A stretch of DNA of 64,000 bases from Nonomuraea gerenzanensis (GTDB taxonomy: Bacteria > Actinomycetota > Actinomycetes > Streptosporangiales > Streptosporangiaceae). Below are positions 1 through 64,000 of this stretch, piece after piece. The translations under genes and the position numbers were made by a program. The DNA is taken from the NCBI RefSeq assembly GCF_020215645.1, contig NZ_CP084058.1:11462501-11526500 (forward strand), read 5' to 3'. The notes under the pieces were generated by a model. The model ran no database searches, had not been told where the DNA came from, and saw only the letters and a list, made by a program, of their open reading frames with translations. How positions within the stretch are numbered: position 1 is the first letter of the stretch; every line of letters starts with the position of its first letter.

Positions 1-774
1 CACGCGACCGGCTTCAGCACCGAGGAGATCGGAAACGACGGCATCTCCTTCCAAGCGATCTATGGCGAACTGGCCGCAGACGAGACCCGGACCGCCCAGA
101 TCGCCGCTGACGTCGCGGACGCGGCGAGCCGAGGCAGGAACAGCCTCCTGTTGACCAACCGAATGGAACACCTCGAACGCTTGGCTGCGGCCCTGGAGGA
201 CAAGGGCATGACCGTGACACTCCTTCACGGGCAGCTCAGCACCGCAGAACGCGACCGCGTCCGCACCCGCCTTGCCGATGCCGGGACAGGCCCGCTGGTG
301 CTCTTGGCCATCGACAAGGTCGCAGGCGAAGGATTCGATCTGCCGCGACTGGACGCCCTGTTCCTCGCGATGCCGATCTCGTTCAAAGGCAAGGTGATCC
401 AGCATGTCGGCCGGATCATGCGAGAAGCCGCCACCAAGCACGGCGTCGAAGTCCACGACTATCTGGACGCACAAGTCCCACAGTTGGAACGCATGTACGG
501 CAAGCGGCGCCGCACCCTCACCCGCCTTGGCTTCACCACCACAACGTCCGGCTCAAATGAGCACCCACCAGCCACCGACGCTCCCCCGCGCCCTTCCTCG
601 CCAAAGACACCAGCAGAGATCACACGTCCAAGCGACCAGCAGCCGACCGCATCGCAGGTGCGCGCGTGGGCTCGTGAACATGGACTCCCGGTCGCCGACT
701 GCGGCAGACTCCGCCCTGAGATCTGGGAAGCCTGGCATGCCGCCGCCGATATTACGCCCGGGGAGAATCCCTGA
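1..774 (+). CDS. SF2 helicase C-terminal part with Lsr2-like tail (partial)
   Basis: The reading frame is open from base 1, so the N-terminal ATPase lobe lies outside the window. What is visible is the second RecA lobe of a superfamily 2 helicase: LLHGQLS, then [16 protein letters not shown] (motif V region) and QHVGRIMRE (motif VI with its arginines). After a Pro/Thr-rich linker, the last 40 residues ([20 protein letters not shown], then PEIWEAW) match the C-terminal DNA-binding module of the actinobacterial nucleoid protein Lsr2, with CGR where Lsr2 has RGR. A helicase that binds AT-rich or foreign DNA is the inference. Restriction or phage-defence helicases share this lobe, but the missing half prevents assignment. 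Confidence 0.8.
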
Positions 775-882
775 CTCTGCGGAAACCGCAGGAGGATGCC
801 GGCCATCGGCCAGAGTGAAGCTCGGCCACCAGTTACGCTGGAGGTGCAACTCAGGCACCGCGACGGAGGGAGTCGAGCGACG

Positions 883-1128
883 GTGAGCGTGGACCTCGAA
901 CACGAGCCCATCCATGACCTCGCCCGCCGGGTCATCCGGCTGGCCGAGGAGACCCAGCACGCCGCTCAAGTGCTCAAACGCCGCCTGGATGCGCTGGAAC
1001 GCCGCTCCGAAGCCGCCGGCAGGGCCGAACGCATTCTGAGCGTTGCCGCCGGCATGCGGACCCACCTCGGTCGAGACCGACTGTCCGTGGAAGATCTGTA
1101 CGACCCGGACACCGGTCTTCCCGCGTGA
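883..1128 (+). CDS. Putative VapB-type antitoxin
   Basis: Small 81-residue protein, mostly helical and highly charged (LARRVIRLAEETQHAAQVLKRR...), ending in DLYDPDTGLPA. This ending resembles the toxin-wrapping C-terminus (YDxxGLP) of many VapB-like antitoxins. It overlaps the PIN-domain toxin gene by 4 bp (GTGA), the usual antitoxin-first coupling. The start chosen is GTG 883, about 12 nt after GGAGGG. An in-frame ATG at 796 would add 29 residues, but its GGAGG abuts the ATG with no spacing. The DNA-binding N-terminus is not recognisable, so the antitoxin call rests mainly on position and C-terminus. Confidence 0.6.
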   Translation: MSVDLEHEPIHDLARRVIRLAEETQHAAQVLKRRLDALERRSEAAGRAERILSVAAGMRTHLGRDRLSVEDLYDPDTGLPA

Positions 1129-1514
1129 TCATCGACTCCAGCGCCATCATTGCGGTCATCAACGGTGAGCCAGAGGCCATTCCATTCGCTCACACCATCG
1201 CCGCAAACGTGTGTCGCATCTCGGCCGTCAACTACGTCGAAGCGGCCATCGTGGCGGACAACCGTGGTGAGGCCATGCGCAACGCCTTCGACACGCTCGT
1301 TGATGAGATGGGCCTCATCATCGAGCCGGTAACGCCTCATCAGGCCAGGATCGCGCGCCGGGCGTACCAAACCTACGGCAAAGGCAACAATTCCAAGGCC
1401 AAGCTCAACATGGGCGACTGCTTCGCCTACGCGCTCGCCAAAGACCTCGACCAGCCCCTGCTCTTCAAAGGCGAGGACTTCCCGCACACCGACATCACCC
1501 CCGCACAGCCTTGA
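1125..1514 (+). CDS. vapC: PIN-domain ribonuclease toxin (VapC family)
   Basis: 129-residue PIN domain. MIIDSSAIIAVINGE carries the first catalytic Asp, NYVEAAIV the conserved Glu, and NMGDCFAYALAKDLDQPLLF the C-terminal acidic pair, followed by the GEDF strand. Family members are Mg2+-dependent endoribonucleases that cleave tRNA or rRNA when freed from the antitoxin. The GTG start at 1125 overlaps the antitoxin stop, indicating translational coupling. Length and motifs are intact, so the toxin is probably functional. It sits in a region flanked by mobile-element scars, a common setting for toxin-antitoxin pairs. Confidence 0.88.
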   Translation: MIIDSSAIIAVINGEPEAIPFAHTIAANVCRISAVNYVEAAIVADNRGEAMRNAFDTLVDEMGLIIEPVTPHQARIARRAYQTYGKGNNSKAKLNMGDCFAYALAKDLDQPLLFKGEDFPHTDITPAQP

Positions 1515-1695
1515 CGGTCCAGCAGTCCCTTGCCAAGGTGATCACAGGGGTTCCCGCAGGAGTATCGTGCGCTCCTGTGACTCGGCCCCCTGACGATCCA
1601 ACCGGCGATCGGCATCCTCGACCTGCTGCTGCCCGACCCGTCACCAGCCGGAGCCGAGTGGACCGGCGCGTTCGCACGCTGGATTGGGTGAGAGC

Positions 1696-2862
1696 GTGAG
1701 CGAGTACCAGTACTACGAGTTCCTGGCCATCGACCGGCCACTCACCGACCAGCAGCAGGCCGAGGTCCGCGCCCTGTCCACCCGGGCCCACATCACCGCA
1801 ACCAGTTTCACCAACGAGTACCACTGGGGCGACTTCCACGGTGACCCGTCCCGCATGATGGAGCGTTACTACGACGCACACCTGTACCTGGCCAACTGGG
1901 GCACCCACCGGATCATGCTGCGCCTGCCCAAGGCCGTGCTCGACCCCAAGCAGGCCGAACGCTACCGCGTCGGCGAGCAGGTCAGCTCCTGGACCAGCGG
2001 CGGCCACCTCGTCCTCGACTTCACCAGCGAGGCGGAGGAGGAGTCCTGGGAAGACGACGTCGAACGCTCTCTGTCGGCGATCGTCGGCATCCGCGCCGAA
2101 CTGGCCGCCGGTGACCTGCGGCCGCTCTATCTGGCCTGGCTGTCGGCATACGGGACCTGGGAGCGCGACGAGGACGCCTTCGACTACGAGGAGGAGGACG
2201 AACTCGAGCCGCCCATCCCACCCGGATTAGGCTCGCTCAGCGCACCACAACGGGCCCTGGCCGACTTCCTGCGCCTGGACGACGACCTGCTCGCGGCAGC
2301 CGCCGAGGCCAGCGCTCCAGTGCAACCCGTACAGCACGATCGAAAGCCCCTGGCCGCCTGGATCGGCGCTCTGCCCGCCAAGCGCAAGGACGCGTTGCTG
2401 TTGCGGGTGATGGAGGAAGACGGCGCGAAGGTTCGGTGGGAACTGCTGCGCGAGTTCGGCGGTGGCATCACCGGCCAGGAGGTGGAGACGGGGCGGACGG
2501 TCGCCGAGTTGCTGGACGCCGCCGCCGCCCGCCGTCACAGTCGCGAGCAGCAGGAGGCGGCCCGGCGCGCCGAAGCACAGGCCCGCAGGGAGCAAGAGCA
2601 GCGGCAGGCCAGGGAACTGCGCCTGAACCGGCTCGCCCAGAACCTCGACGCCGCGTGGGACGTGGTGGAAGCCTCCATCGACACCAAGAAGCCCCGCGAA
2701 TACGACCAGGCCGTCGAACTCCTCCGCGACCTGCACGCCCTGGCCATCCGCGACGAGCACACCCCCACCTTTACCCAGCGCCTCACCCACCTCCGGGAAC
2801 GACACCAGGGCAAACCCAGCCTCATCAAACGGCTCAACGACGCGGGCCTCACAGCCGAGTAA
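1696..2862 (+). CDS. Conserved-looking actinobacterial protein of unknown function
   Basis: 388 residues, soluble, strongly acidic in the middle (FDYEEEDELEPPIPPGLG). The N-terminal 130 residues (SEYQYYEFLAIDRPLTDQQQ...) form a globular domain rich in aromatic residues. A Glu/Arg/Gln-rich stretch at about residues 275-310 (SREQQEAARRAEAQARREQE) is a likely coiled coil, followed by a helical tail. No catalytic motif is recognised. GTG 1696 is preferred over TTG 1684 because VSEYQYY starts directly on the conserved-looking region; neither has a strong ribosome binding site. The 180 bp between vapC and this gene hold no clear gene. Confidence 0.75.
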   Translation: MSEYQYYEFLAIDRPLTDQQQAEVRALSTRAHITATSFTNEYHWGDFHGDPSRMMERYYDAHLYLANWGTHRIMLRLPKAVLDPKQAERYRVGEQVSSWTSGGHLVLDFTSEAEEESWEDDVERSLSAIVGIRAELAAGDLRPLYLAWLSAYGTWERDEDAFDYEEEDELEPPIPPGLGSLSAPQRALADFLRLDDDLLAAAAEASAPVQPVQHDRKPLAAWIGALPAKRKDALLLRVMEEDGAKVRWELLREFGGGITGQEVETGRTVAELLDAAAARRHSREQQEAARRAEAQARREQEQRQARELRLNRLAQNLDAAWDVVEASIDTKKPREYDQAVELLRDLHALAIRDEHTPTFTQRLTHLRERHQGKPSLIKRLNDAGLTAE

Positions 2863-2957
2863 CCGGCAATTTCCAGGTCTGCGAGTTAGCGATCCGAGCC
2901 ACCGAGACCACGGATGAATCATGTGTTCCGGCCGGCCAACGCATGGACAATGCGTAG

Positions 2958-3165
2958 GGTCAAGGGATGCCCATCCGCCCCATGGTTGCTCATTGGATGC
3001 TCGTCGGCACCTGATACGGCACGACACTGGACGACATTCTTGGACATTCCAAGAAGAGACAACACATGACACCGCGCCACAATCGGGCACGATTCGATAG
3101 TGAGCGGCATTGAGAACTGCGACTTTAATCCGTAGGTTCCGGGTTCGAGCCCGGGCGCCCTACCA
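2958..3165 (+). repeat. att-type repeat copy 1 with tRNA-Lys(TTT) 3' half
   Basis: This 208-bp stretch is similar to 6862-7045. Its right end, 3121-3165, corresponds to a tRNA from the anticodon loop through the T-arm (GGTTCGAGCC-like) to the CCA end. Compared with copy 2 it has lost one T in the anticodon loop and one C in the T-stem. No 5' half (acceptor strand or D-arm) precedes it, so it is not a tRNA gene. The left part contains the paired motif GGTTGCTC/GGATGCTC (2984-3010), resembling arm-type integrase binding repeats. It lies beside the integrase pseudogene. Reading: attachment-site remnant of an element integrated in tRNA-Lys. Confidence 0.75.
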
Positions 3166-3237
3166 CTCTCACCTGCGGTTCCCCGAGATTCTGTAGTCGA
3201 GTCGTCTGATCGTGAGTCACGGTGGGACACATGTGAG

Positions 3238-4543
3238 TCACGTACCAGGGCGGGCGTTGCTGACCTTGCGTGCGGTCTTGCGAGCGGCTTTGAGAACCAG
3301 CCGGGCGGTGGCCCGGGCGCTCTCGTGATACAGCTGCGGCAGCACCGACGTGTACGTGTCGGCGGTGAGCACGATGCTGGCATGTCCGAGTAGTCCTTGC
3401 ACCACGCGCAGGTCCGGCTCCTGCCGCCAGGGCCAGCGTCGCGGCTCCGTGCCTCAGGTCGTGCAGCCGTACCGGGGGAAGTCCGCTGGCCAGGACCAGT
3501 TTGTGGAGGCGGTAGCTGAGGTAGTCGGGATCGATCGCCTCGCCGTTCTCGCGGGTGAACATCGGGGTTGACGGCGACCAAGCGGTGCTCATTTCATCGC
3601 GCTGGGCTCGTTCGTGGCGGTGCAGCAGCCGGAGGGTGTCGAGGTCCAGAGCAATGCCGCGCTGGCTGGAGGCGCTCTTCGGCGGGCACGGAAGCAGGCC
3701 ATGGTCGGTGTGGACGAGCTGGCAGGAGATGGTGAGTTCGCGCTGGTCGGTGTCGAGGTCGATCCAGCGCAGGCCGGCCACCTCGGCGCGCCGCAGCCCG
3801 CACAGGGCGATCAGCCACCACAGCGCGAACAGCCGATCGTCACGGACGAAGGCGAGAAACTCGGTCAGCTGCTCGACCGTCCACACCGCCACGGCGGGGC
3901 GATGACCGGTGCGTCTCCACGCGGCAGCGCGACGTGGTGTCCACACTACTGGGTGGACGTGGCGCGACGACGGTAGCCGCAGTCCACGTGCCGGATCGTC
4001 GCGGATCAGGTCTTCTCGGACGGCTTCGTTCAGCGCGGCCCGTAGTGTCGCCCGGATTCTTTCCAGAGTGGCCGCGCTGATCGGCTTGCCGTAGCGGGTG
4101 CGGCGGCTGGCCACCGTGGTGAACATCTTGACGACGTGCCGTCTCGACAGCCGGCGTAGCGGGATCGGGCCGAGATGCGGGATCAGGAACAGCCGGATGT
4201 GATCGCGGTAGGCCTTGTAGGTGGTCGGCCGGATCCGCTGCTCGACCACCGACAACCAGTAGTGCAGCCACTGGGCGACTGTGCAACACTCGGTCACAGG
4301 CGCCGCCTCCAGCGACACAGCGAGATCGCACGCGGCCTGCCGCGCAGCGTCGGCCGTGGGGAAGCCGCCACGGCGCAGTCGCTGCCGCCGCCCGGCCATG
4401 TCCGTCACCTGGACGGCGAAGTACCAGCTGCCATGGACGGGATTCGCCAGCCGGGCGCAGCGGTTTCCCAGCCGCTTGCCTGTCACGGCGTCAGCACAGC
4501 CACAACGCCGATACACCACGTGATGATCTTGAGTGCATGTCAT
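3238..4543 (-). pseudogene. Tyrosine site-specific integrase, frameshifted
   Basis: Phage/ICE-type integrase. The N-terminal arm-binding and SAM-like domains (YKAYRDHIRLFLIPHLGPIP) are followed by a catalytic domain with CGLRRAEVAGLRW (first Arg) and LHDLRHGAATLAL (HxxR). After LALAAGA the frame shifts near 3428-3433. The remainder (PDLRVVQGLLGHASIVLTAD, then TYTSVLPQLYHE), with the catalytic GH and Tyr, lies in another frame and ends at the TGA at 3238-3240. The junction is consistent with loss of one GAGCC of a tandem GAGCCGAGCC (inference). Catalytic His and Tyr are therefore not made in the main frame. The gene faces the tRNA remnant at 3121-3165, as integrases beside their attL usually do. 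Confidence 0.88.
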
Positions 4544-4856
4544 CTCCGCTCACTCCCTTCCTTGGATCACGTGAGGCGACGGCAACAACAGCACCTCCAT
4601 CCACTGAAGATCAGGGAGATCCATTAGCCACCTGATCGGCGCGTCGATCACGTGGCCAGATGACCTTGACTCCCTCGGCAAGGGGAAGATTGGGCGGCAG
4701 CCGCAGGGGATCGCCCTTGGATTGACCCACATCAAGCGCAGGGTGGCCCCCAGATCCCTGCGAGATGTACCGCGGCGTACCTCGCGGACGGCACCGTTCC
4801 CGTTACTGAAAACGATCTTTACTTTTATTTGCTTCTTATGTGATGATCAGTGAGTT
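4544..4856. other. Intergenic, AT-rich end, no gene seen
   Basis: 313 bp between the integrase start and the toxin-like remnant. No supported coding frame. The last 60 bp (4805-4865) are much more AT-rich than the surroundings (TTTACTTTTATTTGC) and probably contained the promoter of the downstream secreted-protein remnant. Confidence 0.5.
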
Positions 4857-5515
4857 TTGGCACCTTTGTTCGAAAGGTTGCATGTGAACACTCGCCGATT
4901 AGCGTCCTGCCTATCCGGCCGGACGCGCCGCCACGCTGCCCTGATCGCCGCTCTGATGCTGCCGCTCTCCCTCACGAGCGCGCCAGCGATCGCCCAGAGC
5001 CTCACACCCTCCCCCACCCCGGTCTCCGCAACATCCACATCAGCCGCCGCCCCGGACCCGACGCTCAAGACCGCCTGGGAGTCGGCCTCCAAGTCCGGCA
5101 AACCCGTTGAAGTACCGGCCAAGTTCACCGAGACCATGAAGGTTTATGCCGACCCGACGGCAAGAACCTGCGAGCCGAACTGCATACCCGGCCCGTCCAG
5201 CTCAAGAACTCGGCCAGCGGCGCCTGGGAACCCATCGACCCGCGTATCGTCACCCGCGACGGCAAGCTGCAGGCCGCCCGGGTTAAGTCCCCGCTGACCT
5301 TCGGTGGGCGTGGCGCCAAGCACCTGGTGTCCGCGGCCGGGAACGCGGCACGATCGGTCTGGCGTAATCCGAGCGCTTCCCGAACCCAAGGTCTCCGGCA
5401 ATGCGGTCACCTACCCCGACGCCGTCGCGCCGGGGGCGGACCTGGTGGTGCTGGCCCAGCCCGACGGCTTCACCACCCAGGTGGTCTGCACCGCCGCACC
5501 AGACGGACAGCCCGG
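4857..5515 (+). pseudogene. N-terminal remnant of RHS/polymorphic-toxin-like secreted protein
   Basis: Three consecutive frames give one recognisable protein. Frame 1 has a signal peptide (RRHAALIAALMLPLSLTSAP, then AIAQS) and PVEVPAKFTETMKVYADP. From about 5150 the frame reads GKNLRAELHTRPVQLK and WEPIDPRIVTRDGKLQAARV. From about 5360 it reads FPEPKVSGNAVTYPDAVAPG, then ADLVVLAQPDGF. This order matches the N-terminal prefix of large actinobacterial RHS-repeat or polymorphic-toxin exoproteins, normally over 1000 residues. At least two frameshifts plus loss of the whole C-terminal part show decay. The two following genes look like the orphaned immunity side of the locus. Confidence 0.7.
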
Positions 5516-5557
5516 CTCCACACGCACGCGATACAGAGCCGAATGTCAGGACGTTCC

Positions 5558-6004
5558 ATGGCGCGAATTATCAGCGAAATGCTTGATCAACGCGAGATCC
5601 AGAAGTATCTAGAAGGGGTTGTGGACCCCGACATGGAATGGGTGCTCGCGGACATCCATGCCGACGCAGAAGAGTGGATCGCCACCGTCGATAACGGGAT
5701 ATCCATCAACGAGGACGACAGTGAGCGATGCCTCCTCAAATACGAGCTCTGGGATGGGTCGCCTCCCCTGCTCACCTCCTGGGACAGGACCTGGACCGGA
5801 AGTGTGCTCCTGACCTCAGGAAGGGTCGTTGCCGTTAGTGGCTATTCCGGTGGAACGTCATACGGCGCAGCATTCGACCTTGGCCGTAGGGGCGCAATTT
5901 GGAATGTCGCAGTCCACCGGAAATCCCTCGGGCACGACGAGTTCACGCCGGACATCGTCAGCTTCACCCTGCTGAAGCTGCGGTTCTGGCCCACGACGGC
6001 GTAA
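5558..6004 (+). CDS. Small acidic protein, possible immunity protein
   Basis: 148 residues, start ATG 5558 with AGGA six bases upstream. No family recognised. It is acidic and soluble (YLEGVVDPDMEWVLADIHAD), with a Gly/Ser-rich central strand region (SGYSGGTSYGAAFDLGRRGA) and a Trp-containing tail. Codon use is less GC-biased than the surrounding chromosome (many A/T third positions), a sign of transfer. Its position directly after a decayed toxin-like gene and before another immunity-like gene suggests an orphan immunity protein. This is inference from context only. Confidence 0.6.
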   Translation: MARIISEMLDQREIQKYLEGVVDPDMEWVLADIHADAEEWIATVDNGISINEDDSERCLLKYELWDGSPPLLTSWDRTWTGSVLLTSGRVVAVSGYSGGTSYGAAFDLGRRGAIWNVAVHRKSLGHDEFTPDIVSFTLLKLRFWPTTA

Positions 6005-6056
6005 AATTCTCTGCGAGGGGGCCCTCGCGGGATGCCCCCGCCTTCGAGGGACGGCC

Positions 6057-6668
6057 ATGCAGTCACCGACCTACTTGTACGACCTTCTGGCCTCGACCCT
6101 CTTCACCGAAGGGCTCGACGGCGACATGGACCTGTGGGCACTGGGATTCAGCGCCGTCTGGATCAAGGGCACGGACCTCGACACCCTCGCCCCGATCTAC
6201 CAACTGGACCTCTCCACCCGCACCCCGTGCCATTTGAGTGACATTCTCGACCGGAACATCGACGATGGATCCCGCTTGGTCGCCGAAGTCGGGGACTGGG
6301 TAGGCATCGTGCCCGCATCCGCCGACCGCGACCACCTGCTGTCCATCACCGCAGGCGGTCGCGAGGCCTTCGGCCTCAGCATGGACATCAGCAACCGGGA
6401 CTACCTCCATTACGCCCGCGGCGGGCGCCTGGTGACCTCATTCAGCCCTTCTCAGCCGGAGTTACGCTTCGGCGGCGAGCCGTACGCACTCGATCATCTG
6501 ATGGATGGGCTGCGCTTCCAGATCAGCGCGGAAGATGTCTTCGACGATCGCGTCGACCGGGAGGAGAGTGTTAGCTCTGCCTTGGCCCTGATCGGGCGCT
6601 TCACAGGAACCGACATCGCCACCGACTGGTTTGAGGCGCAGCACTCCTGCATCCGGCCCACCTCCTGA
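6057..6668 (+). CDS. DUF6461-like protein, possible immunity protein
   Basis: 203 residues. The pattern GDWVGIVPASADRDHLLSIT, then ...RGGRLVTSFSPSQPELRFGG, then a C-terminal ALALIGRFTGTDIATDWFE resembles the actinobacterial DUF6461 group as I remember it (a solo domain often near toxins and in accessory regions). ATG 6057 follows the previous stop by about 50 bp and there is no strong ribosome binding site. No signal peptide or membrane segment. Together with the 148-residue gene upstream it may be what remains of a toxin/immunity locus. Molecular function unknown. Confidence 0.65.
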   Translation: MQSPTYLYDLLASTLFTEGLDGDMDLWALGFSAVWIKGTDLDTLAPIYQLDLSTRTPCHLSDILDRNIDDGSRLVAEVGDWVGIVPASADRDHLLSITAGGREAFGLSMDISNRDYLHYARGGRLVTSFSPSQPELRFGGEPYALDHLMDGLRFQISAEDVFDDRVDREESVSSALALIGRFTGTDIATDWFEAQHSCIRPTS

Positions 6669-6861
6669 CGGCTCACGCCCGGCCCGTGCGGCACGTCGCA
6701 AGCTGCCCATTCACGCGCCGCCAGGCTGACGATTCGCGATGATCTCCACGGTCGCACAGGGCTACCACACCGTGGGCGAGCCGCCCCGGGCTCGTCATGT
6801 AGCCGCAGAACGAATGAAGGCATCGTCAATTAGTTAGCCAGTCGAACGCAAAGGAACGAAC

Positions 6862-7045
6862 GGTCAAGGGATGCCATCCGCCCCGTGGTTGCTCATCGGA
6901 TGCTCGTCGGCACGTGATACGGCATTTCCAGCGCGGACAACGCATGACATCGCGACAGAATAAGTCACCATTCGGTACTGGGTGGCATGGAGAACTGCGA
7001 CTTTTAATCCGTAGGTTCCGGGTTCGAGCCCCGGGCGCCCTACCA
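6862..7045 (+). repeat. att-type repeat copy 2 with tRNA-Lys(TTT) 3' half
   Basis: Second copy of the repeat at 2958-3165. The tRNA-like part is 6999-7045: anticodon loop CTTTTAA (TTT, Lys), then T-arm and GCGCCCTACCA. Here the T-stem CCGGG/CCCGG is intact, unlike copy 1. There is again no 5' half. The paired arm-type motif GGTTGCTCATCGGATGCTCG is at 6887-6906. With copy 1 it brackets the 3.9-kb island that carries the integrase pseudogene, so it is read as the distal attachment site (inference). Confidence 0.75.
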
Positions 7046-7753
7046 CCACACCCTATCTGACCTGCGTTTTCTCGATTGTGAGCGGCCTCCCGCGCGGCCG
7101 AGGCGCACCGTTGGTTGCTCGCCGGTTGCTCTTCGGCACGGTTTCGGCACATGCCCGGCGTTTCCGGATCCCGTATGAGCTCGTTTGCCAGCCGCAGGCC
7201 CACAACTCTGTGATCGTGGGCCTGCGGCTGAGCCGTGCCCCCTGTGGCTTCGCCCCGCCCCATGCGCGCAACGGCGCCCGCCTGTCGATGGCCACGCACG
7301 TGCGCTGAAAGATCCTGGCCGTCCTCCTCGGCTTGCCGGCCGCTACCACCGCGGCCCGATGGAACACCATCGCGGGCCACAGACCGCGCCAGCCATGTGG
7401 CGCGCCCGGTCCGCCCGTCTCTCGGACCCGACGTCCTTGAGCAGACGACCGCCGACACCTGCGTGCCGATGCGTGCGTGCTGGTGCAGGGCTTCACCTGC
7501 GCAGCCTGGAAACCAGGAGCTTCGCGTCAGGACGAGCGGCACTCGGGCGCGCCGGCCTCGGGCATGTGAACGCAATGACGGCTGGGGCTGGCACGATGGC
7601 GCGGCCAGCGACGTGCCCCGATCCCCCAGCCGTTCCTGCTGATCCGACAGCGCGATGACGGATTCCCGGCTCCATCCCGGACCAGGCCGGGCCGCACCTT
7701 GCTGCTGGTCGGCCTCCCGTGCCGGCCGGCATCCATGCCCTGGGCGGCTGTGT
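7046..7753. other. 708 bp without a supported gene
   Basis: No frame on either strand has coding character. Long open frames here are the usual GC-rich artefacts, and minus-strand frames entering the tRNA remnant give only spurious tRNA-antisense peptides. The stretch holds a further copy of the paired arm motif at 7113-7140 (GGTTGCTCGCCGGTTGCTCT) and a perfect hairpin at 7189-7230. It is probably element-derived debris downstream of the second att remnant. Confidence 0.5.
7189..7230. repeat. Perfect 15-bp inverted repeat
   Basis: Arms CAGCCGCAGGCCCAC (7189-7203) and GTGGGCCTGCGGCTG (7216-7230) are exact reverse complements separated by 12 nt (AACTCTGTGATC). No T-tract follows on either strand. 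It is not next to the end of a gene, so a terminator role is not obvious. It could be a transposon or recombinase-related end, or a structured RNA. Confidence 0.8.
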
Positions 7754-8587
7754 TCAGGAGGTGCCGGCCACGGTGTCGAGTGTGGCCTTGCCGCTGCCGA
7801 GCAGGTCTTTCGCAGGGGAGGTGGGGTGGCTGGTGTCCTGGTCGTGCTGGTCGGTGGCGAGTCCGTCTGGGTTGAGGTGGAAGGTGTCTCCGTCGGCGGG
7901 GAACAGGACGGTGGAGCGGGTGGAGGTGGTGACGTCGTCGTCTCGGTGGGTGGTCAGGAGTGGCAGGGCGGGCCAGCGGTCGGCGAGCGCTTCGACGTCG
8001 TCCAGGCCCATGTGGCCGGTCCTGCTGTGGTGGAAGGTGGTGTCGAGGACGAGTGCGGAGCTGTCGCGGGCGAGGTCTTCCACAGCGGGGCAGTAGACGG
8101 TGTCGCCGGTGTAGCCGAGGCGGGTGCCGGCCTGGTCGGTGATCAGGTAGCCGAGGGAGGGGACGCTGTGCTGGGTGGCCGTGGCGCGGATGGTGTAGCC
8201 GTTGCCGGACCATTCGCCGCCGCTTTCGTCGAACTCGACGAAGCGGGCGCGGGTCTTGGCCTTCATGCCCGGCCAGGCGCCCGGGTAGGCCAGCTCGAAC
8301 AGCTGCTCCACGCGCTGCTCGAAGCCGGTGAGGCCGATGAGGATCAGGTCGCTGTCGCGGGGCTTGCGCAGGCCCTGCTCCAGGAAGAGGAAGACGATGT
8401 CGAAGAAGTGGTCGGCGTGGAAGTGGGTGATGAGGCAGAGGTCGACGGTGGTCGGGTCGAGGTTGTCGCGCCACATGGCCTTCATGGCGCCGTTGGGGGT
8501 GTCGATGAGGAGCTTGTTGTCGATCAGTACGGATGCGCTCATGTGAGCGCTGAGGATCGATCCGGTCCCGATGAAGTGCAGATGCAT
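7754..8587 (-). CDS. Metallo-beta-lactamase-fold hydrolase
   Basis: 277 residues. Complete metal ligand set: THFHADH (HxHxDH), the His in TQHSVPSLGY, the Asp in LGYTGDTVY and the terminal His in LLTTHRDDD. The overall arrangement (MHLHFIGTGS start) resembles RNase Z-like and related MBL-fold hydrolases, and the substrate cannot be assigned. ATG 8587 follows AAAGGAA with 9-nt spacing. The last 50 residues (TDQHDQDTSHPTSPAKDLLG) are low complexity and may be a non-conserved tail. Transcribed away from the tandem repeat at 8850-8905. Confidence 0.85.
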   Translation of the reverse strand: MHLHFIGTGSILSAHMSASVLIDNKLLIDTPNGAMKAMWRDNLDPTTVDLCLITHFHADHFFDIVFLFLEQGLRKPRDSDLILIGLTGFEQRVEQLFELAYPGAWPGMKAKTRARFVEFDESGGEWSGNGYTIRATATQHSVPSLGYLITDQAGTRLGYTGDTVYCPAVEDLARDSSALVLDTTFHHSRTGHMGLDDVEALADRWPALPLLTTHRDDDVTTSTRSTVLFPADGDTFHLNPDGLATDQHDQDTSHPTSPAKDLLGSGKATLDTVAGTS

Positions 8588-8966
8588 GGCTGTGGTTCCT
8601 TTCCGCCGGCGAGCAGACCGTGTCGCGGTCACTGTGAGTGTTCGGTGTGAGCCGTTTCCGCAGCAGCGACGGCTACGCGCGGTCCGCGCCAAGCTGTTTC
8701 CAGGGTTTGCTGACTGGTCGCCCATCGCCGCCCGTGAGGGTCCGTGGCGGGCCATGGGCAAGCCCGCCAGGGCCCGTTGGCCGCGCGCTCGTTGCCAGGC
8801 AGTCGCGAAGACACACCCCGTAGGTTCTCGCTCCAGCGGGGCGGGAGTTGCGGAACGGGTGCTGCGGAACGGGTGCTGCGGAACGGGTGCTGCGGAACGG
8901 GTGCTGCGGCGCCGCTGACGGGCCGCGCCGCGGCAACCGAGTGTTCCTACCTGATGGAGTTCAGGG
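8588..8966. other. Intergenic with tandem repeat, no gene
   Basis: 379 bp between two minus-strand genes, holding the 5' region of the hydrolase gene. Apart from the four 14-bp repeats at 8850-8905, no gene, RNA or convincing promoter is seen. Confidence 0.5.
8850..8905. repeat. Four exact 14-bp tandem repeats
   Basis: GCGGAACGGGTGCT repeated four times without mismatch (8850-8863, 8864-8877, 8878-8891, 8892-8905), followed by GCGGCGCC. It lies about 260 bp upstream of the MBL-fold gene. The unit length is not a multiple of three and no gene covers it. Perfect identity suggests recent expansion. Confidence 0.9.
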
Positions 8967-10064
8967 TCATCGTGCGACGATGCGGTCGGCCATCTGCGGC
9001 TCGGTCTCCTGACCGTGGGTGAAGGCCTTGATGGAGACCTCCTGCACGGCGTTGCTCAGCTCACCGAACACCTTCTTGACCGGCGGGGTCTCATACAGCG
9101 GGGTGGCGGAGACGACCTTGTTGAACAGGCCGCCGAGCTGGGCGACGGAGTCCAGGACGGCGTTCCTGGGGATCTTCATCATGTCCGCGTAGGTGTCGCC
9201 GAGGGCCAGGCGCAGGAACGCGGCCACGGCACCGGGCACCCCCACATACTTCTGATAGAGGTCGATGCATTCGCGGGTGAGGTTGATGCCTTCGGGGCTG
9301 GAGGCCCACTCGTGCGGGCGGGCCTCGTGCCACAGCCGGCGCCCCTGCTCATACCCTTCGGGCAGGATACGGTCGGGCACGCCGAGGAAGTGCGCGACGA
9401 TGCGCCAGGCGTAGTAGAAGCCTTCGGCGTCGTCGGTCTTGACCTTGTAGCCGAGGTTGCCCATCGCGTCCAGGATGCCGATGGAGAAGACCAGGGCGGC
9501 GCCGGCGGTGTAGAGCTGGGAGACGGGCATGCCGTCGCGGGCCTGGTCCCACTGGCCGGAGCGCAAATGGAGCTGGCGGATGGCGGCGTGGATGAGCCGC
9601 ACCTTCTGGCAGGTGGGCACCAGCTTGGAGTGCGCGGTGAAGGCGTCCTCGTTGCCCATGCCGACGAACAACCGGGTCGACTGTGACAGGCGGCGGTGCG
9701 GCTGGCGCAGCACGTGGGTGGAGTCCAGGGTCTTGGCCCCCATCGGCGCCAGGTAGGTGCCGACCAGGCCCGCGGTGGCCTGCAGGGTCGAGGCCTCGCC
9801 CTGATAGCGCTGGAAGAACACCGCGGTGCGGGTCAGCTCGCCGGGGGTGACCCAGGAGGGGTACTGCCGGGTGGATTCCATGTAGTCGCGCAGCACGGCG
9901 GGCGCGCTCGTGGGGATGTCGGAGTCGGCGGCGCTGATCTGCCGGAAGACCTCGTTGACGGTGTTGACCTGGCCCGCGTCCAGGAGCTGGGTGACGACGT
10001 GGTCGGCCGGCGGGTCGCCCTCGTCCTTGAGCTGTTGCTTGAAGTCGGCGTAGCTGAGCGTCAT
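8967..10064 (-). CDS. MpaB-type (DUF2236) oxygenase
   Basis: 365 residues. The sequence belongs to the ER-bound oxygenase MpaB/latex-clearing-protein-like family (DUF2236), heme-containing oxygenases of diverse substrates. The conserved region RQPHRRLSQSTRLFVGMGNE and the later KVRLIHAAIRQLHLRS, with candidate heme-ligand His residues, are visible, then YYAWRIVAHFLGVPD. ATG 10064 has a strong GGAGGAG ribosome binding site. No signal peptide. The AT-rich stretch at about 10105-10145 (TAATTATCCTTATACG) upstream may be the promoter. Substrate unknown. Confidence 0.8.
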   Translation of the reverse strand: MTLSYADFKQQLKDEGDPPADHVVTQLLDAGQVNTVNEVFRQISAADSDIPTSAPAVLRDYMESTRQYPSWVTPGELTRTAVFFQRYQGEASTLQATAGLVGTYLAPMGAKTLDSTHVLRQPHRRLSQSTRLFVGMGNEDAFTAHSKLVPTCQKVRLIHAAIRQLHLRSGQWDQARDGMPVSQLYTAGAALVFSIGILDAMGNLGYKVKTDDAEGFYYAWRIVAHFLGVPDRILPEGYEQGRRLWHEARPHEWASSPEGINLTRECIDLYQKYVGVPGAVAAFLRLALGDTYADMMKIPRNAVLDSVAQLGGLFNKVVSATPLYETPPVKKVFGELSNAVQEVSIKAFTHGQETEPQMADRIVAR

Positions 10065-10448
10065 GGCTCCTCCGTGATCACGCGGTGGCCGGGTCTCCAC
10101 CCACCCGCCTCACTAGCTCTCTGTAATTATCCTTATACGTTATGTAGCGCTCGGAGTGCTGCGGCAGAGGGTGCCAGTTCTGAGCTCTCATGCGAGGCGG
10201 TGACGATGCGGCCGCCGCCCGCGGCGCCAGCAGCAGATCATGGAGATGCCTGCCCCCGTGGTCGCCGACGCGCCCAGCTGCCACGACCAGACCGCGACCG
10301 CCTCCCCCGGGGACGAGCGGGACACGGAGCCGCAACGCCGCCAGAGAGCGGGGATCAGTGACCATCGGGCTCGCTCATCCGCAACATCGGCAGCTGAGCA
10401 GGCGAGCGTGACCCTGCTGTCACCGGACCGCCGATTCTCCAGCGGGAG
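10065..10448. other. Intergenic, no gene seen
   Basis: 384 bp upstream of the MpaB-type gene. The only notable part is the AT-rich patch at 10105-10145, a plausible minus-strand promoter. No supported coding frame. Confidence 0.5.
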
Positions 10449-10755
10449 ACGCTCTTCGGCGGGCATGGGACAGGCGGTGGTCGGTGTGGACGAGCTGGCA
10501 GGTGATGGTGAGTTCGCGCCGGTCGGTGTCGTGGTCGATCCAGCGCAGGCCGGCTACCTCGGCGCGCCGCAGATCGCGCGGAGCGATCAGCCACCACAGC
10601 GCGAACAGCCGGTCATCCGGCGCTCCCTCGAGCGACTGAGCGAGATCGTGGGTGGCCTGCCGCGCTGCCCCGGCCGTGGGGCAGCCGCTGTGGCGCAGTC
10701 GCTGCCGCCGTCCGGACGCATCCGTCACCTGGACGGTGGAGCACCAGCTGCCGTG
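10449..10755 (-). pseudogene. Internally deleted integrase remnant
   Basis: Minus-strand translation reads GRRQRLRHSGCPTAGAARQA, then THDLAQSLEGAPDDRLFALW, then DLRRAEVAGLRWIDHDTDRR. Both parts are close to the integrase at 3238-4543, but the N-terminal piece is joined directly to the catalytic-domain piece. About 458 bp of the integrase (corresponding to 3848-4305) are absent, as are both ends. It is a scrap of a second related integrase, not functional. Confidence 0.8.
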
Positions 10756-10756
10756 G

Positions 10757-10832
10757 GCCTCAGCTCGGCCTCGCCCGGACGGACCTCGCTGGTCTGCGGG
10801 ACGATACCGGCGTCGGTCATCGAGCGGGTTGA
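10757..10832 (-). repeat. Duplicated fragment of DEAD-box helicase 3' end
   Basis: About 75 bp (from GCCTCAGCTCGGCCTCGCCC) match 11124-11198 inside the helicase gene with only a few substitutions. It encodes DAGIVPQTSEVRPGEAELR against DAGIVPQTSEVRSGEAELR in the intact gene. It abuts the integrase scrap at 10755. The 190 bp from here to the helicase stop hold no recognised gene. Confidence 0.8.
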
Positions 10833-11023
10833 GGATGACATCGCGGACGTGAGGGGCGATGTCCCGGGCTGGTCAGGGGCGGTTGAGACCTTGGTGAAGC
10901 AGAGCCAGGATCTGCTGTCGTCTGCGGCGCCCGGCGCGATGGGCGACTGGCTCAAGGCCGAGAGACACCATGTATCTCGCTGGGCCGGCAGCCCACCTGG
11001 CCTTGGGCGAGCCCCATCCGCTG

Positions 11024-12451
11024 CTACCGGAATCGTCTGCCGTTCCGTCCCGACCGACGACTGGCAACCGGTGCGGTGACGGTCACGGGGATGCCTGAGG
11101 GAGTCTGGGCGCCCGTGATCCGCCTCAGCTCGGCCTCGCCCGAACGGACCTCGCTGGTCTGCGGGACGATACCGGCGTCGGCCATCAAGCGGGTCATGTC
11201 ACGGCGCTGGTTGGGCAGCACCAGCGTGACGACGCTGCCGGACTCGCCGGCGCGGGCGGTGCGGCCACCGCGGTGCAGGTAGTCCTTGTGGTCGTTCGGC
11301 GGGTCGACGTTGACGACGAGGTCGAGGTTGTCGACGTGGATGCCGCGGGCCGCGACGTTGGTCGCCACCAGCGCCGTGACGTGGCCGCTCTTGAACTGGG
11401 CGAGGGTGCGGGTGCGCTGGGGCTGGGACTTGCCTCCGTGCAGCGCGGCGGCGCGCACTCCGCTGTTCAGCAACTGTTCGGTGAGCCGGTCCACAGCGTG
11501 CTTGGTGTCCAGGAACATGATCACCCGGCCGTCGCGAGCAGCGATCTCCACAGTGGTGGCCTGTTTGTCGGCCCCCTGGACGTGCAGCACGTGGTGCTCC
11601 ATCGTGGTGACCGCGCCCGCCGAGGGGTCGACCGAATGGACCACCGGGTCGTTCAGATAGCGGCGGACCAGCAGATCGACGTTGCGGTCCAAAGTGGCGG
11701 AGAACAGCATGCGCTGGCCATCTGGGCGCACCTGGTCGAGCAGGTGGGTGATCTGCGGCATGAAGCCCATGTCAGCCATCTGGTCGGCCTCATCCAGCAC
11801 GGTGATGCCGACCTGGTCCAGGCAGCAGTCGCCGCGCTGGATGAGATCCCTGAGCCGTCCCGGGGTCGCGATGACGACCTCGGCACCGGTGCGCAGCGCA
11901 TGGGCCTGGCGGCTGATCGACATGCCGCCGACGACCGTGGCCAGCCGCAGCTTCAGTGCTTGGGCGTACGGCGTGAGCGCATCGGTGACCTGCTGGGCCA
12001 GTTCCCTCGTGGGGACGAGGATCAGGGCGAGCGGGCGCCGCGATTGTGCCCGCTGTCCGGAGGTGCGCACGAGCAGGGCCAGGCCGAAGGCGAGCGTCTT
12101 GCCCGACCCGGTGCGCCCCCGCCCCAGGACGTCCCGGCCGGCCAGGGAGTTGGGCAGCGTGGCCGCCTGGATCGGGAACGGTTCGTTCAAGCCCAGGCCG
12201 GTGAGCACCTTCAGCACTGCGGGCGGCATGCTCAGCTCAGCGAATGTCGCGGCTGCCGGCAGCGCCGGGGTTGCGGTGACCGGCAGCGCGAACTCTCTCT
12301 GGAGCGCGGCCGGACGCCGCCCGTTGCCGGACCGGTTGGAGGCGCCTGAACGGCCCTGAGCCGGAGAGCTGGATCGGCCGCCCCTGCTTCGGGCGGAGCC
12401 GCCCGTACGGGGCGAAGAATTGCGATCGTGAGCGCGAGTTGCGTGGTTCAT
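11024..12451 (-). CDS. DEAD-box ATP-dependent RNA helicase
   Basis: 475 residues with all family motifs: Q-motif FPIQ, motif I GRTGSGKT, Ia PTRELA, Ib TPGR, II DEAD, III SAT, V ATNVAARGIHVDN and VI HRGGRTARAG. The N-terminal 50 residues are Arg/Ser/Gly-rich (RGGRSSSPAQGRSGAS) and the C-terminus ends SRRSGRNGRRFR, both basic and likely RNA-binding. ATG 12451 follows GAGGAAGG. It is one gene upstream of a cold-shock protein on the same strand, suggesting a role in unwinding cold-stabilised RNA or in ribosome assembly (inference). A short copy of its 3' end lies at 10757-10832. Confidence 0.93.
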   Translation of the reverse strand: MNHATRAHDRNSSPRTGGSARSRGGRSSSPAQGRSGASNRSGNGRRPAALQREFALPVTATPALPAAATFAELSMPPAVLKVLTGLGLNEPFPIQAATLPNSLAGRDVLGRGRTGSGKTLAFGLALLVRTSGQRAQSRRPLALILVPTRELAQQVTDALTPYAQALKLRLATVVGGMSISRQAHALRTGAEVVIATPGRLRDLIQRGDCCLDQVGITVLDEADQMADMGFMPQITHLLDQVRPDGQRMLFSATLDRNVDLLVRRYLNDPVVHSVDPSAGAVTTMEHHVLHVQGADKQATTVEIAARDGRVIMFLDTKHAVDRLTEQLLNSGVRAAALHGGKSQPQRTRTLAQFKSGHVTALVATNVAARGIHVDNLDLVVNVDPPNDHKDYLHRGGRTARAGESGSVVTLVLPNQRRDMTRLMADAGIVPQTSEVRSGEAELRRITGAQTPSGIPVTVTAPVASRRSGRNGRRFR

Positions 12452-12805
12452 GCAGAACCTTCCTCGATGCGGCACGTGTCAGGCGATCCTCGACGCGATG
12501 AGCGGCCCAAGAACAGCTGGCACGAGCCTCAGAAAGACGAGTCGGACCGGCGGGAACAGCCTGGGTCCGTACGTCGAAATGGTCGGCTTTCGCCGGGAAG
12601 AACGCGGCTGTGATGCCGCGCCGTAGAACTGGAGCGGGCCTATGCCCGAACCGGAGCCATCGGTGGTGCATCCGGCGTGCGGCGGAAGAACAGACACGCT
12701 GCGCTTCTCGGGGGGTGAGGTCGTCACGGCACGATGGATGCCACAAAAGCAACGCGCCGGGGACCGCGCCCTGCGGCGCGAGCCCCGGCTACGTGGTGCG
12801 CGGTG
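12452..12805. other. Long leader of helicase gene; contains cspA terminator
   Basis: 354 bp between cspA and the helicase gene (both minus strand). The part next to cspA holds a strong hairpin at 12756-12789. The rest is probably promoter and leader of the helicase gene. No supported coding frame. Confidence 0.5.
12756..12789 (-). terminator. Terminator-like hairpin after cspA
   Basis: GCCGGGG...CCCCGGC outer arms with an inner CGCGCC/GGCGCG stem and a GCAG-type loop. It starts about 17 bp beyond the cspA stop. No long T-tract, as is common in actinomycetes. Confidence 0.55.
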
Positions 12806-13012
12806 TCAGGCGGGAACGATGTTCTCGGCCTGCGGGCCCTTCTGGCCCTGCGTGACGTCGAAGGCCACCTTCTGGCCCTCGCGCAGCTCACGGTAGCCGC
12901 CGTTGGCGACGATGTTGGAGTAGTGCGCGAAGACGTCGGCGCCGCCGCCGTCCTGCTCGATGAAGCCGAAGCCCTTTTCCGCGTTGAACCACTTCACGGT
13001 GCCAGAAGCCAT
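12806..13012 (-). CDS. cspA: Cold-shock protein, CspA family
   Basis: 68-residue single cold-shock domain. [20 protein letters not shown] and DVFAHYSNI carry the RNP1 and RNP2 aromatic residues that stack on single-stranded nucleic acid, and the end is [17 protein letters not shown]. It acts as an RNA/ssDNA chaperone in the cytoplasm. ATG 13012 has AAGGAGAT nine bases upstream. The upstream region (13013-13190) is relatively AT-rich and could form the long structured leader known for cspA-type mRNAs, though no specific fold is claimed. Confidence 0.95.
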
Positions 13013-13246
13013 GTTGATCTCCTTTGATGGGTGCAAAGCCGGAATCCGCATCCGAACGGATTCCGCGTCGCCGCGATAGGACCACACACCCGGAGATGAC
13101 CGGAGAACAAAAAATGCACCTGAGGCTACATACCGTCAGGTGCACACAAGTCTTTATGGGTACCACAACTGCAACTGAGCCCAATCTAGCACATGTGCCG
13201 TCGTGCTGCGGGCGCAGTCCTGAATCGGCGATGACGGCGTGCGACG

Positions 13247-13975
13247 TCAGCCGCGCCTCGTGACCGCCGTCGCGAACCAGCGCGTGATGGTGGCCGGGTG
13301 GGTGATGGCGGTGCCGACGACGACGGCGTGCGCGCCGAGCCTGACCGCCTCGGCCGCCTGTTCCGGCGTGTGGTAGCGCCCCTCGGCGATCAGCGGGACG
13401 GGCAGCTCGCCGGCGAGTTCCGCGACCAGGTCGAGGTCAGGACCGGGAGGGGCCTGGGAAACCTCTGACGAGGTGCCCCCTGCCCGGCGGGAGTACGGGG
13501 TGTAGCCGGCCAGGGTCGTGCCGATCACGTCCGCGCCCGCCTCGGCGGCGGCCAGCCCTTCCTCGCGGGTGGAGACGTCCGCCATGACCAGCCGACCGGT
13601 GCGCTTGTGCACCGCCTTGATCGTCCGGGCGAGCGTCCGGCCGTCGGGACGCGGGCGGCGCGTGCCGTCCAGGGCCACGATGTCGGCCCCCGTGGCGGCG
13701 ACCGCGAGGGCGTGGCCGAGGGTGGGCGTGATGAAGACGTCGCCGTCGCCGTCCTTCCACAGGCCGATGAGCGGCAGGTCCAGTGCCGCCCGGATGCGCC
13801 GCAGATCCTCCAGTCCCTGGGCGCGGATGCCCGCGGCCCCGCCCGCCGCGACCGCCTGGGCCATGCGGCACATCGTGTCGGGATCGCGCATGGGTTCGCC
13901 GGGATAGGCCTGGCAGGAGACCACGAGCCGGCCGCGAATCGCTTCGAGCGCTGGATGCGTGACCGTCGAAGTCAC
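13247..13975 (-). CDS. nanE: N-acylglucosamine-6-phosphate 2-epimerase
   Basis: 242 residues, TIM-barrel NanE family: LVVSCQAYPGEPMRD, GLWKDGDGDVFITPT, MADVSTREEGLAAAEAGAD and IGTTLAGYTPYSRR, then IAEGRYHTPEQAAEAVRLGA. It converts ManNAc-6-phosphate to GlcNAc-6-phosphate in sialic-acid catabolism. GTG 13975 follows GGGAGGA. It is the last gene of an eight-gene-long minus-strand operon with the kinase and lyase just upstream (25-bp gap). A short Pro/Ser insertion (SSEVSQAPPGPDLD) lies near residue 170. Confidence 0.9.
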   Translation of the reverse strand: MTSTVTHPALEAIRGRLVVSCQAYPGEPMRDPDTMCRMAQAVAAGGAAGIRAQGLEDLRRIRAALDLPLIGLWKDGDGDVFITPTLGHALAVAATGADIVALDGTRRPRPDGRTLARTIKAVHKRTGRLVMADVSTREEGLAAAEAGADVIGTTLAGYTPYSRRAGGTSSEVSQAPPGPDLDLVAELAGELPVPLIAEGRYHTPEQAAEAVRLGAHAVVVGTAITHPATITRWFATAVTRRG

Positions 13976-14000
13976 AAGTCCTCCCTGGTTGGGGCAACGG

Positions 14001-14909
14001 TCATGGGAGCAGGGTGAAGGCCAGGCGGGCGGCGCCGAGGAGAGCCGCGTCCGCGCCGAGGGCGGCCGGGACGACGGGGACGTCCCGCAGGGCGGGCAGC
14101 ACCTCTGTAGCGATGGCCGCGCGCAGCGGCTGCCACCAGGGCTCGCCGCAGTTCGGGACGCCTCCCCCGATCACCACGATCTCCGGGTCGATGACGTTCA
14201 TCAACCCGCCGATCGCGTGTCCGGCCGCCGTCCCGCCGAAGGCCAGCACGGCGGCGGCGACCGGTTCGCCTGCCGCGGCCAGGCGGGCCACCTCGGCGAG
14301 GTGCGCCGCGTCCGTCTCTGACCGGCTCCGGAACCGGGCGAGCAGGGCCGGTCCTGAGGCGACCGCTTCCACGTGGCCCTGCCCTCCACACGCGCAGGCC
14401 ACCCCGGCCGCCGCGGCCACGGGCACGTGCCCGGCGTGACCGGCCACCCCGTGTGCCCCGTGCCGCACGTGCCCGCCGAGGACGGTCGAGGCGCCGATGC
14501 CGGTGCCGACGGCGATCAGCAGGACGTCGGCGTACCCTGCGGCGGCGCCGCGCCACTGCTCGCCGAGCGCGTGCGCGTGCACGTCGTTGTCGACGGCGAC
14601 CGGCAGGCCGAGCCTGCGGGACAGCTCGCCGCGCAGGTCGGTCCCGGCCCATCCGGGAAGGGCCTGGGTCGCGGACACCACCACGCCGCGCCGCCGGTCG
14701 ATCACCCCGGCGGCGCCGACACCGACCGCCGCCACCACCTCGGTCCCGCCCACGGTGCGGACGAGGTCGGTGGCGGTGGTGAGGATGGCGTCCGGGCCCT
14801 CCATGGCAGGGGTGGGGCGGGTGGCGTGATCCAGGACGGTCCCGGACCGATCGGCCAGGGCGACGGCCATCTTCGTGCCGCCGATGTCCAGGCCGGCCAC
14901 GAGGCTCAC
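14001..14909 (-). CDS. nanK: ROK-family kinase, probable N-acetylmannosamine kinase
   Basis: 302 residues. The ATP-binding DIGGTK is at the N-terminus. VDNDVHAHALGE carries the catalytic Asp, GTGIGAS the second phosphate loop, and CACGGQGHVE the ROK zinc motif, with His in the third ligand position (a variation the family allows). It phosphorylates ManNAc to ManNAc-6-phosphate, the step between the lyase and the epimerase that flank it. GTG 14909 overlaps the lyase stop (GTGA), so translation is coupled. Sugar specificity is inferred from context; glucokinase-like ROK proteins share all motifs. Confidence 0.85.
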   Translation of the reverse strand: MSLVAGLDIGGTKMAVALADRSGTVLDHATRPTPAMEGPDAILTTATDLVRTVGGTEVVAAVGVGAAGVIDRRRGVVVSATQALPGWAGTDLRGELSRRLGLPVAVDNDVHAHALGEQWRGAAAGYADVLLIAVGTGIGASTVLGGHVRHGAHGVAGHAGHVPVAAAAGVACACGGQGHVEAVASGPALLARFRSRSETDAAHLAEVARLAAAGEPVAAAVLAFGGTAAGHAIGGLMNVIDPEIVVIGGGVPNCGEPWWQPLRAAIATEVLPALRDVPVVPAALGADAALLGAARLAFTLLP

Positions 14910-15835
14910 AGCAGCCCGGCTTCTTCGAGACAGGCGGCCACGGCGCGGGTCTCCTCGCCGGTCAGCTCCCGCATGGGCGCGGCCACGGCAGCGCCGTCGA
15001 TGACGCCGCGCAGGGCCAGCGCGGTCTTGAACGCTCCGACGCCCCGCGTGCTGCCGCCCGCGGTGGCCGGGGAGGCGGCCTCGACGATGCGGAACAGCCG
15101 GGTCAGGCGGTCCTGCTCGGCCCTGGCCTCGGCCCACCGCTGCTCGGCGCACGCCTGGAGCAGGCGTACGTACCCGTGCGGGTCGACGTTGCCGAGCCCG
15201 GGCACCGCGCCGTCGGCACCGGCCAGCATCATCGCGTCCACCACCAGCTCGTGGCCGGTCAGCGCCGAGAACCCGGCGAGCCCGGCGCTGCCCAGCACCA
15301 CCTGGCGGAAGCCGGCGTCGTCGCCGCTGGAGTCCTTCAGCCCGGCCACGACGCCGTCGGCGGCCAGCGACAGCACGAGGTCGGCGGCGAGCTTGGTGTG
15401 CACGGACACCGGTACGTCGTAGGCCAGCAGCGGCAGGTCAACGGCCGCCGCGACGGTGCGGAAGTGGCGGTCGACCTCGACGGGGTGGATGCGGGCGTAG
15501 AACGGCGCCGTCGCCACGACGGCGTCCGCGCCGAGCTTGGCGGCGATCTCCGCCCGCTCGATCACGCGGCTGGTGGTCGTCTCGATGCACCCGGCGATCA
15601 CGGGCACCCGGCCGGCGGCCGCCCGGACCGCGACCTCCAGCGCCTTGTCCCGCCGGGCGTCGGTGAGGAAGGCCGCCTCACCGGAGCTGCCGAGTGCGAA
15701 CAGGCCGCTCACGCCCGCCTCGATCAGGAAGTCGATCAGCCGCTCCAGCGAAGTCGCGTCCACCTCGCCGTCCGAGGTCAGCGGGGTGACGACGGGCGGG
15801 ATGACGCCGCCGAAGCGGGGGTTGCGGGGGCTCAA
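14906..15835 (-). CDS. nanA: DapA/NanA-family lyase, probable N-acetylneuraminate lyase
   Basis: 309 residues, class I aldolase of the dihydrodipicolinate synthase/N-acetylneuraminate lyase family: GLFALGSSGEAAFLT (GxxGE substrate loop), LAYDVPVSVHT (catalytic Tyr) and GLKDSSGDD (Schiff-base Lys). In this operon it most likely splits sialic acid into ManNAc and pyruvate. TTG 15835 is chosen because it overlaps the preceding ABC gene's stop (TTGA) and has AAGGAG eight bases upstream. Other members use different keto acids, so the exact substrate rests on the nanE/nanK/sialidase neighbourhood. Confidence 0.8.
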   Translation of the reverse strand: MSPRNPRFGGVIPPVVTPLTSDGEVDATSLERLIDFLIEAGVSGLFALGSSGEAAFLTDARRDKALEVAVRAAAGRVPVIAGCIETTTSRVIERAEIAAKLGADAVVATAPFYARIHPVEVDRHFRTVAAAVDLPLLAYDVPVSVHTKLAADLVLSLAADGVVAGLKDSSGDDAGFRQVVLGSAGLAGFSALTGHELVVDAMMLAGADGAVPGLGNVDPHGYVRLLQACAEQRWAEARAEQDRLTRLFRIVEAASPATAGGSTRGVGAFKTALALRGVIDGAAVAAPMRELTGEETRAVAACLEEAGLL

Positions 15836-16821
15836 AGCAGGCTCCTTACGGGTGACTCGGGACGGATGCAGTGCCAGGCGTGCGCGCCGTCCGTCTCCTC
15901 GCGGGTGGCGGGCGGGAACTCCTGCGCGCACTCCTCATCGGCCTTCCAGCAGCGGGTGCGGAACGGGCACCCGGACGGCGGATGGGTGGCCGACGGGACC
16001 GGGCCGGTGAGCACGATCCGGTCGGCGTCGTCGAGCAGGCTGGGCGTGGCGGAGAAGAGGGCTCGCGTGTACGGGTGGCGCATGCGGCCGGTCACATCAC
16101 CGGCCGGCCCCTCCTCGACCACCCGGCCGAGGTACATGACCGCGATCCGGTCGGCCAGATAGCGGACGGTCTGGATGTCGTGAGAGATGAACACGAGCCC
16201 GAGCCCCAGCTCCGTACGCAGGTCGAGGAGCAGGTTGAGCACCTGGGCGCGTACGGAGACATCGAGGGCGCTGGTGGGCTCGTCGGCGACGATCACGTCG
16301 GGCCGCAGCGCCAGCGCCCGCGCCACGGCGACGCGCTGCCGCTGGCCGCCGGACAGCGCGCCGGGCAGCGCGTCGGCGACGTGGCCGGGCAGGCCGACCA
16401 GGTCGAGCAACTCGCGTACGCGGGCGTCGCGCTCCCCGGGGGTGCCGCGCCGGTGCACGTCGAGCGGGTCGCGCAGGATGCGGCGCACGGACAGGCGCGG
16501 GTTCAGCGCGGTGGAGGCGTCCTGGAACACCATGGCCACGGCGGCTCCGAAGTCCTCGCGCCGGCGGCGGGGTGGCAGCGTCCACAGGTCCTCACCGCGG
16601 AAGCGCACGGTTCCCGAGGTGGGCTGCTGCAGGCCGACCAGCACCTTGGCCAGCGTCGACTTGCCGCAGCCGGACTCGCCGACGACACCGAGGATCTCGC
16701 CGCGGCCCACGGAGACGGTGGCGTCGCTGAGCGCGTACACCTTGTCGCGGCGGATCAGGCCGCCGCTGCGGGCGGTGTGCACCACGTGGACGTGGTCGAG
16801 GCTGACGACGGGTTCGGTCAC
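15832..16821 (-). CDS. Oligopeptide-type ABC transporter ATPase (DppF-like)
   Basis: 329 residues. Walker A GESGCGKST, Q-loop, signature LSGGQRQRVAVARAL, Walker B VIVADEPTSALD and H-loop FISHD are intact. The C-terminal oligopeptide-transporter cysteine segment (GCPFRTRCWKADEEC) identifies the peptide/nickel importer subfamily, whose members also import sialic acid (SatABCD type). Start GTG 16821 overlaps the stop of the upstream fusion gene. It partners the ATPase half of that protein. Confidence 0.9.
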   Translation of the reverse strand: MTEPVVSLDHVHVVHTARSGGLIRRDKVYALSDATVSVGRGEILGVVGESGCGKSTLAKVLVGLQQPTSGTVRFRGEDLWTLPPRRRREDFGAAVAMVFQDASTALNPRLSVRRILRDPLDVHRRGTPGERDARVRELLDLVGLPGHVADALPGALSGGQRQRVAVARALALRPDVIVADEPTSALDVSVRAQVLNLLLDLRTELGLGLVFISHDIQTVRYLADRIAVMYLGRVVEEGPAGDVTGRMRHPYTRALFSATPSLLDDADRIVLTGPVPSATHPPSGCPFRTRCWKADEECAQEFPPATREETDGAHAWHCIRPESPVRSLL

Positions 16822-18752
16822 GGTTGTCCCCCCGGGTGGAAGCAGGCCCGCGCGTGATCGTGCTGATCTCCCGTCAGGGCCGGCGGCGCGGTGCGGCAGG
16901 CGGGGTCCGCGGCGGCGCAGCGGCCCGCGAAGCGGCAGCCAGGGCCGAAGTTCTGCGGCGCCGGAACCACGCCGGGCACCTGGTGCAGGCGCTTGGCCCC
17001 GCTCTCAAGGGAGAGCACCGAGCCGAGCAGGTTGCGCGCGTAGTGGTGCCGGGCGCCGGTGAAGAGTGAACCGGTGGTGCCGATCTCGGCGAGCTGGCCG
17101 GCGTACATGACGGCGATGCGGTGCACGAGCTGCCCGACCAGGCCGAGGTCGTGGGAGACCAGCACCATGGCGAAGCCGAGCTCGTCGCGGAGCCTGGCGA
17201 GCAGCTCGACGACCTGGGCCTGCACGGTCACGTCGAGTGCGGTGGTGGGTTCGTCGGCGACGAGCAGGCGCGGGTTCCGTGACAGCGCCATCGCGATGAG
17301 CACGCGCTGGCGCTGTCCTCCGGACAGCTCGTGCGGGTAGCTGCGCGGGGTGCGCCGCGGGTCCAGGCCGACGAGTTCGAGCAGTTCCTCCGGGGTACGG
17401 GTGCCTCCCCGCCTGGTGAGCTGCCGGAGCTGGGTGCCGACGAGGACCGAGGGGTTCAGCGACGACATGGCGTCCTGGTAGACCATGGCGATCTGCGGGC
17501 CGGAGATCGCCCGCCGCTCGCGGGGCGTCAGCTGAAGGATGTCCCGGCTGTCGTAGACGATGCGGCCGCTCACCTGCGCGGCGCGGGGCAGCAGCCCCAT
17601 GATCGCCAAGCTGGTGAGGCTCTTGCCGCAGCCGGACTCCCCCACCAGGCCGAGCGTCTCGCCGACGCGTACGTCGAAGGAGAGCCCCTGGACGACGGGA
17701 ACGTCCCCGTAGCGCTGCGGGAAGCGGATCGACAGGTCCTCGACGGACAGCAGCGGCTCGGCTTGCGGGGACAGCGGCGGCACGCGGGACGGGCGCTCCC
17801 GCGTCCGGAGGGCCAGCTTCGCCAGCGCGTCGTCGACCTCCGCCGCGGCGGGCCGCGGCGTGACGTCGGCGGCGCCGGCCGCCGGGGTCCGCCGTGCCGC
17901 GCGCGGGGCGGCCCAGGCGTCGGTGAGCCCTTCGGCCAGCAGGTTGAGCGCGAGCACCGTCACCAGGATGGCCAGGCCGGGGAAGAAGGTGGCCCACCAG
18001 CCGCCGGACAGCACGATCTGCCTGCCGTACGCGAGGACGTTGCCCCAGCTGGGCGCGGGGTCCTGGATGCCCGCGCCGATGAAGGAGAGGCTGGCCTCGA
18101 AGATGATCGCGTCGGCCACGAGCACGGTGGCGAAGACCATGACGGGTGCGGCGCAGTTGACGGCGACGTGCCTGATGAGGATGTGCGGGCGGGGCGCGCC
18201 GATCACCTTCTCGGCCGCGACGTAGTCCTCGCCGTACTGGGCCAGGACGTTGGCCCGGACCACGCGGGTGAGCTGCGGCACGTACAGGAACGCGATCGTG
18301 CCGATCAGTACCGGGAGGTTGCGGCCGAACACCGCCACCAGCACCGCGGCCAGTGCGATGCCGGGAAACGCCATGATCACGTCGAGGACGCGCATGATGC
18401 CCTCGTTGACGGCCTTGCGCGAGGTGGCGGCGAGGCTGCCGAGCACCGCGCCGGCCAGCACGGCCAGCGCGGTGGCTCCCAGGCCGATGAGCAGCGACGA
18501 TCGGGCGCCGTAGGCGATCCTGGCGAACACGTCCCGCCCGGCGCGGTCGGTGCCGAGCCAGTGCTCGCCGCCGGGCGGGGTGGCGGGCGTGCCGGTCGCG
18601 AGCGGGTCACCGGCGAGGAACGGCGCCAGCACGGCGAAGAGCGCGACCGCGGCGAGCACGGCGAGGGAGATGACGGTGACCGGCGAGAGCCGGGTGAAGT
18701 GGATGCCGGGCCGGGACAGGCGGCTGGTGAGTCGTGCTCTGAGCATGCTCAC
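16818..18752 (-). CDS. Fused permease-ATPase of oligopeptide-type ABC transporter
   Basis: 644 residues, fusion of a DppC-type permease (residues about 1-290: TM segments, LGTDRAGRDVFARIAYG, the EAA-loop region DYVAAEKVIGAP, and SFIGAGIQDPAPSWG) with a DppD-type ATPase (about 345-640: GESGCGKS, LSGGQRQRVLIAMAL, LLVADEPTTALD, and a terminal cysteine segment GCRFAGRC). A 50-residue Ala/Pro-rich linker joins them. Such permease/ATPase fusions are known in actinobacteria. GTG 18752 overlaps the upstream permease stop. It should form the membrane and motor part with the other permease and ATPase. Confidence 0.9.
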   Translation of the reverse strand: MSMLRARLTSRLSRPGIHFTRLSPVTVISLAVLAAVALFAVLAPFLAGDPLATGTPATPPGGEHWLGTDRAGRDVFARIAYGARSSLLIGLGATALAVLAGAVLGSLAATSRKAVNEGIMRVLDVIMAFPGIALAAVLVAVFGRNLPVLIGTIAFLYVPQLTRVVRANVLAQYGEDYVAAEKVIGAPRPHILIRHVAVNCAAPVMVFATVLVADAIIFEASLSFIGAGIQDPAPSWGNVLAYGRQIVLSGGWWATFFPGLAILVTVLALNLLAEGLTDAWAAPRAARRTPAAGAADVTPRPAAAEVDDALAKLALRTRERPSRVPPLSPQAEPLLSVEDLSIRFPQRYGDVPVVQGLSFDVRVGETLGLVGESGCGKSLTSLAIMGLLPRAAQVSGRIVYDSRDILQLTPRERRAISGPQIAMVYQDAMSSLNPSVLVGTQLRQLTRRGGTRTPEELLELVGLDPRRTPRSYPHELSGGQRQRVLIAMALSRNPRLLVADEPTTALDVTVQAQVVELLARLRDELGFAMVLVSHDLGLVGQLVHRIAVMYAGQLAEIGTTGSLFTGARHHYARNLLGSVLSLESGAKRLHQVPGVVPAPQNFGPGCRFAGRCAAADPACRTAPPALTGDQHDHARACFHPGGQP

Positions 18753-19699
18753 ACCACCCTGATCCGCGGGTTGACGACGAGATAGAGCAGATCGACGACG
18801 AGGTTCACGACGAGGAACGCCAGCGCGATCGTCAGCACCGCACCCTGGACCAGGGCCACGTCGCCGTTGGTGACGCCTTCGAGGATGAGCTTGCCCATGC
18901 CGGGCAGGTCGAAGATCGTCTCGATGACCACGGCGCCGCTCAGCAGGTATCCCACGCGCAGGCCGAGCACGGTGAGCGGCGTGATGAGCGCGTTGCGCAG
19001 CGCGCCGCGTACGACGATGGCGCGGGGCAGGCCGTTGCCGGTGGCGGTGCGTACGTAGTCCTTGTCCAGCTCCTCCACCATGGACGTACGCACCAGGCGC
19101 GACAGTGATGCCGCCGCCGGGACCGCGATGGCCAGCGCGGGAAGGGCGAGCGACAGCAGCCAGCCGCCGATGGAGTCGGCGGGGTTGACGTAGCCGCCGG
19201 TCGGGAAGATCTCGAGGTTGAGCGCGAACTCCTGGATGAGCAGGATGCCCAGCCAGAACGCCGGCATGGCGACGCCCGCGATGGACAGCACGCGGGTCAC
19301 CTGGTCGGGCCACCGGTCGCGGTGGAGCGCGCCGGTGACTCCGAGTGCCAGGGCGCCCGCGACGGCGAGCACCAGGCCCAGCACAGTGAGCTGGATCGTG
19401 AGCGGGAAGGCCGTCACGACCCGGTCGATCACCGGGGCGGCGGGAGGCGCGGTGTAGCCCAGGTCGCCCCGCACGAGCTGCCCGAGGAAGCGGACGTATC
19501 TCACGGGCAGGGCGTCGTCGAGCCCGTGTTCGGCCCGGTAGGCGGCGCGGGCCTCGGGGCTCGCGCCGTCGCCCAGGGCGTTGTACGCCGGATCGTTGGG
19601 CGAGAACTGCAGGACCACGAAGACGAGCAGGGTGACGCCCAGGAGCATGAGCGGCAGGCTCACCAGCCGTTTCGCGGTCAGCCTGAGGAATGCGAACAT
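18749..19699 (-). CDS. ABC transporter permease (DppB-like)
   Basis: 316 residues, about six TM segments, starting MFAFLRLTAKRLVSLPLMLL. It carries the BPD_transp_1 EAA loop (DYVRTATGNGLPRAIVVRGA) and the typical ETIFDLPGMGKLILEGVTNG. Start ATG 19699 lies 22 bp after the substrate-binding-protein gene. It is the obligate partner of the DppC-like permease encoded downstream. Confidence 0.9.
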   Translation of the reverse strand: MFAFLRLTAKRLVSLPLMLLGVTLLVFVVLQFSPNDPAYNALGDGASPEARAAYRAEHGLDDALPVRYVRFLGQLVRGDLGYTAPPAAPVIDRVVTAFPLTIQLTVLGLVLAVAGALALGVTGALHRDRWPDQVTRVLSIAGVAMPAFWLGILLIQEFALNLEIFPTGGYVNPADSIGGWLLSLALPALAIAVPAAASLSRLVRTSMVEELDKDYVRTATGNGLPRAIVVRGALRNALITPLTVLGLRVGYLLSGAVVIETIFDLPGMGKLILEGVTNGDVALVQGAVLTIALAFLVVNLVVDLLYLVVNPRIRVV

Positions 19700-19721
19700 G
19701 GTGCTTTCCGTCGGAAGCGGA

Positions 19722-21311
19722 TCAGAGGCGGGCGACGTCGAGGAACGACAGGCCCGTGGTCGGGATGGGCTTGAAGCCGGACAGCGTCTTGTCGTCCCAG
19801 GCGGTGGGCAGCTTGCGGTGCAGGATCGGGTAGAGCGGCACCTCCTCCGAGATGAGGTCGACCGCCTGCCCCCACAGTTTCTTCTGCTCGGCGGCGTCGC
19901 CGGTCCGCACCGCCTCATCGAGCAGCTCCAGCAGTTGCTTGGCCTCGGCGCTCTCACTCCAGCGGTAGCGCTTGGCCGGCCAGGTGCCGTCGTAGAACCA
20001 GCGCAGCAGCAGGTCCATGTCATTGCCGAAGACCGAGGGGTCGCCGGGCGCCACCAGGACCTGGAACGTGCCCGGGTCGATCTTGTTGGTGTACTGGCCG
20101 CCCGACTGGCCGATGTCGAGCGTGGTGCTCACGCCGACGGCGTCCCAGGACTCCTTGATGATCGGCACGATGTCCTTCACCCAGCCGGTGTCGGTGGTCA
20201 CCATGCTGACCTGCAGATTCTCGACTCCCGCCGCCTTCAGCAGGTCCTTGGCCCTGCCGGGGTCGTAGCCGTAGACGGTGGCCGCCCGCGCGTACGCCGG
20301 GTGCGTCTCCTGGACGTAGCCGGTCGCCGGGGCGGCGTTGCCGAGCATGCCGGTCCGGATGACCTTGTCCTTGTCGATGGCGTAGTGCAGCGCCTGGCGC
20401 ACCCGCTTGTCGTCGAAGGGCTTCTGGGCGCAGTTGAACATGAGGAAGAGCAGGCCGAAGGACTGGACCGCCTCCAGCTTGCGCTTCTCGGCCACCTTCG
20501 CGACGTCGAGGTACGGGACGTCCTCGATCGCCACGACCCGGCCGGACTCCAGCGCGGTGACGCGGGCGGACGGATCGGACAGCAGCCGCCAGGTCATGCT
20601 CTTGACCTTGGCCGGACGGGAGCCGTTGTACTTGTCCCACCGCTCGAAAACGATCTTGTCTTCCTTGGTGGCCTCGACGAGGCGGTAGGGGCCCGAGCCC
20701 ACCGGCCGGGCGTCGAAGGCGGCCTTGTCCTTCTCCACGACCGCCTTCGGCACGACCTTGATGACCGCGAGCCGCTCCTTGAGCAGCGGGAACGCGTGCT
20801 TGAGCGTGATCTCCACGGTGGTGTCGTCCACGGCGGTCACCCCCGACACGAACGGGATGAACTGCACCATGAGCGAGGCGTTGGCCGGGTCCAGCACCCG
20901 CTGGAAGCTGAAGGCCACGTCCGCGGCCGTCACCGGCGAGCCGTCGTGGAAGGTGGCGCCCTGGCGCAGGGTGACCTTGACGGTGGTGTCGTCGACCTGT
21001 TGCGGCTCACCCGCGGCGAGGGCCGGGTAGGGCTCGCGCGTGACCGGGTCCAGGTCGAACAACGCCTCGAACACGTGCAGGTTGGCAGCGACGGGCGTGG
21101 CACCCGAGGAGGTCATCGGATCGAATCCGGTGGACAGCGCGTAGGAGATGCCGGCCTCGATGCTGTCGGTGGCAGCCGGAGCCGCACTGCCGGTGGAGGC
21201 GGGGCCGGAGCACGCGGCGAGCGAGCCGGTGAAAGCGGTGGCGGCGCTTACGGCCCCCACGAGCCGCAGGAAGTCGCGGCGGTTGACGGACGCGGCGACG
21301 AGGTCGCGCAT
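19722..21311 (-). CDS. ABC substrate-binding lipoprotein, family 5
   Basis: 529 residues. N-terminus NRRDFLRLVGAVSAATAFTG is a twin-arginine-type signal ending in a lipobox (LAAC), so it is an exported membrane-anchored lipoprotein. The SBP_bac_5 fold is shown by VTLRQGATFHDGSPVTAADV and VRQALHYAIDKDKVI. ATG 21311 follows GAGGGG with good spacing. It is the first gene of the minus-strand operon leading to nanE. The candidate operator at 21370-21384 lies about 60 bp upstream. Sialic acid or a sialoside is the expected ligand, by context. Confidence 0.88.
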   Translation of the reverse strand: MRDLVAASVNRRDFLRLVGAVSAATAFTGSLAACSGPASTGSAAPAATDSIEAGISYALSTGFDPMTSSGATPVAANLHVFEALFDLDPVTREPYPALAAGEPQQVDDTTVKVTLRQGATFHDGSPVTAADVAFSFQRVLDPANASLMVQFIPFVSGVTAVDDTTVEITLKHAFPLLKERLAVIKVVPKAVVEKDKAAFDARPVGSGPYRLVEATKEDKIVFERWDKYNGSRPAKVKSMTWRLLSDPSARVTALESGRVVAIEDVPYLDVAKVAEKRKLEAVQSFGLLFLMFNCAQKPFDDKRVRQALHYAIDKDKVIRTGMLGNAAPATGYVQETHPAYARAATVYGYDPGRAKDLLKAAGVENLQVSMVTTDTGWVKDIVPIIKESWDAVGVSTTLDIGQSGGQYTNKIDPGTFQVLVAPGDPSVFGNDMDLLLRWFYDGTWPAKRYRWSESAEAKQLLELLDEAVRTGDAAEQKKLWGQAVDLISEEVPLYPILHRKLPTAWDDKTLSGFKPIPTTGLSFLDVARL

Positions 21312-21369
21312 GGCGTCCCCTCTCATGTGATCGTGCGGTTCCGGGTGTCACGCAAGGGCGAAGGGCATA

Positions 21370-21384
21370 CGATGTCTGACGTCC
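21370..21384. promoter_or_regulatory. Candidate NanR-type operator, site 1
   Basis: CGATGTCTGACGTCC in the 119-bp divergent region between the ABC/nan operon and the FadR-type regulator gene. It shares the exact 11-mer GTCTGACGTCC with site 2 upstream of the sialidase gene. Imperfect dyad (5 of 7 arm positions) centred on the same T as site 2. Confidence 0.6.
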
Positions 21385-21430
21385 TAGGTGGTGTGCGGCA
21401 ATGTAGACGACCGATGAACGAAAGGGCAAG

Positions 21431-22162
21431 ATGTCAACCGTGATCGACCCCATCTCGCGATCCGCTCGCAGTGCGCAGCTCCGCCCGCGCGAGGTGGCAG
21501 AGCGCATCAAGCAGTACATCCTGCAGAACCGCCTCAAGCCCGGAGACGCCCTGCCCACCGAGCTGGAGCTGTGCGCCGCCGTAGGGGCGAGCCGCTCCAG
21601 CGTGCGTGAGGCGATCAGGATCCTCACCGCGCTCGACATCGTCGAGGTACGCCACGGGTACGGCACCTACGTCGGCAGATTGTCGCTCGCCGCGCTGGTC
21701 GAGAGCCTCACCTTCCGCGGCCTGCTGAGCCGCGACGACGACTTCCGCGTGCTGGCCGAGCTGATCGAGGTGCGCCAGACCCTGGAGCAGGGGCTGGCGG
21801 CCGCCATCACCTCCGCCCTCGACCAGGACCTGCACCAGGAGCTGGGCCGGCTCGCCGACCAGATGGACGAACGCGCCCGCGCGGGCCAGACGTTCATCGA
21901 GCAGGACCGCGAGTTCCACCTGCTGCTCATGAAGCCACTCGGCAACGAGCTGGTCGCCCAGCTCACGGCCGCGTTCTGGGACGTGCACGCCATCGTCGCG
22001 CCCGCGCTGCACACCACGCCCGCCTCGGTGCGCGAGACCGTCGCCGCCCATCACGCGATCGTCGAGGCGCTGTTCACCCGGGACCTGGACCGGTTCACCG
22101 AGGCCATCGCCGCGCACTACGCCCCGGTCCGGCGGCATCTGAAGGAGAACCGCGGGCTCTGA
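21431..22162 (+). CDS. FadR-subfamily GntR regulator, probable NanR
   Basis: 243 residues. N-terminal winged helix (PREVAERIKQYILQNRLKPG, DALPTELELCAAVGASRSSV, REAIRILTALDIVEVRHGYG) followed by an all-helical FCD effector domain with metal-binding candidates (D/R in EVRQTLEQ, the His of EFHLL, and the paired His of AAHHAIVEAL). FadR/NanR proteins repress catabolic operons and release DNA on binding a metabolite. It lies divergent from the transporter operon and upstream of the sialidase gene, with candidate sites at 21370-21384 and 22198-22212. Confidence 0.88.
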   Translation: MSTVIDPISRSARSAQLRPREVAERIKQYILQNRLKPGDALPTELELCAAVGASRSSVREAIRILTALDIVEVRHGYGTYVGRLSLAALVESLTFRGLLSRDDDFRVLAELIEVRQTLEQGLAAAITSALDQDLHQELGRLADQMDERARAGQTFIEQDREFHLLLMKPLGNELVAQLTAAFWDVHAIVAPALHTTPASVRETVAAHHAIVEALFTRDLDRFTEAIAAHYAPVRRHLKENRGL

Positions 22163-22197
22163 CCGTTGACGGGATGCAAGCGGAGGCTTACGGTACA

Positions 22198-22212
22198 GGA
22201 CGTCTGACGTCC
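22198..22212. promoter_or_regulatory. Candidate NanR-type operator, site 2
   Basis: GGACGTC-T-GACGTCC, a perfect 7-bp inverted repeat around one T, 40 bp upstream of the sialidase start. Shares GTCTGACGTCC with site 1. A site downstream of the regulator gene and directly in front of the sialidase gene suggests the same repressor controls the secreted enzyme. Confidence 0.65.
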
Positions 22213-22251
22213 GATGCCCTTCTCCTCTTGTCGAAGGAGTGATCGACCGCT

Positions 22252-23763
22252 GTGACATCCATGCCCGTCTCAACCTTCCTGCGCCGAGCCCTGTCCGTCG
22301 TCGTGGCCCTCGTCCTGTCCATCGTGACCGCCACCGCCCTCACCCCCTTCCCCGCCTCGGCGGACGCCTCCGGCATCTCGGCGACCGTCGGATTCGACTG
22401 CACCGACAGCCGCCTCCAGCTCATCCTGGACAACCGCACCACCGCGACGAAGACGTTCACGATCACCTGGCCGGGCCGGACCGGCTCGCCCTGGACCCGT
22501 ACCGTCGCCTCCGGCGGCAACACGCTGCTGTACTGGACGGTCCCGGCCGGCACGCCGTACACCCTGCGGACCGTGACGGACGGATTCGACACCACCCGCT
22601 CCGGCACCGCCCGCTGCGGCCTGGCCGCGGGCACGCCGCAGCTGAACTCGGCAGCCCTGCTGCGCACCAGCACCGTGATCACCGGGCTCAACGGCCCCGG
22701 TGGGCTCTACAACGGCACCGCGAAGTCGGTGCGCATCCCCGGCATGGCGGTCACCGGCAACGGCACGATCATCGCGGTCGCCGACGCCCGCGTCGACGGC
22801 TCCTACGACCTGGGCGGCGGCACCAACAACATCCAGATCGCGATGACGCGCAGCACGGACAACGGCCTGACCTGGCAACCACCGCGCGTCATCCATCACC
22901 CGGCCACGACCTCCGAGGGCGCGGGCGACCCGAGCGTACTCGTCGACCGCTCGACCGGAGCCGTCTACGTCTTCTACACCTACTCGCCACGGCCGGGCAT
23001 CAGCTTCTGGTCGGCCGCATCCGGCTCCAACGCCGCGAACGACCCCGCCAGCCTGCACATCCAGTACGTCAAGAGCACCGACCACGGCCTCACATGGAGC
23101 GCCCCCGTGGAGCTCAACCCGTCGGTGAAGGACCCCGGCTGGCGGCAACTGTTCGCCTCCTCCGGGCACGGCATCCAGACCAGCACCGGCCGGCTCGTGC
23201 AGCCGATCGTCTACCGCGACGCCGCCGGAACCAGCCACGCCGCCAACATCTACAGCGACGACCACGGGCAGACCTGGCAACGCGGATCCTCGGCGTCCGG
23301 TGGCGTGAACGAGAGCAAGGCGGTGGAGCGGAGCACCGGCGCCGTCACGCAGAACATGCGCCACAACTCCATCCGCGCCCGCCACCTGGCCACCTCCACC
23401 GACGGCGGCCGCACTTTCGGCGCCGCCACCGCGAGCCCGGTGCTCAGCGACCCCCTGTGCAACGCCGACGAGACGTCCTACCTCACGCCCGCGCAACGTG
23501 GCGCGAACGGCGCGCCCCTCCGCACCGCCACCGCCCTCTACAGCGGCAACGCCCACCCGACCGCCCGCAGCGACCTGACCGTCCGCCTGTCCACCGACGA
23601 CGGCGCCAGCTGGCCGGCCAGAGCCCTGATCAAGCCGGGCGCGGCAGGCTACTCCACCATGGCCGTGCTCTCGAACGGCCAGATCGGCGCGCTGTACGAG
23701 ATCGGAGACACCGGCGGCATCGTCTTCGCCCGGTTCACGCTCGACTGGCTGCGGACCGCCTGA
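22252..23763 (+). CDS. Secreted exo-alpha-sialidase (neuraminidase)
   Basis: 503 residues. Sec signal peptide (RRALSVVVALVLSIVTATAL, then PASA). A small beta domain precedes a six-bladed propeller starting at KSVRIPGMAV (the RIP arginine). Five Asp-boxes are visible: STDNGLTW, STDHGLTW, SDDHGQTW, STDGGRTF and STDDGASW. IGALYEIGD carries the Glu that polarises the nucleophilic Tyr in GH33. It releases terminal sialic acid outside the cell for the transporter encoded next to it. GTG 22252 has AAGGAG 12 nt upstream; ATG 22261 is an alternative. Confidence 0.93.
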   Translation: MTSMPVSTFLRRALSVVVALVLSIVTATALTPFPASADASGISATVGFDCTDSRLQLILDNRTTATKTFTITWPGRTGSPWTRTVASGGNTLLYWTVPAGTPYTLRTVTDGFDTTRSGTARCGLAAGTPQLNSAALLRTSTVITGLNGPGGLYNGTAKSVRIPGMAVTGNGTIIAVADARVDGSYDLGGGTNNIQIAMTRSTDNGLTWQPPRVIHHPATTSEGAGDPSVLVDRSTGAVYVFYTYSPRPGISFWSAASGSNAANDPASLHIQYVKSTDHGLTWSAPVELNPSVKDPGWRQLFASSGHGIQTSTGRLVQPIVYRDAAGTSHAANIYSDDHGQTWQRGSSASGGVNESKAVERSTGAVTQNMRHNSIRARHLATSTDGGRTFGAATASPVLSDPLCNADETSYLTPAQRGANGAPLRTATALYSGNAHPTARSDLTVRLSTDDGASWPARALIKPGAAGYSTMAVLSNGQIGALYEIGDTGGIVFARFTLDWLRTA

Positions 23764-23770
23764 CCCCGAT

Positions 23771-23796
23771 CGCCCGCGGCCATCCAGCCGCGGGCG
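23771..23796 (+). terminator. Hairpin terminator after sialidase gene
   Basis: CGCCCGCGGC (23771-23780), 6-nt loop CATCCA, GCCGCGGGCG (23787-23796): perfect 10-bp stem, 8 bp beyond the stop codon. Confidence 0.75.
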
Positions 23797-24007
23797 TCCG
23801 GCGGTACGCCGGGTGCAGGATCCCGGCCGGCACGACAACGGCCGTCGTGGTCGTCCACCGGATCCGCCGATCCGACCCGATCGCTCCCGCCGGCCGTGTC
23901 CTGCCCGCACCAGCACGTCCGGGCGGATACGCGCGCGACCGCCGACCGGACGGCGCAGCCGAAACTTCGCCAGGTCCGCCGTCCCGACTGGCCATGTACG
24001 TGGGAAT

Positions 24008-24071
24008 GGTCAAGGGGCGCCATCGGCCCCATGGTCGCTCGTCGGATGGTCTTCGGCGCCTGCTACGGCAT
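24008..24071 (+). repeat. Third, degenerate copy of att-flank repeat
   Basis: GGTCAAGGGGCGCCATCGGC...GGTCGCTCGTCGGATGGTCT...TACGGCA aligns with 2958-3022 and 6862-6925, including the paired GCTC arm motif, but no tRNA segment follows. It suggests a further integration or excision scar far from the island. Confidence 0.55.
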
Positions 24072-24079
24072 GGCGGCGG

Positions 24080-24119
24080 GCGGCAGTGCGGCAGTACGGC
24101 AGTGCGGCAGTGCGGCAGT
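24080..24119. repeat. Five 8-bp tandem repeats
   Basis: GCGGCAGT five times, with ACGGCAGT as the third unit. Directly follows the degenerate att-flank copy. Not in a gene. Confidence 0.85.
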
Positions 24120-24182
24120 GCGATGGAATGCGCGGGCGCGGTAGTTCATCTCGATCCGGCCGAGTGTGCTTCGCCGCGCCGC

Positions 24183-24845
24183 TCAGAGGCGGCAGCTGAT
24201 CTCCATGCCGTCCTCGACGGGGAACGTCACGCTCTGGTACCCGTTCGCGGGGTCGCGTACGTAGTCCAGGTACGGCCGCAGGCTGCTCAGGCCGACGTCG
24301 TCGGCCACGACGAGTGTGCCGGGCCGCAGACCCGGCTCGAGAAGCCGCAGGACGGGCAGGCACAGCTCTTTCCAGCCGTCCAGCAGGACGAAGTCCGCGG
24401 GGTCGTCGAGGCCGCGAAGGGTGTCGCGGGCGTCTCCCTCCAGCATGGTGATCAGGTCGTCCAGGCCGGTCTCGGTGAAGGTCCGGCGGGCTGCGGCGAT
24501 CTTGTCCTTGCTGAGTTCCGTGGTGATGACCCGTCCGGTGCCGTTGTCCCGTACGGCCGCGGCCAGGTACAGCGTGGAGATCCCGAAGGACATGCCGAAC
24601 TCGACGACCGTGGCCGGGCGGACGGCCCGGACCAGGTTGTACAGCAGTTCCCCGCCTCTGGCGGAGATCGGCATGTAGACCTCCGCCACGGCGTCGGCCT
24701 GCTCCTGGGGCGTCAGCGCCGCGAACCCGCCGGGCAGCTGCGCGCTGACGCGCGCGGCAGTGACCTCGTCCTGCTCGGCTCGCTCGAACATCCGGCCGAG
24801 GGCTGCCTCGATGCGGGGGTCGGCAAGCGTGTGGGTGGGTGTCAT
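24183..24845 (-). CDS. SAM-dependent O-methyltransferase
   Basis: 220 residues, class I Rossmann methyltransferase of the catechol/caffeoyl-CoA O-methyltransferase type. VVEFGMSFGISTLYLA is motif I, VITTELSKDKIAAARR follows, FVLLDGWKELCLPVLRLLEP has the metal/SAM-region Asp, and GTLVVADDVG is the post-motif strand with paired Asp. Small-molecule substrate unknown. Divergent from a TetR gene with a 12-bp palindrome in the 66-bp gap, so probably its target. Confidence 0.88.
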   Translation of the reverse strand: MTPTHTLADPRIEAALGRMFERAEQDEVTAARVSAQLPGGFAALTPQEQADAVAEVYMPISARGGELLYNLVRAVRPATVVEFGMSFGISTLYLAAAVRDNGTGRVITTELSKDKIAAARRTFTETGLDDLITMLEGDARDTLRGLDDPADFVLLDGWKELCLPVLRLLEPGLRPGTLVVADDVGLSSLRPYLDYVRDPANGYQSVTFPVEDGMEISCRL

Positions 24846-24860
24846 GGACGCTAGAGTAGA

Positions 24861-24872
24861 CGCAACGTTGCG
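24861..24872. promoter_or_regulatory. Palindromic TetR operator candidate
   Basis: CGCAACGTTGCG, perfect 12-bp palindrome in the 66-bp divergent gap between the O-methyltransferase and TetR genes. The position fits a site controlling both. Confidence 0.55.
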
Positions 24873-24911
24873 ACTTTTCTAGGGGCGATACCCTGACCGA
24901 CGGGAGGCGAA

Positions 24912-25562
24912 ATGGCACCTACGACAAGCGCCGCCGAGGCGGGCGGCACCGGCGGATCAGAGCGGCGTCACCACGGCAACCGGCACGGACGCAGCGAACA
25001 GGCCCGGCTGGCAGTGCTGCAGGTGGCCGACGGCCTGCTCGTCGAGAAGGGTTTCGCCGGCGTCACGATGGAGGGCATCGCCGCACGGGCCGGGGTGGCC
25101 AAGCAGACCATCTACCGCTGGTGGAAGAGTAAGAGCGACGTCCTGATGGACGCCTTCCTCCAGGACGCGGCCGAGGACCTCACGGCTCCCGATTCCGGCG
25201 ACATCGCCCGCGACCTGCGCGACTATCTGCGCCGACTGGCGTGGTTCCTCAGCGAGTCCGACCCCGGCGCCGTCTTCAAGGCGCTGATCGCCCAGGCGCA
25301 GCACGACCCGGTGTTCGCCCAGGACTTCCGGTCCCGATACCTCGACGGGCAACGCCGCCGCGACCGCCTGCCGTTGGAGCGGGCCGTGGACAGGGGTCAG
25401 CTGCCCGCGGACCTCGACCTGGCGGCCGAGACGGACCAGCTCGTAGGCCCTCTCTACTACCGCGTGCTGGTGACCGACGAACCGATCAGCCACGAATTCA
25501 CCGACGGGCTCGTCGACGCGTTCCTCCGACGGCACAAGCCGACGACGCGGACGGAGTCCTGA
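24912..25562 (+). CDS. TetR-family regulator
   Basis: 216 residues. The N-terminal HTH is clear: VADGLLVEKGFAGVTMEGIA and ARAGVAKQTIYRWWKSKSDV. A His/Arg-rich leader (ERRHHGNRHGRSEQAR) precedes it. The C-terminal ligand domain (ESDPGAVFKALIAQAQHDPV) is of the TetR_C_11-like type. Probably represses the divergent methyltransferase gene through the palindrome at 24861-24872. Confidence 0.9.
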   Translation: MAPTTSAAEAGGTGGSERRHHGNRHGRSEQARLAVLQVADGLLVEKGFAGVTMEGIAARAGVAKQTIYRWWKSKSDVLMDAFLQDAAEDLTAPDSGDIARDLRDYLRRLAWFLSESDPGAVFKALIAQAQHDPVFAQDFRSRYLDGQRRRDRLPLERAVDRGQLPADLDLAAETDQLVGPLYYRVLVTDEPISHEFTDGLVDAFLRRHKPTTRTES

Positions 25563-25612
25563 CCGATCAGGACACCCAGGGACCGTTGGATGTCGTGATC
25601 AATGCTTCCGAT

Positions 25613-25640
25613 CCGGATCCCGCCCGGAGGGCGGATCCGG
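25613..25640. terminator. Hairpin between convergent genes
   Basis: CCGGATCCCGCCC (25613-25625), 3-nt loop GGA, GGGCGGATCCGG (25629-25640): a 12-bp stem with one bulged C, 50 bp after the TetR stop. Could serve both directions. Confidence 0.6.
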
Positions 25641-25698
25641 CAGGAAGACGAGCGTGACGCGCATTCTTGGAAGCCTCACGTCGGCCCGGCGACACCAG

Positions 25699-25833
25699 TC
25701 AGCCGAACGCACGGAGCGCGCGCTCGCCGGCCCGCTGCACCACTGGCAGGTATCGGGGCAACTCGCGCCGTTGCGCGTCGTCGAACCCGATCGGCAGCGC
25801 GGCGTCGATGGCCGCGTCCCAGGCCTTGGTCAT
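25699..25833 (-). CDS. Possible small ORF or gene remnant
   Basis: 44 codons, ATG 25833 to TGA 25699, translating to MTKAWDAAIDAALPIGFDDA, then a helical tail ending RALRAFG. No ribosome binding site is evident and no family is recognised. It may be a true small gene or the decayed end of a larger one. Otherwise the 320 bp between the convergent TetR genes hold only the hairpin at 25613-25640. Confidence 0.25.
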   Translation of the reverse strand: MTKAWDAAIDAALPIGFDDAQRRELPRYLPVVQRAGERALRAFG

Positions 25834-25882
25834 GGTGGCGGCAGCAGGGCACCGCACCGACGATCTCGCGGAGGGCCCGCGA

Positions 25883-26488
25883 TCAGCGCAGGTAGCCGTG
25901 CAGGAACGCGCGGACGCCCGAGGTCACGGTCTCGGCGATCTCCTGTTCCGTGGGCACGGCGCCCTGGTAGGACGGGTCGGCGACGGAGATCAGCAGCAGG
26001 AGGTGGACGGCGGCCCGGTCGGGGTCCTCGGCGTGCAGGAGCCCCTGCTCGGTCCATCGGCGCAGGTATCCGGCGAGCTCGCGGCGCACGCGGCGGGGGC
26101 CCGTCTCCTGCCAGGTGTCGATCGCGGCCTGCGGGATGTGCCCGGCCTCGGCGTTGATCTGCCGTACCAGTGCGAAGTGCTCGGCGTGGCCGTCACCGGC
26201 GGGGGTGGCGATCTCGCGGCCGAAGTCGACGAGATCGGCCTCCAGGTCGGTCACCTTGCGCAGGTGGCGCTCGATCACGGCGAGCTGCGCGTCGGCGGCC
26301 CGCGCGGCGCTCTCCTGGATGACCGCCTGGAACAGCACGGCCTTGTCGGCGAAGTGGTTGTAGATCGTCCGCGTCGACACCTCGGCCGCGCGGGCGATCG
26401 CGTCGACGCTGGCCCGGGTGTAGCCGTCGCGGGCGAACACCGTCAAGGCGCCGGACAGGATCGCCTTGCGCTTGTCTTCCCTGGTCAC
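25883..26488 (-). CDS. TetR-family regulator
   Basis: 201 residues. HTH: GALTVFARDGYTRASVDAIA and RAAEVSTRTIYNHFADKAVL. C-terminal helical domain with an EHFALVRQINAEAGHIP segment. GTG 26488. Divergent from an NAD(P)H:FMN reductase/MFS operon; the 98-bp gap carries a long inverted repeat (26506-26550), so it is probably the repressor of that operon. Confidence 0.9.
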   Translation of the reverse strand: MTREDKRKAILSGALTVFARDGYTRASVDAIARAAEVSTRTIYNHFADKAVLFQAVIQESAARAADAQLAVIERHLRKVTDLEADLVDFGREIATPAGDGHAEHFALVRQINAEAGHIPQAAIDTWQETGPRRVRRELAGYLRRWTEQGLLHAEDPDRAAVHLLLLISVADPSYQGAVPTEQEIAETVTSGVRAFLHGYLR

Positions 26489-26505
26489 CGGCGCTTGCCT
26501 CCATC

Positions 26506-26550
26506 AAAGTACATTGAGCGTTTTACTTTTTGCCACGCTCGTTGTACTTT
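26506..26550. promoter_or_regulatory. Long inverted repeat, TetR operator candidate
   Basis: AAAGTACATTGAGCG (26506-26520) and CGCTCGTTGTACTTT (26536-26550) form 15-bp arms with two mismatches around a 15-bp AT-rich centre. The whole gap is AT-rich. Two dimers or one large dyad could bind and block both promoters. Confidence 0.65.
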
Positions 26551-26586
26551 ACCGGACGTCACGCTGAAGAGCACGAGGAGACAGCC

Positions 26587-27189
26587 ATGATCAGGATCGC
26601 CATCGTCGTCGGCAGCACCCGTCCCCACCGCCGGACCGCGGTCACCGCCGCCTGGGTCGCCGAGGTCGCCGGCCGCCACCCCGCCGTCGCGGCCGGCGAG
26701 GCCGCCTTCGAGGTGGTGGACCTCGCCGGCTTCGGGCTGGAGGTGCTGGACGAGCCGGCGCCCGCCCTGTTCGGCGACTACCGGCACCCGCACACCAACC
26801 GCTGGGCGCGGACCGTCGCCTCCTTCGACGGGTTCGTGTTCGTCACGCCGGAGTACAACCACTCGGCGCCCGCCGCGCTGAAGAACGCGATCGACTTCCT
26901 GTTCGCCGAGTGGAACAACAAGGCCGCCGGTTTCGTCAGTCACGGCGTGCACGGCGGCGTGCGCGCGGTGGAGCACCTGCGCCAGGTCATGACCGAGGTG
27001 CAGGTGGCCAACGTACGCACGCAGGTGGCGCTGTCCGCGTTCACCGACTTCGAGATCACCGACCCGGCCCAGCCCGGCGTGATCACCCCCGGCCCGCACC
27101 AGGAGCCGACCCTGGTGGAGCTGCTGGACGAGGTCATCGCCTGGTCCGGGGCGCTGAGGACGCTGCGCCACCAGACGGCGGCGGCATGA
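26587..27189 (+). CDS. NAD(P)H-dependent FMN reductase
   Basis: 200 residues, flavodoxin-like fold. IAIVVGSTRPHRR is the FMN phosphate loop, VFVTPEYNHSAPAALKNAID the family hallmark for isoalloxazine binding. ATG 26587 after GGAG. Overlaps the downstream MFS gene by 4 bp (ATGA). Members reduce FMN, quinones, azo compounds or chromate. Coupling with an exporter under TetR control suggests a response to a toxic redox-active compound (inference). Confidence 0.9.
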   Translation: MIRIAIVVGSTRPHRRTAVTAAWVAEVAGRHPAVAAGEAAFEVVDLAGFGLEVLDEPAPALFGDYRHPHTNRWARTVASFDGFVFVTPEYNHSAPAALKNAIDFLFAEWNNKAAGFVSHGVHGGVRAVEHLRQVMTEVQVANVRTQVALSAFTDFEITDPAQPGVITPGPHQEPTLVELLDEVIAWSGALRTLRHQTAAA

Positions 27190-28679
27190 CGGGCCGCCAC
27201 GCCGGGACACTGGCCGCGGTCCTGCTCGGCTTCCTGACACTGCCGATGCTGATGTCCGGCACCACCGTCGCCCTCCCCCTGATCGGCGCCGACCTCGGCG
27301 CCTCGGGAGCGGCCCTGCAGTGGGTGGTGGTGGGGTACTTCCTGGCGGCCGCCGCCATGATGCTGGTGGCAGGATCGCTCGGCGACCTGTACGGCCGGCG
27401 CCGGGTCTTCGCCGCCGGAGCCCTCCTCTACACCGCGGGCGCGCTGGCCGGCGCCCTCGCCGGTGACATCGCGACGCTGAACGTCGCCAGGATCCTGTCC
27501 GGCGTCGGCGCCGCCGGGGTGATGACCGGTGGCGGCGCCGTGCTCGGCGGCGCCTTCACCGGCCGCGCCCGCACCCGGGCGTACGCGGCGATGGGCACGA
27601 CGGCCGGCGTCGGCATGGCCGTCGGCCCTAGCCTCGCCGGTTGGCTGGTGGGCGCGCTCGGCTGGCGGGCCGCCTTCGCCGTCTTCGCCGGGGCCGGCCT
27701 GCTCATGCTGGCGGGCGCCGCCGCCATGGCCGACTCGCGGGCGCAGGAGAGGCCGCGCATCGACGTGGCCGGCGCGCTGGCGCTGATCGGCGCGCTCGGG
27801 CTGACCATGTTCGGCGTCAACCAGGCCGCGGCGGCCGGGTGGGCCAGCGCCCTGGCCCTGGTGCCGCTGGCCGGAGGGCCGGCCATGCTGGTGGTGTTCG
27901 TGCTGGTCGAGCGCAGGGCCCGCCATCCGGTGCTGGATCTCGGGCTGCTGCGCGATCGCCGCTTCGTGGCGTGGACGCTGGCCGGCCTGGTCCTGGCCGC
28001 CGGGCCCGCGGGGGTGACCGCGTACCTGCCGACCTATCTGCAGGGCGCGGCCGGGGTCCCCGTGCAGGCCGCCGGGCTGATCATGCTGGGGCTCACCGCG
28101 CCGGTGCTGCTCCTTCCGCAGGTGGGCGGGCTGCTGATCAACCGCGGGGTGCCGGCCCGCGCGCTGGTCACCGTGAGCCTGCTGCTGATCGCGGCGGGCA
28201 ACGCCTGGCTGACCACGCTGCGCCCCGATCTCGGCGCGGCGGGACTGCTCGGCCCGCTGGCGACGCTCGGGACCGGGATGGGCCTGATGATCGGGATCAC
28301 CGACGCGCAGGCCGTGAACCAGGTCCCCCAGGACCGGATCGGCATGGCCACCGGGCTGCTCAACACCGTGCGCGCGGGCGGCGGCACGCTGGCCACCACC
28401 CTGTTCGGCACCGCCCTCGCCACCGGGCTGCACGCCCGCGCCGGCGATCCCGACCGTGCCGCGCGCATCCTCGCGGGCAGCCTCGCCGGGGCCGGGCGGG
28501 CCGTGGAGGCTTCGTGGCTCACCGGGGCCTGGCAGGTGGCGCTGTGGGGAGCGAGCGCGGTGTGCGCGGTGGCCGCGCCGGTCGTGTGGGCGCTGCTCGC
28601 ACCGCCCCGCCCCGGGCGGCCCGCCGCGGCGGCGGTCGCCCCCGCGACGCCCCGGGCCCGGCCGCCGGCGCTGCCGTAG
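27186..28679 (+). CDS. MFS drug-resistance transporter, DHA2 type
   Basis: 497 residues with 14 likely TM segments, opening TLPMLMSGTTVALPLIGADL. Motif A is GSLGDLYGRRRVF and the antiporter motif C region is GVGMAVGPSLAGWLVG. The size fits 14-TM DHA2 exporters. Translation is coupled to the FMN reductase. The C-terminal 35 residues are Pro/Ala-rich and cytoplasmic. Confidence 0.9.
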   Translation: MTGRHAGTLAAVLLGFLTLPMLMSGTTVALPLIGADLGASGAALQWVVVGYFLAAAAMMLVAGSLGDLYGRRRVFAAGALLYTAGALAGALAGDIATLNVARILSGVGAAGVMTGGGAVLGGAFTGRARTRAYAAMGTTAGVGMAVGPSLAGWLVGALGWRAAFAVFAGAGLLMLAGAAAMADSRAQERPRIDVAGALALIGALGLTMFGVNQAAAAGWASALALVPLAGGPAMLVVFVLVERRARHPVLDLGLLRDRRFVAWTLAGLVLAAGPAGVTAYLPTYLQGAAGVPVQAAGLIMLGLTAPVLLLPQVGGLLINRGVPARALVTVSLLLIAAGNAWLTTLRPDLGAAGLLGPLATLGTGMGLMIGITDAQAVNQVPQDRIGMATGLLNTVRAGGGTLATTLFGTALATGLHARAGDPDRAARILAGSLAGAGRAVEASWLTGAWQVALWGASAVCAVAAPVVWALLAPPRPGRPAAAAVAPATPRARPPALP

Positions 28680-28721
28680 CCCCACCCGGCCTACCATCGA
28701 CCGAGCCGATAGGGCTGGTCA

Positions 28722-28878
28722 GCGCCGTGACCCCGGCGACCGGCAACGCACTCGCCGTCGTCAGGTCGACGGTCGCGGGGACGACGGCCAGCTCGGCGGT
28801 GTCCACGGCGCGCAGCTCCGCCCATGCCTCCGACCAGCCGAAAGTGACCACGCGGGCACCGGCGGCAGAGCTACGCAT
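28722..28878 (-). pseudogene. Fragment of zinc-type quinone oxidoreductase/alcohol dehydrogenase
   Basis: Minus-strand frame reads ARVVTFGWSEAWAELRAVDT, then AELAVVPATVDLTTASALPV, then AGVTAL, a typical internal segment of MDR-superfamily quinone oxidoreductases just before the nucleotide-binding domain. Nothing before or after it continues the family, so about 50 of 310 residues survive. Confidence 0.6.
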
Positions 28879-28993
28879 GATCGCTCGCTTCGCCCTCCCG
28901 GACAGCGTTCTTCCGGGGCTGCTCGCAACTCCGGCGGCGGCTACCTCCGCCCGGCTTCGGTTGGATCAGCGACGCCCGTCAACGCCGGTGATG

Positions 28994-29356
28994 TCAGGTA
29001 GACGTCAGGCAGAAGGGGTGCCCGGCCGGATCCAGGAGTACCCGCCAGCGCCCGTCGCCGGGCTGATGGTCCGGTTTGGTCGCACCGAGTTCCACGGCCA
29101 GCTCTTCCACCGCATCGAGGTCGTCAGCGCGGAAATCCAGGTGGAGCTGTTGTGGCACGCCCTGACCCGGCCACTGCGGGGCCCGGTACCCGTCAACCCT
29201 CTGGAACCCCAGATCACAGCCGGAGCCGTCCGTCAAAGCGACGAACCCGTCCGAACTGAACAGCTCGCGCATCCCGGTCAGTGCACCGTAGAAGCCCGCC
29301 AGCGTCCGCGGGTCGGCACAGTCCAGAGTCACTCCTCGCAGTACAGCGCCTGGCAT
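28994..29356 (-). CDS. VOC (glyoxalase/bleomycin-resistance) family protein
   Basis: 120 residues, two beta-alpha-beta-beta-beta modules: GVTLDCADPRTLAGFYGALT, QQLHLDFRADDLDAVEELAV and the end RVLLDPAGHPFCL. His and acidic positions compatible with a metal site are visible. Stand-alone VOC proteins include dioxygenases, isomerases and antibiotic-binding proteins; no substrate can be given. ATG 29356. Confidence 0.88.
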   Translation of the reverse strand: MPGAVLRGVTLDCADPRTLAGFYGALTGMRELFSSDGFVALTDGSGCDLGFQRVDGYRAPQWPGQGVPQQLHLDFRADDLDAVEELAVELGATKPDHQPGDGRWRVLLDPAGHPFCLTST

Positions 29357-29599
29357 CAGTCGCCCCTTCGCGTCCGCGCGTCTGTCTCCGTGAGCCGCCG
29401 CTGCACGCGATCACCGGCCACAGCCACACCGTACTCGCCACGTCCACCGCTGAAATAGCGATACACGACCCGGGCCTGGCACCTCGCCGCCGCCACCATC
29501 ACCCCGACGCGGCCGTGGCCGCCGAGCTGGAGGACGCGGCGGATGGTCAGCCGACCGGCCGTGGAGTACGAACGTGGTCAGCCGACCGGCCGCATCCGG

Positions 29600-30280
29600 C
29601 TAGGGAACGTGCTGCGCTTCCGGACGGCGTACGTCCGAGTGCCGCGCGGCCAGCACGGCGAGCCGGATCCGGTTGGCCGTGCCGGTCTTGCGCATGAGGC
29701 TCGCCACATACGTCTTGACCGTCGAGACCCCCAGGTGGAGCCGCTCGGCGATGTTCCGGTTGGACAGCCCTTCCCCCACCATGGCCAGCACGTCCCGCTC
29801 GCGCGGGCTCAACCCGGTCAGCCAGGGCAGCTCGGGGGCCGGGTCGGCTCGGGGCTCGCGCGCCCGTACCGCCTGCCGGACCAGCCGCTCCAGCACGGCC
29901 TGGCTGAAGGGCGGCTCGCCGGCAGTCGCGCGGCGCAACGCGGCGAGCAGTGCGGCGGGTGGCGAGTCCTTCACCAGGAAGCCGAACGCGCCCGCGGCCA
30001 GCGCCGGATACAGGTGATCATCGTCGTCGAACGTGGTCAGCGCCACGATCCGGCTCGACGGGCGGGCCGCCATGATCCGCTCGGTGGCGGTGATGCCGTC
30101 CATGCCCGGCATGCGCAGGTCCATGAGGATGACGTCGGGCAGCCGCTCGGCCGCCAGCCGTACCGCCTCCCGGCCGTCGCCCGCCTCGCCGACCACTTCG
30201 ATCTCGGGATCCGACTCGCACAGCATGCGCAGGCCGACGCGGACGAGTTTCTGGTCATCGGCCAGCAGCACCCGGATCAC
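29600..30280 (-). CDS. LuxR-type response regulator
   Basis: 226 residues. Receiver domain with LLADDQKLVR (acidic pair), VILMDLRMPGMDGITA (phosphorylated Asp) and FLVKDSPP (conserved Lys). C-terminal LuxR HTH: LSPRERDVLAMVGEGLSNRN and IAERLHLGVSTVKTYVASLM. GTG 30280 overlaps by 4 bp a 14-codon mini-ORF that itself overlaps the kinase stop (30277-30321), so coupling to the upstream kinase passes through that mini-ORF. Confidence 0.92.
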   Translation of the reverse strand: MIRVLLADDQKLVRVGLRMLCESDPEIEVVGEAGDGREAVRLAAERLPDVILMDLRMPGMDGITATERIMAARPSSRIVALTTFDDDDHLYPALAAGAFGFLVKDSPPAALLAALRRATAGEPPFSQAVLERLVRQAVRAREPRADPAPELPWLTGLSPRERDVLAMVGEGLSNRNIAERLHLGVSTVKTYVASLMRKTGTANRIRLAVLAARHSDVRRPEAQHVP

Positions 30281-30330
30281 GCCGCCACCTCCCGGTCGCC
30301 GGTCAGCAGCACCCGGATCACGCCGCCACC
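30263..30330 (-). repeat. 41-bp-period tandem duplication of response-regulator start
   Basis: The 27-mer beginning CAGCAGCACCCGGATCACGC occurs at 30263-30289 and again at 30304-30330. It duplicates the regulator's first codons (VIRVLL). The upstream copy creates a GTG (30319-30321) that overlaps the kinase TGA and opens a 14-residue frame (VIRVLLTGDREVAA) closing in GTGA at the true regulator start. Confidence 0.85.
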
Positions 30331-31499
30331 CCCGCGTCCGTATCCGGGAGCTGGGCGCTCACGGGCGGCAGCTCGGCGTACAGCCGCCAGCCCCGCCCCC
30401 ACGGCCCCGCCTCGAACCGGCCGCCGAACAACCCGGCCCGCTCGGCCATCCCGGCCAGCCCGTGACCGTCGCCCGGGACGCGGCGGGCGTCCTGCCGCCG
30501 GCCGCCGTCGTCCACGATCTCCAGCTTGACCACGTCCCGCTCCACCCGCACCGTCATCCGCACGCCTGCCCGCTCGCCCGCGTGCTTGGCCGCGTTCGCC
30601 AGCCCCTCCTGCGCCAGCCGCAGCACGGTCACCGCGCGTACCGCGTCCAGCTCCGCCACCTCCGGGCCGATCGCGCACTCCACGACGAGCCCCGTGGCGC
30701 GCACCCGCGCCGCCGCCTCCCGCAGTGTCTGCGGCAGCGCCGCCTGGTCGACCAGCGAGAAGAACGGCCCGTCGCCCACCTGCGCGGGATCCCGCAGCAC
30801 CGCGACCAGCCGCCGCAGGTCCGCCAGCGCCGCGCCGCCCGAGGTGTGCAGGTCGTCGAGCACCTGCGTGATCCGGGGGTCGGTGTCCGGCAGCACGTGC
30901 CGGGCCACGCCCACCCGCAGCACCATGGACGAGACGTGGTGCGCCACCAGGTCGTGCAGCTCGCGTGCGATGGCGGTGCGCTCGGCGGTGCGCGCGGCCA
31001 GGGTGCCGGCCGCCGCCCGTTCGCGTGCCTGGCGGGCGTTCTCGCGGGCGAGTCGCACGTACGCACCGATCAGCAGCGGCACGCCGAGCAGCACCGACAG
31101 GCGGTAGAGGGTCGGCGGCACCTCGGCCGCGGGCGCGGACACGGCGTGCAGGGTCAGGAAGAACGCCGCCACCCCCGCCCCGTACGCCACCCGCCGCCCG
31201 CGCACCCGCAACGCCAGCTCGAACAGCGCGACCGCCACCATCGCCTTCAGCGGGACGCCCACGTTCGTGCCGATCACGTCATCCGCGACGAGCAACCCCG
31301 ACAGCGTGGCGGTCGCGGCCAGCGGCACGCGCGCGCTCGCCAGGCAGACGGCCAGCCCGCCGAGCGCCAGCGCCCAGTCGGCCGGCCGGTCCGGGCGGTG
31401 CAGCAGGTGCAGGTCGCCCAGCGCCAGGACCGACAGCCCCGCCAGGCGCACGAGCGCCGGCTGGTCGTCGAGGACGCGTCCCGTCCAGCGTGTGATCAC
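30318..31499 (-). CDS. Sensor histidine kinase, HisKA_3 type
   Basis: 393 residues. The N-terminal half has about four to five hydrophobic segments (LAGLSVLALGDLHLL to LYRLSVLLGVPLLIGAY). The dimerisation helix has ERTAIARELHDLVAHHVSSM with the phospho-accepting His. The ATPase domain has LRLAQEGLANAAKHA (N-box) and GHGLAGMAERAGLFGG (G-box), with the D-box region at IVDDGG. It phosphorylates the LuxR-type regulator encoded next. Start GTG 31499 begins just before the first membrane segment; a longer frame exists, but its extra residues look non-coding. Confidence 0.9.
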   Translation of the reverse strand: MITRWTGRVLDDQPALVRLAGLSVLALGDLHLLHRPDRPADWALALGGLAVCLASARVPLAATATLSGLLVADDVIGTNVGVPLKAMVAVALFELALRVRGRRVAYGAGVAAFFLTLHAVSAPAAEVPPTLYRLSVLLGVPLLIGAYVRLARENARQARERAAAGTLAARTAERTAIARELHDLVAHHVSSMVLRVGVARHVLPDTDPRITQVLDDLHTSGGAALADLRRLVAVLRDPAQVGDGPFFSLVDQAALPQTLREAAARVRATGLVVECAIGPEVAELDAVRAVTVLRLAQEGLANAAKHAGERAGVRMTVRVERDVVKLEIVDDGGRRQDARRVPGDGHGLAGMAERAGLFGGRFEAGPWGRGWRLYAELPPVSAQLPDTDAGVAA

Positions 31500-31663
31500 G
31501 TCGACGATCGTAGGTGGCCGTCCGCCGGCGGCGGCTCCCCCAAGTGGCCTGTACGGCTCCTCCTTGTAGCCGGGCAGGCGAGCCGCCCGGCGGAAGCGGC
31601 GGCCCCGGCCCACCCGGGACAGTCGGTCACGACCATTTCGACTGACTTCGCAAGGGGGACAAA

Positions 31664-32671
31664 ATGGAAGACGACAAGGTGCCGGTCGACAAGCTGCCAG
31701 GCGACAACGGGCGGGTCGACAACGGGCCTGAGCGGCCGGTCGGGGTGCGGCGCGGCCGGCGGGCCTTCTTCGGTCTCGCCGCCGCCGCGGCCGGTGCGGC
31801 GGGCCTGGCCGGTGCGGCGGTGATCCCGCCGTACCTGACCGGCACGCCGACGAGCGCGCCGCCCCCGGCCTCGCCGCGCGGCCGCTTCGCCGGCAAGGTC
31901 GTCCTGATCACCGGCGCCACCTCCGGCATCGGGGAGGCCACGGCCAGGGCGTTCGCCGCCGAGGGCGCGAAGGTGGGCTTCTGCGGGCGGCGTGCCGAGC
32001 TGGGCCGCCAGGTCGAGCAGGACATCCGCAAGTCAGGCGGCACCGCCCGGTACCAGCAGGCCGACGTCCGCGACCCCGACCAGTTGCGGCGCTTCGTGGA
32101 CGAGACGGCCGCCGCGTTCGGACGGCTGGACGTCGCCTTCAACAACGCCGGCATCACCAGGACGGCGCCCCTGCACGAGATGACGCTCGACGACTGGGCC
32201 GACGTCCAGCACACCAACGCCAGAGGCGTCTTCCTGTCGATCAAGTACGAGGTGCCGCACATGCTGGAGAACGGCGGCGTCATCATCTGCACCGCCTCGG
32301 AGTCGCGACGCCCGGGTGGCGTGGCCTACACCTCCAGCAAGCAGGCGATCAAGGGCATCGTGGAGACCGCCGCCATGGACTACGGCCCCAAGGGCATCAG
32401 GATCAACGCCATCTCCCCCGGAACGACCGACACCGCGCTGGTGCGCCCGGCCTCCCTGCCGGACGCGATCTGGGAGGCGTTCAAGCGAGCCTGGGGTCCG
32501 TTGAACGCCCCCGGCACGCACCGGATGGCCACGCCGGAGGAGATCGCCGGCTCCGTGGTGTCCCTGGCAGGTGCCGAGTTCGCCTACATGGCCGGATCGA
32601 CCGTCCTGGTCGGCGGCGGCCCGCTCGGGGGCGGCCCGATGAACATGCCGCCCGGCTTCCCCTCCAGGTGA
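31664..32671 (+). CDS. SDR oxidoreductase with Tat-like N-terminus
   Basis: 335 residues. A 40-residue charged leader precedes GRRAFFGLAAAAAGAAGLAG, a twin-arginine-like signal or anchor, so the enzyme may be exported or membrane-attached. The SDR core is complete: GATSGIGEATA (cofactor), NNAG, CTASES (Ser) and YTSSKQAIKG (Tyr-xxx-Lys). NAD(P) enzymes are unusual outside the cytoplasm unless folded before Tat export, which fits. It ends in a Gly/Pro-rich tail (GGGPLGGGPMNMPPG). Substrate unknown. Confidence 0.85.
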   Translation: MEDDKVPVDKLPGDNGRVDNGPERPVGVRRGRRAFFGLAAAAAGAAGLAGAAVIPPYLTGTPTSAPPPASPRGRFAGKVVLITGATSGIGEATARAFAAEGAKVGFCGRRAELGRQVEQDIRKSGGTARYQQADVRDPDQLRRFVDETAAAFGRLDVAFNNAGITRTAPLHEMTLDDWADVQHTNARGVFLSIKYEVPHMLENGGVIICTASESRRPGGVAYTSSKQAIKGIVETAAMDYGPKGIRINAISPGTTDTALVRPASLPDAIWEAFKRAWGPLNAPGTHRMATPEEIAGSVVSLAGAEFAYMAGSTVLVGGGPLGGGPMNMPPGFPSR

Positions 32672-32750
32672 TCGCCTTGCAGGCTTCGGCTCACCGGACG
32701 GATGGCGCGCGGAGGGGTTCCGTCCTGTGCGAGGCCCCCGGACCGTGGCC

Positions 32751-33404
32751 TCAGCGGGCACCGGGGTGATCGGCGCCGCGGTGCAGCAGCTCCCGGGCCA
32801 GCGCCTCGGCCCACCAGCGCTCGACGCGATCGGGTGGCCAGCCGCGTTCGTCGGTGAGGGTGCGGTAGACGTCCACGTTGCACAGGCCGGCGTAGACGTC
32901 GACCGCCGTCGCCACGTCCAGGTCTTCACGCAACACACCGGCCGGCCACGCGGAGAACACCGCCAGCCGGGTCCGGTCGGCCTTGCGGCGGCCGTCGCGG
33001 TAGACCGCCGCCAGTTCGGGCTCGGCACGTCCGGCCTCGCGTAGCAGCATGATGACGTCTCCGGCACGCTCGTACAGGCGCCGGTCGAAGCCGGCCATCG
33101 CGGCCAGTTGCCGCTCGGGGTCGCCGCCCGCCGCCTCCAGCTCGGCCAGTTGGCAGGCCGGGTCGCCGGACAGATCGGCGGAGTCGGCGAGCGCCTGGGT
33201 GAGCCCGTTCTTGTTGCCGTACACGGCGTAGACCGTCGGCGCGGAGACGCCGGCCTCCCGCGCCACGTCCCGCACGGTGGTGGCGGCCCAGCCGCGGCTG
33301 ACGAAGAGCCGGCGCGCGGCGTCGGCGATCTCGGCGCGCGTCCGCAGCGCTTGTGCCGTACGGCGCAGCGAGTCGTAGGTGCGCCGTTCCCCCTCTGCTC
33401 CCAT
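32751..33404 (-). CDS. TetR-family regulator
   Basis: 217 residues. HTH: DAARRLFVSRGWAATTVRDV and AREAGVSAPTVYAVYGNKNG. ATG 33404 used; GTG 33413 would add three residues. Divergent from an NAD(P)-binding oxidoreductase gene. The AT-rich 78-bp gap contains TTTACACT...AGTGACGTAAA, a weak dyad that may be its operator. Confidence 0.9.
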   Translation of the reverse strand: MGAEGERRTYDSLRRTAQALRTRAEIADAARRLFVSRGWAATTVRDVAREAGVSAPTVYAVYGNKNGLTQALADSADLSGDPACQLAELEAAGGDPERQLAAMAGFDRRLYERAGDVIMLLREAGRAEPELAAVYRDGRRKADRTRLAVFSAWPAGVLREDLDVATAVDVYAGLCNVDVYRTLTDERGWPPDRVERWWAEALARELLHRGADHPGAR

Positions 33405-33482
33405 GGCTTGCACCTTAGCCAGCCCGACGCTTTACACTGCTTCTATTGAATATAAGTGACGTAAATCGAGAGAGGCAGGCAC

Positions 33483-34184
33483 GTGAAGCTTGTGATCTTC
33501 GGGGCCAACGGCCCGACCGGACGGCTCACCACCGCGCAGGCACTCGCCGAGGGCCATTTCGTCACCGCGGTCACCCGGCACCCCGAGACGTTCCCCTTGA
33601 GTGGTGCGGCGCTGCGGGTCGCCCGGGCGGACGCGCTCGACCCCGAGGCGGTGGACCGGGTGGTGGCCGGGCATGACGCCGTGATCTCGACCCTCGGCGT
33701 GCCCTACGGCTCCGAGGCGCCCACCACGTTCTCCGAGTCCGCCGAGCACATCGTCGCGGCCATGACCGCGCACGGCATCCGGCGCCTGGTGTGCGTGACC
33801 TCGACCGGCGTGCCGATGAAGCCCCCGCCAGGGGAGACCCTCCTCTACCGCAAGGTGGTCGTGCCGATGCTGCTGAAGATGGGACGCCCCCTGTACGAGG
33901 ACGCCGGCCGCATGGAGGAGATCGTGGCCGGCAGCGGCCTGGACTGGACCGTCATCCGCCCCTCGGGGTTGTTCGACGGCGACCGGGTCACCCGCTACAC
34001 CGTCGGCGCGCCGCAGATGGTGGGCCGGTTCACCTCTCGGCGCGACCTGGCGGACGCGCTCATCCGGGAGGCCGTCGAGGGGCGCAACCTCCGTTCCGTC
34101 GTTGAGGTCATCACCACCGAGGGCACGCCGAGCGTCTACCGCGTGTTCCTGAAGGAGGCGCTGCGCATCGGCGGGGCGCACTAG
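33483..34184 (+). CDS. NAD(P)-binding (NmrA/atypical SDR) oxidoreductase
   Basis: 233 residues. N-terminal Rossmann motif VIFGANGPTGRLTTAQALAE, then VISTLGVPYG, VCVTSTGVP and a C-terminal SRRDLADALIREAVEG. The atypical SDR/NAD(P)H-binding-like group lacks the classical YxxxK. Probably controlled by the divergent TetR protein. Substrate unknown. Confidence 0.87.
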   Translation: MKLVIFGANGPTGRLTTAQALAEGHFVTAVTRHPETFPLSGAALRVARADALDPEAVDRVVAGHDAVISTLGVPYGSEAPTTFSESAEHIVAAMTAHGIRRLVCVTSTGVPMKPPPGETLLYRKVVVPMLLKMGRPLYEDAGRMEEIVAGSGLDWTVIRPSGLFDGDRVTRYTVGAPQMVGRFTSRRDLADALIREAVEGRNLRSVVEVITTEGTPSVYRVFLKEALRIGGAH

Positions 34185-34242
34185 GTCCACGGCCAGCTGT
34201 CGCCGGCCTCGCAACGATCCCCGCCACGCCGCCCAAGGACGG

Positions 34243-34676
34243 GTGCGCCACCTGGTTCTTGCCGCCCTTGGCCCGCTGCTGCTGCTCGTCGTCCCCATGG
34301 CGCTGGTCGCGCTCATCGGCGAACGGCTGCCCGAGCAGGTGACCGTGCAGGGCTGGGCCTTCGCCACCCAGATCGACCTCACCTGGCGGGAGTGGTCGGC
34401 GCAGCCGGTGTTCGGGGTGATGGTGTGGGCGGAGGCGCTGCTGATCGTCGCGTTCCAGTCCTACTGGCATGTGCCGTCGGGCGACCGCGCGCCCGAGGGC
34501 CGGTACAAGTTGGACGACGGCAGCTGGGACGGGGTGTGGTCCACGGCAAGGGGCCGGTGCTGGCGTTGTGGCTGGCCGATGGTCGCCGGCTGGTCTATTC
34601 GACGCCGGAGGCGGACACCGGGACCGCGCTGATCAACGGCTGGCTCGACCGGATCAGGCAGCCGAAGGCCGACTGA
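34243..34676 (+). pseudogene. Truncated, frameshifted membrane protein (DUF1648-like)
   Basis: GTG 34243 opens a TM segment (LVLAALGPLLLLVVPMALVA) and LPEQVTVQGW, like the LPxxVxxHW start of DUF1648 proteins. It then runs to GRYKLDDGSWDGVWS. The frame shifts near 34540, and the other frame continues GKGPVLALWLADGRRLVYST, then a helical end RIRQPKAD. At about 140 residues it is much shorter than the family (about 300), so the middle also seems lost. The following GntR gene overlaps it by one base, the usual order for this gene pair. Confidence 0.6.
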
Positions 34677-35038
34677 TGCTGATCACGGTGGACTTCGCCG
34701 CCGCCCGGCCGCTGTCGGAGCAGGTCGCCGACGCGGTGCGGGCCGCACTGGCCAGCGGGACGGTCAAGCCTGGAGACCGACCGCCGTCGGCCCGCAACGT
34801 GGCCTCCTCCCTGGGGATCAACCTGCACACGGTGCTGCGGGGCTATCAGCAGCTGAGCGATGAGGGGCTGGTCGAGCTGCGACGCGGCCGCACCGCGGTC
34901 ATCACGGGCACGACCGACCGGCTGCGGCTGTGCCTGGAGAGCGCGGCGCGGGAGTCCGCCACAGCGGCACGCCAGGCCGGAGCCTCGGACGAGGAGGCCC
35001 TCGCCGCTGTTCAGCAGGCACTGCGCGGCACCATCTGA
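34676..35038 (+). CDS. GntR-family regulator, YtrA-like
   Basis: 120 residues. Winged helix: PLSEQVADAVRAALASGTVK, then PGDRPPSARNVASSLGINLH, then TVLRGYQQLSDEGLVELRRG. The C-terminal domain is only about 45 residues, typical of YtrA-type GntR proteins that control transporter or membrane-protein operons. Start ATG 34676 overlaps the stop of the decayed membrane-protein gene (TGATG). Confidence 0.88.
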   Translation: MLITVDFAAARPLSEQVADAVRAALASGTVKPGDRPPSARNVASSLGINLHTVLRGYQQLSDEGLVELRRGRTAVITGTTDRLRLCLESAARESATAARQAGASDEEALAAVQQALRGTI

Positions 35039-35451
35039 TCGACGGACCGCGAGCCGGGGCTCCGCCATCCGGCAGCGGCTGACGAGTGATGCGGTGACGG
35101 CGGGCATTTCTGCAGCCGCGCGATGCGCGTCAAGAAAGCGAGCTGCCGGCCACCCCCGGCCGCTCTGCGCTGACCGGGCCGCACGTCCGAATGGAACGTG
35201 ACAAGCATCTTGACAGCGCTATCCCTGCAGCCGATCCGTCTGCTGCCCACCCTTTCTGAGCTGGCCATTCACTGAGCGTCTCCAATGGTGACAGCGCCGT
35301 TCACGCACTATCGGCATCCGGCGCCGCGACCGCGGGTCAGACGCCACTCAGGATTCACCCACAAACATCAACCAAGCCACTGCAAATTTGACAGAACGTG
35401 GTATAGCATCCAATCGTTACAAGAGAGCCCAGCGAGACGGGAGTTCCAACG
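35039..35451 (+). other. Upstream region of RiPP-like cluster
   Basis: 413 bp, the lower half clearly AT-richer than its surroundings. TTGACA at 35388-35393 is a consensus -35, but no good -10 sits at normal spacing (TATAGC at 35402 is too close). No supported gene. A 22-codon frame at 35191-35259 lacks a ribosome binding site. Confidence 0.4.
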
Positions 35452-35742
35452 TTGTCTGGTGAGGTCCTTGACACCGCTGCTCGTCCGCGCCGTCAAGACG
35501 GAACGCGCGTCCGTCGCGTCGGCGGCCGAGTAGTACTCATCCTTGAATCCGGCGGACTGGAGCTCAATCAGACCGCGGAATCGGTCTGGATGCTGTGTAC
35601 GGGCACCGCCTCCGTGGCCGACATCATCACCCAGATAACCGAGGAATACGACGCCGACGAGGAAGACATCCGTGCGGACGTGGTAGAACTCCTCGAAGAG
35701 CTGGAAAGCCTCGGCGCCCTAGAGATCGTCGCGCCCGCGTAG
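35452..35742 (+). CDS. PqqD-like RiPP recognition element protein
   Basis: 96 residues. RVRRVGGRVVLILESGGLEL, then NQTAESVWMLCTGTASVADI, then ITQITEEYDADEEDIRADVV and LLEELESLGALE form the PqqD fold: three strands followed by a winged helix-like bundle. Such RRE proteins bind leader peptides and deliver precursors to modifying enzymes. TTG 35452 has GGGAG nine bases upstream. First gene of the cluster, so a RiPP-type product is expected. No adjacent transglutaminase-like lasso protease is present. Confidence 0.85.
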   Translation: MSGEVLDTAARPRRQDGTRVRRVGGRVVLILESGGLELNQTAESVWMLCTGTASVADIITQITEEYDADEEDIRADVVELLEELESLGALEIVAPA

Positions 35743-35763
35743 CCGAGACCGGTCGCGACCTCG

Positions 35764-36438
35764 ATGGATTCCATCAGCAACGGCTTCCTCGCAGTTCTGC
35801 TCGGCCCTGACGGCGCCGGCAAGACCACGCTCACCACGCGGATGAAATCGCTCGCCCCGGAATGGCGATTCACGTCGTTGCAGCCGGAGGACCTGTATCC
35901 CATCGAGCAGCTGGAATGCTACAACTGGGCATTGCAGACGCACCCGCGCGAATATGTTCAGCATATGGCGCCCATGGTGCGGACGTCCTACTTCCTGCAT
36001 ATCATCGCGCTTGAGTGGGAATACCATATCCGCCCCGCCCTGGCCGAGAACCGCATCGTCCTGAGCGATTCTTACTGGTACCGGCCGGCGGCCAAGGAAT
36101 TCATTCACAACCCGTCCAGCGGCTCCATCATGGACGGGCTCGCGGACCTGCTGCCGGAGCCGGATCTGATCGTCTGGCTCGATGTCCCGCTGGAAGAGGC
36201 GTGGCGGCGCAACGGCCCGCCCACCGTGTTCGAGGTGGCCGGCGACGACACGACCTATCCCGCGTTCGCGGACTTCCAGCAGCAGGTTCTGGACGACCTG
36301 CACGACCAAGTCAAAGGCATTCCACAGATGGTCCTGGACGGGACGATGGCCGCCGACGAGCTCGCCAGATCCGCGGTCGACGGCATCCGCACGATCGCGC
36401 GCAGCCGCGGCACTCGTGCGGCGGACAACCGGAAATGA
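35764..36438 (+). CDS. Thymidylate-kinase-like P-loop kinase
   Basis: 224 residues. P-loop LLGPDGAGKTTLTTRMKS, DSYWYRPAAKEF in the position of the dTMP kinase DRY-type segment, and a LID region IVWLDVPLEEAWRRNG. Overall similar to dTMP kinases, but the nucleotide site differs and the gene sits between an RRE protein and a membrane protease-like gene, 21 bp after the former. It may phosphorylate the peptide or a small building block; this is inference. Cytoplasmic. Confidence 0.8.
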   Translation: MDSISNGFLAVLLGPDGAGKTTLTTRMKSLAPEWRFTSLQPEDLYPIEQLECYNWALQTHPREYVQHMAPMVRTSYFLHIIALEWEYHIRPALAENRIVLSDSYWYRPAAKEFIHNPSSGSIMDGLADLLPEPDLIVWLDVPLEEAWRRNGPPTVFEVAGDDTTYPAFADFQQQVLDDLHDQVKGIPQMVLDGTMAADELARSAVDGIRTIARSRGTRAADNRK

Positions 36439-36445
36439 GGCGGTA

Positions 36446-37240
36446 GTGCCTCCACGCCTCGCTCGGGTCTACCCGCCGCCACGCACGACATCCGCACCTC
36501 CTCCCATCTTCACGACGCGCACCGTCGCGCTGCCGGCGGCCGTGACACTCGGGGCGATCGTCTTCTGGGTGGCGCAGGCGCCCGCGGTGGCCACGGTGCT
36601 GGCCGCCGTGGCGACCGTCTGGGCCATGCAGTTGATCGCACCCGCCGTCCGGCGGCGAAGTCTGTCGATGGACGGCTGGGCGTCGGAGATCCTCTTCGCC
36701 TCGCCGTTCGTCCTGTTCTTCCTGCCCTACGTGGCCTGGACCGTGGTCGCCCGCCCGCCGTTGACCTGGGACTGGGTCGGCGCCGCCCTCGCCGTCGCCA
36801 CCGCAGTGGCGGTGTACGCCAGCAACTGGCGGCAGCTGCGCGTCGGCTTCGACCGGGAGTTCCTCGAGATCATGCCGCCGCTGCACCTCACCACGGCGGT
36901 GCTGCGCAGCTACCAGTTGCAGGCCGCGGCGATCGGGCAGGAGCTGTTCTACCGGGGGGTGGTCTTCGAGTTCCTCAGGCCGGGCATCGGGTGGGCGGTG
37001 ATCGTCGTCTCGACCGTGCTGTTCGTCGTGGAGCACCTGGGCAACCGCTGGGCCGGCGCGGTGCTCGACCGCGCCTACGTCGTCCGGATCACCGTGCTGT
37101 CCACGGCCCTGGCCACGATCATGTTCATGACGGGATCGTTGTGGGCGGCCCTGCTCGGGCACGTGGTCTACAACCTCTTCCCGGTGGCGCAGGTCGCCTG
37201 GCGCTACCACGTCAACCCCCACCGCCGCGGTGAGGCGTGA
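36446..37240 (+). CDS. CPBP/Rce1-type membrane protein
   Basis: 264 residues, about seven TM segments. CPBP intramembrane protease motifs: AAAIGQELFYRGVVF (EExxxR region, with Gln in the first Glu position), TVLFVVEHLGNRW (FxxxH) and LLGHVVYNLFP (HxxxN/B). Because the first Glu is replaced, peptidase activity is uncertain. In peptide clusters CPBP proteins act in leader removal, maturation or self-immunity. GTG 36446 lies 8 bp after the kinase gene with GAGG before it. Confidence 0.82.
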   Translation: MPPRLARVYPPPRTTSAPPPIFTTRTVALPAAVTLGAIVFWVAQAPAVATVLAAVATVWAMQLIAPAVRRRSLSMDGWASEILFASPFVLFFLPYVAWTVVARPPLTWDWVGAALAVATAVAVYASNWRQLRVGFDREFLEIMPPLHLTTAVLRSYQLQAAAIGQELFYRGVVFEFLRPGIGWAVIVVSTVLFVVEHLGNRWAGAVLDRAYVVRITVLSTALATIMFMTGSLWAALLGHVVYNLFPVAQVAWRYHVNPHRRGEA

Positions 37241-37260
37241 TGCGGCGGTCACGGCGCGGC

Positions 37261-37809
37261 TCAGGCGGCGAAGTCGACCCCGAGGATCTCGGTCGCCGCC
37301 TGCTTCGGCTGCGGGCCGACCAGGTCGGCCGTCAGGAGGAACAGGTAGGAGACCGCCGACCAGTCGCCGTCCGTGCCGGCTCCCGCCGCTTCGAGGGCGT
37401 TCGCCCAGGTCAGGAGCGTGAACGTGGCCAGCTCGGCCGCGCCGACCACCCACTCCCTGCCGGTGAAGCGATCGCGCCAGGTCACGTCGGCACCGTTGCC
37501 GAGCTGGGGATAGACGAACTTGCGGTCGCAACAGCCGTACAGATGGACGGCCGACTCCGCGGCCTCGCCGATGAGCGCGCTCAGCTTCGGCCGGTCCGCC
37601 AGCTCGACCAGCGGCGCGACGAGACCGTCGGTCCCGTACACGGCGTGGCACAGGCCGGCGATGGCGACATCGTCCGAGCAGCCCCAGCTACGCAGCAGTT
37701 GCTCGGTCCCGGCCAGGTGGTCCAGCAAGGAGCGATGATGCAGCTTGATCCGCGCGGTGCCCCGTTCCTCCAGGAACTGCACGACGGCGTTTCGATCGAT
37801 ATTGGTCAC
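37261..37809 (-). CDS. DUF6817-like, HD-type-looking protein
   Basis: 182 residues. IKLHHRSLLDHLAGTEQLLR, then SWGCSDDVAIAGLCHAVYGT resembles the DUF6817 group (from memory), whose spaced His residues recall HD-domain metal sites. Then AESAVHLYGCCDRKFVYPQL. No signal or membrane segment. GTG 37809 lies 11 bp after the nucleotidyltransferase gene on the same strand, so the two are an operon. Function unknown. Confidence 0.72.
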   Translation of the reverse strand: MTNIDRNAVVQFLEERGTARIKLHHRSLLDHLAGTEQLLRSWGCSDDVAIAGLCHAVYGTDGLVAPLVELADRPKLSALIGEAAESAVHLYGCCDRKFVYPQLGNGADVTWRDRFTGREWVVGAAELATFTLLTWANALEAAGAGTDGDWSAVSYLFLLTADLVGPQPKQAATEILGVDFAA

Positions 37810-37820
37810 TGCCCGACGCC

Positions 37821-38630
37821 TCAGATCGCCTTCAGAATGATTTCGTCACCGAACTGCAGACACCGCTGGGTCAGGGCCAAGATGTCTCCCTGGATCGGCC
37901 CGCCGATGGCTTCGCAGTCAAGGAAGTGGTCAGCGAGAGAAGTGTCGTCCGCCAGCAGCCGCCTGAGCTTCTTCCACCGCCATTTGTCGACCCGGGTGTT
38001 GGTCTCGCCGTTCGCGGCGAGATACATGTCGACGGCGGCTTCCACCCGCTGTCTGGCGACAAAGTACGCGGAGATGACGTCGCCTTCGTCGAGAAGCCCC
38101 TGAGCGTCGTCGAACAGGCCGTCGGCGCGGTTCTGGTAGAAACGCATCAGGTACTGGCGGAACTTCATGAAGTCCACGCCCCGCTGAATCTCGTCGAACC
38201 GTTCGGTGTTCGCCAGCGGCACCCCGATGCTCAGCCGGTGCACGAACTCCCGGAAGTTGTCGCTCCACGCCGTGGGGTAATCGGTCTCGCCGTTGAATGC
38301 CGTGAGGAAGCCATTTAGCGTGTCCAGCAGCTCGACCGGGACCACGGTGAGGTCTATCTTGGTGCGGCCCGGCGTGAGCGTCATGTACATCGGCGGCATG
38401 TCCGGGCCTGTCACCTGCGGTACGCCACTGGTGCGGCCCTGGTCCGGGCTGATGAGATAAAGGTCCAGGTCGGAGCGCGAATTAGCGAATCCCTCGACCC
38501 ACGAACCACTCCAGAAGAACGTCTCGTCGCCATTGAGGCGCACATCTTCGACCAGTTCGGCCACGCTACTGCCGCAGCGTTCCTTGAGGAGGCCGTCGAG
38601 GAGGTCGGGGGTCGCTCGTTCCGCATTCAT
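37821..38630 (-). CDS. Nucleotidyltransferase (Pol-beta-like fold)
   Basis: 269 residues. GSWVEGFANSRSDLDLYLIS is the GSxxxG...SDLDL active site with two metal-binding Asp, and KIDLTVVPVE supplies the third. The C-terminal half is helical (FMKFRQYLMRFYQNRADGLF). This fold adenylylates or uridylylates antibiotics, proteins or RNAs. It lies upstream of the DUF6817-like gene and divergent from the SDR/ALDH operon. Target unknown: a biosynthetic step or self-protection are both possible. Confidence 0.82.
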   Translation of the reverse strand: MNAERATPDLLDGLLKERCGSSVAELVEDVRLNGDETFFWSGSWVEGFANSRSDLDLYLISPDQGRTSGVPQVTGPDMPPMYMTLTPGRTKIDLTVVPVELLDTLNGFLTAFNGETDYPTAWSDNFREFVHRLSIGVPLANTERFDEIQRGVDFMKFRQYLMRFYQNRADGLFDDAQGLLDEGDVISAYFVARQRVEAAVDMYLAANGETNTRVDKWRWKKLRRLLADDTSLADHFLDCEAIGGPIQGDILALTQRCLQFGDEIILKAI

Positions 38631-38909
38631 GGTGCGTCCTCGCTCTTACAGAAAGCCATCGCCCCCACTCGCCCAGGGGGCAGCAGTACGGGGAGCAGTG
38701 TCGCAGTTGTGACAAATGTTAGTCAAGGCACCCTCCGTAACCCCCACCGCCTCCTCGGTCACGACAGGTCACACCTTTTTGTCAACATAAGTCTGGTCAT
38801 TCTGATCACACAGATATATGGTCTCTGCCAAGTGCGCCGCACTGGGCAGCAAGCCCATTCCGCAGCGGTTCAGAGAGGATCGCGAACCGAAGACGAGAGG
38901 AACTGGCGC

Positions 38910-39722
38910 GTGTCGGATTCAAGTCTCGACTTCCATGGGCCGCTCGCCCTGAGCGGCAAGACCTTCATCGTCACCGGCGGCGGGTCCGGCATCGGTCTGT
39001 GCACGGTCGAGCACTTACTCGCGGCGGGCTCCTCGGTCGTGGCGGTGGACGTCAACACCGACGCGGTCAAGAGCGTCGACGGAGACGTGACGGTGGTGTG
39101 CGGCGACGTGTCGCTGCCGGAGGTCGCCGCGGAGGCCTTCGAGCTGGCCATGGTCAGCGGGCGGCTCGACGGCGTGGTGTTCGCGGCCGGCACGTCCTCG
39201 ACCGGTTCGATGGCCGAGCTCAGCCTGGAGGTCTTCGGCCAGGACCTGGCCCGCAACCTGAGCGTGCATCTGCCGCTCTCGCAGGCCGTGCTGCGGCACC
39301 GGACCGCGCACCGGACCGACACCCAGTGCTCGCTGGTGTACGTGGCCTCCAAGCACGCGGTGGCGCCCAGCTCGGGCTTCGGCGGCTACCCGGTGGCCAA
39401 GGGCGCGGTGCTCCAGCTGGCCCGGCTCTTCGCGCTCGAAGGGGCCAGGCTGGGCATCCGGGCGAACACCATCAATCCCGGCGCGGTCTTCGACGGCTCG
39501 AAGTTCTGGGAGGAGACCCTGTCGGCGGAGAAGGCCCAGTCACACGGGATCAGCGTGGACGAGCTGCCCGACTTCTACGCCAGGCGCACCCTCCTGGGCG
39601 TGCGCGTGACCCCGGCGGACGTCGCCAACGCGATCATGTTTCTGCTGTCCCCGCTCAGCCGAGCCACCACCGGCGCGATCATCGGTGTCGATGGAGGGCT
39701 GCCGGTCAGCTTCGCGCGGTAG
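38910..39722 (+). CDS. SDR oxidoreductase
   Basis: 270 residues. Cofactor loop FIVTGGGSGIGLCTVEHL, VVAVDVNT (acidic residue after beta-2, favouring NAD), FAAGTSSTG, Ser in YVASKHA, catalytic GGYPVAKGAVL, and the NTINPGAV strand. GTG 38910 after GAGAGGAA. The 279 bp upstream, divergent from the nucleotidyltransferase gene, hold AT-rich promoter-like sequence (ACACAGATATATGG). It lies 11 bp from the ALDH gene, suggesting successive oxidation of an alcohol or aldehyde. Confidence 0.9.
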   Translation: MSDSSLDFHGPLALSGKTFIVTGGGSGIGLCTVEHLLAAGSSVVAVDVNTDAVKSVDGDVTVVCGDVSLPEVAAEAFELAMVSGRLDGVVFAAGTSSTGSMAELSLEVFGQDLARNLSVHLPLSQAVLRHRTAHRTDTQCSLVYVASKHAVAPSSGFGGYPVAKGAVLQLARLFALEGARLGIRANTINPGAVFDGSKFWEETLSAEKAQSHGISVDELPDFYARRTLLGVRVTPADVANAIMFLLSPLSRATTGAIIGVDGGLPVSFAR

Positions 39723-39733
39723 GCGACCAGGAA

Positions 39734-41269
39734 GTGAGCACACCCCAGATGAGCGCGACCGACGCGGCGGCCGAGCCCCGCACCCCGGCGGACCTGGAGC
39801 AGTACCGGATGCTGGTGGACGGGGTCTGGCGCGACGCCGCAGGGAAGGCGACGTTCGACTCCGTCAACCCGTTCACCTCGCAGCCCTGGGCTCGCGTGCC
39901 CGCCGCGAGCGAGCAGGACATCGACGACGCCGTGCAAGCCGCGCGCCGGGCCTTCGAGACCGGCCCGTGGGCCGACTCCAGCCCGCTCCAGCGAGCCGCT
40001 CTGCTGCGCAGGCTCGGCGACCTCATCGGTGACAACGCCGACGAGCTCGCCCGGGTGCAGGTGCTGGAGAACGGAAGGCTGGTCCGCGAGGTCGGCGGAC
40101 GAGCCAAGTCCCTGGCCAACCACGCCTACTTCTTCGCGGGCGTCGCCGAGAGCCCCACCGGGGAGACGCTCGCCGGCAGCGTGCCCAACATGCAGATCTT
40201 CACGGTCCGCGAGCCCATCGGCGTGGTCGCCGCCATCACGCCCTGGAACAGCCCGCTGACGCTCCTGCTCTGGAAGCTGTGCCCGGCGCTGGCCGCCGGC
40301 AACACCGTGGTGATCAAACCCTCCGAGATCACCCCCGTCTCGACGCTCGTCCTGGCCAGGCTGCTCTGCGAGGCCGGCTTCCCCGACGGTGTCGTCAACG
40401 TGGTCACCGGAGCCGGCGACGCCGGGGCGGCCCTGGCCGCGCACCCCGGGGTGGACAAGATCGCCTTCACCGGGTCCACCGAGGTCGGGAAGAAGATCGC
40501 CGGCACCGCCGCGGAGCGCCTCGCCCGCGTCTCGCTCGAACTCGGGGGCAAGTCGCCCAACCTCGTCTTCCCCGACGCCGATCTGAGCAGCGCGGTGAAC
40601 GGCGTCGTCGGAGGCGTCTTCGCGGCCACCGGGCAGCTGTGCATGGCCGGCTCCCGGGTCCTGGTGCACACCGACGTCTACGACGAGTTCTGTGCCGCGC
40701 TGGTGGCCAGGACGGAGCGGATCAGGATCGGCGACCCCATGGATCCCGCCACCGAGATGGGCACCATGGCCTGCCGCGCCCAGTACGACAAGGTCCTGCA
40801 CTACATCGACGTGGCCAAGCAGGACGGGGCACGGCTGGCCACCGGCGGCGACCGCCCTGACGACCCGGCGCTCGCCCGCGGCCTCTTCATCCGCCCGACG
40901 GTCTTCACGCACGTCGACAACCGCATGCGCATCGCCCGCGAGGAGGTCTTCGGGCCGGTCGCGGTCGCCATCCGCTTCTCCGACGAGGACGAGGCCGTCG
41001 CCATCGCCAACGACACCCGCTTCGGCCTGGCGGCCGGTGTCTGGACCAGGGACCTCGCCAGGGCGCACCGGATGGTCCGGCGCCTGCGGGCCGGCACCGT
41101 GTGGGTCAACAACTACCGCAGGACCAACCACGTCGCGCCCTTCGGGGGGTTCAAGGAGAGCGGCATCGGCCGCGAGAACGGCTTCCACGCGATCGAGGAG
41201 TACACCGAGCTGAAGACCGTCTGGATCGACACCGGAAACCGCATCACCGATCCGTTCAGCAAGACCTGA
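39734..41269 (+). CDS. Aldehyde dehydrogenase
   Basis: 511 residues, full-length ALDH superfamily. WNSPLTLLLWKLCPALAAGN, the NAD site KPSEITP, FTGSTEVG, LELGGKSPNLVF (general-base Glu), FAATGQLCMAGSRVLV (catalytic Cys) and EEVFGPV. Start GTG 39734 or ATG 39749; neither ribosome binding site is ideal. It follows the SDR gene and precedes the asparagine-synthetase-like gene, so it probably makes a carboxylic acid building block or oxidises a side chain. Similar to betaine/succinate-semialdehyde-type ALDHs, substrate unresolved. Confidence 0.9.
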   Translation: MSTPQMSATDAAAEPRTPADLEQYRMLVDGVWRDAAGKATFDSVNPFTSQPWARVPAASEQDIDDAVQAARRAFETGPWADSSPLQRAALLRRLGDLIGDNADELARVQVLENGRLVREVGGRAKSLANHAYFFAGVAESPTGETLAGSVPNMQIFTVREPIGVVAAITPWNSPLTLLLWKLCPALAAGNTVVIKPSEITPVSTLVLARLLCEAGFPDGVVNVVTGAGDAGAALAAHPGVDKIAFTGSTEVGKKIAGTAAERLARVSLELGGKSPNLVFPDADLSSAVNGVVGGVFAATGQLCMAGSRVLVHTDVYDEFCAALVARTERIRIGDPMDPATEMGTMACRAQYDKVLHYIDVAKQDGARLATGGDRPDDPALARGLFIRPTVFTHVDNRMRIAREEVFGPVAVAIRFSDEDEAVAIANDTRFGLAAGVWTRDLARAHRMVRRLRAGTVWVNNYRRTNHVAPFGGFKESGIGRENGFHAIEEYTELKTVWIDTGNRITDPFSKT

Positions 41270-41353
41270 CGCCGCCCGGGCGGTTTCCCGGCAGCCGGCG
41301 CAATCAATCCGAACTACACCGCAAGGGTCACAGCAACGCGTTTGGGGGCAGCA

Positions 41354-43150
41354 GTGTGCGGGATCGCAGGAGTCGTCAGCTGGGGCCGGGACACCGCTGA
41401 TCTCCGGACGGTCGAACGCCTGCTGACCGCCTTCGAGCACCGCGGGCCCGACAGCCGGGGCGCCGTGTCCAGCGGGCCCGCCGCCCTCGGCGCTGTTCGC
41501 CTGTCGCTCGTGGACGTCGCCGGATCGGACCAGCCGATCTCCTGCCGGGCGGCCGACGTGCATCTCGTCTTCAACGGCGAGATCTACAACCACGCACGGC
41601 TCAGGAAGGACCTGGAGAGCGCCGGGCACCGCTTCCTGACCGACGGGGACGGGGAGGTGATCCTGGCGTCCTACCTGCGCGACCCCGGGAACTTCACCCA
41701 GCGGCTGGACGGCATGTACGCCTTCGCGATCTGGGACGCCCGCCGGGAGACTCTCACAGTCGGCCGCGACCGGATGGGGATCAAGCCGCTCTACCTGTAC
41801 GCGGCTCAGGACCGGCTCGTCTTCTCCTCCGAGCTGCGCTCACTCGTGACGGATCCGCACGTCCCCGTCGAGGTGAGCCGGGACGCCGCCGCGGACTACT
41901 TCACCGTCCGGTTCTCACCACCGGCATGCAGCCCGTTGACGCACGTACGCAAGATCGAGCCGGGCACCACGGTCGTCTTCGACCGGCGGCACCCGTCAGG
42001 TCTGGTCCGCGAATCCCGCCGGCTCCGGTTCCCCGCCTTCTCCGCAGAGCAGGAGCTCCACGGTTCCCTGGCCGTGGCGCTGCGGGAATCGGTGTCGACG
42101 ACGCTCCCGCCGGACGCGCCGGCCGCCGCCTTCCTCAGCGGCGGGCTCGACTCGGCGACCGTCTCCGCCCTGGCAGCGCAGCAGAGGGGCACGCTCGACG
42201 TCTTCAGCGTCGGGTACGCCGCGAACACCTGGCAGGACGAGACCGCCTACGCCGGCGAGATCGCCCGGCACCTCGGCGCCCGGCACGACCTCACGCACCT
42301 CACGGAGTCGAACGTGCAGGAGACCTTCCTGGCGACGCTCCGATCGCTGGACGAGCCGATCTACACCCCTGTGTGTCTCAGCACCCATGCCGTCAGCGCA
42401 CTGGCGGCCCGAGAGCACAAGGCGGTGCTGGCAGGGGACGGCTCGGACGAGCTGCTGATGGGCTACGCGCACATGCACGAGGCGCACCAGGCCGCGCTTC
42501 GCGGCGAGCCCTGGCGCGATCAGTACTGGAACGCACTCGGGTGGTGGACCGACGACGACCGCCGGCGGGTCCTGGACGACGACATGCTCAAGCGGTGCGC
42601 CCCCGACGTCTCCCAGGAACGGTTCGGATTCGCCGGGCTCGCGGCCGGTGGGGCCGATGCGGCCGAGGTGATCCGCTGGTTCGAGGTCACGGCCAAGCTG
42701 CCCGAGTACCACCTGCCGCGGGTGGATCGGCTGTCCATGGCGCATGGGCTGGAGGTGCGCGTGCCCTTCCTCCGCGACGGCGTGGTGGACTGGGCGCTCG
42801 CGCGGCCCGCGCGCTCGCTGATGACGGGCCGCCCCAAGGAGGCGCTCCGGTCCGTGGCTCGCGGGCTCGTGCCCGCGAGCATCGTGGACCGTCCGAAGCA
42901 GAAGTTCTCCGCTCCCGCGTCGGCCTGGCTCGCCGGCCCGCTGCGCGACCTGACGCTCGATCTCCTCCACGAGGGTGCCGGCGCCGAGGAGCTCGGGCTG
43001 GAGGCCGCCGGGCTGGCCCGGCTCGCCGGCGACTTCCACCGTGACCCGTCGGCGAACACCAGGACCGTCTGGGGAATCGTGGTGCTCCTCGGCTGGTACC
43101 GGGCGCTCCAGGAGCACCTCCGCCAGGCCCGCGGTGCCGCCGCACCGTGA
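41354..43150 (+). CDS. asnB: Asparagine synthetase (glutamine-hydrolysing) homologue
   Basis: 598 residues. The class II glutaminase domain is intact: CGIAGVVS (nucleophilic Cys2 after Met removal, which fixes the start at GTG 41354), EHRGPDSRG, VFNGEIYNH, and DGMYAFAIWD. Synthetase domain: PP-loop AAFLSGGLDSATVSA, then AGDGSDELLMGY. Lasso-peptide cyclases are relatives, but they commonly have a degraded glutaminase half, so this protein looks like a true Gln-dependent amidotransferase that could amidate a carboxylate in the cluster product. A housekeeping asnB cannot be excluded, though the location argues against it. Confidence 0.9.
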   Translation: MCGIAGVVSWGRDTADLRTVERLLTAFEHRGPDSRGAVSSGPAALGAVRLSLVDVAGSDQPISCRAADVHLVFNGEIYNHARLRKDLESAGHRFLTDGDGEVILASYLRDPGNFTQRLDGMYAFAIWDARRETLTVGRDRMGIKPLYLYAAQDRLVFSSELRSLVTDPHVPVEVSRDAAADYFTVRFSPPACSPLTHVRKIEPGTTVVFDRRHPSGLVRESRRLRFPAFSAEQELHGSLAVALRESVSTTLPPDAPAAAFLSGGLDSATVSALAAQQRGTLDVFSVGYAANTWQDETAYAGEIARHLGARHDLTHLTESNVQETFLATLRSLDEPIYTPVCLSTHAVSALAAREHKAVLAGDGSDELLMGYAHMHEAHQAALRGEPWRDQYWNALGWWTDDDRRRVLDDDMLKRCAPDVSQERFGFAGLAAGGADAAEVIRWFEVTAKLPEYHLPRVDRLSMAHGLEVRVPFLRDGVVDWALARPARSLMTGRPKEALRSVARGLVPASIVDRPKQKFSAPASAWLAGPLRDLTLDLLHEGAGAEELGLEAAGLARLAGDFHRDPSANTRTVWGIVVLLGWYRALQEHLRQARGAAAP

Positions 43151-43220
43151 GGGCGCGGAAAGGCCGCTCATACGGGTGCGGGAAAGGCGACTCGTGCGGG
43201 GGGCAGAGAAAAAGCGACGC

Positions 43221-43247
43221 CCGGCGGCCCTGCATAAGGGGCGCCGG
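43221..43247. terminator. Hairpin between convergent asnB-like and TauD-like genes
   Basis: CCGGCGGCCC (43221-43230), loop TGCATAA, GGGGCGCCGG (43238-43247): 6+3 bp stem with one mismatch, between stops at 43150 and 43261. Probably bidirectional. Confidence 0.55.
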
Positions 43248-43260
43248 CCGGCACGCGGGG

Positions 43261-44181
43261 TCAGATGATTCGCCAGGACGAATTGTTGAGCGAATAGCCC
43301 TTCATTCGCCGGAGCCGCCGTTCGCCGGGGCCGAGCGCCGTCCTGGCGTGCAGCGCCCGGCGATTGTCGACGATGATGAGGTCGTCCGTCTCCAGTCGCA
43401 CCTGCGCCGCGCACGATTCGGGCTCGGCGACCACCTGGTTGAGCACGGAAAGCGCGTGCCGATGGGCCTCGTCGAGCTCGAACCGCTCTGTCAGCTTCGT
43501 CAGAATGTCGCCGCGGTAGCGGATGCACCATTCGTCGCCGTCCGCGACCAGGATGGGCACCAGCTGAATTCCGTGACCGAACAGCGGGTCGCGCAGATAG
43601 AACGGATAAACCTGGTCGCCGAGTGCCGCCAGCGCGTCGGCGCCACCTATGGCGCGTACCCGATCCGCCACGTCCGCCGCGCGCACAATGATGGACTCGC
43701 CGCCCGAGTCGCTGTTTCGCACGCACGCCAGGGCGAGCACGTCATGGGGGACGGAGAAGAATGTGGAATCGGTGTGCAGCGGAAACTCGGCGCTGGTGCC
43801 CGACACGTCGTCCGAGCGCGACGAGCTCGGCGAGATGTCGAAGAAGAGGGTATCGCCGTTGCCCGGAGCCGAGGGGACGGCGATGAGGCCGAGAAAGGCG
43901 ACGAGCTCGGCGTCCTCGCTACACGGGACGTTCTTGACCAGGGCGAAGCCGTCCTCGCGCATCCTGCGCCGCACTTCCAGCCCGATGGACCGGAGCGACT
44001 CGGACTGTCCGGCCCGATCGCGCAGGGCTTCTATGGACGGGCCATCCAGTGACCACCCCACCACGACCGACGCCACTTCAGCGAGTTCGCGCCGGTCGGC
44101 TTCACTGAGGCAGATCTCACTCAAGATGCTTCCCTCACGAGTGGACACTGAATGGACCGCCTGTTCTTTCTTTAACGACAT
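43261..44181 (-). CDS. TauD/TfdA-type Fe(II)/2-oxoglutarate oxygenase
   Basis: 306 residues. FPLHTDSTFF is the HxD iron motif, ALHARTAL the distal His, and GERRLRRMKGY carries the Arg that binds 2-oxoglutarate. It resembles the clavaminate-synthase/AsnO-like branch that hydroxylates amino acids (inference). ATG 44181 lies 13 bp after the 24-codon peptide gene, so both are on one transcript from the promoter at 44300-44329. A precursor directly upstream suggests that the oxygenase acts on that peptide. Confidence 0.88.
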   Translation of the reverse strand: MSLKKEQAVHSVSTREGSILSEICLSEADRRELAEVASVVVGWSLDGPSIEALRDRAGQSESLRSIGLEVRRRMREDGFALVKNVPCSEDAELVAFLGLIAVPSAPGNGDTLFFDISPSSSRSDDVSGTSAEFPLHTDSTFFSVPHDVLALACVRNSDSGGESIIVRAADVADRVRAIGGADALAALGDQVYPFYLRDPLFGHGIQLVPILVADGDEWCIRYRGDILTKLTERFELDEAHRHALSVLNQVVAEPESCAAQVRLETDDLIIVDNRRALHARTALGPGERRLRRMKGYSLNNSSWRII

Positions 44182-44194
44182 ACCTGTCGGGAAC

Positions 44195-44269
44195 TTAGTC
44201 GATGATCACAGCACCCAGGAGGTCGATGTGACGCACGACGGGCTTCACATAGCGCTTCTTCACTGCCAT
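44195..44269 (-). CDS. 24-residue candidate RiPP precursor peptide
   Basis: ATG 44269 to TAA 44195. It begins MAVKKRYVKPVV, continues RHIDLLG and ends AVIID. KKRYxKPxV followed by a hydrophobic LLG resembles the YxxPxL/V leader motif that PqqD-type recognition proteins bind in lasso and related RiPPs. A promoter (TTGACG-N18-TACGAT) lies just upstream, and GAGAGAAAGGA precedes the ATG. The TauD-like gene follows after 13 bp. It is too short for a lasso core after the leader-like part, so the modified residues may be the last five to eight (GAVIID region) or the peptide may act as a scaffold. Too short for routine gene calling. Confidence 0.7.
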   Translation of the reverse strand: MAVKKRYVKPVVRHIDLLGAVIID

Positions 44270-44299
44270 TCCTTTCTCTCGTTGATCTAGGTCGAAAGG

Positions 44300-44329
44300 A
44301 TCGTAGGCAGATCCCCGACGCCGCGTCAA
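44300..44329 (-). promoter_or_regulatory. Promoter of the small peptide-TauD operon
   Basis: Minus strand: -35 TTGACG (44324-44329), 18-bp spacer, -10 TACGAT (44300-44305). The start point would fall about 25 nt before the peptide ATG at 44269. Confidence 0.65.
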
Positions 44330-44500
44330 GCACTCTTGTCACGTCGGTCGGACGAATACGTTCCGTGAACGACAGCGGCAATCTCACTTACCGCACGCAG
44401 TCAAGAACTCACTCTTTGTCTGACCAGCCGACCGGGAGCCCCTATTGAAGCGTTCCAACAATGGCCTCCGGCGCATCCTCAGATTCGCCTCCCATAATGG

Positions 44501-44528
44501 TTGCACAACGGCCTTTCTCGCTTACAAT
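44501..44528 (+). promoter_or_regulatory. Promoter of the radical SAM gene
   Basis: -35 TTGCAC (44501-44506), 16-bp spacer, -10 TACAAT (44523-44528). The predicted transcript starts near 44535, downstream of the first in-frame ATG (44461), which supports the ATG at 44578 as the start. Confidence 0.65.
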
Positions 44529-44577
44529 CTTGGAATCCGCCATGCCTCCCGGTGTCACCGATGGAAGGGGAGCGCCT

Positions 44578-46788
44578 ATGGGAGTCTCCAGCGAGTTCTC
44601 CGGCGAACAGCGCGCGCTGCTGACCCGTACGTTTATCGACCCGGCATTTCGCGAAGCGCTCCGGGATGATGTGTCATCGGCCTTGCGTGCCGCCGGAATC
44701 GATCCGTCGAGCGCGCTCGGCGGGTCGATGCGCGAGGAGATCGAGGGGTTCTTCGCCCGGGGAGGCGGCGCGCGCCTGGACCGGAGCGCGACGATGAGCC
44801 TCGACATCGCCGCGGCGAACCCCACGGCGAACCACACGGCGCAGGACAGCGCCGCGTCGCCCCGCGTGGCCTTCGTGGTGATGCCGTGGGCGGAGACCCG
44901 CTGGGCGTCGATCGGAGTCTCCCTCCTGCAGTCCGCCCTCACCGCGAGCAGCATCGCCAGCGACGTCATCTACGCCAACCTCGACTTCGCCGAAGCCGTC
45001 GGGAACACGATGTACAACCGCATCGGCACCTCCTCCCCGAAGGTGGCCCTGGTCGGCGAGTGGCTGTTCACGGAGGGCCCGGTCGATGGCGCGGACGGCG
45101 GCGAGCGGTTCCTGAACGAGGTCCTGCTCGACGAGCACGGCGGGTTCGCCGACTTCGCCACGATCTTCCAGCTGGGTGAGATCAAGGCGTTGACGGCGCC
45201 GTTCCTGGACGCCCTGGCGCGTCACGAGGTCTGGGAACGCTATGACCTCGTCGGGCTGACATCGACCTTCCAGCAGAACGTCGCCGCGCTCGGGTTCGCC
45301 CGCCGGCTCAAGCAGCTGCACCCGCACATCACCGTCATCATGGGCGGCGGCAACTGCGAGGGGCCGATGGGCTCGGCGATCCTGCGCAACTACCCCGCGA
45401 TCGACTACGTGTTCCGCGGCGAGGCCGAGTGGCTGATCAGCCGGTTCGTGAGCGACTTCCGCGCCGCGGGTGCCCGTCCCGGCTGGGTCGAATCGGACCC
45501 GTTCTGGAGCGCCAGGGCGGAGCCGCAGCCCGGCGGCCGGGCTGTCATCGTGGCCGGCACCGCCCCCAGCATGGACGACCTGCCGGTGCCGGAGTACCAC
45601 GACTTCTACAACCGGCTCCGGGCGTCCCGGCCCGGCAGCAGCCTGCCCGTCGACACCGCCGTCCCCCTCGAGACCTCACGGGGTTGCTGGTGGGGCGAGA
45701 AGAAGCACTGCACGTTCTGCGGCCTGAACGGCATGACGATGGCGTTCAGGAGCAAGTCGGCCGCGAGAGCCTTCGACGAGCTGCGCAAGCTGGTCCACGA
45801 CTACGGGCCCGGCCCGAAGCGCCGGACGAACGTGCTGGTCGTGGACAACATCCTCGACTACCGCTATTTCAACGACCTGCTGCCGATGATCGCGCAGTCG
45901 GACCTGAAGGTCTCCCTGCACTACGAGGTGAAGTCCAACCTCCGCCTCGACCAGCTCATGCTGCTGCGCGACGCGGGCGTCCACCACCTGCAGCCCGGCA
46001 TCGAGTCGATGAGCAACCGGCTCCTGGAGGCCATGCGCAAGGGGACCACCAGGTTGCGGAACCTGCAGACGATGAAGTGGTGCGCCGAGCTGGGCATCGA
46101 CGTGTCGTGGAACTATCTCCACGGCTTCCCGGGCGAGACCGACGACGACTACGCGGACCTGCCGCAGCTGTTCAGCCTGGTCCCCCACATGTCGCCGCCG
46201 GAGCACGTGGGCCCGGCCCGCGCGGATCGCTTCAGCCCCTTCTACGAGTCGGGCGCGGACTTCGGGATCGTCGAGCTGACGCACGAGCGGGCCTACGACC
46301 ACGTGTACGCCGACCTGCCGAGCGCCGAACGCCGCGACATCGCCTACTTCTTCCGCATGCGCTGCGACGAACCCCTCGCCTCGGAGCCCGTGCTGGCCGC
46401 GATGTCGGCCGCCGCGGAGCGCTGGCGGCAGGACCACGCCGAGGCGCGGCTCGAAGCGTCCTGGGTGGACGACCACCTTCGCGTCATCGACACCCGGCCC
46501 GCCAGGCCCCGGCCCGAGACCGAGTTCGACCTCGACCCGGCGGCCAGCAGTGTCCTGCTCGCGCTCGACCAGCTCAGGTCCGCGCAGGCCATCGAGCGGG
46601 CCTTGCCCGTGCCGGTCCCCGCCACGGAGATCGCGGGTGCTCTCGACCGGCTGCTCGACGCGGGCCTCGTCGTCCGCGACGGTGACAGCTACCTCGCCCT
46701 GCCGGTCCTCAACCGGCGGCGGCTGCCGAGCGCGAAACCCGCCGTCCGGGTCCCCAGAGACCTTCCGCTGCTGACCGGCACGACCTGA
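44578..46788 (+). CDS. B12-binding-type radical SAM RiPP-maturation protein with leader-like N-terminus
   Basis: 736 residues. Residues 95-290: B12-binding-like Rossmann region (VAFVVMPWAETRWASIGVSL; ITVIMGGGNCEGPMG). Residue ~368: TSRGCWWGEKKHCTFCGLNG, a CX7CX2C iron-sulfur motif characteristic, as I recall, of the RiPP-maturation radical SAM C-methyltransferase family (TIGR03975), followed by the TIM barrel (HYEVKSNLRLDQL; LQPGIESMSNRLLEAM). The C-terminus looks like a winged helix. Unusual: residues 1-62 (LLTRTFIDPAFREALRDDVS, then SALRAAGID) resemble NHLP/Nif11-type leader domains fused to the enzyme. ATG 44578 has AAGGGGAG and a promoter upstream. It likely methylates or otherwise alters a peptide at unactivated carbon. 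Confidence 0.88.
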   Translation: MGVSSEFSGEQRALLTRTFIDPAFREALRDDVSSALRAAGIDPSSALGGSMREEIEGFFARGGGARLDRSATMSLDIAAANPTANHTAQDSAASPRVAFVVMPWAETRWASIGVSLLQSALTASSIASDVIYANLDFAEAVGNTMYNRIGTSSPKVALVGEWLFTEGPVDGADGGERFLNEVLLDEHGGFADFATIFQLGEIKALTAPFLDALARHEVWERYDLVGLTSTFQQNVAALGFARRLKQLHPHITVIMGGGNCEGPMGSAILRNYPAIDYVFRGEAEWLISRFVSDFRAAGARPGWVESDPFWSARAEPQPGGRAVIVAGTAPSMDDLPVPEYHDFYNRLRASRPGSSLPVDTAVPLETSRGCWWGEKKHCTFCGLNGMTMAFRSKSAARAFDELRKLVHDYGPGPKRRTNVLVVDNILDYRYFNDLLPMIAQSDLKVSLHYEVKSNLRLDQLMLLRDAGVHHLQPGIESMSNRLLEAMRKGTTRLRNLQTMKWCAELGIDVSWNYLHGFPGETDDDYADLPQLFSLVPHMSPPEHVGPARADRFSPFYESGADFGIVELTHERAYDHVYADLPSAERRDIAYFFRMRCDEPLASEPVLAAMSAAAERWRQDHAEARLEASWVDDHLRVIDTRPARPRPETEFDLDPAASSVLLALDQLRSAQAIERALPVPVPATEIAGALDRLLDAGLVVRDGDSYLALPVLNRRRLPSAKPAVRVPRDLPLLTGTT

Positions 46789-46836
46789 GAGCCGGCTGTC
46801 ACGGACGGACACGCTCCACGCTTCGAGGAAGACACA

Positions 46837-48045
46837 GTGACAGAAACCGCGTTCACCTTTCCGACCGACAAGAGACCCGGGCCCTTCGACCCGCCGGACG
46901 TGTTCGCCAGGGTCCGCGAGGAGCGTCCGCTCACCCCGATGACGTTCGCGGACGGGCACGAGGGCTGGCTCGCCTCCAGTCATCGCATCGTGCGGAAGAT
47001 CCTCGCGGATGACCGGTTCAGCAACCGGCGCGAGCTCATGCACCTGCCCGTCGATCGGGACATCTCCAAGAAGCGGCAGCCGTCCGAGCCGGGCATGTTC
47101 ATCCGCATGGACCCGCCCGAGCACACGCGCTACCGCCGGCTCCTCATCGCCCAGTTCACCGTCCACCGGATCAGGCAGCTCGAACCGAAGATCAGCGCAG
47201 TGGTGCGGAGCTGCCTGGACGCCATGGAACGCTCGGGGCCGCCCGTCGACCTGGTCGAGGAGTTCGCGGTGTCCATCCCGTCGGCGGTCATCTGCGACCT
47301 GCTGGGCATCCCGGCGAGCGAGCGAGCGGAGTTCCAGCGGGCGATGGGCGTCGCCGTCGACCTCAACACCAAGCAGGCCGACCTCATCGAGGCGTTCATC
47401 ACCATGCAGAGCCTCTTCCCGCCGCTGATCGCCAGCAAGCGGGCCAGGCCGACGGACGACTTCTACAGCGACCTGATCAACAACAGCGACCTCACCGACG
47501 AGGAGCTCACCAACATCGGCTTCATGCTGTTCGGCGCCGGGTTCGAGACCACCGCCAACATGCTGGGGCTCGGCACCTTCGCCCTGCTGGAGCATCCCGC
47601 GCAGGTCGCGGCGCTGCGTCAGGACCCCTCGCTGATCGACAGCACGGTCGAGGAGCTGCTGCGCTACCTCACCATCATTCACATCGGCCCGATGCGGGCG
47701 GCCCTGGAGGACGTGGAGATCGAAGGGGTCACCATCAAGAAGGGCCAGGTGGTCTGCATGTCCCTGGCGGCGGCCAACCGGGATCCCGCGTGTTTCGACG
47801 ATCCGGAGAGCCTGGACATCTCCCGGTACGCCAGGGCGGGCAAGCGGAACCTGGGCCATCTCGCCTTCGGCCACGGCATCCACCAGTGCCTCGGCCAGCA
47901 GCTCGCCCGCGCCGAGATGCGGCTGGCGTTCCCCGCCCTGTTCGAACGCTTCCCGGGCCTCCGCCTCGCCCTTCCTCCCGAGGAGGTGCCGACGAGGCAG
48001 GCCGCGGTCATCTACGGCGTCCAGCGCCTGCCGGTCACGTGGTGA
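46837..48045 (+). CDS. Cytochrome P450
   Basis: 402 residues, bacterial class I P450. I-helix LFGAGFETTANML (oxygen activation), K-helix EELLR (ExxR), heme loop FGHGIHQCLGQQLAR with the Cys ligand. The N-terminus has no membrane anchor. GTG 46837 lies 48 bp after the radical SAM gene, so it is co-transcribed. Probably a tailoring hydroxylase or crosslinking enzyme of the cluster; ferredoxin partners are not encoded nearby. Confidence 0.93.
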   Translation: MTETAFTFPTDKRPGPFDPPDVFARVREERPLTPMTFADGHEGWLASSHRIVRKILADDRFSNRRELMHLPVDRDISKKRQPSEPGMFIRMDPPEHTRYRRLLIAQFTVHRIRQLEPKISAVVRSCLDAMERSGPPVDLVEEFAVSIPSAVICDLLGIPASERAEFQRAMGVAVDLNTKQADLIEAFITMQSLFPPLIASKRARPTDDFYSDLINNSDLTDEELTNIGFMLFGAGFETTANMLGLGTFALLEHPAQVAALRQDPSLIDSTVEELLRYLTIIHIGPMRAALEDVEIEGVTIKKGQVVCMSLAAANRDPACFDDPESLDISRYARAGKRNLGHLAFGHGIHQCLGQQLARAEMRLAFPALFERFPGLRLALPPEEVPTRQAAVIYGVQRLPVTW

Positions 48046-48051
48046 CCGAAG

Positions 48052-48102
48052 GGTGAGGTCGTCGTGGCCGAGCGCCTCGCACTCGGCCACGACGACCTCA
48101 CC
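48052..48102. terminator. Very strong bidirectional terminator hairpin
   Basis: Perfect 21-bp stem: arm 48052-48072 starts GGTGAGGTCGTCGTGG, loop 48073-48081, arm 48082-48102 is its exact complement. It fills the 60 bp between the convergent P450 and MFS genes. Confidence 0.9.
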
Positions 48103-48105
48103 GCA

Positions 48106-49383
48106 TCAGGCCTTGGCCTCCGATTCAGCCTCGGGCTCATGGGAACGGGTCCGCTCCGCCCACGCCACAGCCGCCGGCACCAGCAGTCCAGCCGCCACCA
48201 TCAGCACGCCGAGGACGATCCATCCGGTGATGCCGGCTCCTCCCAGCACGAGCACCGCGAGCAGGTACGGCCCGGCCGACGCGGCCAGCCCCTGCCCGAG
48301 CCCGAAGACCCCGCTGTATTCACCCTGCAGCTGAGCGGGCGCCAGCCCGAAGCTCAGCTCGAACTCGGCAGCCGCGTAACGCAGCTCCGCCAAGGTCAGC
48401 ACGACGACACCGACGATGAGCAGAACGGTCGCGACGGTCGCGGTGAGCCCTGACGCCCAGCCGAAGAGAATGAACGCCAGGAAAAGGCCGAAACTCGCGG
48501 TACGGGCCGCGCTGCCCGCCTTTATGACGCCGTTGATGCCTTTTGTCGCGCTGAGCTGAAAAAGCGCGACCAGCACCGTGTTGATGGTGACCAGAATCGC
48601 GAATATCGACCGTGGCGCCGCCGTGTTCTGCACGATCCACAGCGGTATCGCGAACGTGAGGACCGGCCCCTGCAACGCCAGGATGCCATTCAGTACGGTG
48701 ACCGCCAGGAAAGGCTTGTCACGCAGCGCCACGCCCGTGGTGCTCTCCGACTTGGCACGCAGCGGATCCAGCTTCGGCAGGAGCAGGACCAGGAACACGT
48801 TCACCGCGAAACTGATCGCGTTGGCGAGGATGAGAACGGTGTAGGCGGAGCGGGTGTCGATGGTGATGACGACGCCGGCGGCCAGGGCACCGAGACTCGT
48901 GCCGACGTTGACCAGGGACCGGATCACGGCACGTAGCCGGGTCGCGCCGGCGCCGCCGATCCGGCGGAACACCGGCATGCGCGCGGTCTGGCTGGCCGCC
49001 GCCGCGAACTGGCTCGCGCACGCCATGACCACGAAGGACGGGAAGGAGTTCACGAAGAGGAAGCCGGCCATGGCGCAGGCTTCGAGCACCAGGAACATCG
49101 CCCACAGCCGGCGAGGCCCCCAGCGGTCGGCCATCCTGCCCACCGGGATCCCGGCGGCGAGCGCGGCGAAACCGGCGATCGTGAGCCCCGCGCCCACCTC
49201 CACCACGGACAGTCCGACGACGCGGGTGAAGTACAGGGCCCCGGCCGTGAGGAACAGCCCGCTGCCCGTGGTGTTCACCAGCGTCGAGATCGCCAGGACC
49301 CGCCGTGGACCCGTTTGCAGCTCGACGGACTCGAGCAGCCGGGCCCGCCATCCTTTCGATTGTTCGGTGGGCGACGACGTCAT
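48106..49383 (-). CDS. MFS transporter, probable product exporter
   Basis: 425 residues, about 12 TM segments. AISTLVNTTGSGLFLTAGAL opens TM1; motif A region GIPVGRMADRWGPRRLW; GATRLRAVIRSLVNVGTSLG in TM5. It starts with ATG 49383 (MTSSPTEQSK). A longer frame to 49446 is possible, but the added residues look non-coding. Placed at the right edge of the cluster, convergent with the P450, it is the only dedicated exporter and probably gives efflux and self-resistance. Confidence 0.88.
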   Translation of the reverse strand: MTSSPTEQSKGWRARLLESVELQTGPRRVLAISTLVNTTGSGLFLTAGALYFTRVVGLSVVEVGAGLTIAGFAALAAGIPVGRMADRWGPRRLWAMFLVLEACAMAGFLFVNSFPSFVVMACASQFAAAASQTARMPVFRRIGGAGATRLRAVIRSLVNVGTSLGALAAGVVITIDTRSAYTVLILANAISFAVNVFLVLLLPKLDPLRAKSESTTGVALRDKPFLAVTVLNGILALQGPVLTFAIPLWIVQNTAAPRSIFAILVTINTVLVALFQLSATKGINGVIKAGSAARTASFGLFLAFILFGWASGLTATVATVLLIVGVVVLTLAELRYAAAEFELSFGLAPAQLQGEYSGVFGLGQGLAASAGPYLLAVLVLGGAGITGWIVLGVLMVAAGLLVPAAVAWAERTRSHEPEAESEAKA

Positions 49384-49446
49384 CCGCACCGGCCAGGAAA
49401 CTCGGAGGCGGCCACTGAAGAATGCACGTGTGTTCCTATCTCTCAC

Positions 49447-49781
49447 GGCCCGAGGCGGCTGAATCCACGCGGCGCAGAAATGCGCTCATCGTGCGCCGGG
49501 AACTATTCGCGCCACGCTGTCAGGTGCGCTCTGACTTTCACCCACCACTCGTGTGAATGCGGACATTCGGTCATGCTAGATGGATCTATAAAGGCTTCGC
49601 AAGGGGTTCCTGGCCGGTGCGCGGGGCCTCGGGTGAACACCCATGCTGACCTGCGCGTACACGCGTAAGAACGCACGCAGGACAGGCTGACAACACCGAT
49701 TCCCTTGCGGACACGCGAGCCGACCGGAACGTTGGATCCCGTCGCTCAGGAATCGACACCCACCCCGCCCCAGGAGTCACT
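49447..49781. other. Divergent promoter region
   Basis: 335 bp between the MFS and the M15-like gene, divergently transcribed. An AT-rich patch (TAGATGGATCTATAAAGGC near 49575) is promoter-like. No gene or RNA recognised. Confidence 0.45.
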
Positions 49782-50621
49782 ATGACGCTGCCCTCATGTG
49801 CTGCCGCCCTCATGCCCGCCGCCCTGTTCGCCGCGCTGCTGACCGGAGCGTCGGGGGCGCGGGCGGCCGAGGCGGCGGTCCTGCCGAGCGTCAGCATGGA
49901 GGCCACCGTCAAGGCGGCCCAGATCGACCCGCGGCGGCCCGACAGCACCCTGACCCCCGGCGCCAAGGCCGGCGTGCTGCTGGTCGAGCAGGCGCTGCGT
50001 GACCGGAGCCTGCTCGACGCGAAGTGGGTGGACGGGTACTTCGGCACCACCACCGTCGCCGCCTACGCCAAGTACCAGCGGTCGCTGGGCCTCACGGGGC
50101 TCGACGCCAACGGGCTGCCCGGCAAGGTGTCGCTCACCAAGCTGGGCGCCGGCCGCTTCAAGGTCACCGCCGTCATCGACCCGGGCGCGCGGGTCGATGA
50201 CGGCGGGTTCGTCGTCAACGCCCGTACGCACGGCATGCTGACGGAGGCCGAGCGGCTGCTGGGCCGCGATCTCGCGCTGGACCAGGGCTCGTACAACCCC
50301 GGCGGCGACCCGACCTCCGCGGGCACGCACGACGGCGGCGGCGTCGTGGATGTCTCGGTGGCGGGGATGAGTGCCGCCACCCGCACCGCGGTCACCCGCG
50401 CGTTGCGCGTGGTCGGCTTCGCCGCCTGGGTGCGCAGCCCGCAGCAGGGCGACTGGCCGTGGCACGTCCACGCCGTCGCCATCAGCGACCCCAGCCTGTC
50501 CAGCCAGGCCCAGCACCAGGTCGGTGACTACTACCTCGGCCTGAACGGGCTCGCCAACCGCGGCAGGGACGACGGCCCGGCGGTGACCATCCGCACCTGG
50601 GAGGAGTACCGCCGCCGCTGA
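49782..50621 (+). CDS. Secreted peptidoglycan-binding protein with M15-like fold
   Basis: 279 residues. Sec signal (ALMPAALFAALLTGASGARA). Residues about 50-120 are a peptidoglycan-binding domain (VDGYFGTTTVAAYAKYQRSL). The C-terminal part has GTHDGGGVVDVSV (His-x6-Asp) and WPWHVHAV, the zinc ligands expected for an M15/D-Ala-D-Ala-peptidase-like fold. ATG 49782 after AGGAG. Acts on cell-wall peptides; first gene of an envelope-enzyme run. Confidence 0.85.
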   Translation: MTLPSCAAALMPAALFAALLTGASGARAAEAAVLPSVSMEATVKAAQIDPRRPDSTLTPGAKAGVLLVEQALRDRSLLDAKWVDGYFGTTTVAAYAKYQRSLGLTGLDANGLPGKVSLTKLGAGRFKVTAVIDPGARVDDGGFVVNARTHGMLTEAERLLGRDLALDQGSYNPGGDPTSAGTHDGGGVVDVSVAGMSAATRTAVTRALRVVGFAAWVRSPQQGDWPWHVHAVAISDPSLSSQAQHQVGDYYLGLNGLANRGRDDGPAVTIRTWEEYRRR

Positions 50622-50675
50622 CTCGTCCGTAGCTCACTCAGCCCTCGCCCACCATCCAGAACCAAGGAGAACAGC

Positions 50676-51566
50676 ATGAGAACGTTCACCAGGATCCTCA
50701 CCGCGACCACCGCCGCGCTGGCGCTCGGCGGCGGGCTGCTGGCCGCCGCGGCACCGGCCTCGGCCGCCGGCCGCGACGGCGTCTGCGACCCCGGCGAGTT
50801 CTGCTACTACTTCAACAGCAACAACCAAGGCTCGGTCTCCGACTTCACCGGCTCCATCGCCGACTACGCCACCACCCAGCCCACCTGCTACGACTTCAAA
50901 GGCCCCGGCGCCGGCAAAGGCCAATGCATCAAGAACGCCGCCGCCTCCGTCTGGAACCGCAGCAGCAAGACCGTACGCGTCTACTACAACACCGGACACG
51001 CCGGCACCTACCAGGACTTCGCCGCAGGCGCCAAGGGCAACCTGAACGCCACCCTCAAGAACCAGAACGCCTCGCACGAGTTCGGCCCGTCCTCCTCCTC
51101 GCGCACCAACATGTCGTACTCGCTCTACACGGCCGCCGGCCGGATCACCTGCGGGTTCGACGGTTACACCAACACGCCCGGCCGGCACGAGGGCATCGAC
51201 ATCGCCCGCGGCGTGGGCTCCAACGTGCACGCCCTGGTGGCGGGCCAGGTCATCAACGTCGTCCGCGGGGCGACCGGCAGGTCGAACCTGTCCACGATCG
51301 CCATCTACAACGCCGCGGCGAACAAGACGGTGATCTACCTGCACTCCGCCCCGCTCGCCTCGCTGCGCGTGGGCCAGCAGGTCACCCGCGGCCAGGTCAT
51401 CGCCACCGAGTCGTGGCGCGGGGTGTCGAGCAGCGCGTCCGCGCACACCCACGTCGAGATGCGCATCGGACGGCAGACGCGGGCGGCCAAGAGCGTCGGC
51501 GACCCGCACCTGGAGAACCCGAACCCGACCTCGTTCTGGAACTCCCAGGGCTACAGCATCCGATAA
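50676..51566 (+). CDS. Secreted M23 metallopeptidase with I36 domain
   Basis: 296 residues. Signal peptide LTATTAALALGGGLLAAAAP, then ASA. Residues about 35-125: peptidase-inhibitor I36-type domain (DPGEFCYYFNSNNQGSVSDF) with four Cys. C-terminal LytM/M23 domain: HEGIDIARGVGSNVHA (HxxxD) and HTHVEMRIG (HxH) give the complete zinc site. ATG 50676 has AAGGAG. It hydrolyses peptidoglycan crosslinks. Its I36 coding DNA (50757-51077) is 320/321 identical to that of the next gene. Confidence 0.9.
   Translation: MRTFTRILTATTAALALGGGLLAAAAPASAAGRDGVCDPGEFCYYFNSNNQGSVSDFTGSIADYATTQPTCYDFKGPGAGKGQCIKNAAASVWNRSSKTVRVYYNTGHAGTYQDFAAGAKGNLNATLKNQNASHEFGPSSSSRTNMSYSLYTAAGRITCGFDGYTNTPGRHEGIDIARGVGSNVHALVAGQVINVVRGATGRSNLSTIAIYNAAANKTVIYLHSAPLASLRVGQQVTRGQVIATESWRGVSSSASAHTHVEMRIGRQTRAAKSVGDPHLENPNPTSFWNSQGYSIR
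50757..51077 (+). repeat. Near-identical I36-domain repeat, copy 1
   Basis: 321 bp identical to 51691-52011 except G50969 versus A51903, a synonymous change. Identity stops abruptly at both ends, where the two genes diverge. Confidence 0.95.
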
Positions 51567-51597
51567 CGCACCCCATCGAGCGAAGAGGAGGACGACT

Positions 51598-52554
51598 GTG
51601 CTCAGGATCCGCTTGTTATCGCGGCTCGCCGCGGCGACCACCGCCGCGCTGGTGCTCGGCGGCGGGACGGTGCTCGCCACCCCGGCACCCGCCTCGGCCG
51701 CCGGCCGCGACGGCGTCTGCGACCCCGGCGAGTTCTGCTACTACTTCAACAGCAACAACCAAGGCTCGGTCTCCGACTTCACCGGCTCCATCGCCGACTA
51801 CGCCACCACCCAGCCCACCTGCTACGACTTCAAAGGCCCCGGCGCCGGCAAAGGCCAATGCATCAAGAACGCCGCCGCCTCCGTCTGGAACCGCAGCAGC
51901 AAAACCGTACGCGTCTACTACAACACCGGACACGCCGGCACCTACCAGGACTTCGCCGCAGGCGCCAAGGGCAACCTGAACGCCACCCTCAAGAACCAGA
52001 ACGCCTCGCACCAGTTCCTGGGCACCACCCCGCCGCCCACGTCACCGGCCGGGTGCAAGACCGACGGCACCGACACCAAGCTGCCCACGACGATCCTCGT
52101 CTACCGGGCCTCCCTGGACCGCGTGGAACGGGTGGACTTCAAGACCTATGTGAAGAACGTCCTGCCCAACGAGTGGGTGTCGAGCTGGCCGAGTGAGTCG
52201 CTGAAGGCCGGGGCGATGGCCGTGAAGAACTTCGGCTGGTACTGGGCGCTGCACTCCAACCGCAAGACGCCGAGCGGCCAGTGCTTCGACGTCTACGACC
52301 ACACGTCGAGCCAGGTGTACAAGCCCGGCTCCGCCAAGGCGGTGACGAGTGCCGCGGTGGACGCGACGTGGAGCACCCGGCTGACCCGCGGCGGCAAGAT
52401 CTTCCGGGCGCAGTACTGCGCCACGACGACGGCGTGCGGCAACTGGGTCGACGGCGACTGGATGTCGCAGCGCGGCTCCCGCGACAAGGCCCTGGCGGGC
52501 TGGAGCCACTCCAGCATCCTCCGGCACTACTACACGGGGATCGCGATCAGCTGA
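51598..52554 (+). CDS. Secreted SpoIID/LytB-domain protein with I36 domain
   Basis: 318 residues. GTG 51598 after GAGGAGG. Signal peptide (AAATTAALVLGGGTVLATPA, then PASA). I36 domain as in the preceding gene. C-terminal SpoIID-like domain: FKTYVKNVLPNEWVSSWPSE, then SLKAGAMAVKNFGWYWA, the conserved Glu-containing segment of lytic-transglycosylase-type SpoIID, then the YDHTSSQVY and GWSHSSILRHYY parts. Different catalytic domains on one shared I36 module suggest a common targeting or inhibitory role. Lies 31 bp after the M23 gene. Confidence 0.88.
   Translation: MLRIRLLSRLAAATTAALVLGGGTVLATPAPASAAGRDGVCDPGEFCYYFNSNNQGSVSDFTGSIADYATTQPTCYDFKGPGAGKGQCIKNAAASVWNRSSKTVRVYYNTGHAGTYQDFAAGAKGNLNATLKNQNASHQFLGTTPPPTSPAGCKTDGTDTKLPTTILVYRASLDRVERVDFKTYVKNVLPNEWVSSWPSESLKAGAMAVKNFGWYWALHSNRKTPSGQCFDVYDHTSSQVYKPGSAKAVTSAAVDATWSTRLTRGGKIFRAQYCATTTACGNWVDGDWMSQRGSRDKALAGWSHSSILRHYYTGIAIS
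51691..52011 (+). repeat. Near-identical I36-domain repeat, copy 2
   Basis: Partner of 50757-51077: one substitution in 321 bp. Confidence 0.95.
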
Positions 52555-52571
52555 GGCGAGTTCCGCCTCCT

Positions 52572-52602
52572 GTTCTCCGCCGTGCCGGGCACGGCGGAGA
52601 AC
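52572..52602. terminator. Bidirectional hairpin terminator
   Basis: GTTCTCCGCCGTGCC (52572-52586), one G, GGCACGGCGGAGAAC (52588-52602): perfect 15-bp arms between convergent genes. The right arm touches the stop codon of the minus-strand gene. Confidence 0.85.
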
Positions 52603-53549
52603 TAGCGTCCGTCGATGATGAGCTGGAAGTTGATCGGCCGGCTCCCGGGGAACACGATCGCCCCGGAGGCGTCCACCATCTTGAAGCGCACGTAGCACAG
52701 GCCCGGCTCGCGGGGCGTGGTGACGTCGGTCCGGATGTCGACCGTCTCGCCCGGTCGCGTGTCGGCGATGGGCACGTCGGAGATGGTCTGGCACTGGTCG
52801 GCTCGCTGCGTCACGTCGAGGCGGCGCAGCGAGTAGCCCTTCCAGGGCACCGACCCGGCGTTCCTGAGCCGCCACACCTTGGTGACGGTCTGGCCGGCGG
52901 CGACGCGGGTGCAGTCGGGGAGCGTGACGTCCTCGACGAACTCCGCCTTGTCGCCCTCGTACAGGGGCGCGGCCCAGGGCGGGTTGGTCGCGGGCACGGG
53001 GCAGTGGACCGGCGAGAACGCGACGGCGGACGAGCTGCCCGACACGCCGAGGGTCTGTCCGCCGGGCGGGGAGCCGCGGTTGACGGCGACCACCACGAGG
53101 ACCGCCGCCGTCACCAGGACGACGGCGGCCGCCGCCAGCGCGGCCGGATGGGCCGGCCGGAGCCCCCGCGCGGGTGGCGGCGGCTGGGCCTCGGACGACG
53201 GCGGCGCGGGCACGGGTGCCGAGGTCTCCGGCCGGGTTTCTGCGGGACGGCCGTCCGGGAGATCCGCGTGGACGGCGGGACTCCCCGTCGACCTGACCGC
53301 CCGGTTGGCGCTCTCCCAGCGTTCGCGGTACACCGCCGGGTCCGCGCCACAAGCCTTGACGAACTCCACGGTGGTCTCCCAGCTCGGGAGCCGGTTGCCC
53401 TTCGTGGCTTCGTGCAACGTCGTGTGGGAGATCGCCCCCGACCGGCCGGACATCTCACGGAAAGGAGGGTTACCGACTGCACTGCGTAACTCTCGCAGGA
53501 TCGTCGCGAAACCCTCGATCGCCTCCGCTCGTGCACGTCTGTCGTCCAC
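52602..53549 (-). CDS. HTH-transmembrane-NBR1-Ig-like protein
   Basis: 315 residues. N-terminal XRE-like HTH (EMSGRSGAISHTTLHEATKG), Pro-rich linker, one TM segment (AALAAAAVVLVTAAVLVVVA), then an extracytoplasmic domain: FVEDVTLPDCTRVAAGQTVT, KVWRLRNAGSVPWKGYSLRR, GLCYVRFKMVDASGAIVFPG. This is the NBR1-type Ig-like (four-Trp-like) domain first described in the autophagy receptor NBR1 and also found in bacteria. The layout resembles one-component transmembrane regulators. GTG 53549; weak ribosome binding site. Confidence 0.82.
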   Translation of the reverse strand: MDDRRARAEAIEGFATILRELRSAVGNPPFREMSGRSGAISHTTLHEATKGNRLPSWETTVEFVKACGADPAVYRERWESANRAVRSTGSPAVHADLPDGRPAETRPETSAPVPAPPSSEAQPPPPARGLRPAHPAALAAAAVVLVTAAVLVVVAVNRGSPPGGQTLGVSGSSSAVAFSPVHCPVPATNPPWAAPLYEGDKAEFVEDVTLPDCTRVAAGQTVTKVWRLRNAGSVPWKGYSLRRLDVTQRADQCQTISDVPIADTRPGETVDIRTDVTTPREPGLCYVRFKMVDASGAIVFPGSRPINFQLIIDGR

Positions 53550-53798
53550 CGTGCGAAGGTAACAGCACGCCTCGGCCCAGGGGCGGTGTTTGCGCCTTTC
53601 GCAAGGGACTGCCCGATCATCATACGGCGACGGCCTGCCCGGCCCGGTCGTCTCATCTGGCGGAACCGCTGGTGCGAGAGCACCCGGCGTAAGTAACGGC
53701 GTCCCTTCGCCGCGGTGCAGTCATCTGACCGATGACCGCAGGAGGAGCGCCGACCTAGCTTCGAGGCACATCGACACCACGACTCGAAGGGGGCCGAG

Positions 53799-54623
53799 AT
53801 GCCCTACATCACCGCCGACGACGGAGCGCAGATCTTCTACAAGGACTGGGGCACCGGCGGCTCTCCGGTCCTGCTCAGCCACGGCTGGCCGCTCAACTCC
53901 GACGCCTGGGAGGCCGCCGCCCTCTTCCTCGCCGAGCACGGGCACCGTGCCATCGCCCACGACCGGCGTGGCCACGGCCGCTCCGCGCAGACCTGGCACG
54001 GCAACGAGATGGACACCTACGCCGACGACCTGGCGTGCCTGATCGAGCAGCTCGACCTGCGCGACCTCACCCTGGTCGGGCACTCGACCGGTGGCGGGGA
54101 GGTCGCCCACTACCTCGGCCGCCACGGCAGCGAGCGCGTCTCGAAGCTCGTCCTGGTGTCCGCCGTCCCGCCGCTGATGCTGCGCAGCGACGACAACCCC
54201 GAGGGCCTGCCGATCGAGGTCTTCGACGCCATCCGCGCCGGCGAGGCCGCGAACCGTTCCCAGCTCTACCGCGACCTGGCCGACGGCCCGTTCTTCGGGC
54301 ACAACCGCAGGCAGGACGTCCCCCAGGGCTTCCGGGACGCGTTCTGGCTGCAGAGCATGGCGTGCGGGCACCGGGGGGCGTACGAGTGCATCGCGGCCTT
54401 CTCCGCCACCGACTTCCGGCCCGACCTGGCGAAGATCGAGGTGCCCACCCTGGTCGTCCACGGTGATGACGACCAGATCGTGCCGTTCGAGGTCGGGGGC
54501 AAGCGGTCGGCCGAGCTGATCAGCGGTGCCGTGCTGAAGGTGTACGAGGGCAGCGGGCACGCCCTGCCCGACACCGACCGCGATCGCCTGCACGCCGACC
54601 TGCTCGCCTTCGTGAGCTCCTGA
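53799..54623 (+). CDS. Alpha/beta hydrolase, haloperoxidase/arylesterase type
   Basis: 274 residues. [10 protein letters not shown] (oxyanion HG), nucleophile elbow [14 protein letters not shown], acid [10 protein letters not shown] and base [10 protein letters not shown] form the full triad. Close in layout to cofactor-free non-heme chloroperoxidases/esterases. ATG 53799 after AGGGGG. Cytoplasmic, monocistronic. A terminator hairpin follows at 54649-54674. Confidence 0.9.
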
Positions 54624-54648
54624 GGAGCACCGGGCATGACCCCTCGCG

Positions 54649-54674
54649 CCGGGCCGGCGCCCCCGCCGGCCCGG
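54649..54674. terminator. Hairpin between convergent genes
   Basis: CCGGGCCGGC, 6-nt loop, GCCGGCCCGG: perfect 10-bp stem between the hydrolase and VanY-like genes. Confidence 0.7.
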
Positions 54675-54686
54675 TCCACCGCCGGG

Positions 54687-55259
54687 CTAGAGGTGGTCCC
54701 CGGTCCCGAACACGTAGCCCACGCCGGGGTGGGGCAGCCGGCGTGGTGGCGTGCCGCCGCAGTCCGGTCGGTACTCGAAGTGCCACCACTCGTTGTCGTA
54801 CATGCGGTAGAGGTCGTAGCGGGCGCCGTGCTCCTCCAGCCAGCGGGCGCCCTCGTGCGGGCGCACGTCCAGGGCGATGCCCTTGACGTGGCTGGACTGC
54901 GCGGGCGGTAAGACGAGCATGCGGGCCGCGGCCGGCGAGCCGGAGCGGCGCACCTCCTCGTCGAACATCCGCTGCTGGACGACGGGGTCGCGGTAGCCCG
55001 AGGTGAGGCCGATGAGCTGGCCGTGACGCCAGAGCGCCTCGGTGCGCGCCGCGGTGAAGGCCGCCAGGGCCCCTTCGGTGAGCCCGGTGAGGTCCTCGGC
55101 GGGGAATCGCATCCCCAGCGCCCACTGGCAGGCCAGCTCGCGGGCGCGGCCGGGATGACGGACGAACGCCACGGGCAGCAGGACCACGGCCAGGACCAGC
55201 GTGACCGTGGCGTACAGCCGGTCCCGGGGCCGGGGTGGGATGGTGCGTGGTTCGCTCAT
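54687..55259 (-). CDS. VanY-like D-alanyl-D-alanine carboxypeptidase (M15)
   Basis: 190 residues. One N-terminal TM anchor (LYATVTLVLAVVLLPVAFV). M15B zinc site: GYRDPVVQQRMF, SSHVKGIALDVRP (His-x6-Asp) and NEWWHFEYRP (ExxH). Removes the terminal D-Ala of peptidoglycan precursors outside the membrane. ATG 55259. Divergent from an OmpR/EnvZ-type pair across 186 bp, the arrangement of vancomycin-type vanY under VanRS; no vanHAX genes are nearby. Confidence 0.88.
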   Translation of the reverse strand: MSEPRTIPPRPRDRLYATVTLVLAVVLLPVAFVRHPGRARELACQWALGMRFPAEDLTGLTEGALAAFTAARTEALWRHGQLIGLTSGYRDPVVQQRMFDEEVRRSGSPAAARMLVLPPAQSSHVKGIALDVRPHEGARWLEEHGARYDLYRMYDNEWWHFEYRPDCGGTPPRRLPHPGVGYVFGTGDHL

Positions 55260-55445
55260 GCCGACTACGATTGGCGCCGAATGTGCGTGCGCTGTCAGCC
55301 GAATGTCACCGTTTGTCGACGGCGTCGGTCGAGCGGGCCGCCGGGGTACGACTGTGACACAACCATGACATCGCGGCGACGAGGCGCTGACACGGACGGC
55401 CGACAGTGGAGGTAGTTGACCGGCGGGCGAGTTACGGAGCGTGCG

Positions 55446-56135
55446 GTGAAACTCGGCGGCGTGTCGCGAGTTCTGTTGATCGAGGATGACCCGGCTGTGC
55501 GGGAGGGCCTGGAGCTGGCCCTGTCCCGGCACGGGCACCGGGTGGGCGCGGTGGAGTCGGGCGAGCAGGGCCTGGAGCGGCTGCGGGCGGACGTGCCCGA
55601 CGTCGTGGTGCTCGACCTGATGCTGCCCGGCATCGACGGCTTCGAGGTCTGCCGCCGCATCCGCGCCACCGGCGAGGTGCCGATCATCATGCTGACCGCG
55701 CGCGGCGACGACATGGACGTGGTGGCCGGGCTGGAGGCGGGCGCCGACGACTACGTGGTCAAGCCGGTGCAGCCCAGGGTGCTGGAGGCCCGCATCCGCG
55801 CGGTGCTCCGGCGGATCGGCCGCGACCAGGCGGAGCTGGAGCGGCACGGCGACCTGACCATCGACCGGGCCGGGCTGGTGGTCGCCAACCGCGGCGTCCC
55901 GGTCAGCCTCGCCCCGACCGAGCTGCGCCTGCTGCTGGAGCTCTCCAGCACGCCCGGCCGGGTGCACAGCCGCCAGCAACTGCTGGAGTCGGTGTGGGAG
56001 CACGGCTACTTCGGCGACTCGCGGCTGGTGGACGCGTGTGTGCAGCGGTTGCGCGCGAAGATCGAGGACGACTCGACCGCGCCCGTCTACGTGCAGACCG
56101 TGCGCGGGTTCGGCTACCGGTTCGGGCCGGTTTGA
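55446..56135 (+). CDS. OmpR-family response regulator
   Basis: 229 residues. Receiver: LLIEDDPAV, VVVLDLMLPGIDGFEV (phospho-Asp), MLTARGDD and YVVKPVQP (Lys; VQP where FDP/FEP is usual). Winged helix: LAPTELRLLLELSSTPGRVH and [17 protein letters not shown] 55446 with GGAG at seven bases is preferred over GTG 55461. Likely controls the divergent VanY-like gene and its own operon. Confidence 0.92.
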   Translation: MKLGGVSRVLLIEDDPAVREGLELALSRHGHRVGAVESGEQGLERLRADVPDVVVLDLMLPGIDGFEVCRRIRATGEVPIIMLTARGDDMDVVAGLEAGADDYVVKPVQPRVLEARIRAVLRRIGRDQAELERHGDLTIDRAGLVVANRGVPVSLAPTELRLLLELSSTPGRVHSRQQLLESVWEHGYFGDSRLVDACVQRLRAKIEDDSTAPVYVQTVRGFGYRFGPV

Positions 56136-57574
56136 GCCTTCCCGTGACGCCTCTGCCCACTCTGGGGCTGCGAACCCGGCTGCTGCTCGCGTTCGCGCTG
56201 CTGTGCGTGGTCATCACGGCGGCGGTGGCCGGCGGGAGCTACGTCATGAGCCGCAACGCCATCCTCAAGGCGACCCAGGACGCCGCGGTGCACACGATGA
56301 CCAGCCGCCTGGAGACGCTCTACCCGTTGCGCAGCTCGACGCCCGGCCGGGCCGAGCTGGCTGAGATCGCCCGCACCGTGACCGTCCCGAACACCGTCGC
56401 GGTCGCCGTCTTCCACGGGAGGCACTCGCCGGACGGCCTGGATCCCGAGCTGATCCCGCCGGAGCTGCGCCAGGCGGTGGCCGGGGGCGAGCTGGCGTGG
56501 CAACGCGTGCGCTGGGGCGACGAGCCCGTCCTGATCATGGGCACGCCGCTGATGATCGTCGAGCGGAACCGGGACCAGCGGTTGTCCGGCATCGAGGTCT
56601 ACACCGCGCGCAGTCTGCGGGCCGAGCAGCGCAGCGTCGACTGGCTCGCCACGTCCGCCTGGCTCACCGGCGCGGCGGCCCTGGCGTTCGCGGTCGTGCT
56701 GGCCTCGCTGGCCACCCGTGGCGTGCTGCGCCCGGTGCGCGAGCTGGGCCGGGCCGCCCGGCTGCTGGGCGAGGGCGACCTGCGGGCCAGGGTCGCCGTC
56801 CGCGGCTCCGACGAGCTGGCCGATGTGGCGCACACGTTCAACAACACCGCCGCGGAGCTGGAGCGGCACGTCAAGCAGCTGCGCGAGATGGAGGCCGACG
56901 CCCGCCGGTTCGTCGCCGACGTCTCCCACGAGCTGCGCACCCCGCTGGCCGCGCTCACCGCGGTCGCCGACGTCCTCGACGAGGAGGCGGCCGAGCTGCC
57001 CGAGCCCGCCGGCCGGGCCGCCAGGCTGGTCAGCCAGGAGACGATCAACCTCACCGCGCTGGTGAACGACCTCATCGAGATCAGCAGGTTCGACTCCGGC
57101 GTCGCGGCCCTGGCGCCGAACGAGGTGGACGTGGCCGAGCTGGTGCACGCGACCCTGCGCGTGCGGGGCTGGTCGGAGCGGGTCGAGACCGAGCTGCCCG
57201 CCGACGTGACGGCGCGGCTGGACCCGCGCCGGGTGGACGTCGTGCTGGCGAACCTGGTCGGCAACGCCCTGCGGCACGGCGAGCCGCCGGTGTCGGTACG
57301 CCTGTCCGCCGACCCGCAGTGGATCGCCGTCGAGGTCCGCGACCATGGGCCGGGGCTGGACGAGGCGGTGCTGCCGCACGTGTTCGACCGGTTCTACAAG
57401 GCCAGCGCGGCCAGGGCCAGGTCCGAGGGCAGCGGCCTGGGCCTGGCCATCGCCCGGGAGAACGCCCGCCTGCACGGGGGTGACCTCACCGTCGCCAACG
57501 CCCAGGACGGCGGCGCCGTCTTCACGCTGCGCCTGCCACGCTGGGCACCCGATCCCGAGGGAGGTGCCGCGTGA
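56132..57574 (+). CDS. Sensor histidine kinase, HAMP-HisKA-HATPase
   Basis: 480 residues. TM1 [20 protein letters not shown], an extracytoplasmic domain of about 130 residues, TM2 [20 protein letters not shown], then HAMP, phospho-acceptor [17 protein letters not shown]-box [12 protein letters not shown]-boxes DHGPGLDE and [15 protein letters not shown] 56132 overlaps the regulator stop (TTGA); GTG 56144 is an alternative. Partner of the OmpR-type regulator; senses an envelope signal, possibly a cell-wall precursor or antibiotic (inference). Confidence 0.92.
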
Positions 57575-58152
57575 GAGCCCGGCCTGCCCGCCGCGCGCTC
57601 GTCGCGGCCCTGGAGTCGCTGGAGTCGCTGGAGTCGCTGGTGTCGCTGGTGTCGCTGGTGTCGCTGGTGTCGCTCGTCGCCGTGGCCGGTTGCGGCGTGC
57701 GGCCCACCGGCGTCGTCCGGGCCGGCGACCCGCCGAGCGGAGCCGTGCAGCCGGCCGTGACGACCATCCTCTACCTGGTGCGGGGCGACCGGATCGCGGC
57801 GGTGGAGCGCCCCGGCGGGGCACTGTCTCCCAGCGCGGCGCTCGCGCTGCTGGCAGCCGGGGTCACCGCGGAGGAGGAGGCGCGCGGGCTCACCACCGAC
57901 GTCCCCTCCGGCGCCGGCCCGTTCTCGGTGACCGCCGACCCGCCCGGCCACCTGGAGGTGGCCCTGTCCACGCCGGTCGGCGAGCTGTCGGCCCTGGCCG
58001 TCGAGCAGATCGTGTGCACGGCCGCCGACGCGACGCGGCGCGACTCCACGGAGGTCACCCTCGTCGGCGCCGGCCGGCGCCTCGGCCCCCGCACCTGCGC
58101 GGAGGCCGACCTCGCCCCGGACGATCCGCCGGAGAAACCGCCGTCGTCCTGA
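57571..58152 (+). CDS. GerMN-like lipoprotein with repeat-bearing signal peptide
   Basis: 193 residues. The signal peptide contains three LES and four LVS triplets in a row (residues 14-34), then LVAVAGC with a lipobox, so Cys41 would be lipidated. The mature part ([18 protein letters not shown], then [20 protein letters not shown]) matches the GerMN domain of LpqB-type lipoproteins, which often accompany two-component systems. GTG 57571 overlaps the kinase stop. The repeats come from seven 9-bp DNA units (57610-57672), with Glu residues lying unusually close to the hydrophobic core. Confidence 0.82.
57610..57672 (+). repeat. 9-bp coding tandem repeat in signal peptide (7 units)
   Basis: CTGGAGTCG three times, then CTGGTGTCG four times, all exact. 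Each unit is three codons, so copy-number change alters signal-peptide length without shifting frame. Confidence 0.95.
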
Positions 58153-58156
58153 CCCG

Positions 58157-59548
<1,392 letters not shown>

Positions 59549-59624
59549 GGCCGGGAGCGGATTGCACGGCCGTGAACGTGACCGTTAACGCCGTTGTAAC
59601 CGCTTGTGGGATAGGAACGTCGGC

Positions 59625-60278
59625 ATGCGGGTGCTGGTGGTGGAGGACGAGCGCGATCTGGCCGATCTCGTGGCGGTGGGGCTGCGCCGCCATGCCATGG
59701 CCGTGGACGTGGTGTACGACGGGGCCGCCGCGGTGGAGCGGCTGGCGGTGCACGACTACGACGTTCTCGTCCTGGACCGGGATCTGCCCGAGGTGCACGG
59801 CGACCGGGTGTGCCACGAGCTGGTGGCGCGCGGGAGCCGTACCCGGATCCTGATGATGACGGCGGCGGCGTCGGTGCCGGAGCGGGTGGCGGGCCTCGGG
59901 ATGGGGGCCGACGACTACCTGACCAAGCCGTTCGACTACGCCGAGCTGGTCGCGCGGGTACGCGCCCTGGGCCGGCGCACCCGGCCGCAGGTCCCGCCGG
60001 TGCTGACCCGGCACGGCATCGTGCTCGACACCCACCGGCTGCAGGCGGCGCGCGACGGGCGGCACCTGCACCTGTCGCTCAAGGAGTTCGCCGTCCTGGA
60101 GGTGCTGATGAGGGCGGACGGCGCGGTCGTCAGCGCCGAACGGCTGCTCGAAGAGGCGTGGGACGAGCACGCCGACCCGTTCACCACGGTGGTGCGGGTC
60201 GTGGTCAGCCGGTTACGGGCCAAGCTGGGCGACCCGCCGTGCATCCAGACGGTGCCCGGCGCGGGATACCTGCTGTGA
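59625..60278 (+). CDS. OmpR-family response regulator
   Basis: 217 residues. Receiver: VVEDERDLAD, VLVLDRDLPEVHGDRV (phospho-Asp), MMTAAASVPER, YLTKPFDYAE (Lys). Winged helix: LKEFAVLEVLMRADGAVVSA and IQTVPGAGYLL. ATG 59625 has AGGAA seven bases upstream. Divergent from the S41 protease gene across 76 bp, where GTGACCGTTAACGCCGTTGT may be its binding region (inference). Confidence 0.92.
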   Translation: MRVLVVEDERDLADLVAVGLRRHAMAVDVVYDGAAAVERLAVHDYDVLVLDRDLPEVHGDRVCHELVARGSRTRILMMTAAASVPERVAGLGMGADDYLTKPFDYAELVARVRALGRRTRPQVPPVLTRHGIVLDTHRLQAARDGRHLHLSLKEFAVLEVLMRADGAVVSAERLLEEAWDEHADPFTTVVRVVVSRLRAKLGDPPCIQTVPGAGYLL

Positions 60279-61375
60279 CGACGATCCGGGTACGGCTGAC
60301 GCTGATCTACTCGGGGCTGTTCCTCCTGACCTCGGTGGTGTTGCTGGTCACGGTCAACGTCCTGCTGCGTCAGGCGATGGACGCGCGGCTCGTCCAGCCG
60401 GTCGCGCAGGTGGCGGAGGTGGCGGTGCCGGCGCCGCTGGGGCCGGCCGGCCGGCCGCCGCTGCCGCCCCTGCCCCAGCTGGTGGAGGACGTGATCGGCT
60501 ACCAGTGGGAGATGACCGGCCTCACGGTCGCGATCCTGACGCTGGTCTCACTGGTCGTCGGCTGGCTGGTCGCCGGCCGGCTCCTGCGGCCCGTCCACCG
60601 GATCACCGCCACCGCGCAGCGGCTGTCGCTGTCCACCCTGCACGAGCGGATCGCGCTGGCCGGGCCGAAGGACGAGCTGAAGGAGCTGGCCGACACCTTC
60701 GACGCGATGCTCGACCGGCTCGAACGCTCCGTCGCGGGGCAGCGGCGGTTCATCGCGAACGCCTCCCACGAGCTGCGGACCCCGCTGGCCGTCCAGCGGG
60801 CGGCGATCGAGATCGGGCTGCCCGAGGACATCGGCGAGATCCGCGACAAGCTCCTGCTCCACAACCGCCGCGCGGAGAGCCTCATCGACGCCCTGCTGCT
60901 CCTGGCCCAGGCGGAGCACGGCCTGGACGGCACCAGCCGGGTGGACCTGGACCAGGTGGTGCGGCTCGTCGTGGCGGAGGGGCGTACGGACGAGGTCAGC
61001 GTGACGGCGCGGTCGGAGCCGTTCGTCGTGGACGGCGACCCCGTCCTGCTGAACCGGCTCGTCACCAACCTGCTCGACAACGCGGTGCGCTACAACCGTC
61101 CGGGCGGGACGGTCGAGGTGACGCTCGCCGGCGGGATCCTGACGGTCCGCAACACCGGCCCGCACGTGCCGGAGGAACGCTTCGGCGATCTCTTCGAGCC
61201 GTTCCGGCGGCTGCACACGACCCGCGGGCAGGGCGCCGGGCTGGGGTTGTCGATCGTGGCCTCGATCGCCCGGGCGCACGGGGCCGGCGTGCACGCGAGC
61301 GCCAACCCGGGGGGCGGGCTGGAGATCGTCGTGGACTTCGCCCGCGGTGCGGAGGCGGGGCCCGCCGGAGGCTGA
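60275..61375 (+). CDS. Sensor histidine kinase, HAMP-HisKA-HATPase
   Basis: 366 residues. TM1 LIYSGLFLLTSVVLLVTVNV, a short Pro-rich periplasmic loop (PAGRPPLPPLPQ), TM2 LTVAILTLVSLVVGWLVAGR, HAMP, phospho-acceptor [16 protein letters not shown]-box NLLDNAVRYN, G-box GAGLGLSIVASIAR. GTG 60275 overlaps the regulator stop (GTGA). The very small sensor loop suggests membrane-embedded or intramembrane sensing. Confidence 0.92.
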   Translation: MTTIRVRLTLIYSGLFLLTSVVLLVTVNVLLRQAMDARLVQPVAQVAEVAVPAPLGPAGRPPLPPLPQLVEDVIGYQWEMTGLTVAILTLVSLVVGWLVAGRLLRPVHRITATAQRLSLSTLHERIALAGPKDELKELADTFDAMLDRLERSVAGQRRFIANASHELRTPLAVQRAAIEIGLPEDIGEIRDKLLLHNRRAESLIDALLLLAQAEHGLDGTSRVDLDQVVRLVVAEGRTDEVSVTARSEPFVVDGDPVLLNRLVTNLLDNAVRYNRPGGTVEVTLAGGILTVRNTGPHVPEERFGDLFEPFRRLHTTRGQGAGLGLSIVASIARAHGAGVHASANPGGGLEIVVDFARGAEAGPAGG

Positions 61376-61377
61376 GC

Positions 61378-62193
61378 TCAGGGGGTGCCGGCGCGCCTGG
61401 CGACGACCGCCAAGGTGAGGTACGGGACGGTGAAGCCGCCGCCGAGCCGGTCGATGGCGGCTCCGACGCCGTCCAGCACCTCGGCCAGCCGGTCGGCGGG
61501 CAGCCGGGTGAGAGCGCCGGTCGTGGGCAGCAGGTCCAGCCACTCCTCACGGGTGTAGGACCGCTCCCACTCGAACCGCCACTGCTCCGGCTCGCCGAAC
61601 CCGCCCGCCTCGCGGATGCCGTCGGCGAACTTGGCGAACATCGCCGCGTAGATGTCGCGGGAGTGGCCCGGCGCCTGGCCGCCGAACGGGGAGTCGGGCA
61701 CCACCCGCCGGTAGACGTCGGCGTAGGCCCGCGCGATGGCCGGCGGCGCGTCGAAGACGTGCGCGAAGAGCGCCAGCGGCCCGCCGGGCCGCAGCACTCC
61801 TGCCGCCTTGGCCGCGCCCGCGACCGGATCCACCCAGTGCCAGGCCTGGCCGGCGACGACCGCGTCGAACGTGCGGCCTCGCGGGTCCCACGCCTCGAAC
61901 GTGGCCGCCTCGGCCTCGACCCCGCTGCGTCTGGCGACCTCCAGCATGCGCTCGTCGGGGTCGACGCCCAGCACGGTGCAGCCGGCCGCCTGGAACTGGC
62001 GGGCCTCGATGCCGGTGCCGCAGCCGACGTCGAGCACGGCGGGGCCGGGGGCCGCCTCGGTGATGCGCCGCACCATGGCCTCGGGGTAGGGCGGGCGGGC
62101 GCGGTCGTACCGTTCGGCGTCCGTACCGAACGACTCGGCGACGTTCCTGGCCTGGTGCGGCTGGTCTGGTTGTTGTGGTGCTTGAGTGGGCAT
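61378..62193 (-). CDS. Class I SAM-dependent methyltransferase
   Basis: 271 residues. VLDVGCGTGIEARQFQA (motif I), VLGVDPDERMLEVAR (motif II), AFDAVVAGQAWHWVDP-type acidic/aromatic segment and VLRPGGPLALFAHVF (post III). Typical of UbiE/TrmA-like small-molecule methyltransferases with the QAWHW signature. ATG 62193 lies inside the left arm of a 17-bp inverted repeat (62185-62222), so its translation or transcription is probably controlled there. Convergent with the kinase gene, with two bases between stops. Confidence 0.9.
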   Translation of the reverse strand: MPTQAPQQPDQPHQARNVAESFGTDAERYDRARPPYPEAMVRRITEAAPGPAVLDVGCGTGIEARQFQAAGCTVLGVDPDERMLEVARRSGVEAEAATFEAWDPRGRTFDAVVAGQAWHWVDPVAGAAKAAGVLRPGGPLALFAHVFDAPPAIARAYADVYRRVVPDSPFGGQAPGHSRDIYAAMFAKFADGIREAGGFGEPEQWRFEWERSYTREEWLDLLPTTGALTRLPADRLAEVLDGVGAAIDRLGGGFTVPYLTLAVVARRAGTP

Positions 62194-62222
62194 GCGCCCA
62201 CCGTAGTGGGCGCATGCCCACT
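62185..62222 (-). promoter_or_regulatory. Perfect 17-bp inverted repeat over start codon
   Basis: AGTGGGCATGCGCCCAC (62185-62201), CGTA, GTGGGCGCATGCCCACT (62206-62222). The start codon of the methyltransferase (62191-62193) is in the left arm. It could be an operator or, in RNA, a hairpin hiding the start codon. Confidence 0.85.
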
Positions 62223-62451
62223 AGACAAGCGCGCCGTCTTCGCCGTGAGCGTACGATCAGCCCGCGAGCCGCTCCTCGGCCATCCGCCGCCGGCTGCACG
62301 GCGAACGGCCGCCGCAGCGCGACCGTGTGAAGCCGGAGACCGCACCACCTTGACCGATCGTCTTGACCGACGTATGCACGCGGTAGACGAAGATCCATGT
62401 CAAGGGTGCGCCCCCGCACCCGGCAGGCGTGAGCAGTGAAGGGAAGCCCCG

Positions 62452-64000
62452 ATGTCACCTGACGCCCCCGGCTCGATGGTCCGCCCCACCCGCCGAACCG
62501 TCCTGGCGGGCGGCGCGGGTGCCGCCCTGGCCGCCGCGTTCGCCCCCGCCACGGCGCCACCGGCGAGCGCCGCCGCGTCGGAGCGGACCTCCGTCAGGAC
62601 CGGCACCGACTTCGCCGTCGCCCTCTCACCGGACGGCCGCACGCTGGCCTTCGACCTGCTGGGCGTGCTGTGGGTCTGCTCCGCGTCCGGCGGCACCGCC
62701 CGCCGGCTCACCAGCGACCTGTACGACCTCGCCCAGCCCGACTGGTCCCCCGACGGCTCCACGATCGTGTTCCAGTCCTACCGGGACGGCGTGTTCAACC
62801 TGTGGACGATCCGCCCCGACGGGTCGGCGATCAAGCAGCTGACGAAGGGCCCGTTCGACCATCGCGAGCCCCGCTACAGCCCTGACGGCCGCACCATCGC
62901 CTACTCCTCCGACGCCGGCGGCAGCTACGGGATCCACCTGCTCGACGTCGCCACCGGAGCGTCGCGCGCCCTGGCGGACACGGCCGTCGAGGAGTACGAG
63001 CCGGCCTGGTCGCCCGACGGCGCCAAGCTCGCCTTCGTCGTCGCCGACACCAGGATCGACGTCGTGGACGTGGCCACCGGCGAGCGCCGCACCGCGGTGA
63101 CGGTCCCCGCCGGCCAGGTCATCCACCAGCCGTCCTGGCTGCCGAACGGCACCGACCTGGCCTACCACCTCTTCCGCTCCGGTCAGAACGAGCTGGCGAG
63201 CACGGCCGGCCCCCTGGTCACGGGCGAGGAGGTCTTCCCGTTCCAGGCCAGGTTCGCCCCGGACGGGCGCTACGTCTACACCTCCGCCGGCGCCATCAGG
63301 ACCCGCCGCCTCGGCTCCGCCTCCGCCGGCACGGTCGGCTTCGCCGCCGCGCTGACCACGACGACCCCGAAGTACAGGAAGCGGGCCCGCGTGTTCGACG
63401 CGCCCGGCTCGTTCCCCGTCGTCGGGATCGGCAGCCCGGCGGTGTCGCCGGACGGGTCCGCCGTGGCGTTCCGCGCACTCAACGACATCTACCTGATGCG
63501 CGCCGGCGACCTGCCCCGGCCGCTCTTCCGTGACCGCTGGTGGAAGGCCGACCCGGACTTCTCGCCGGACGGGCGGCGGCTGGCGTTCGTGACGGACCGC
63601 ACCGGGACGCTCAACATCTGGGTCCGTGACCTGGCCACGGGCGCCGACCGGCAGCTCACCCGGCTCACCGACTCCGCCGCCCTGTCCGTCAGGTGGTCGC
63701 CCGACGGCGGCGAGCTGGCCTACCTGGACCAGGACGGCGCCCTCTGGGTGCTGGACGTGGCCACCGGCGACGTGCAGAAGATCTTCAACGCCACCTTCGA
63801 GCCGGGCCGGCCCACCTGGTCGCCCGACGGCAGGACGATCGCGCTGGCCGCCGTCGTGCCGTACTCGCGGCGCTACCGCGAGGGACTGTCGAAGATCCTG
63901 CTGGTGGACCGGGCCACCGGCGCGGGCACGTACGTGGACCCCGCGCCGCACCGCTCCCTGCAGACCCGCGGCGACGACGGCCCCGTCTGGTCACCGGACG
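62452..64000 (+). CDS. Tat-exported TolB-like beta-propeller protein (partial)
   Basis: The frame is open to the window end (516 codons). Start ATG 62452 with AAGGGAA eight bases upstream. Twin-arginine signal RPTRRTVLAGGAGAALAAAF, then ASA. Repeated PD40 blades: ALSPDGRTLAFD, PDWSPDGSTIVFQS, PRYSPDGRTIAYSS, PAWSPDGAKLAFV, PDFSPDGRRLAFVT, VRWSPDGGELAYL, PTWSPDGRTIALA. Actinobacterial proteins of this type often continue into an amidohydrolase domain; that part, if present, lies beyond the window. Confidence 0.9.
   Translation, partial: MSPDAPGSMVRPTRRTVLAGGAGAALAAAFAPATAPPASAAASERTSVRTGTDFAVALSPDGRTLAFDLLGVLWVCSASGGTARRLTSDLYDLAQPDWSPDGSTIVFQSYRDGVFNLWTIRPDGSAIKQLTKGPFDHREPRYSPDGRTIAYSSDAGGSYGIHLLDVATGASRALADTAVEEYEPAWSPDGAKLAFVVADTRIDVVDVATGERRTAVTVPAGQVIHQPSWLPNGTDLAYHLFRSGQNELASTAGPLVTGEEVFPFQARFAPDGRYVYTSAGAIRTRRLGSASAGTVGFAAALTTTTPKYRKRARVFDAPGSFPVVGIGSPAVSPDGSAVAFRALNDIYLMRAGDLPRPLFRDRWWKADPDFSPDGRRLAFVTDRTGTLNIWVRDLATGADRQLTRLTDSAALSVRWSPDGGELAYLDQDGALWVLDVATGDVQKIFNATFEPGRPTWSPDGRTIALAAVVPYSRRYREGLSKILLVDRATGAGTYVDPAPHRSLQTRGDDGPVWSPD

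Follow-up and report, generated by a model that had tools for sequence, protein, structure and literature searches.

Lasso peptides whose precursors are recognized by a discrete RRE (TfuB1, TbiB1 and PbaB1 type) are among the described systems closest to the locus analyzed here, with which they share a YxxPx[V/L] motif, a PqqD-like RRE, an enzyme of the asparagine synthetase family and the spacing of the leader. In a described set of lasso precursors, the YxxPxL motif is placed at positions -17 to -12 and an Ile at position -2 (PMC10368454). The linear polyphosphorylated peptides (LPP) resemble the present locus in the YxxPxV leader, the discrete RRE, the genes for a kinase and an NTP transferase, the membrane peptidase and a description without lasso cyclase; their precursors are given as 35-200 residues long, with an HprK-like kinase and a signal peptidase in the gene sets (PMC13381572). 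Microcin C likewise has a tiny precursor of fixed length, an exporter gene and a C-terminal transferase, which is known there and proposed here; the 7-residue MccA is described without a leader or an RRE, and MccB is described as adenylating its C-terminal Asn (PMC6495379, PMC9239234). In the pearlin system, the C-terminus of a ribosomal peptide is the work place, and a small product may be released in both cases; the scaffold TglA is reported to have 50 residues and to be extended by aminoacyl-tRNA (PMC9016710). Finally, oxidation of a C-terminal Asp region is described for aminopyruvatide and nitrilobacillin, with a P450 and a B12 radical SAM enzyme (apy) or an AS-like enzyme (pes); their precursors, their recognition and their MNIO enzymes set them apart in these accounts (PMC10635010, PMC13060819), and no MNIO enzyme is found among ten cluster proteins scanned in the present locus.

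Here we analyze a frame of 24 codons in a stretch of 64,000 nucleotides from Nonomuraea gerenzanensis, the whole of which is referred to as the window. The product of this frame is probably the precursor (or carrier) peptide in a RiPP-type pathway that depends on an RRE; as far as sequence comparison can tell, it belongs to a family of YxxP peptides of 21-24 residues. The distance from the Tyr to the stop is 18-19 residues in this family, whereas it is 31-39 in 39 lasso precursors from the same taxonomic family; the window locus lacks a B2 peptidase, its asparagine synthetase-like enzyme is not a cyclase by score, and an NTase is the constant partner of the short peptides. In contrast to the LPP systems, the precursors have 21-24 residues and are accompanied by thymidylate-kinase-like or NDK-like genes and a CPBP protease, the NTP transferases being compared by description. 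Unlike MccB, the NTase belongs to the Pol-beta type, and the precursors vary at their C-termini. PqqA has about 22-24 residues and MftA about 30. The PQQ and mycofactocin pathways thus also combine a PqqD-like RRE with a very short precursor, the C-terminal part of which gives a small product, but the ten cluster proteins scanned include neither PqqE nor MftC, and the window has the YxxP motif and the NTase instead. The aminoacyl-tRNA-dependent ligase of pearlin biosynthesis is also absent from these ten proteins.

The gene cluster

The genes of the cluster are arranged in the following order.

35452-35742, + strand: RRE, PqqD-like discrete recognition protein (PF05402 3e-17; lasso_PqqD_Strm 1.4e-7, under cut-off)
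35764-36438, + strand: thymidylate-kinase-like P-loop kinase (PF02223 4.3e-4, under cut-off; relatives in L227 and L231)
36452-37240, + strand: CPBP intramembrane protease, candidate leader peptidase (PF02517 3e-12 for the frame 36182-37240; start provisional)
37261-37809, - strand: DUF6817 protein (PF20680 7.1e-26)
37821-38630, - strand: nucleotidyltransferase (NTase), Pol-beta type as judged by its relatives (relatives' profile 2.9e-28)
38709-41269, + strand: SDR (frame 38709-39722) and aldehyde dehydrogenase (frame 38999-41269), starts inside the frames
41354-43150, + strand: glutamine-dependent asparagine synthetase-like enzyme (AsnB; TIGR01536 3.7e-109, above cut-off)
43261-44124, - strand: TauD/TfdA-type Fe(II)/2OG oxygenase (PF02668 2.9e-23; proposed start TTG 44124)
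44195-44269, - strand: putative precursor peptide gene, 24 codons plus stop, MAVKKRYVKPVVRHIDLLGAVIID, identical in three species
44270-44280, - strand: purine-rich ribosome binding site GAGAGAAAGGA, unchanged across the three species
44300-44329, - strand: promoter-like pair TTGACG-N18-TACGAT from a motif scan
44461-46788, + strand: B12 radical SAM C-methyltransferase, RiPP maturation type (TIGR03975 2.5e-168, above cut-off; start possibly further in)
46837-48045, + strand: cytochrome P450 (PF00067 4.4e-39; kept in both near relatives)
48106-49446, - strand: MFS-type exporter, named by sequence only

The SDR is identified by Pfam and the aldehyde dehydrogenase is named by sequence only; both are kept in the two near relatives, and TauD, radical SAM enzyme and P450 recur as a set in these two relatives only. 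The window NTase has no Pfam match at 0.01 (best 0.034). In the PDB, the NTase profile weakly matches chains of poly(A) polymerase, Mnt and aminoglycoside adenylyltransferase (best 0.0011). AlphaFold models computed from 3-row alignments reached a mean pLDDT of 52 for the NTase and 40 for the DUF6817 protein, values too low for a structure search. In AsnB the N-terminal Cys is intact (VCGIAG start), and the nearest solved structure is the hydroxyamidotransferase 7ylz. AsnB scores 366 bits with the asparagine synthase model (cut-off 267); a lasso cyclase was rejected at 144 bits with the respective model, under the cut-off of 525. Residues 52-84 of the B12 radical SAM enzyme (44614-44712) match the Os1348 NHLP leader (2.4e-4, 21 bits, cut-off 40), so that its N-terminus weakly resembles a leader domain fused to a maturase.

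The peptide gene and its conservation in Nonomuraea

Within the 64-kb window, MAVKKRYVKPVVRHIDLLGAVIID is the only frame that combines Y..P.[LVI] with a start (ATG or GTG) no more than 25 residues upstream and has no more than 60 residues left until the stop. The first-pass annotation had taken this frame for a real gene with a promoter and a ribosome binding site of its own. The promoter-like pair was indeed located at 44329-44300, where the scan found one pair against a mean of 0.2 in shuffled sequences; its hexamers are kept in N. longispora with the -10 hexamer the same and the -35 hexamer one base off, and 4 of the 18 spacer bases agree. The purine-rich ribosome site exists as well, but its AAAGGA runs right up to the ATG, leaving too little space, and is better placed 6 nt upstream of an in-frame GTG at codon 3 (GTG 44263). 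In view of this spacing the product may have 22 residues, and we regard this form as about as likely as the 24-residue product of the ATG. The gap of 13 bp to the TauD gene is doubtful, since it depends on an ATG at 44181 that is absent in frame from N. longispora. Two tauD starts are common to the three species, the TTG at 44124, which lies 70 nt past the stop of the peptide gene, and a GTG located 24 nt upstream of this TTG. The 42 nt preceding the TTG (44125-44166) differ at one base from N. longispora, fewer than the synonymous sites of the peptide, and part of them may be translated from the upstream GTG.

All 24 residues are identical in two further Nonomuraea genomes, whose TauD proteins are 97% and 85% identical to that of the window. 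Among the three species 7 of the 24 codons differ, all of them synonymously and without a single amino-acid change, which bears out the 24-codon frame as a real gene. As about 26% of the possible single substitutions in the peptide gene would be synonymous, seven synonymous changes have a chance probability of approximately 7e-5 by a rough simple count that ignores transition bias and relatedness. In TauD, 45 of 287 codons show nonsynonymous changes between the window and N. longispora. The codon changes indicate that the window peptide is under selection in the three species.

Of 297 genomes of the order, three have a tauD gene (E <=1e-30), N. gerenzanensis itself among them, and all three have the peptide; further TauD relatives in the protein database are at most 78% identical. 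The expected conservation beside tauD was thus found, as the frame adjoins both other tauD orthologues with readable DNA. A search of the genus with the peptide itself matched 4 of 54 genomes, the fourth match being at chance level (E 0.62, inside a 627-residue open frame). The kinase and the NTase of the window are 100% identical to those of the N. gerenzanensis record NZ_LT559118.1. Two other genomes, those of N. longispora and Nonomuraea [Actinomadura] parvosata kistnae, have the same gene set. When genome contigs were scanned starting from the kinase, 46 loci were obtained, among which, as far as fetched, only L005 and L006 carry the whole cluster; most of the remaining loci resemble the cluster in the kinase or in a common enzyme, and L029 also in an NTase.

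A family of short YxxP peptides with RRE and NTase

Relatives of the cluster were fetched via the RRE, the NTase, the kinase and the relatives so found, the peptide at no point being the query in these searches. Eleven further loci from Actinomycetota and Bacillota were obtained in this way. Ten of them have a YxxP peptide of 21-23 residues with 18-19 residues from Tyr to stop, and the remaining one (L222) has a longer frame (47 or 70 residues depending on the start) with the same 19-residue end YVKPQARQVAYNTVLRVVA. The earlier idea that the peptide is the substrate of the RRE protein gains support from the similar peptide at 11 of 11 further loci with a related RRE and NTase.

Beyond the three Nonomuraea species, the window RRE matched two of the 341 genomes searched, G086 (36%, 1e-8) and G150 (34%, 4.7e-6). 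The G086 locus, L102, has neither the NTase nor a peptide of the short YxxP family. The G150 locus, L103, carries MKRYEKPKVKKVDTGAVLRSNS upstream of genes for an AsnB-like protein, an NTase, an RRE and an AurF-like oxygenase. Its RRE matched 6 of 337 genomes, of which G209, G231 and G196 were new and all have a family-type peptide. With the G209 NTase, G350 was found (1 of 251 genomes of the class), together with plasmids of Streptomyces scopuliridis, S. europaeiscabiei, Streptomyces sp. NBC_00853 and Corynebacterium glyciniphilum; the window NTase matched plasmids of Parageobacillus and Exiguobacterium, and the window kinase matched Geobacillus pGeo12a. One peptide of 21-23 residues each is present in G350, the four actinobacterial plasmids, Parageobacillus and Geobacillus. 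The S. scopuliridis plasmid has a compact set with peptide, AsnB, a diiron oxygenase, an MFS protein, RRE and NTase. The Exiguobacterium plasmid (L229) has the NTase and no RRE or short peptide, and a fusion locus of NTase and RRE (L029) has no YxxP peptide. Loci found through the NTase carry it by selection; of the five new loci found through the RRE, four have both NTase and peptide and L102 has neither.

We count 12 cluster loci: the window type (three species taken as one), L103, L220, L221, L222, L224, L225, L226, L227, L228, L230 and L231, with L220 and L221 from one genus. L029, L229 and L102 are excluded as misses, and L001-L006, L051-L054, L056-L058, L066-L069, L071, L214-L219 and L223 are duplicate stretches of counted loci. 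The prediction that so short a gene would be missed by gene callers agrees with six plasmid records in which no listed gene spans the family peptide, the gene table being incomplete; in the L231 record a listed gene overlaps the peptide by 4 nt only.

A uniform rule was formulated as Y.[KRST]P with a ribosome site, a start within 25 residues and 18 or 19 residues from Tyr to stop. It applies to 11 of the 12 cluster loci, once in each, and to 1 of 124 control loci (1.87 Mb; L007-L050, L104-L163 and L194-L213, with L029 included and L102 in neither set), a ratio that is somewhat flattering because the rule was set after the members were known. L222 fails the rule because of its longer frame. Relaxing the motif to Y..P gives 11 of 12 cluster loci and 5 of 124 control loci. 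A looser motif also picks up six non-family frames, and 19 frames in the reversed sequence, so that the motif alone is not specific. Twenty frames have 14-24 residues from Y or W to the stop, and only that of L103 is of the family type. The other 19 look like chance frames or gene ends, seven of them sharing a PDGYLxPL-like stretch; a YxxP frame by itself is therefore no proof. At 20 further loci around sub-cut-off RREs no family-type peptide is found; 12 of them have a P450 relative, and such loci may be mycofactocin clusters. WxxP peptides of 35-39 residues were seen at L208 (7867, 8052 and 12592), L155 (8783) and L207 (6964), loci fetched around sub-cut-off RREs; four of these peptides are Cys-rich with a GAGAGSG end.

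Leader and core

In the family peptides Y and P are invariant, and K is found at Y+2 in 11 of 12 (10 of 11 in one alignment). Small or hydrophobic residues occupy Y+12 to Y+14. The last 3-5 residues are variable, with SNS, SRT, GSV, DTA, DNA, NNV, WPG and LKV among the C-termini. Between the peptides of G209 and G231 there is one difference in the first 18 residues, against three in the last 4. A conserved front and a variable end would correspond to the usual contrast of leader and core. The distance from Tyr to stop is 18-19 residues in all 12 loci and 18 in the window, where the variable end would be VIID, IID or ID. Compared with the main type, the window peptide has one extra residue before GAV and two fewer after it, which makes the limits of the core uncertain. 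A core of five to eight residues or a scaffold role had been suggested; the last 3-5 residues are the more likely core, and the end may be that of a carrier. The supposed exceptional shortness of the precursor is not upheld, as most microcin C precursors are reported to have 7 residues (PMC6495379).

For comparison with lasso precursors, the lasso RRE model NF033530 was searched in 341 genomes of the family, of which 144 matched, 79 of them above cut-off, and 40 loci around matches above cut-off were examined next to 20 around matches below it. Frames with Thr at +15 and Gly or Ala at +9 from the leader Tyr or Trp occur in 38 of the 40 loci. These 39 lasso-type precursors have 31-39 residues from Tyr/Trp to stop and cores of 14-22 residues. 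Placed in the lasso register, the window peptide is a whole leader, with YxxPx[L/V], an Ile at -2 and a single Asp in place of the core that follows in lasso precursors.

The shared enzymes

The NTase and the RRE are present in all 12 peptide loci, the NTase partly by selection. With the window and its near relatives left out, profiles built from eight NTases and from seven RREs recover the window NTase at 2.9e-28 and the window RRE at 8.1e-18 in a small frame set. In pairwise comparison the window NTase is 17-22% identical to the others, and it was missed by the G209 NTase search under its 1e-15 threshold. Among 235 sequences, 25 have the NTase, with many duplicates, and the RRE is missing from only one of these, L229. 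In 10 of the 12 loci, with the window and L225 as exceptions, the genes for NTase and RRE overlap, adjoin or are separated by no more than about 30 nt. At L029 3836-5098 (Streptomyces sp. AW19M42) an NTase carries a C-terminal RRE in one protein (1.2e-39 and 1.7e-9), which is our best hint that the RRE may serve the NTase; a related kinase gene lies 5 kb from this fusion. The motif S..G.....SDxD is invariant in 13 of 13 NTases, 10 of which match NTP_transf_2, the window's own not being among these.

The RRE profile matches TbiB1, TfuB1 and the RREs of 9x90 and 9x8z, two structures described with bound leaders (PMC13381572). D76 is invariant in 12 of 12 aligned RREs (with the window type entered twice and L221 absent) and aligns in our hands with D70 of LppB, an Asp described as bonding the leader Tyr (PMC13381572). 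A short motif-bearing frame under selection and an RRE gene in the same cluster, as in an RRE-dependent RiPP pathway, are both present in the window, as are the homologous NTase and the spacing of 18-19 residues on which the proposed family is based.

AsnB is found in 9 of 12 loci, each time with the N-terminal Cys, and is absent from the stretches fetched for L227, L230 and L231; CPBP is present in the window, and CPBP genes are annotated in L227, L230 and L231. Nucleotide-kinase-like genes are present in 8 of 12 loci, as thymidylate-kinase-like genes in the window, L228 (both under the Pfam cut-off), L227 and L231, and as NDK-like genes in L103, L220, L221 and L226. Amidation or nitrilation of peptide C-termini by AS-like enzymes has been described (PMC13060819), and by our own reading the Glu-Tyr pair of these enzymes has a counterpart in SDELLMGY of the window AsnB.

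Possible roles of the peptide

In the RRE-dependent pathway that we favor, the PqqD-like RRE would bind Y..KP.V in the same way as lasso RREs bind their leaders, as suggested by RRE homology and the invariant D76. The RRE would then present the short C-terminus to the Pol-beta-type NTase and, in the window cluster, also to the AsnB-like amidotransferase, TauD, the B12 radical SAM methyltransferase and the P450. Having a weak NHLP-like N-terminus of its own, the radical SAM enzyme may not act on the YxxP peptide. The C-terminal piece, consisting of the last 3-5 residues or of a group on the terminal carboxylate, would be freed by a protease, for which CPBP is a candidate, and exported by the MFS protein.

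Among the alternatives, a role as pure carrier is a possibility to be taken seriously, though we lean against it. A building block would be joined to the C-terminus of the peptide with AsnB as the joining enzyme, modified and released, so that no encoded residue would enter the product, as in pearlins. C-terminal residues that vary by locus at fixed length, a lasso register that leaves one residue only and the sugar-, cyclitol- or nucleotide-type genes near several relatives (partly annotated, partly our own reading) would all suit a carrier. However, the glutaminase Cys of AsnB is intact and fits amidotransferases, which makes ammonia the likely nucleophile, a pearlin-type tRNA-dependent ligase is missing from the ten cluster proteins scanned, and the window C-terminus is the same in all three species.

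We consider it rather unlikely that the product is a peptidyl nucleotide resembling microcin C. In such a pathway AsnB (or oxidation of a terminal Gly) would give a C-terminal amide, the NTase would add a nucleotide, and the product would poison an aminoacyl-tRNA synthetase. The NTase at all 12 peptide loci, partly a matter of selection, and the nucleotide-kinase-like genes at 8 of them, with those of the window and L228 under the Pfam cut-off, are in line with this, as is the trpS gene on pCgly1 of C. glyciniphilum (L227 9862-13602), which is divergent from a peptide gene with an AWPG end at a distance of 230 bp and is accompanied by GNAT and MFS genes. At 12961-13602 of the same plasmid, a 2OG-Fe oxygenase frame is absent from the listed genes. 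MccF of the microcin C system belongs to the S66 family. It is described as a member of the LD-carboxypeptidase family (PMC9239234). The Exiguobacterium plasmid (L229 1056-15346) carries a homologous NTase, a deoxynucleoside kinase, two AlaRS-type genes and an S66 peptidase, but it has neither RRE nor peptide. On the evidence of the annotated loci, a synthetase gene is present at 1 of the 12 peptide loci. No synthetase is included in the scanned proteins of the window cluster, and the genome has its three S66 genes elsewhere. The trpS gene at one locus and the Exiguobacterium locus are thus leads and not proof. A ThiF-like enzyme of the MccB type is not found among the ten cluster proteins scanned, and in place of the C-terminal Asn of microcin C the window peptide ends in Asp, with other residues elsewhere in the family.

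It is very improbable that the peptide is what remains of a lasso precursor after loss of its core. Its motif and register do fit lasso leaders, and the RRE matches lasso profiles under cut-off; nevertheless the strict conservation in three species and the recurrence at other loci speak against such a remnant, PF13471 (B2 leader peptidase) has 0 matches in the whole genome, and AsnB scores as an asparagine synthase. An even smaller chance is left for a regulatory leader peptide of the tauD transcript, an attenuator rich in Ile, Leu and Val. The short frame with its many branched-chain residues lies directly 5' of tauD, and the 42 nt before the TTG are nearly the same in N. longispora, but there is no terminator-like hairpin, the folding z of 0.78 is not unusual, there is no Rfam match at gathering score, and relatives precede other genes, namely AsnB and CPBP (annotated) and MFS-like and aminotransferase-like genes (our own reading). 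A chance frame that is not translated is hardly credible: the frame is very short, and the 44-residue open frame containing it has no protein sharing three words with it in the protein database, yet its changes are synonymous only, its promoter and ribosome site are conserved and the family recurs.

The favored reading, a precursor or carrier peptide of an RRE-dependent pathway, would mean that RRE-guided biosynthesis is possible on a leader with almost no core and that a Pol-beta nucleotidyltransferase gains a role in peptide modification. The recurrence of RRE, NTase and peptide suggests a way of making peptide-based natural products that has not been described, and what appears to be new is the use of a leader-length precursor and an NTase in RRE-guided RiPP biosynthesis; in the open-licence literature we found no earlier account of such a family. 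Tentatively, the loci might represent a scattered, overlooked RiPP class with precursors of 21-24 residues, a lasso-like leader and a core of 3-5 residues, in which an RRE-guided Pol-beta NTase would install a nucleotide- or phosphate-linked group to give peptidyl-nucleotide-like antibiotics without MccB, some of them targeting aminoacyl-tRNA synthetases. The 12 loci from two phyla provide a search rule: RRE and NTase are sought first, and then a frame in which Y.KP is followed by a stop at a distance of 18-19 residues. Precursor genes as short as these would escape gene finders that impose a minimum length.

Some further observations were made in the stretches fetched. L102 has a YxxP frame of 42 residues at 6652. 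On Geobacillus pGeo12a (L231 4176-4682), a second PqqD gene follows a 51-residue YxxP peptide with three KCR repeats, and QueA and diaminopimelate decarboxylase genes lie nearby. In the window itself, the adjacent genes at 50676-51566 and 51598-52554 share a near-identical N-terminal stretch and have different C-terminal parts.
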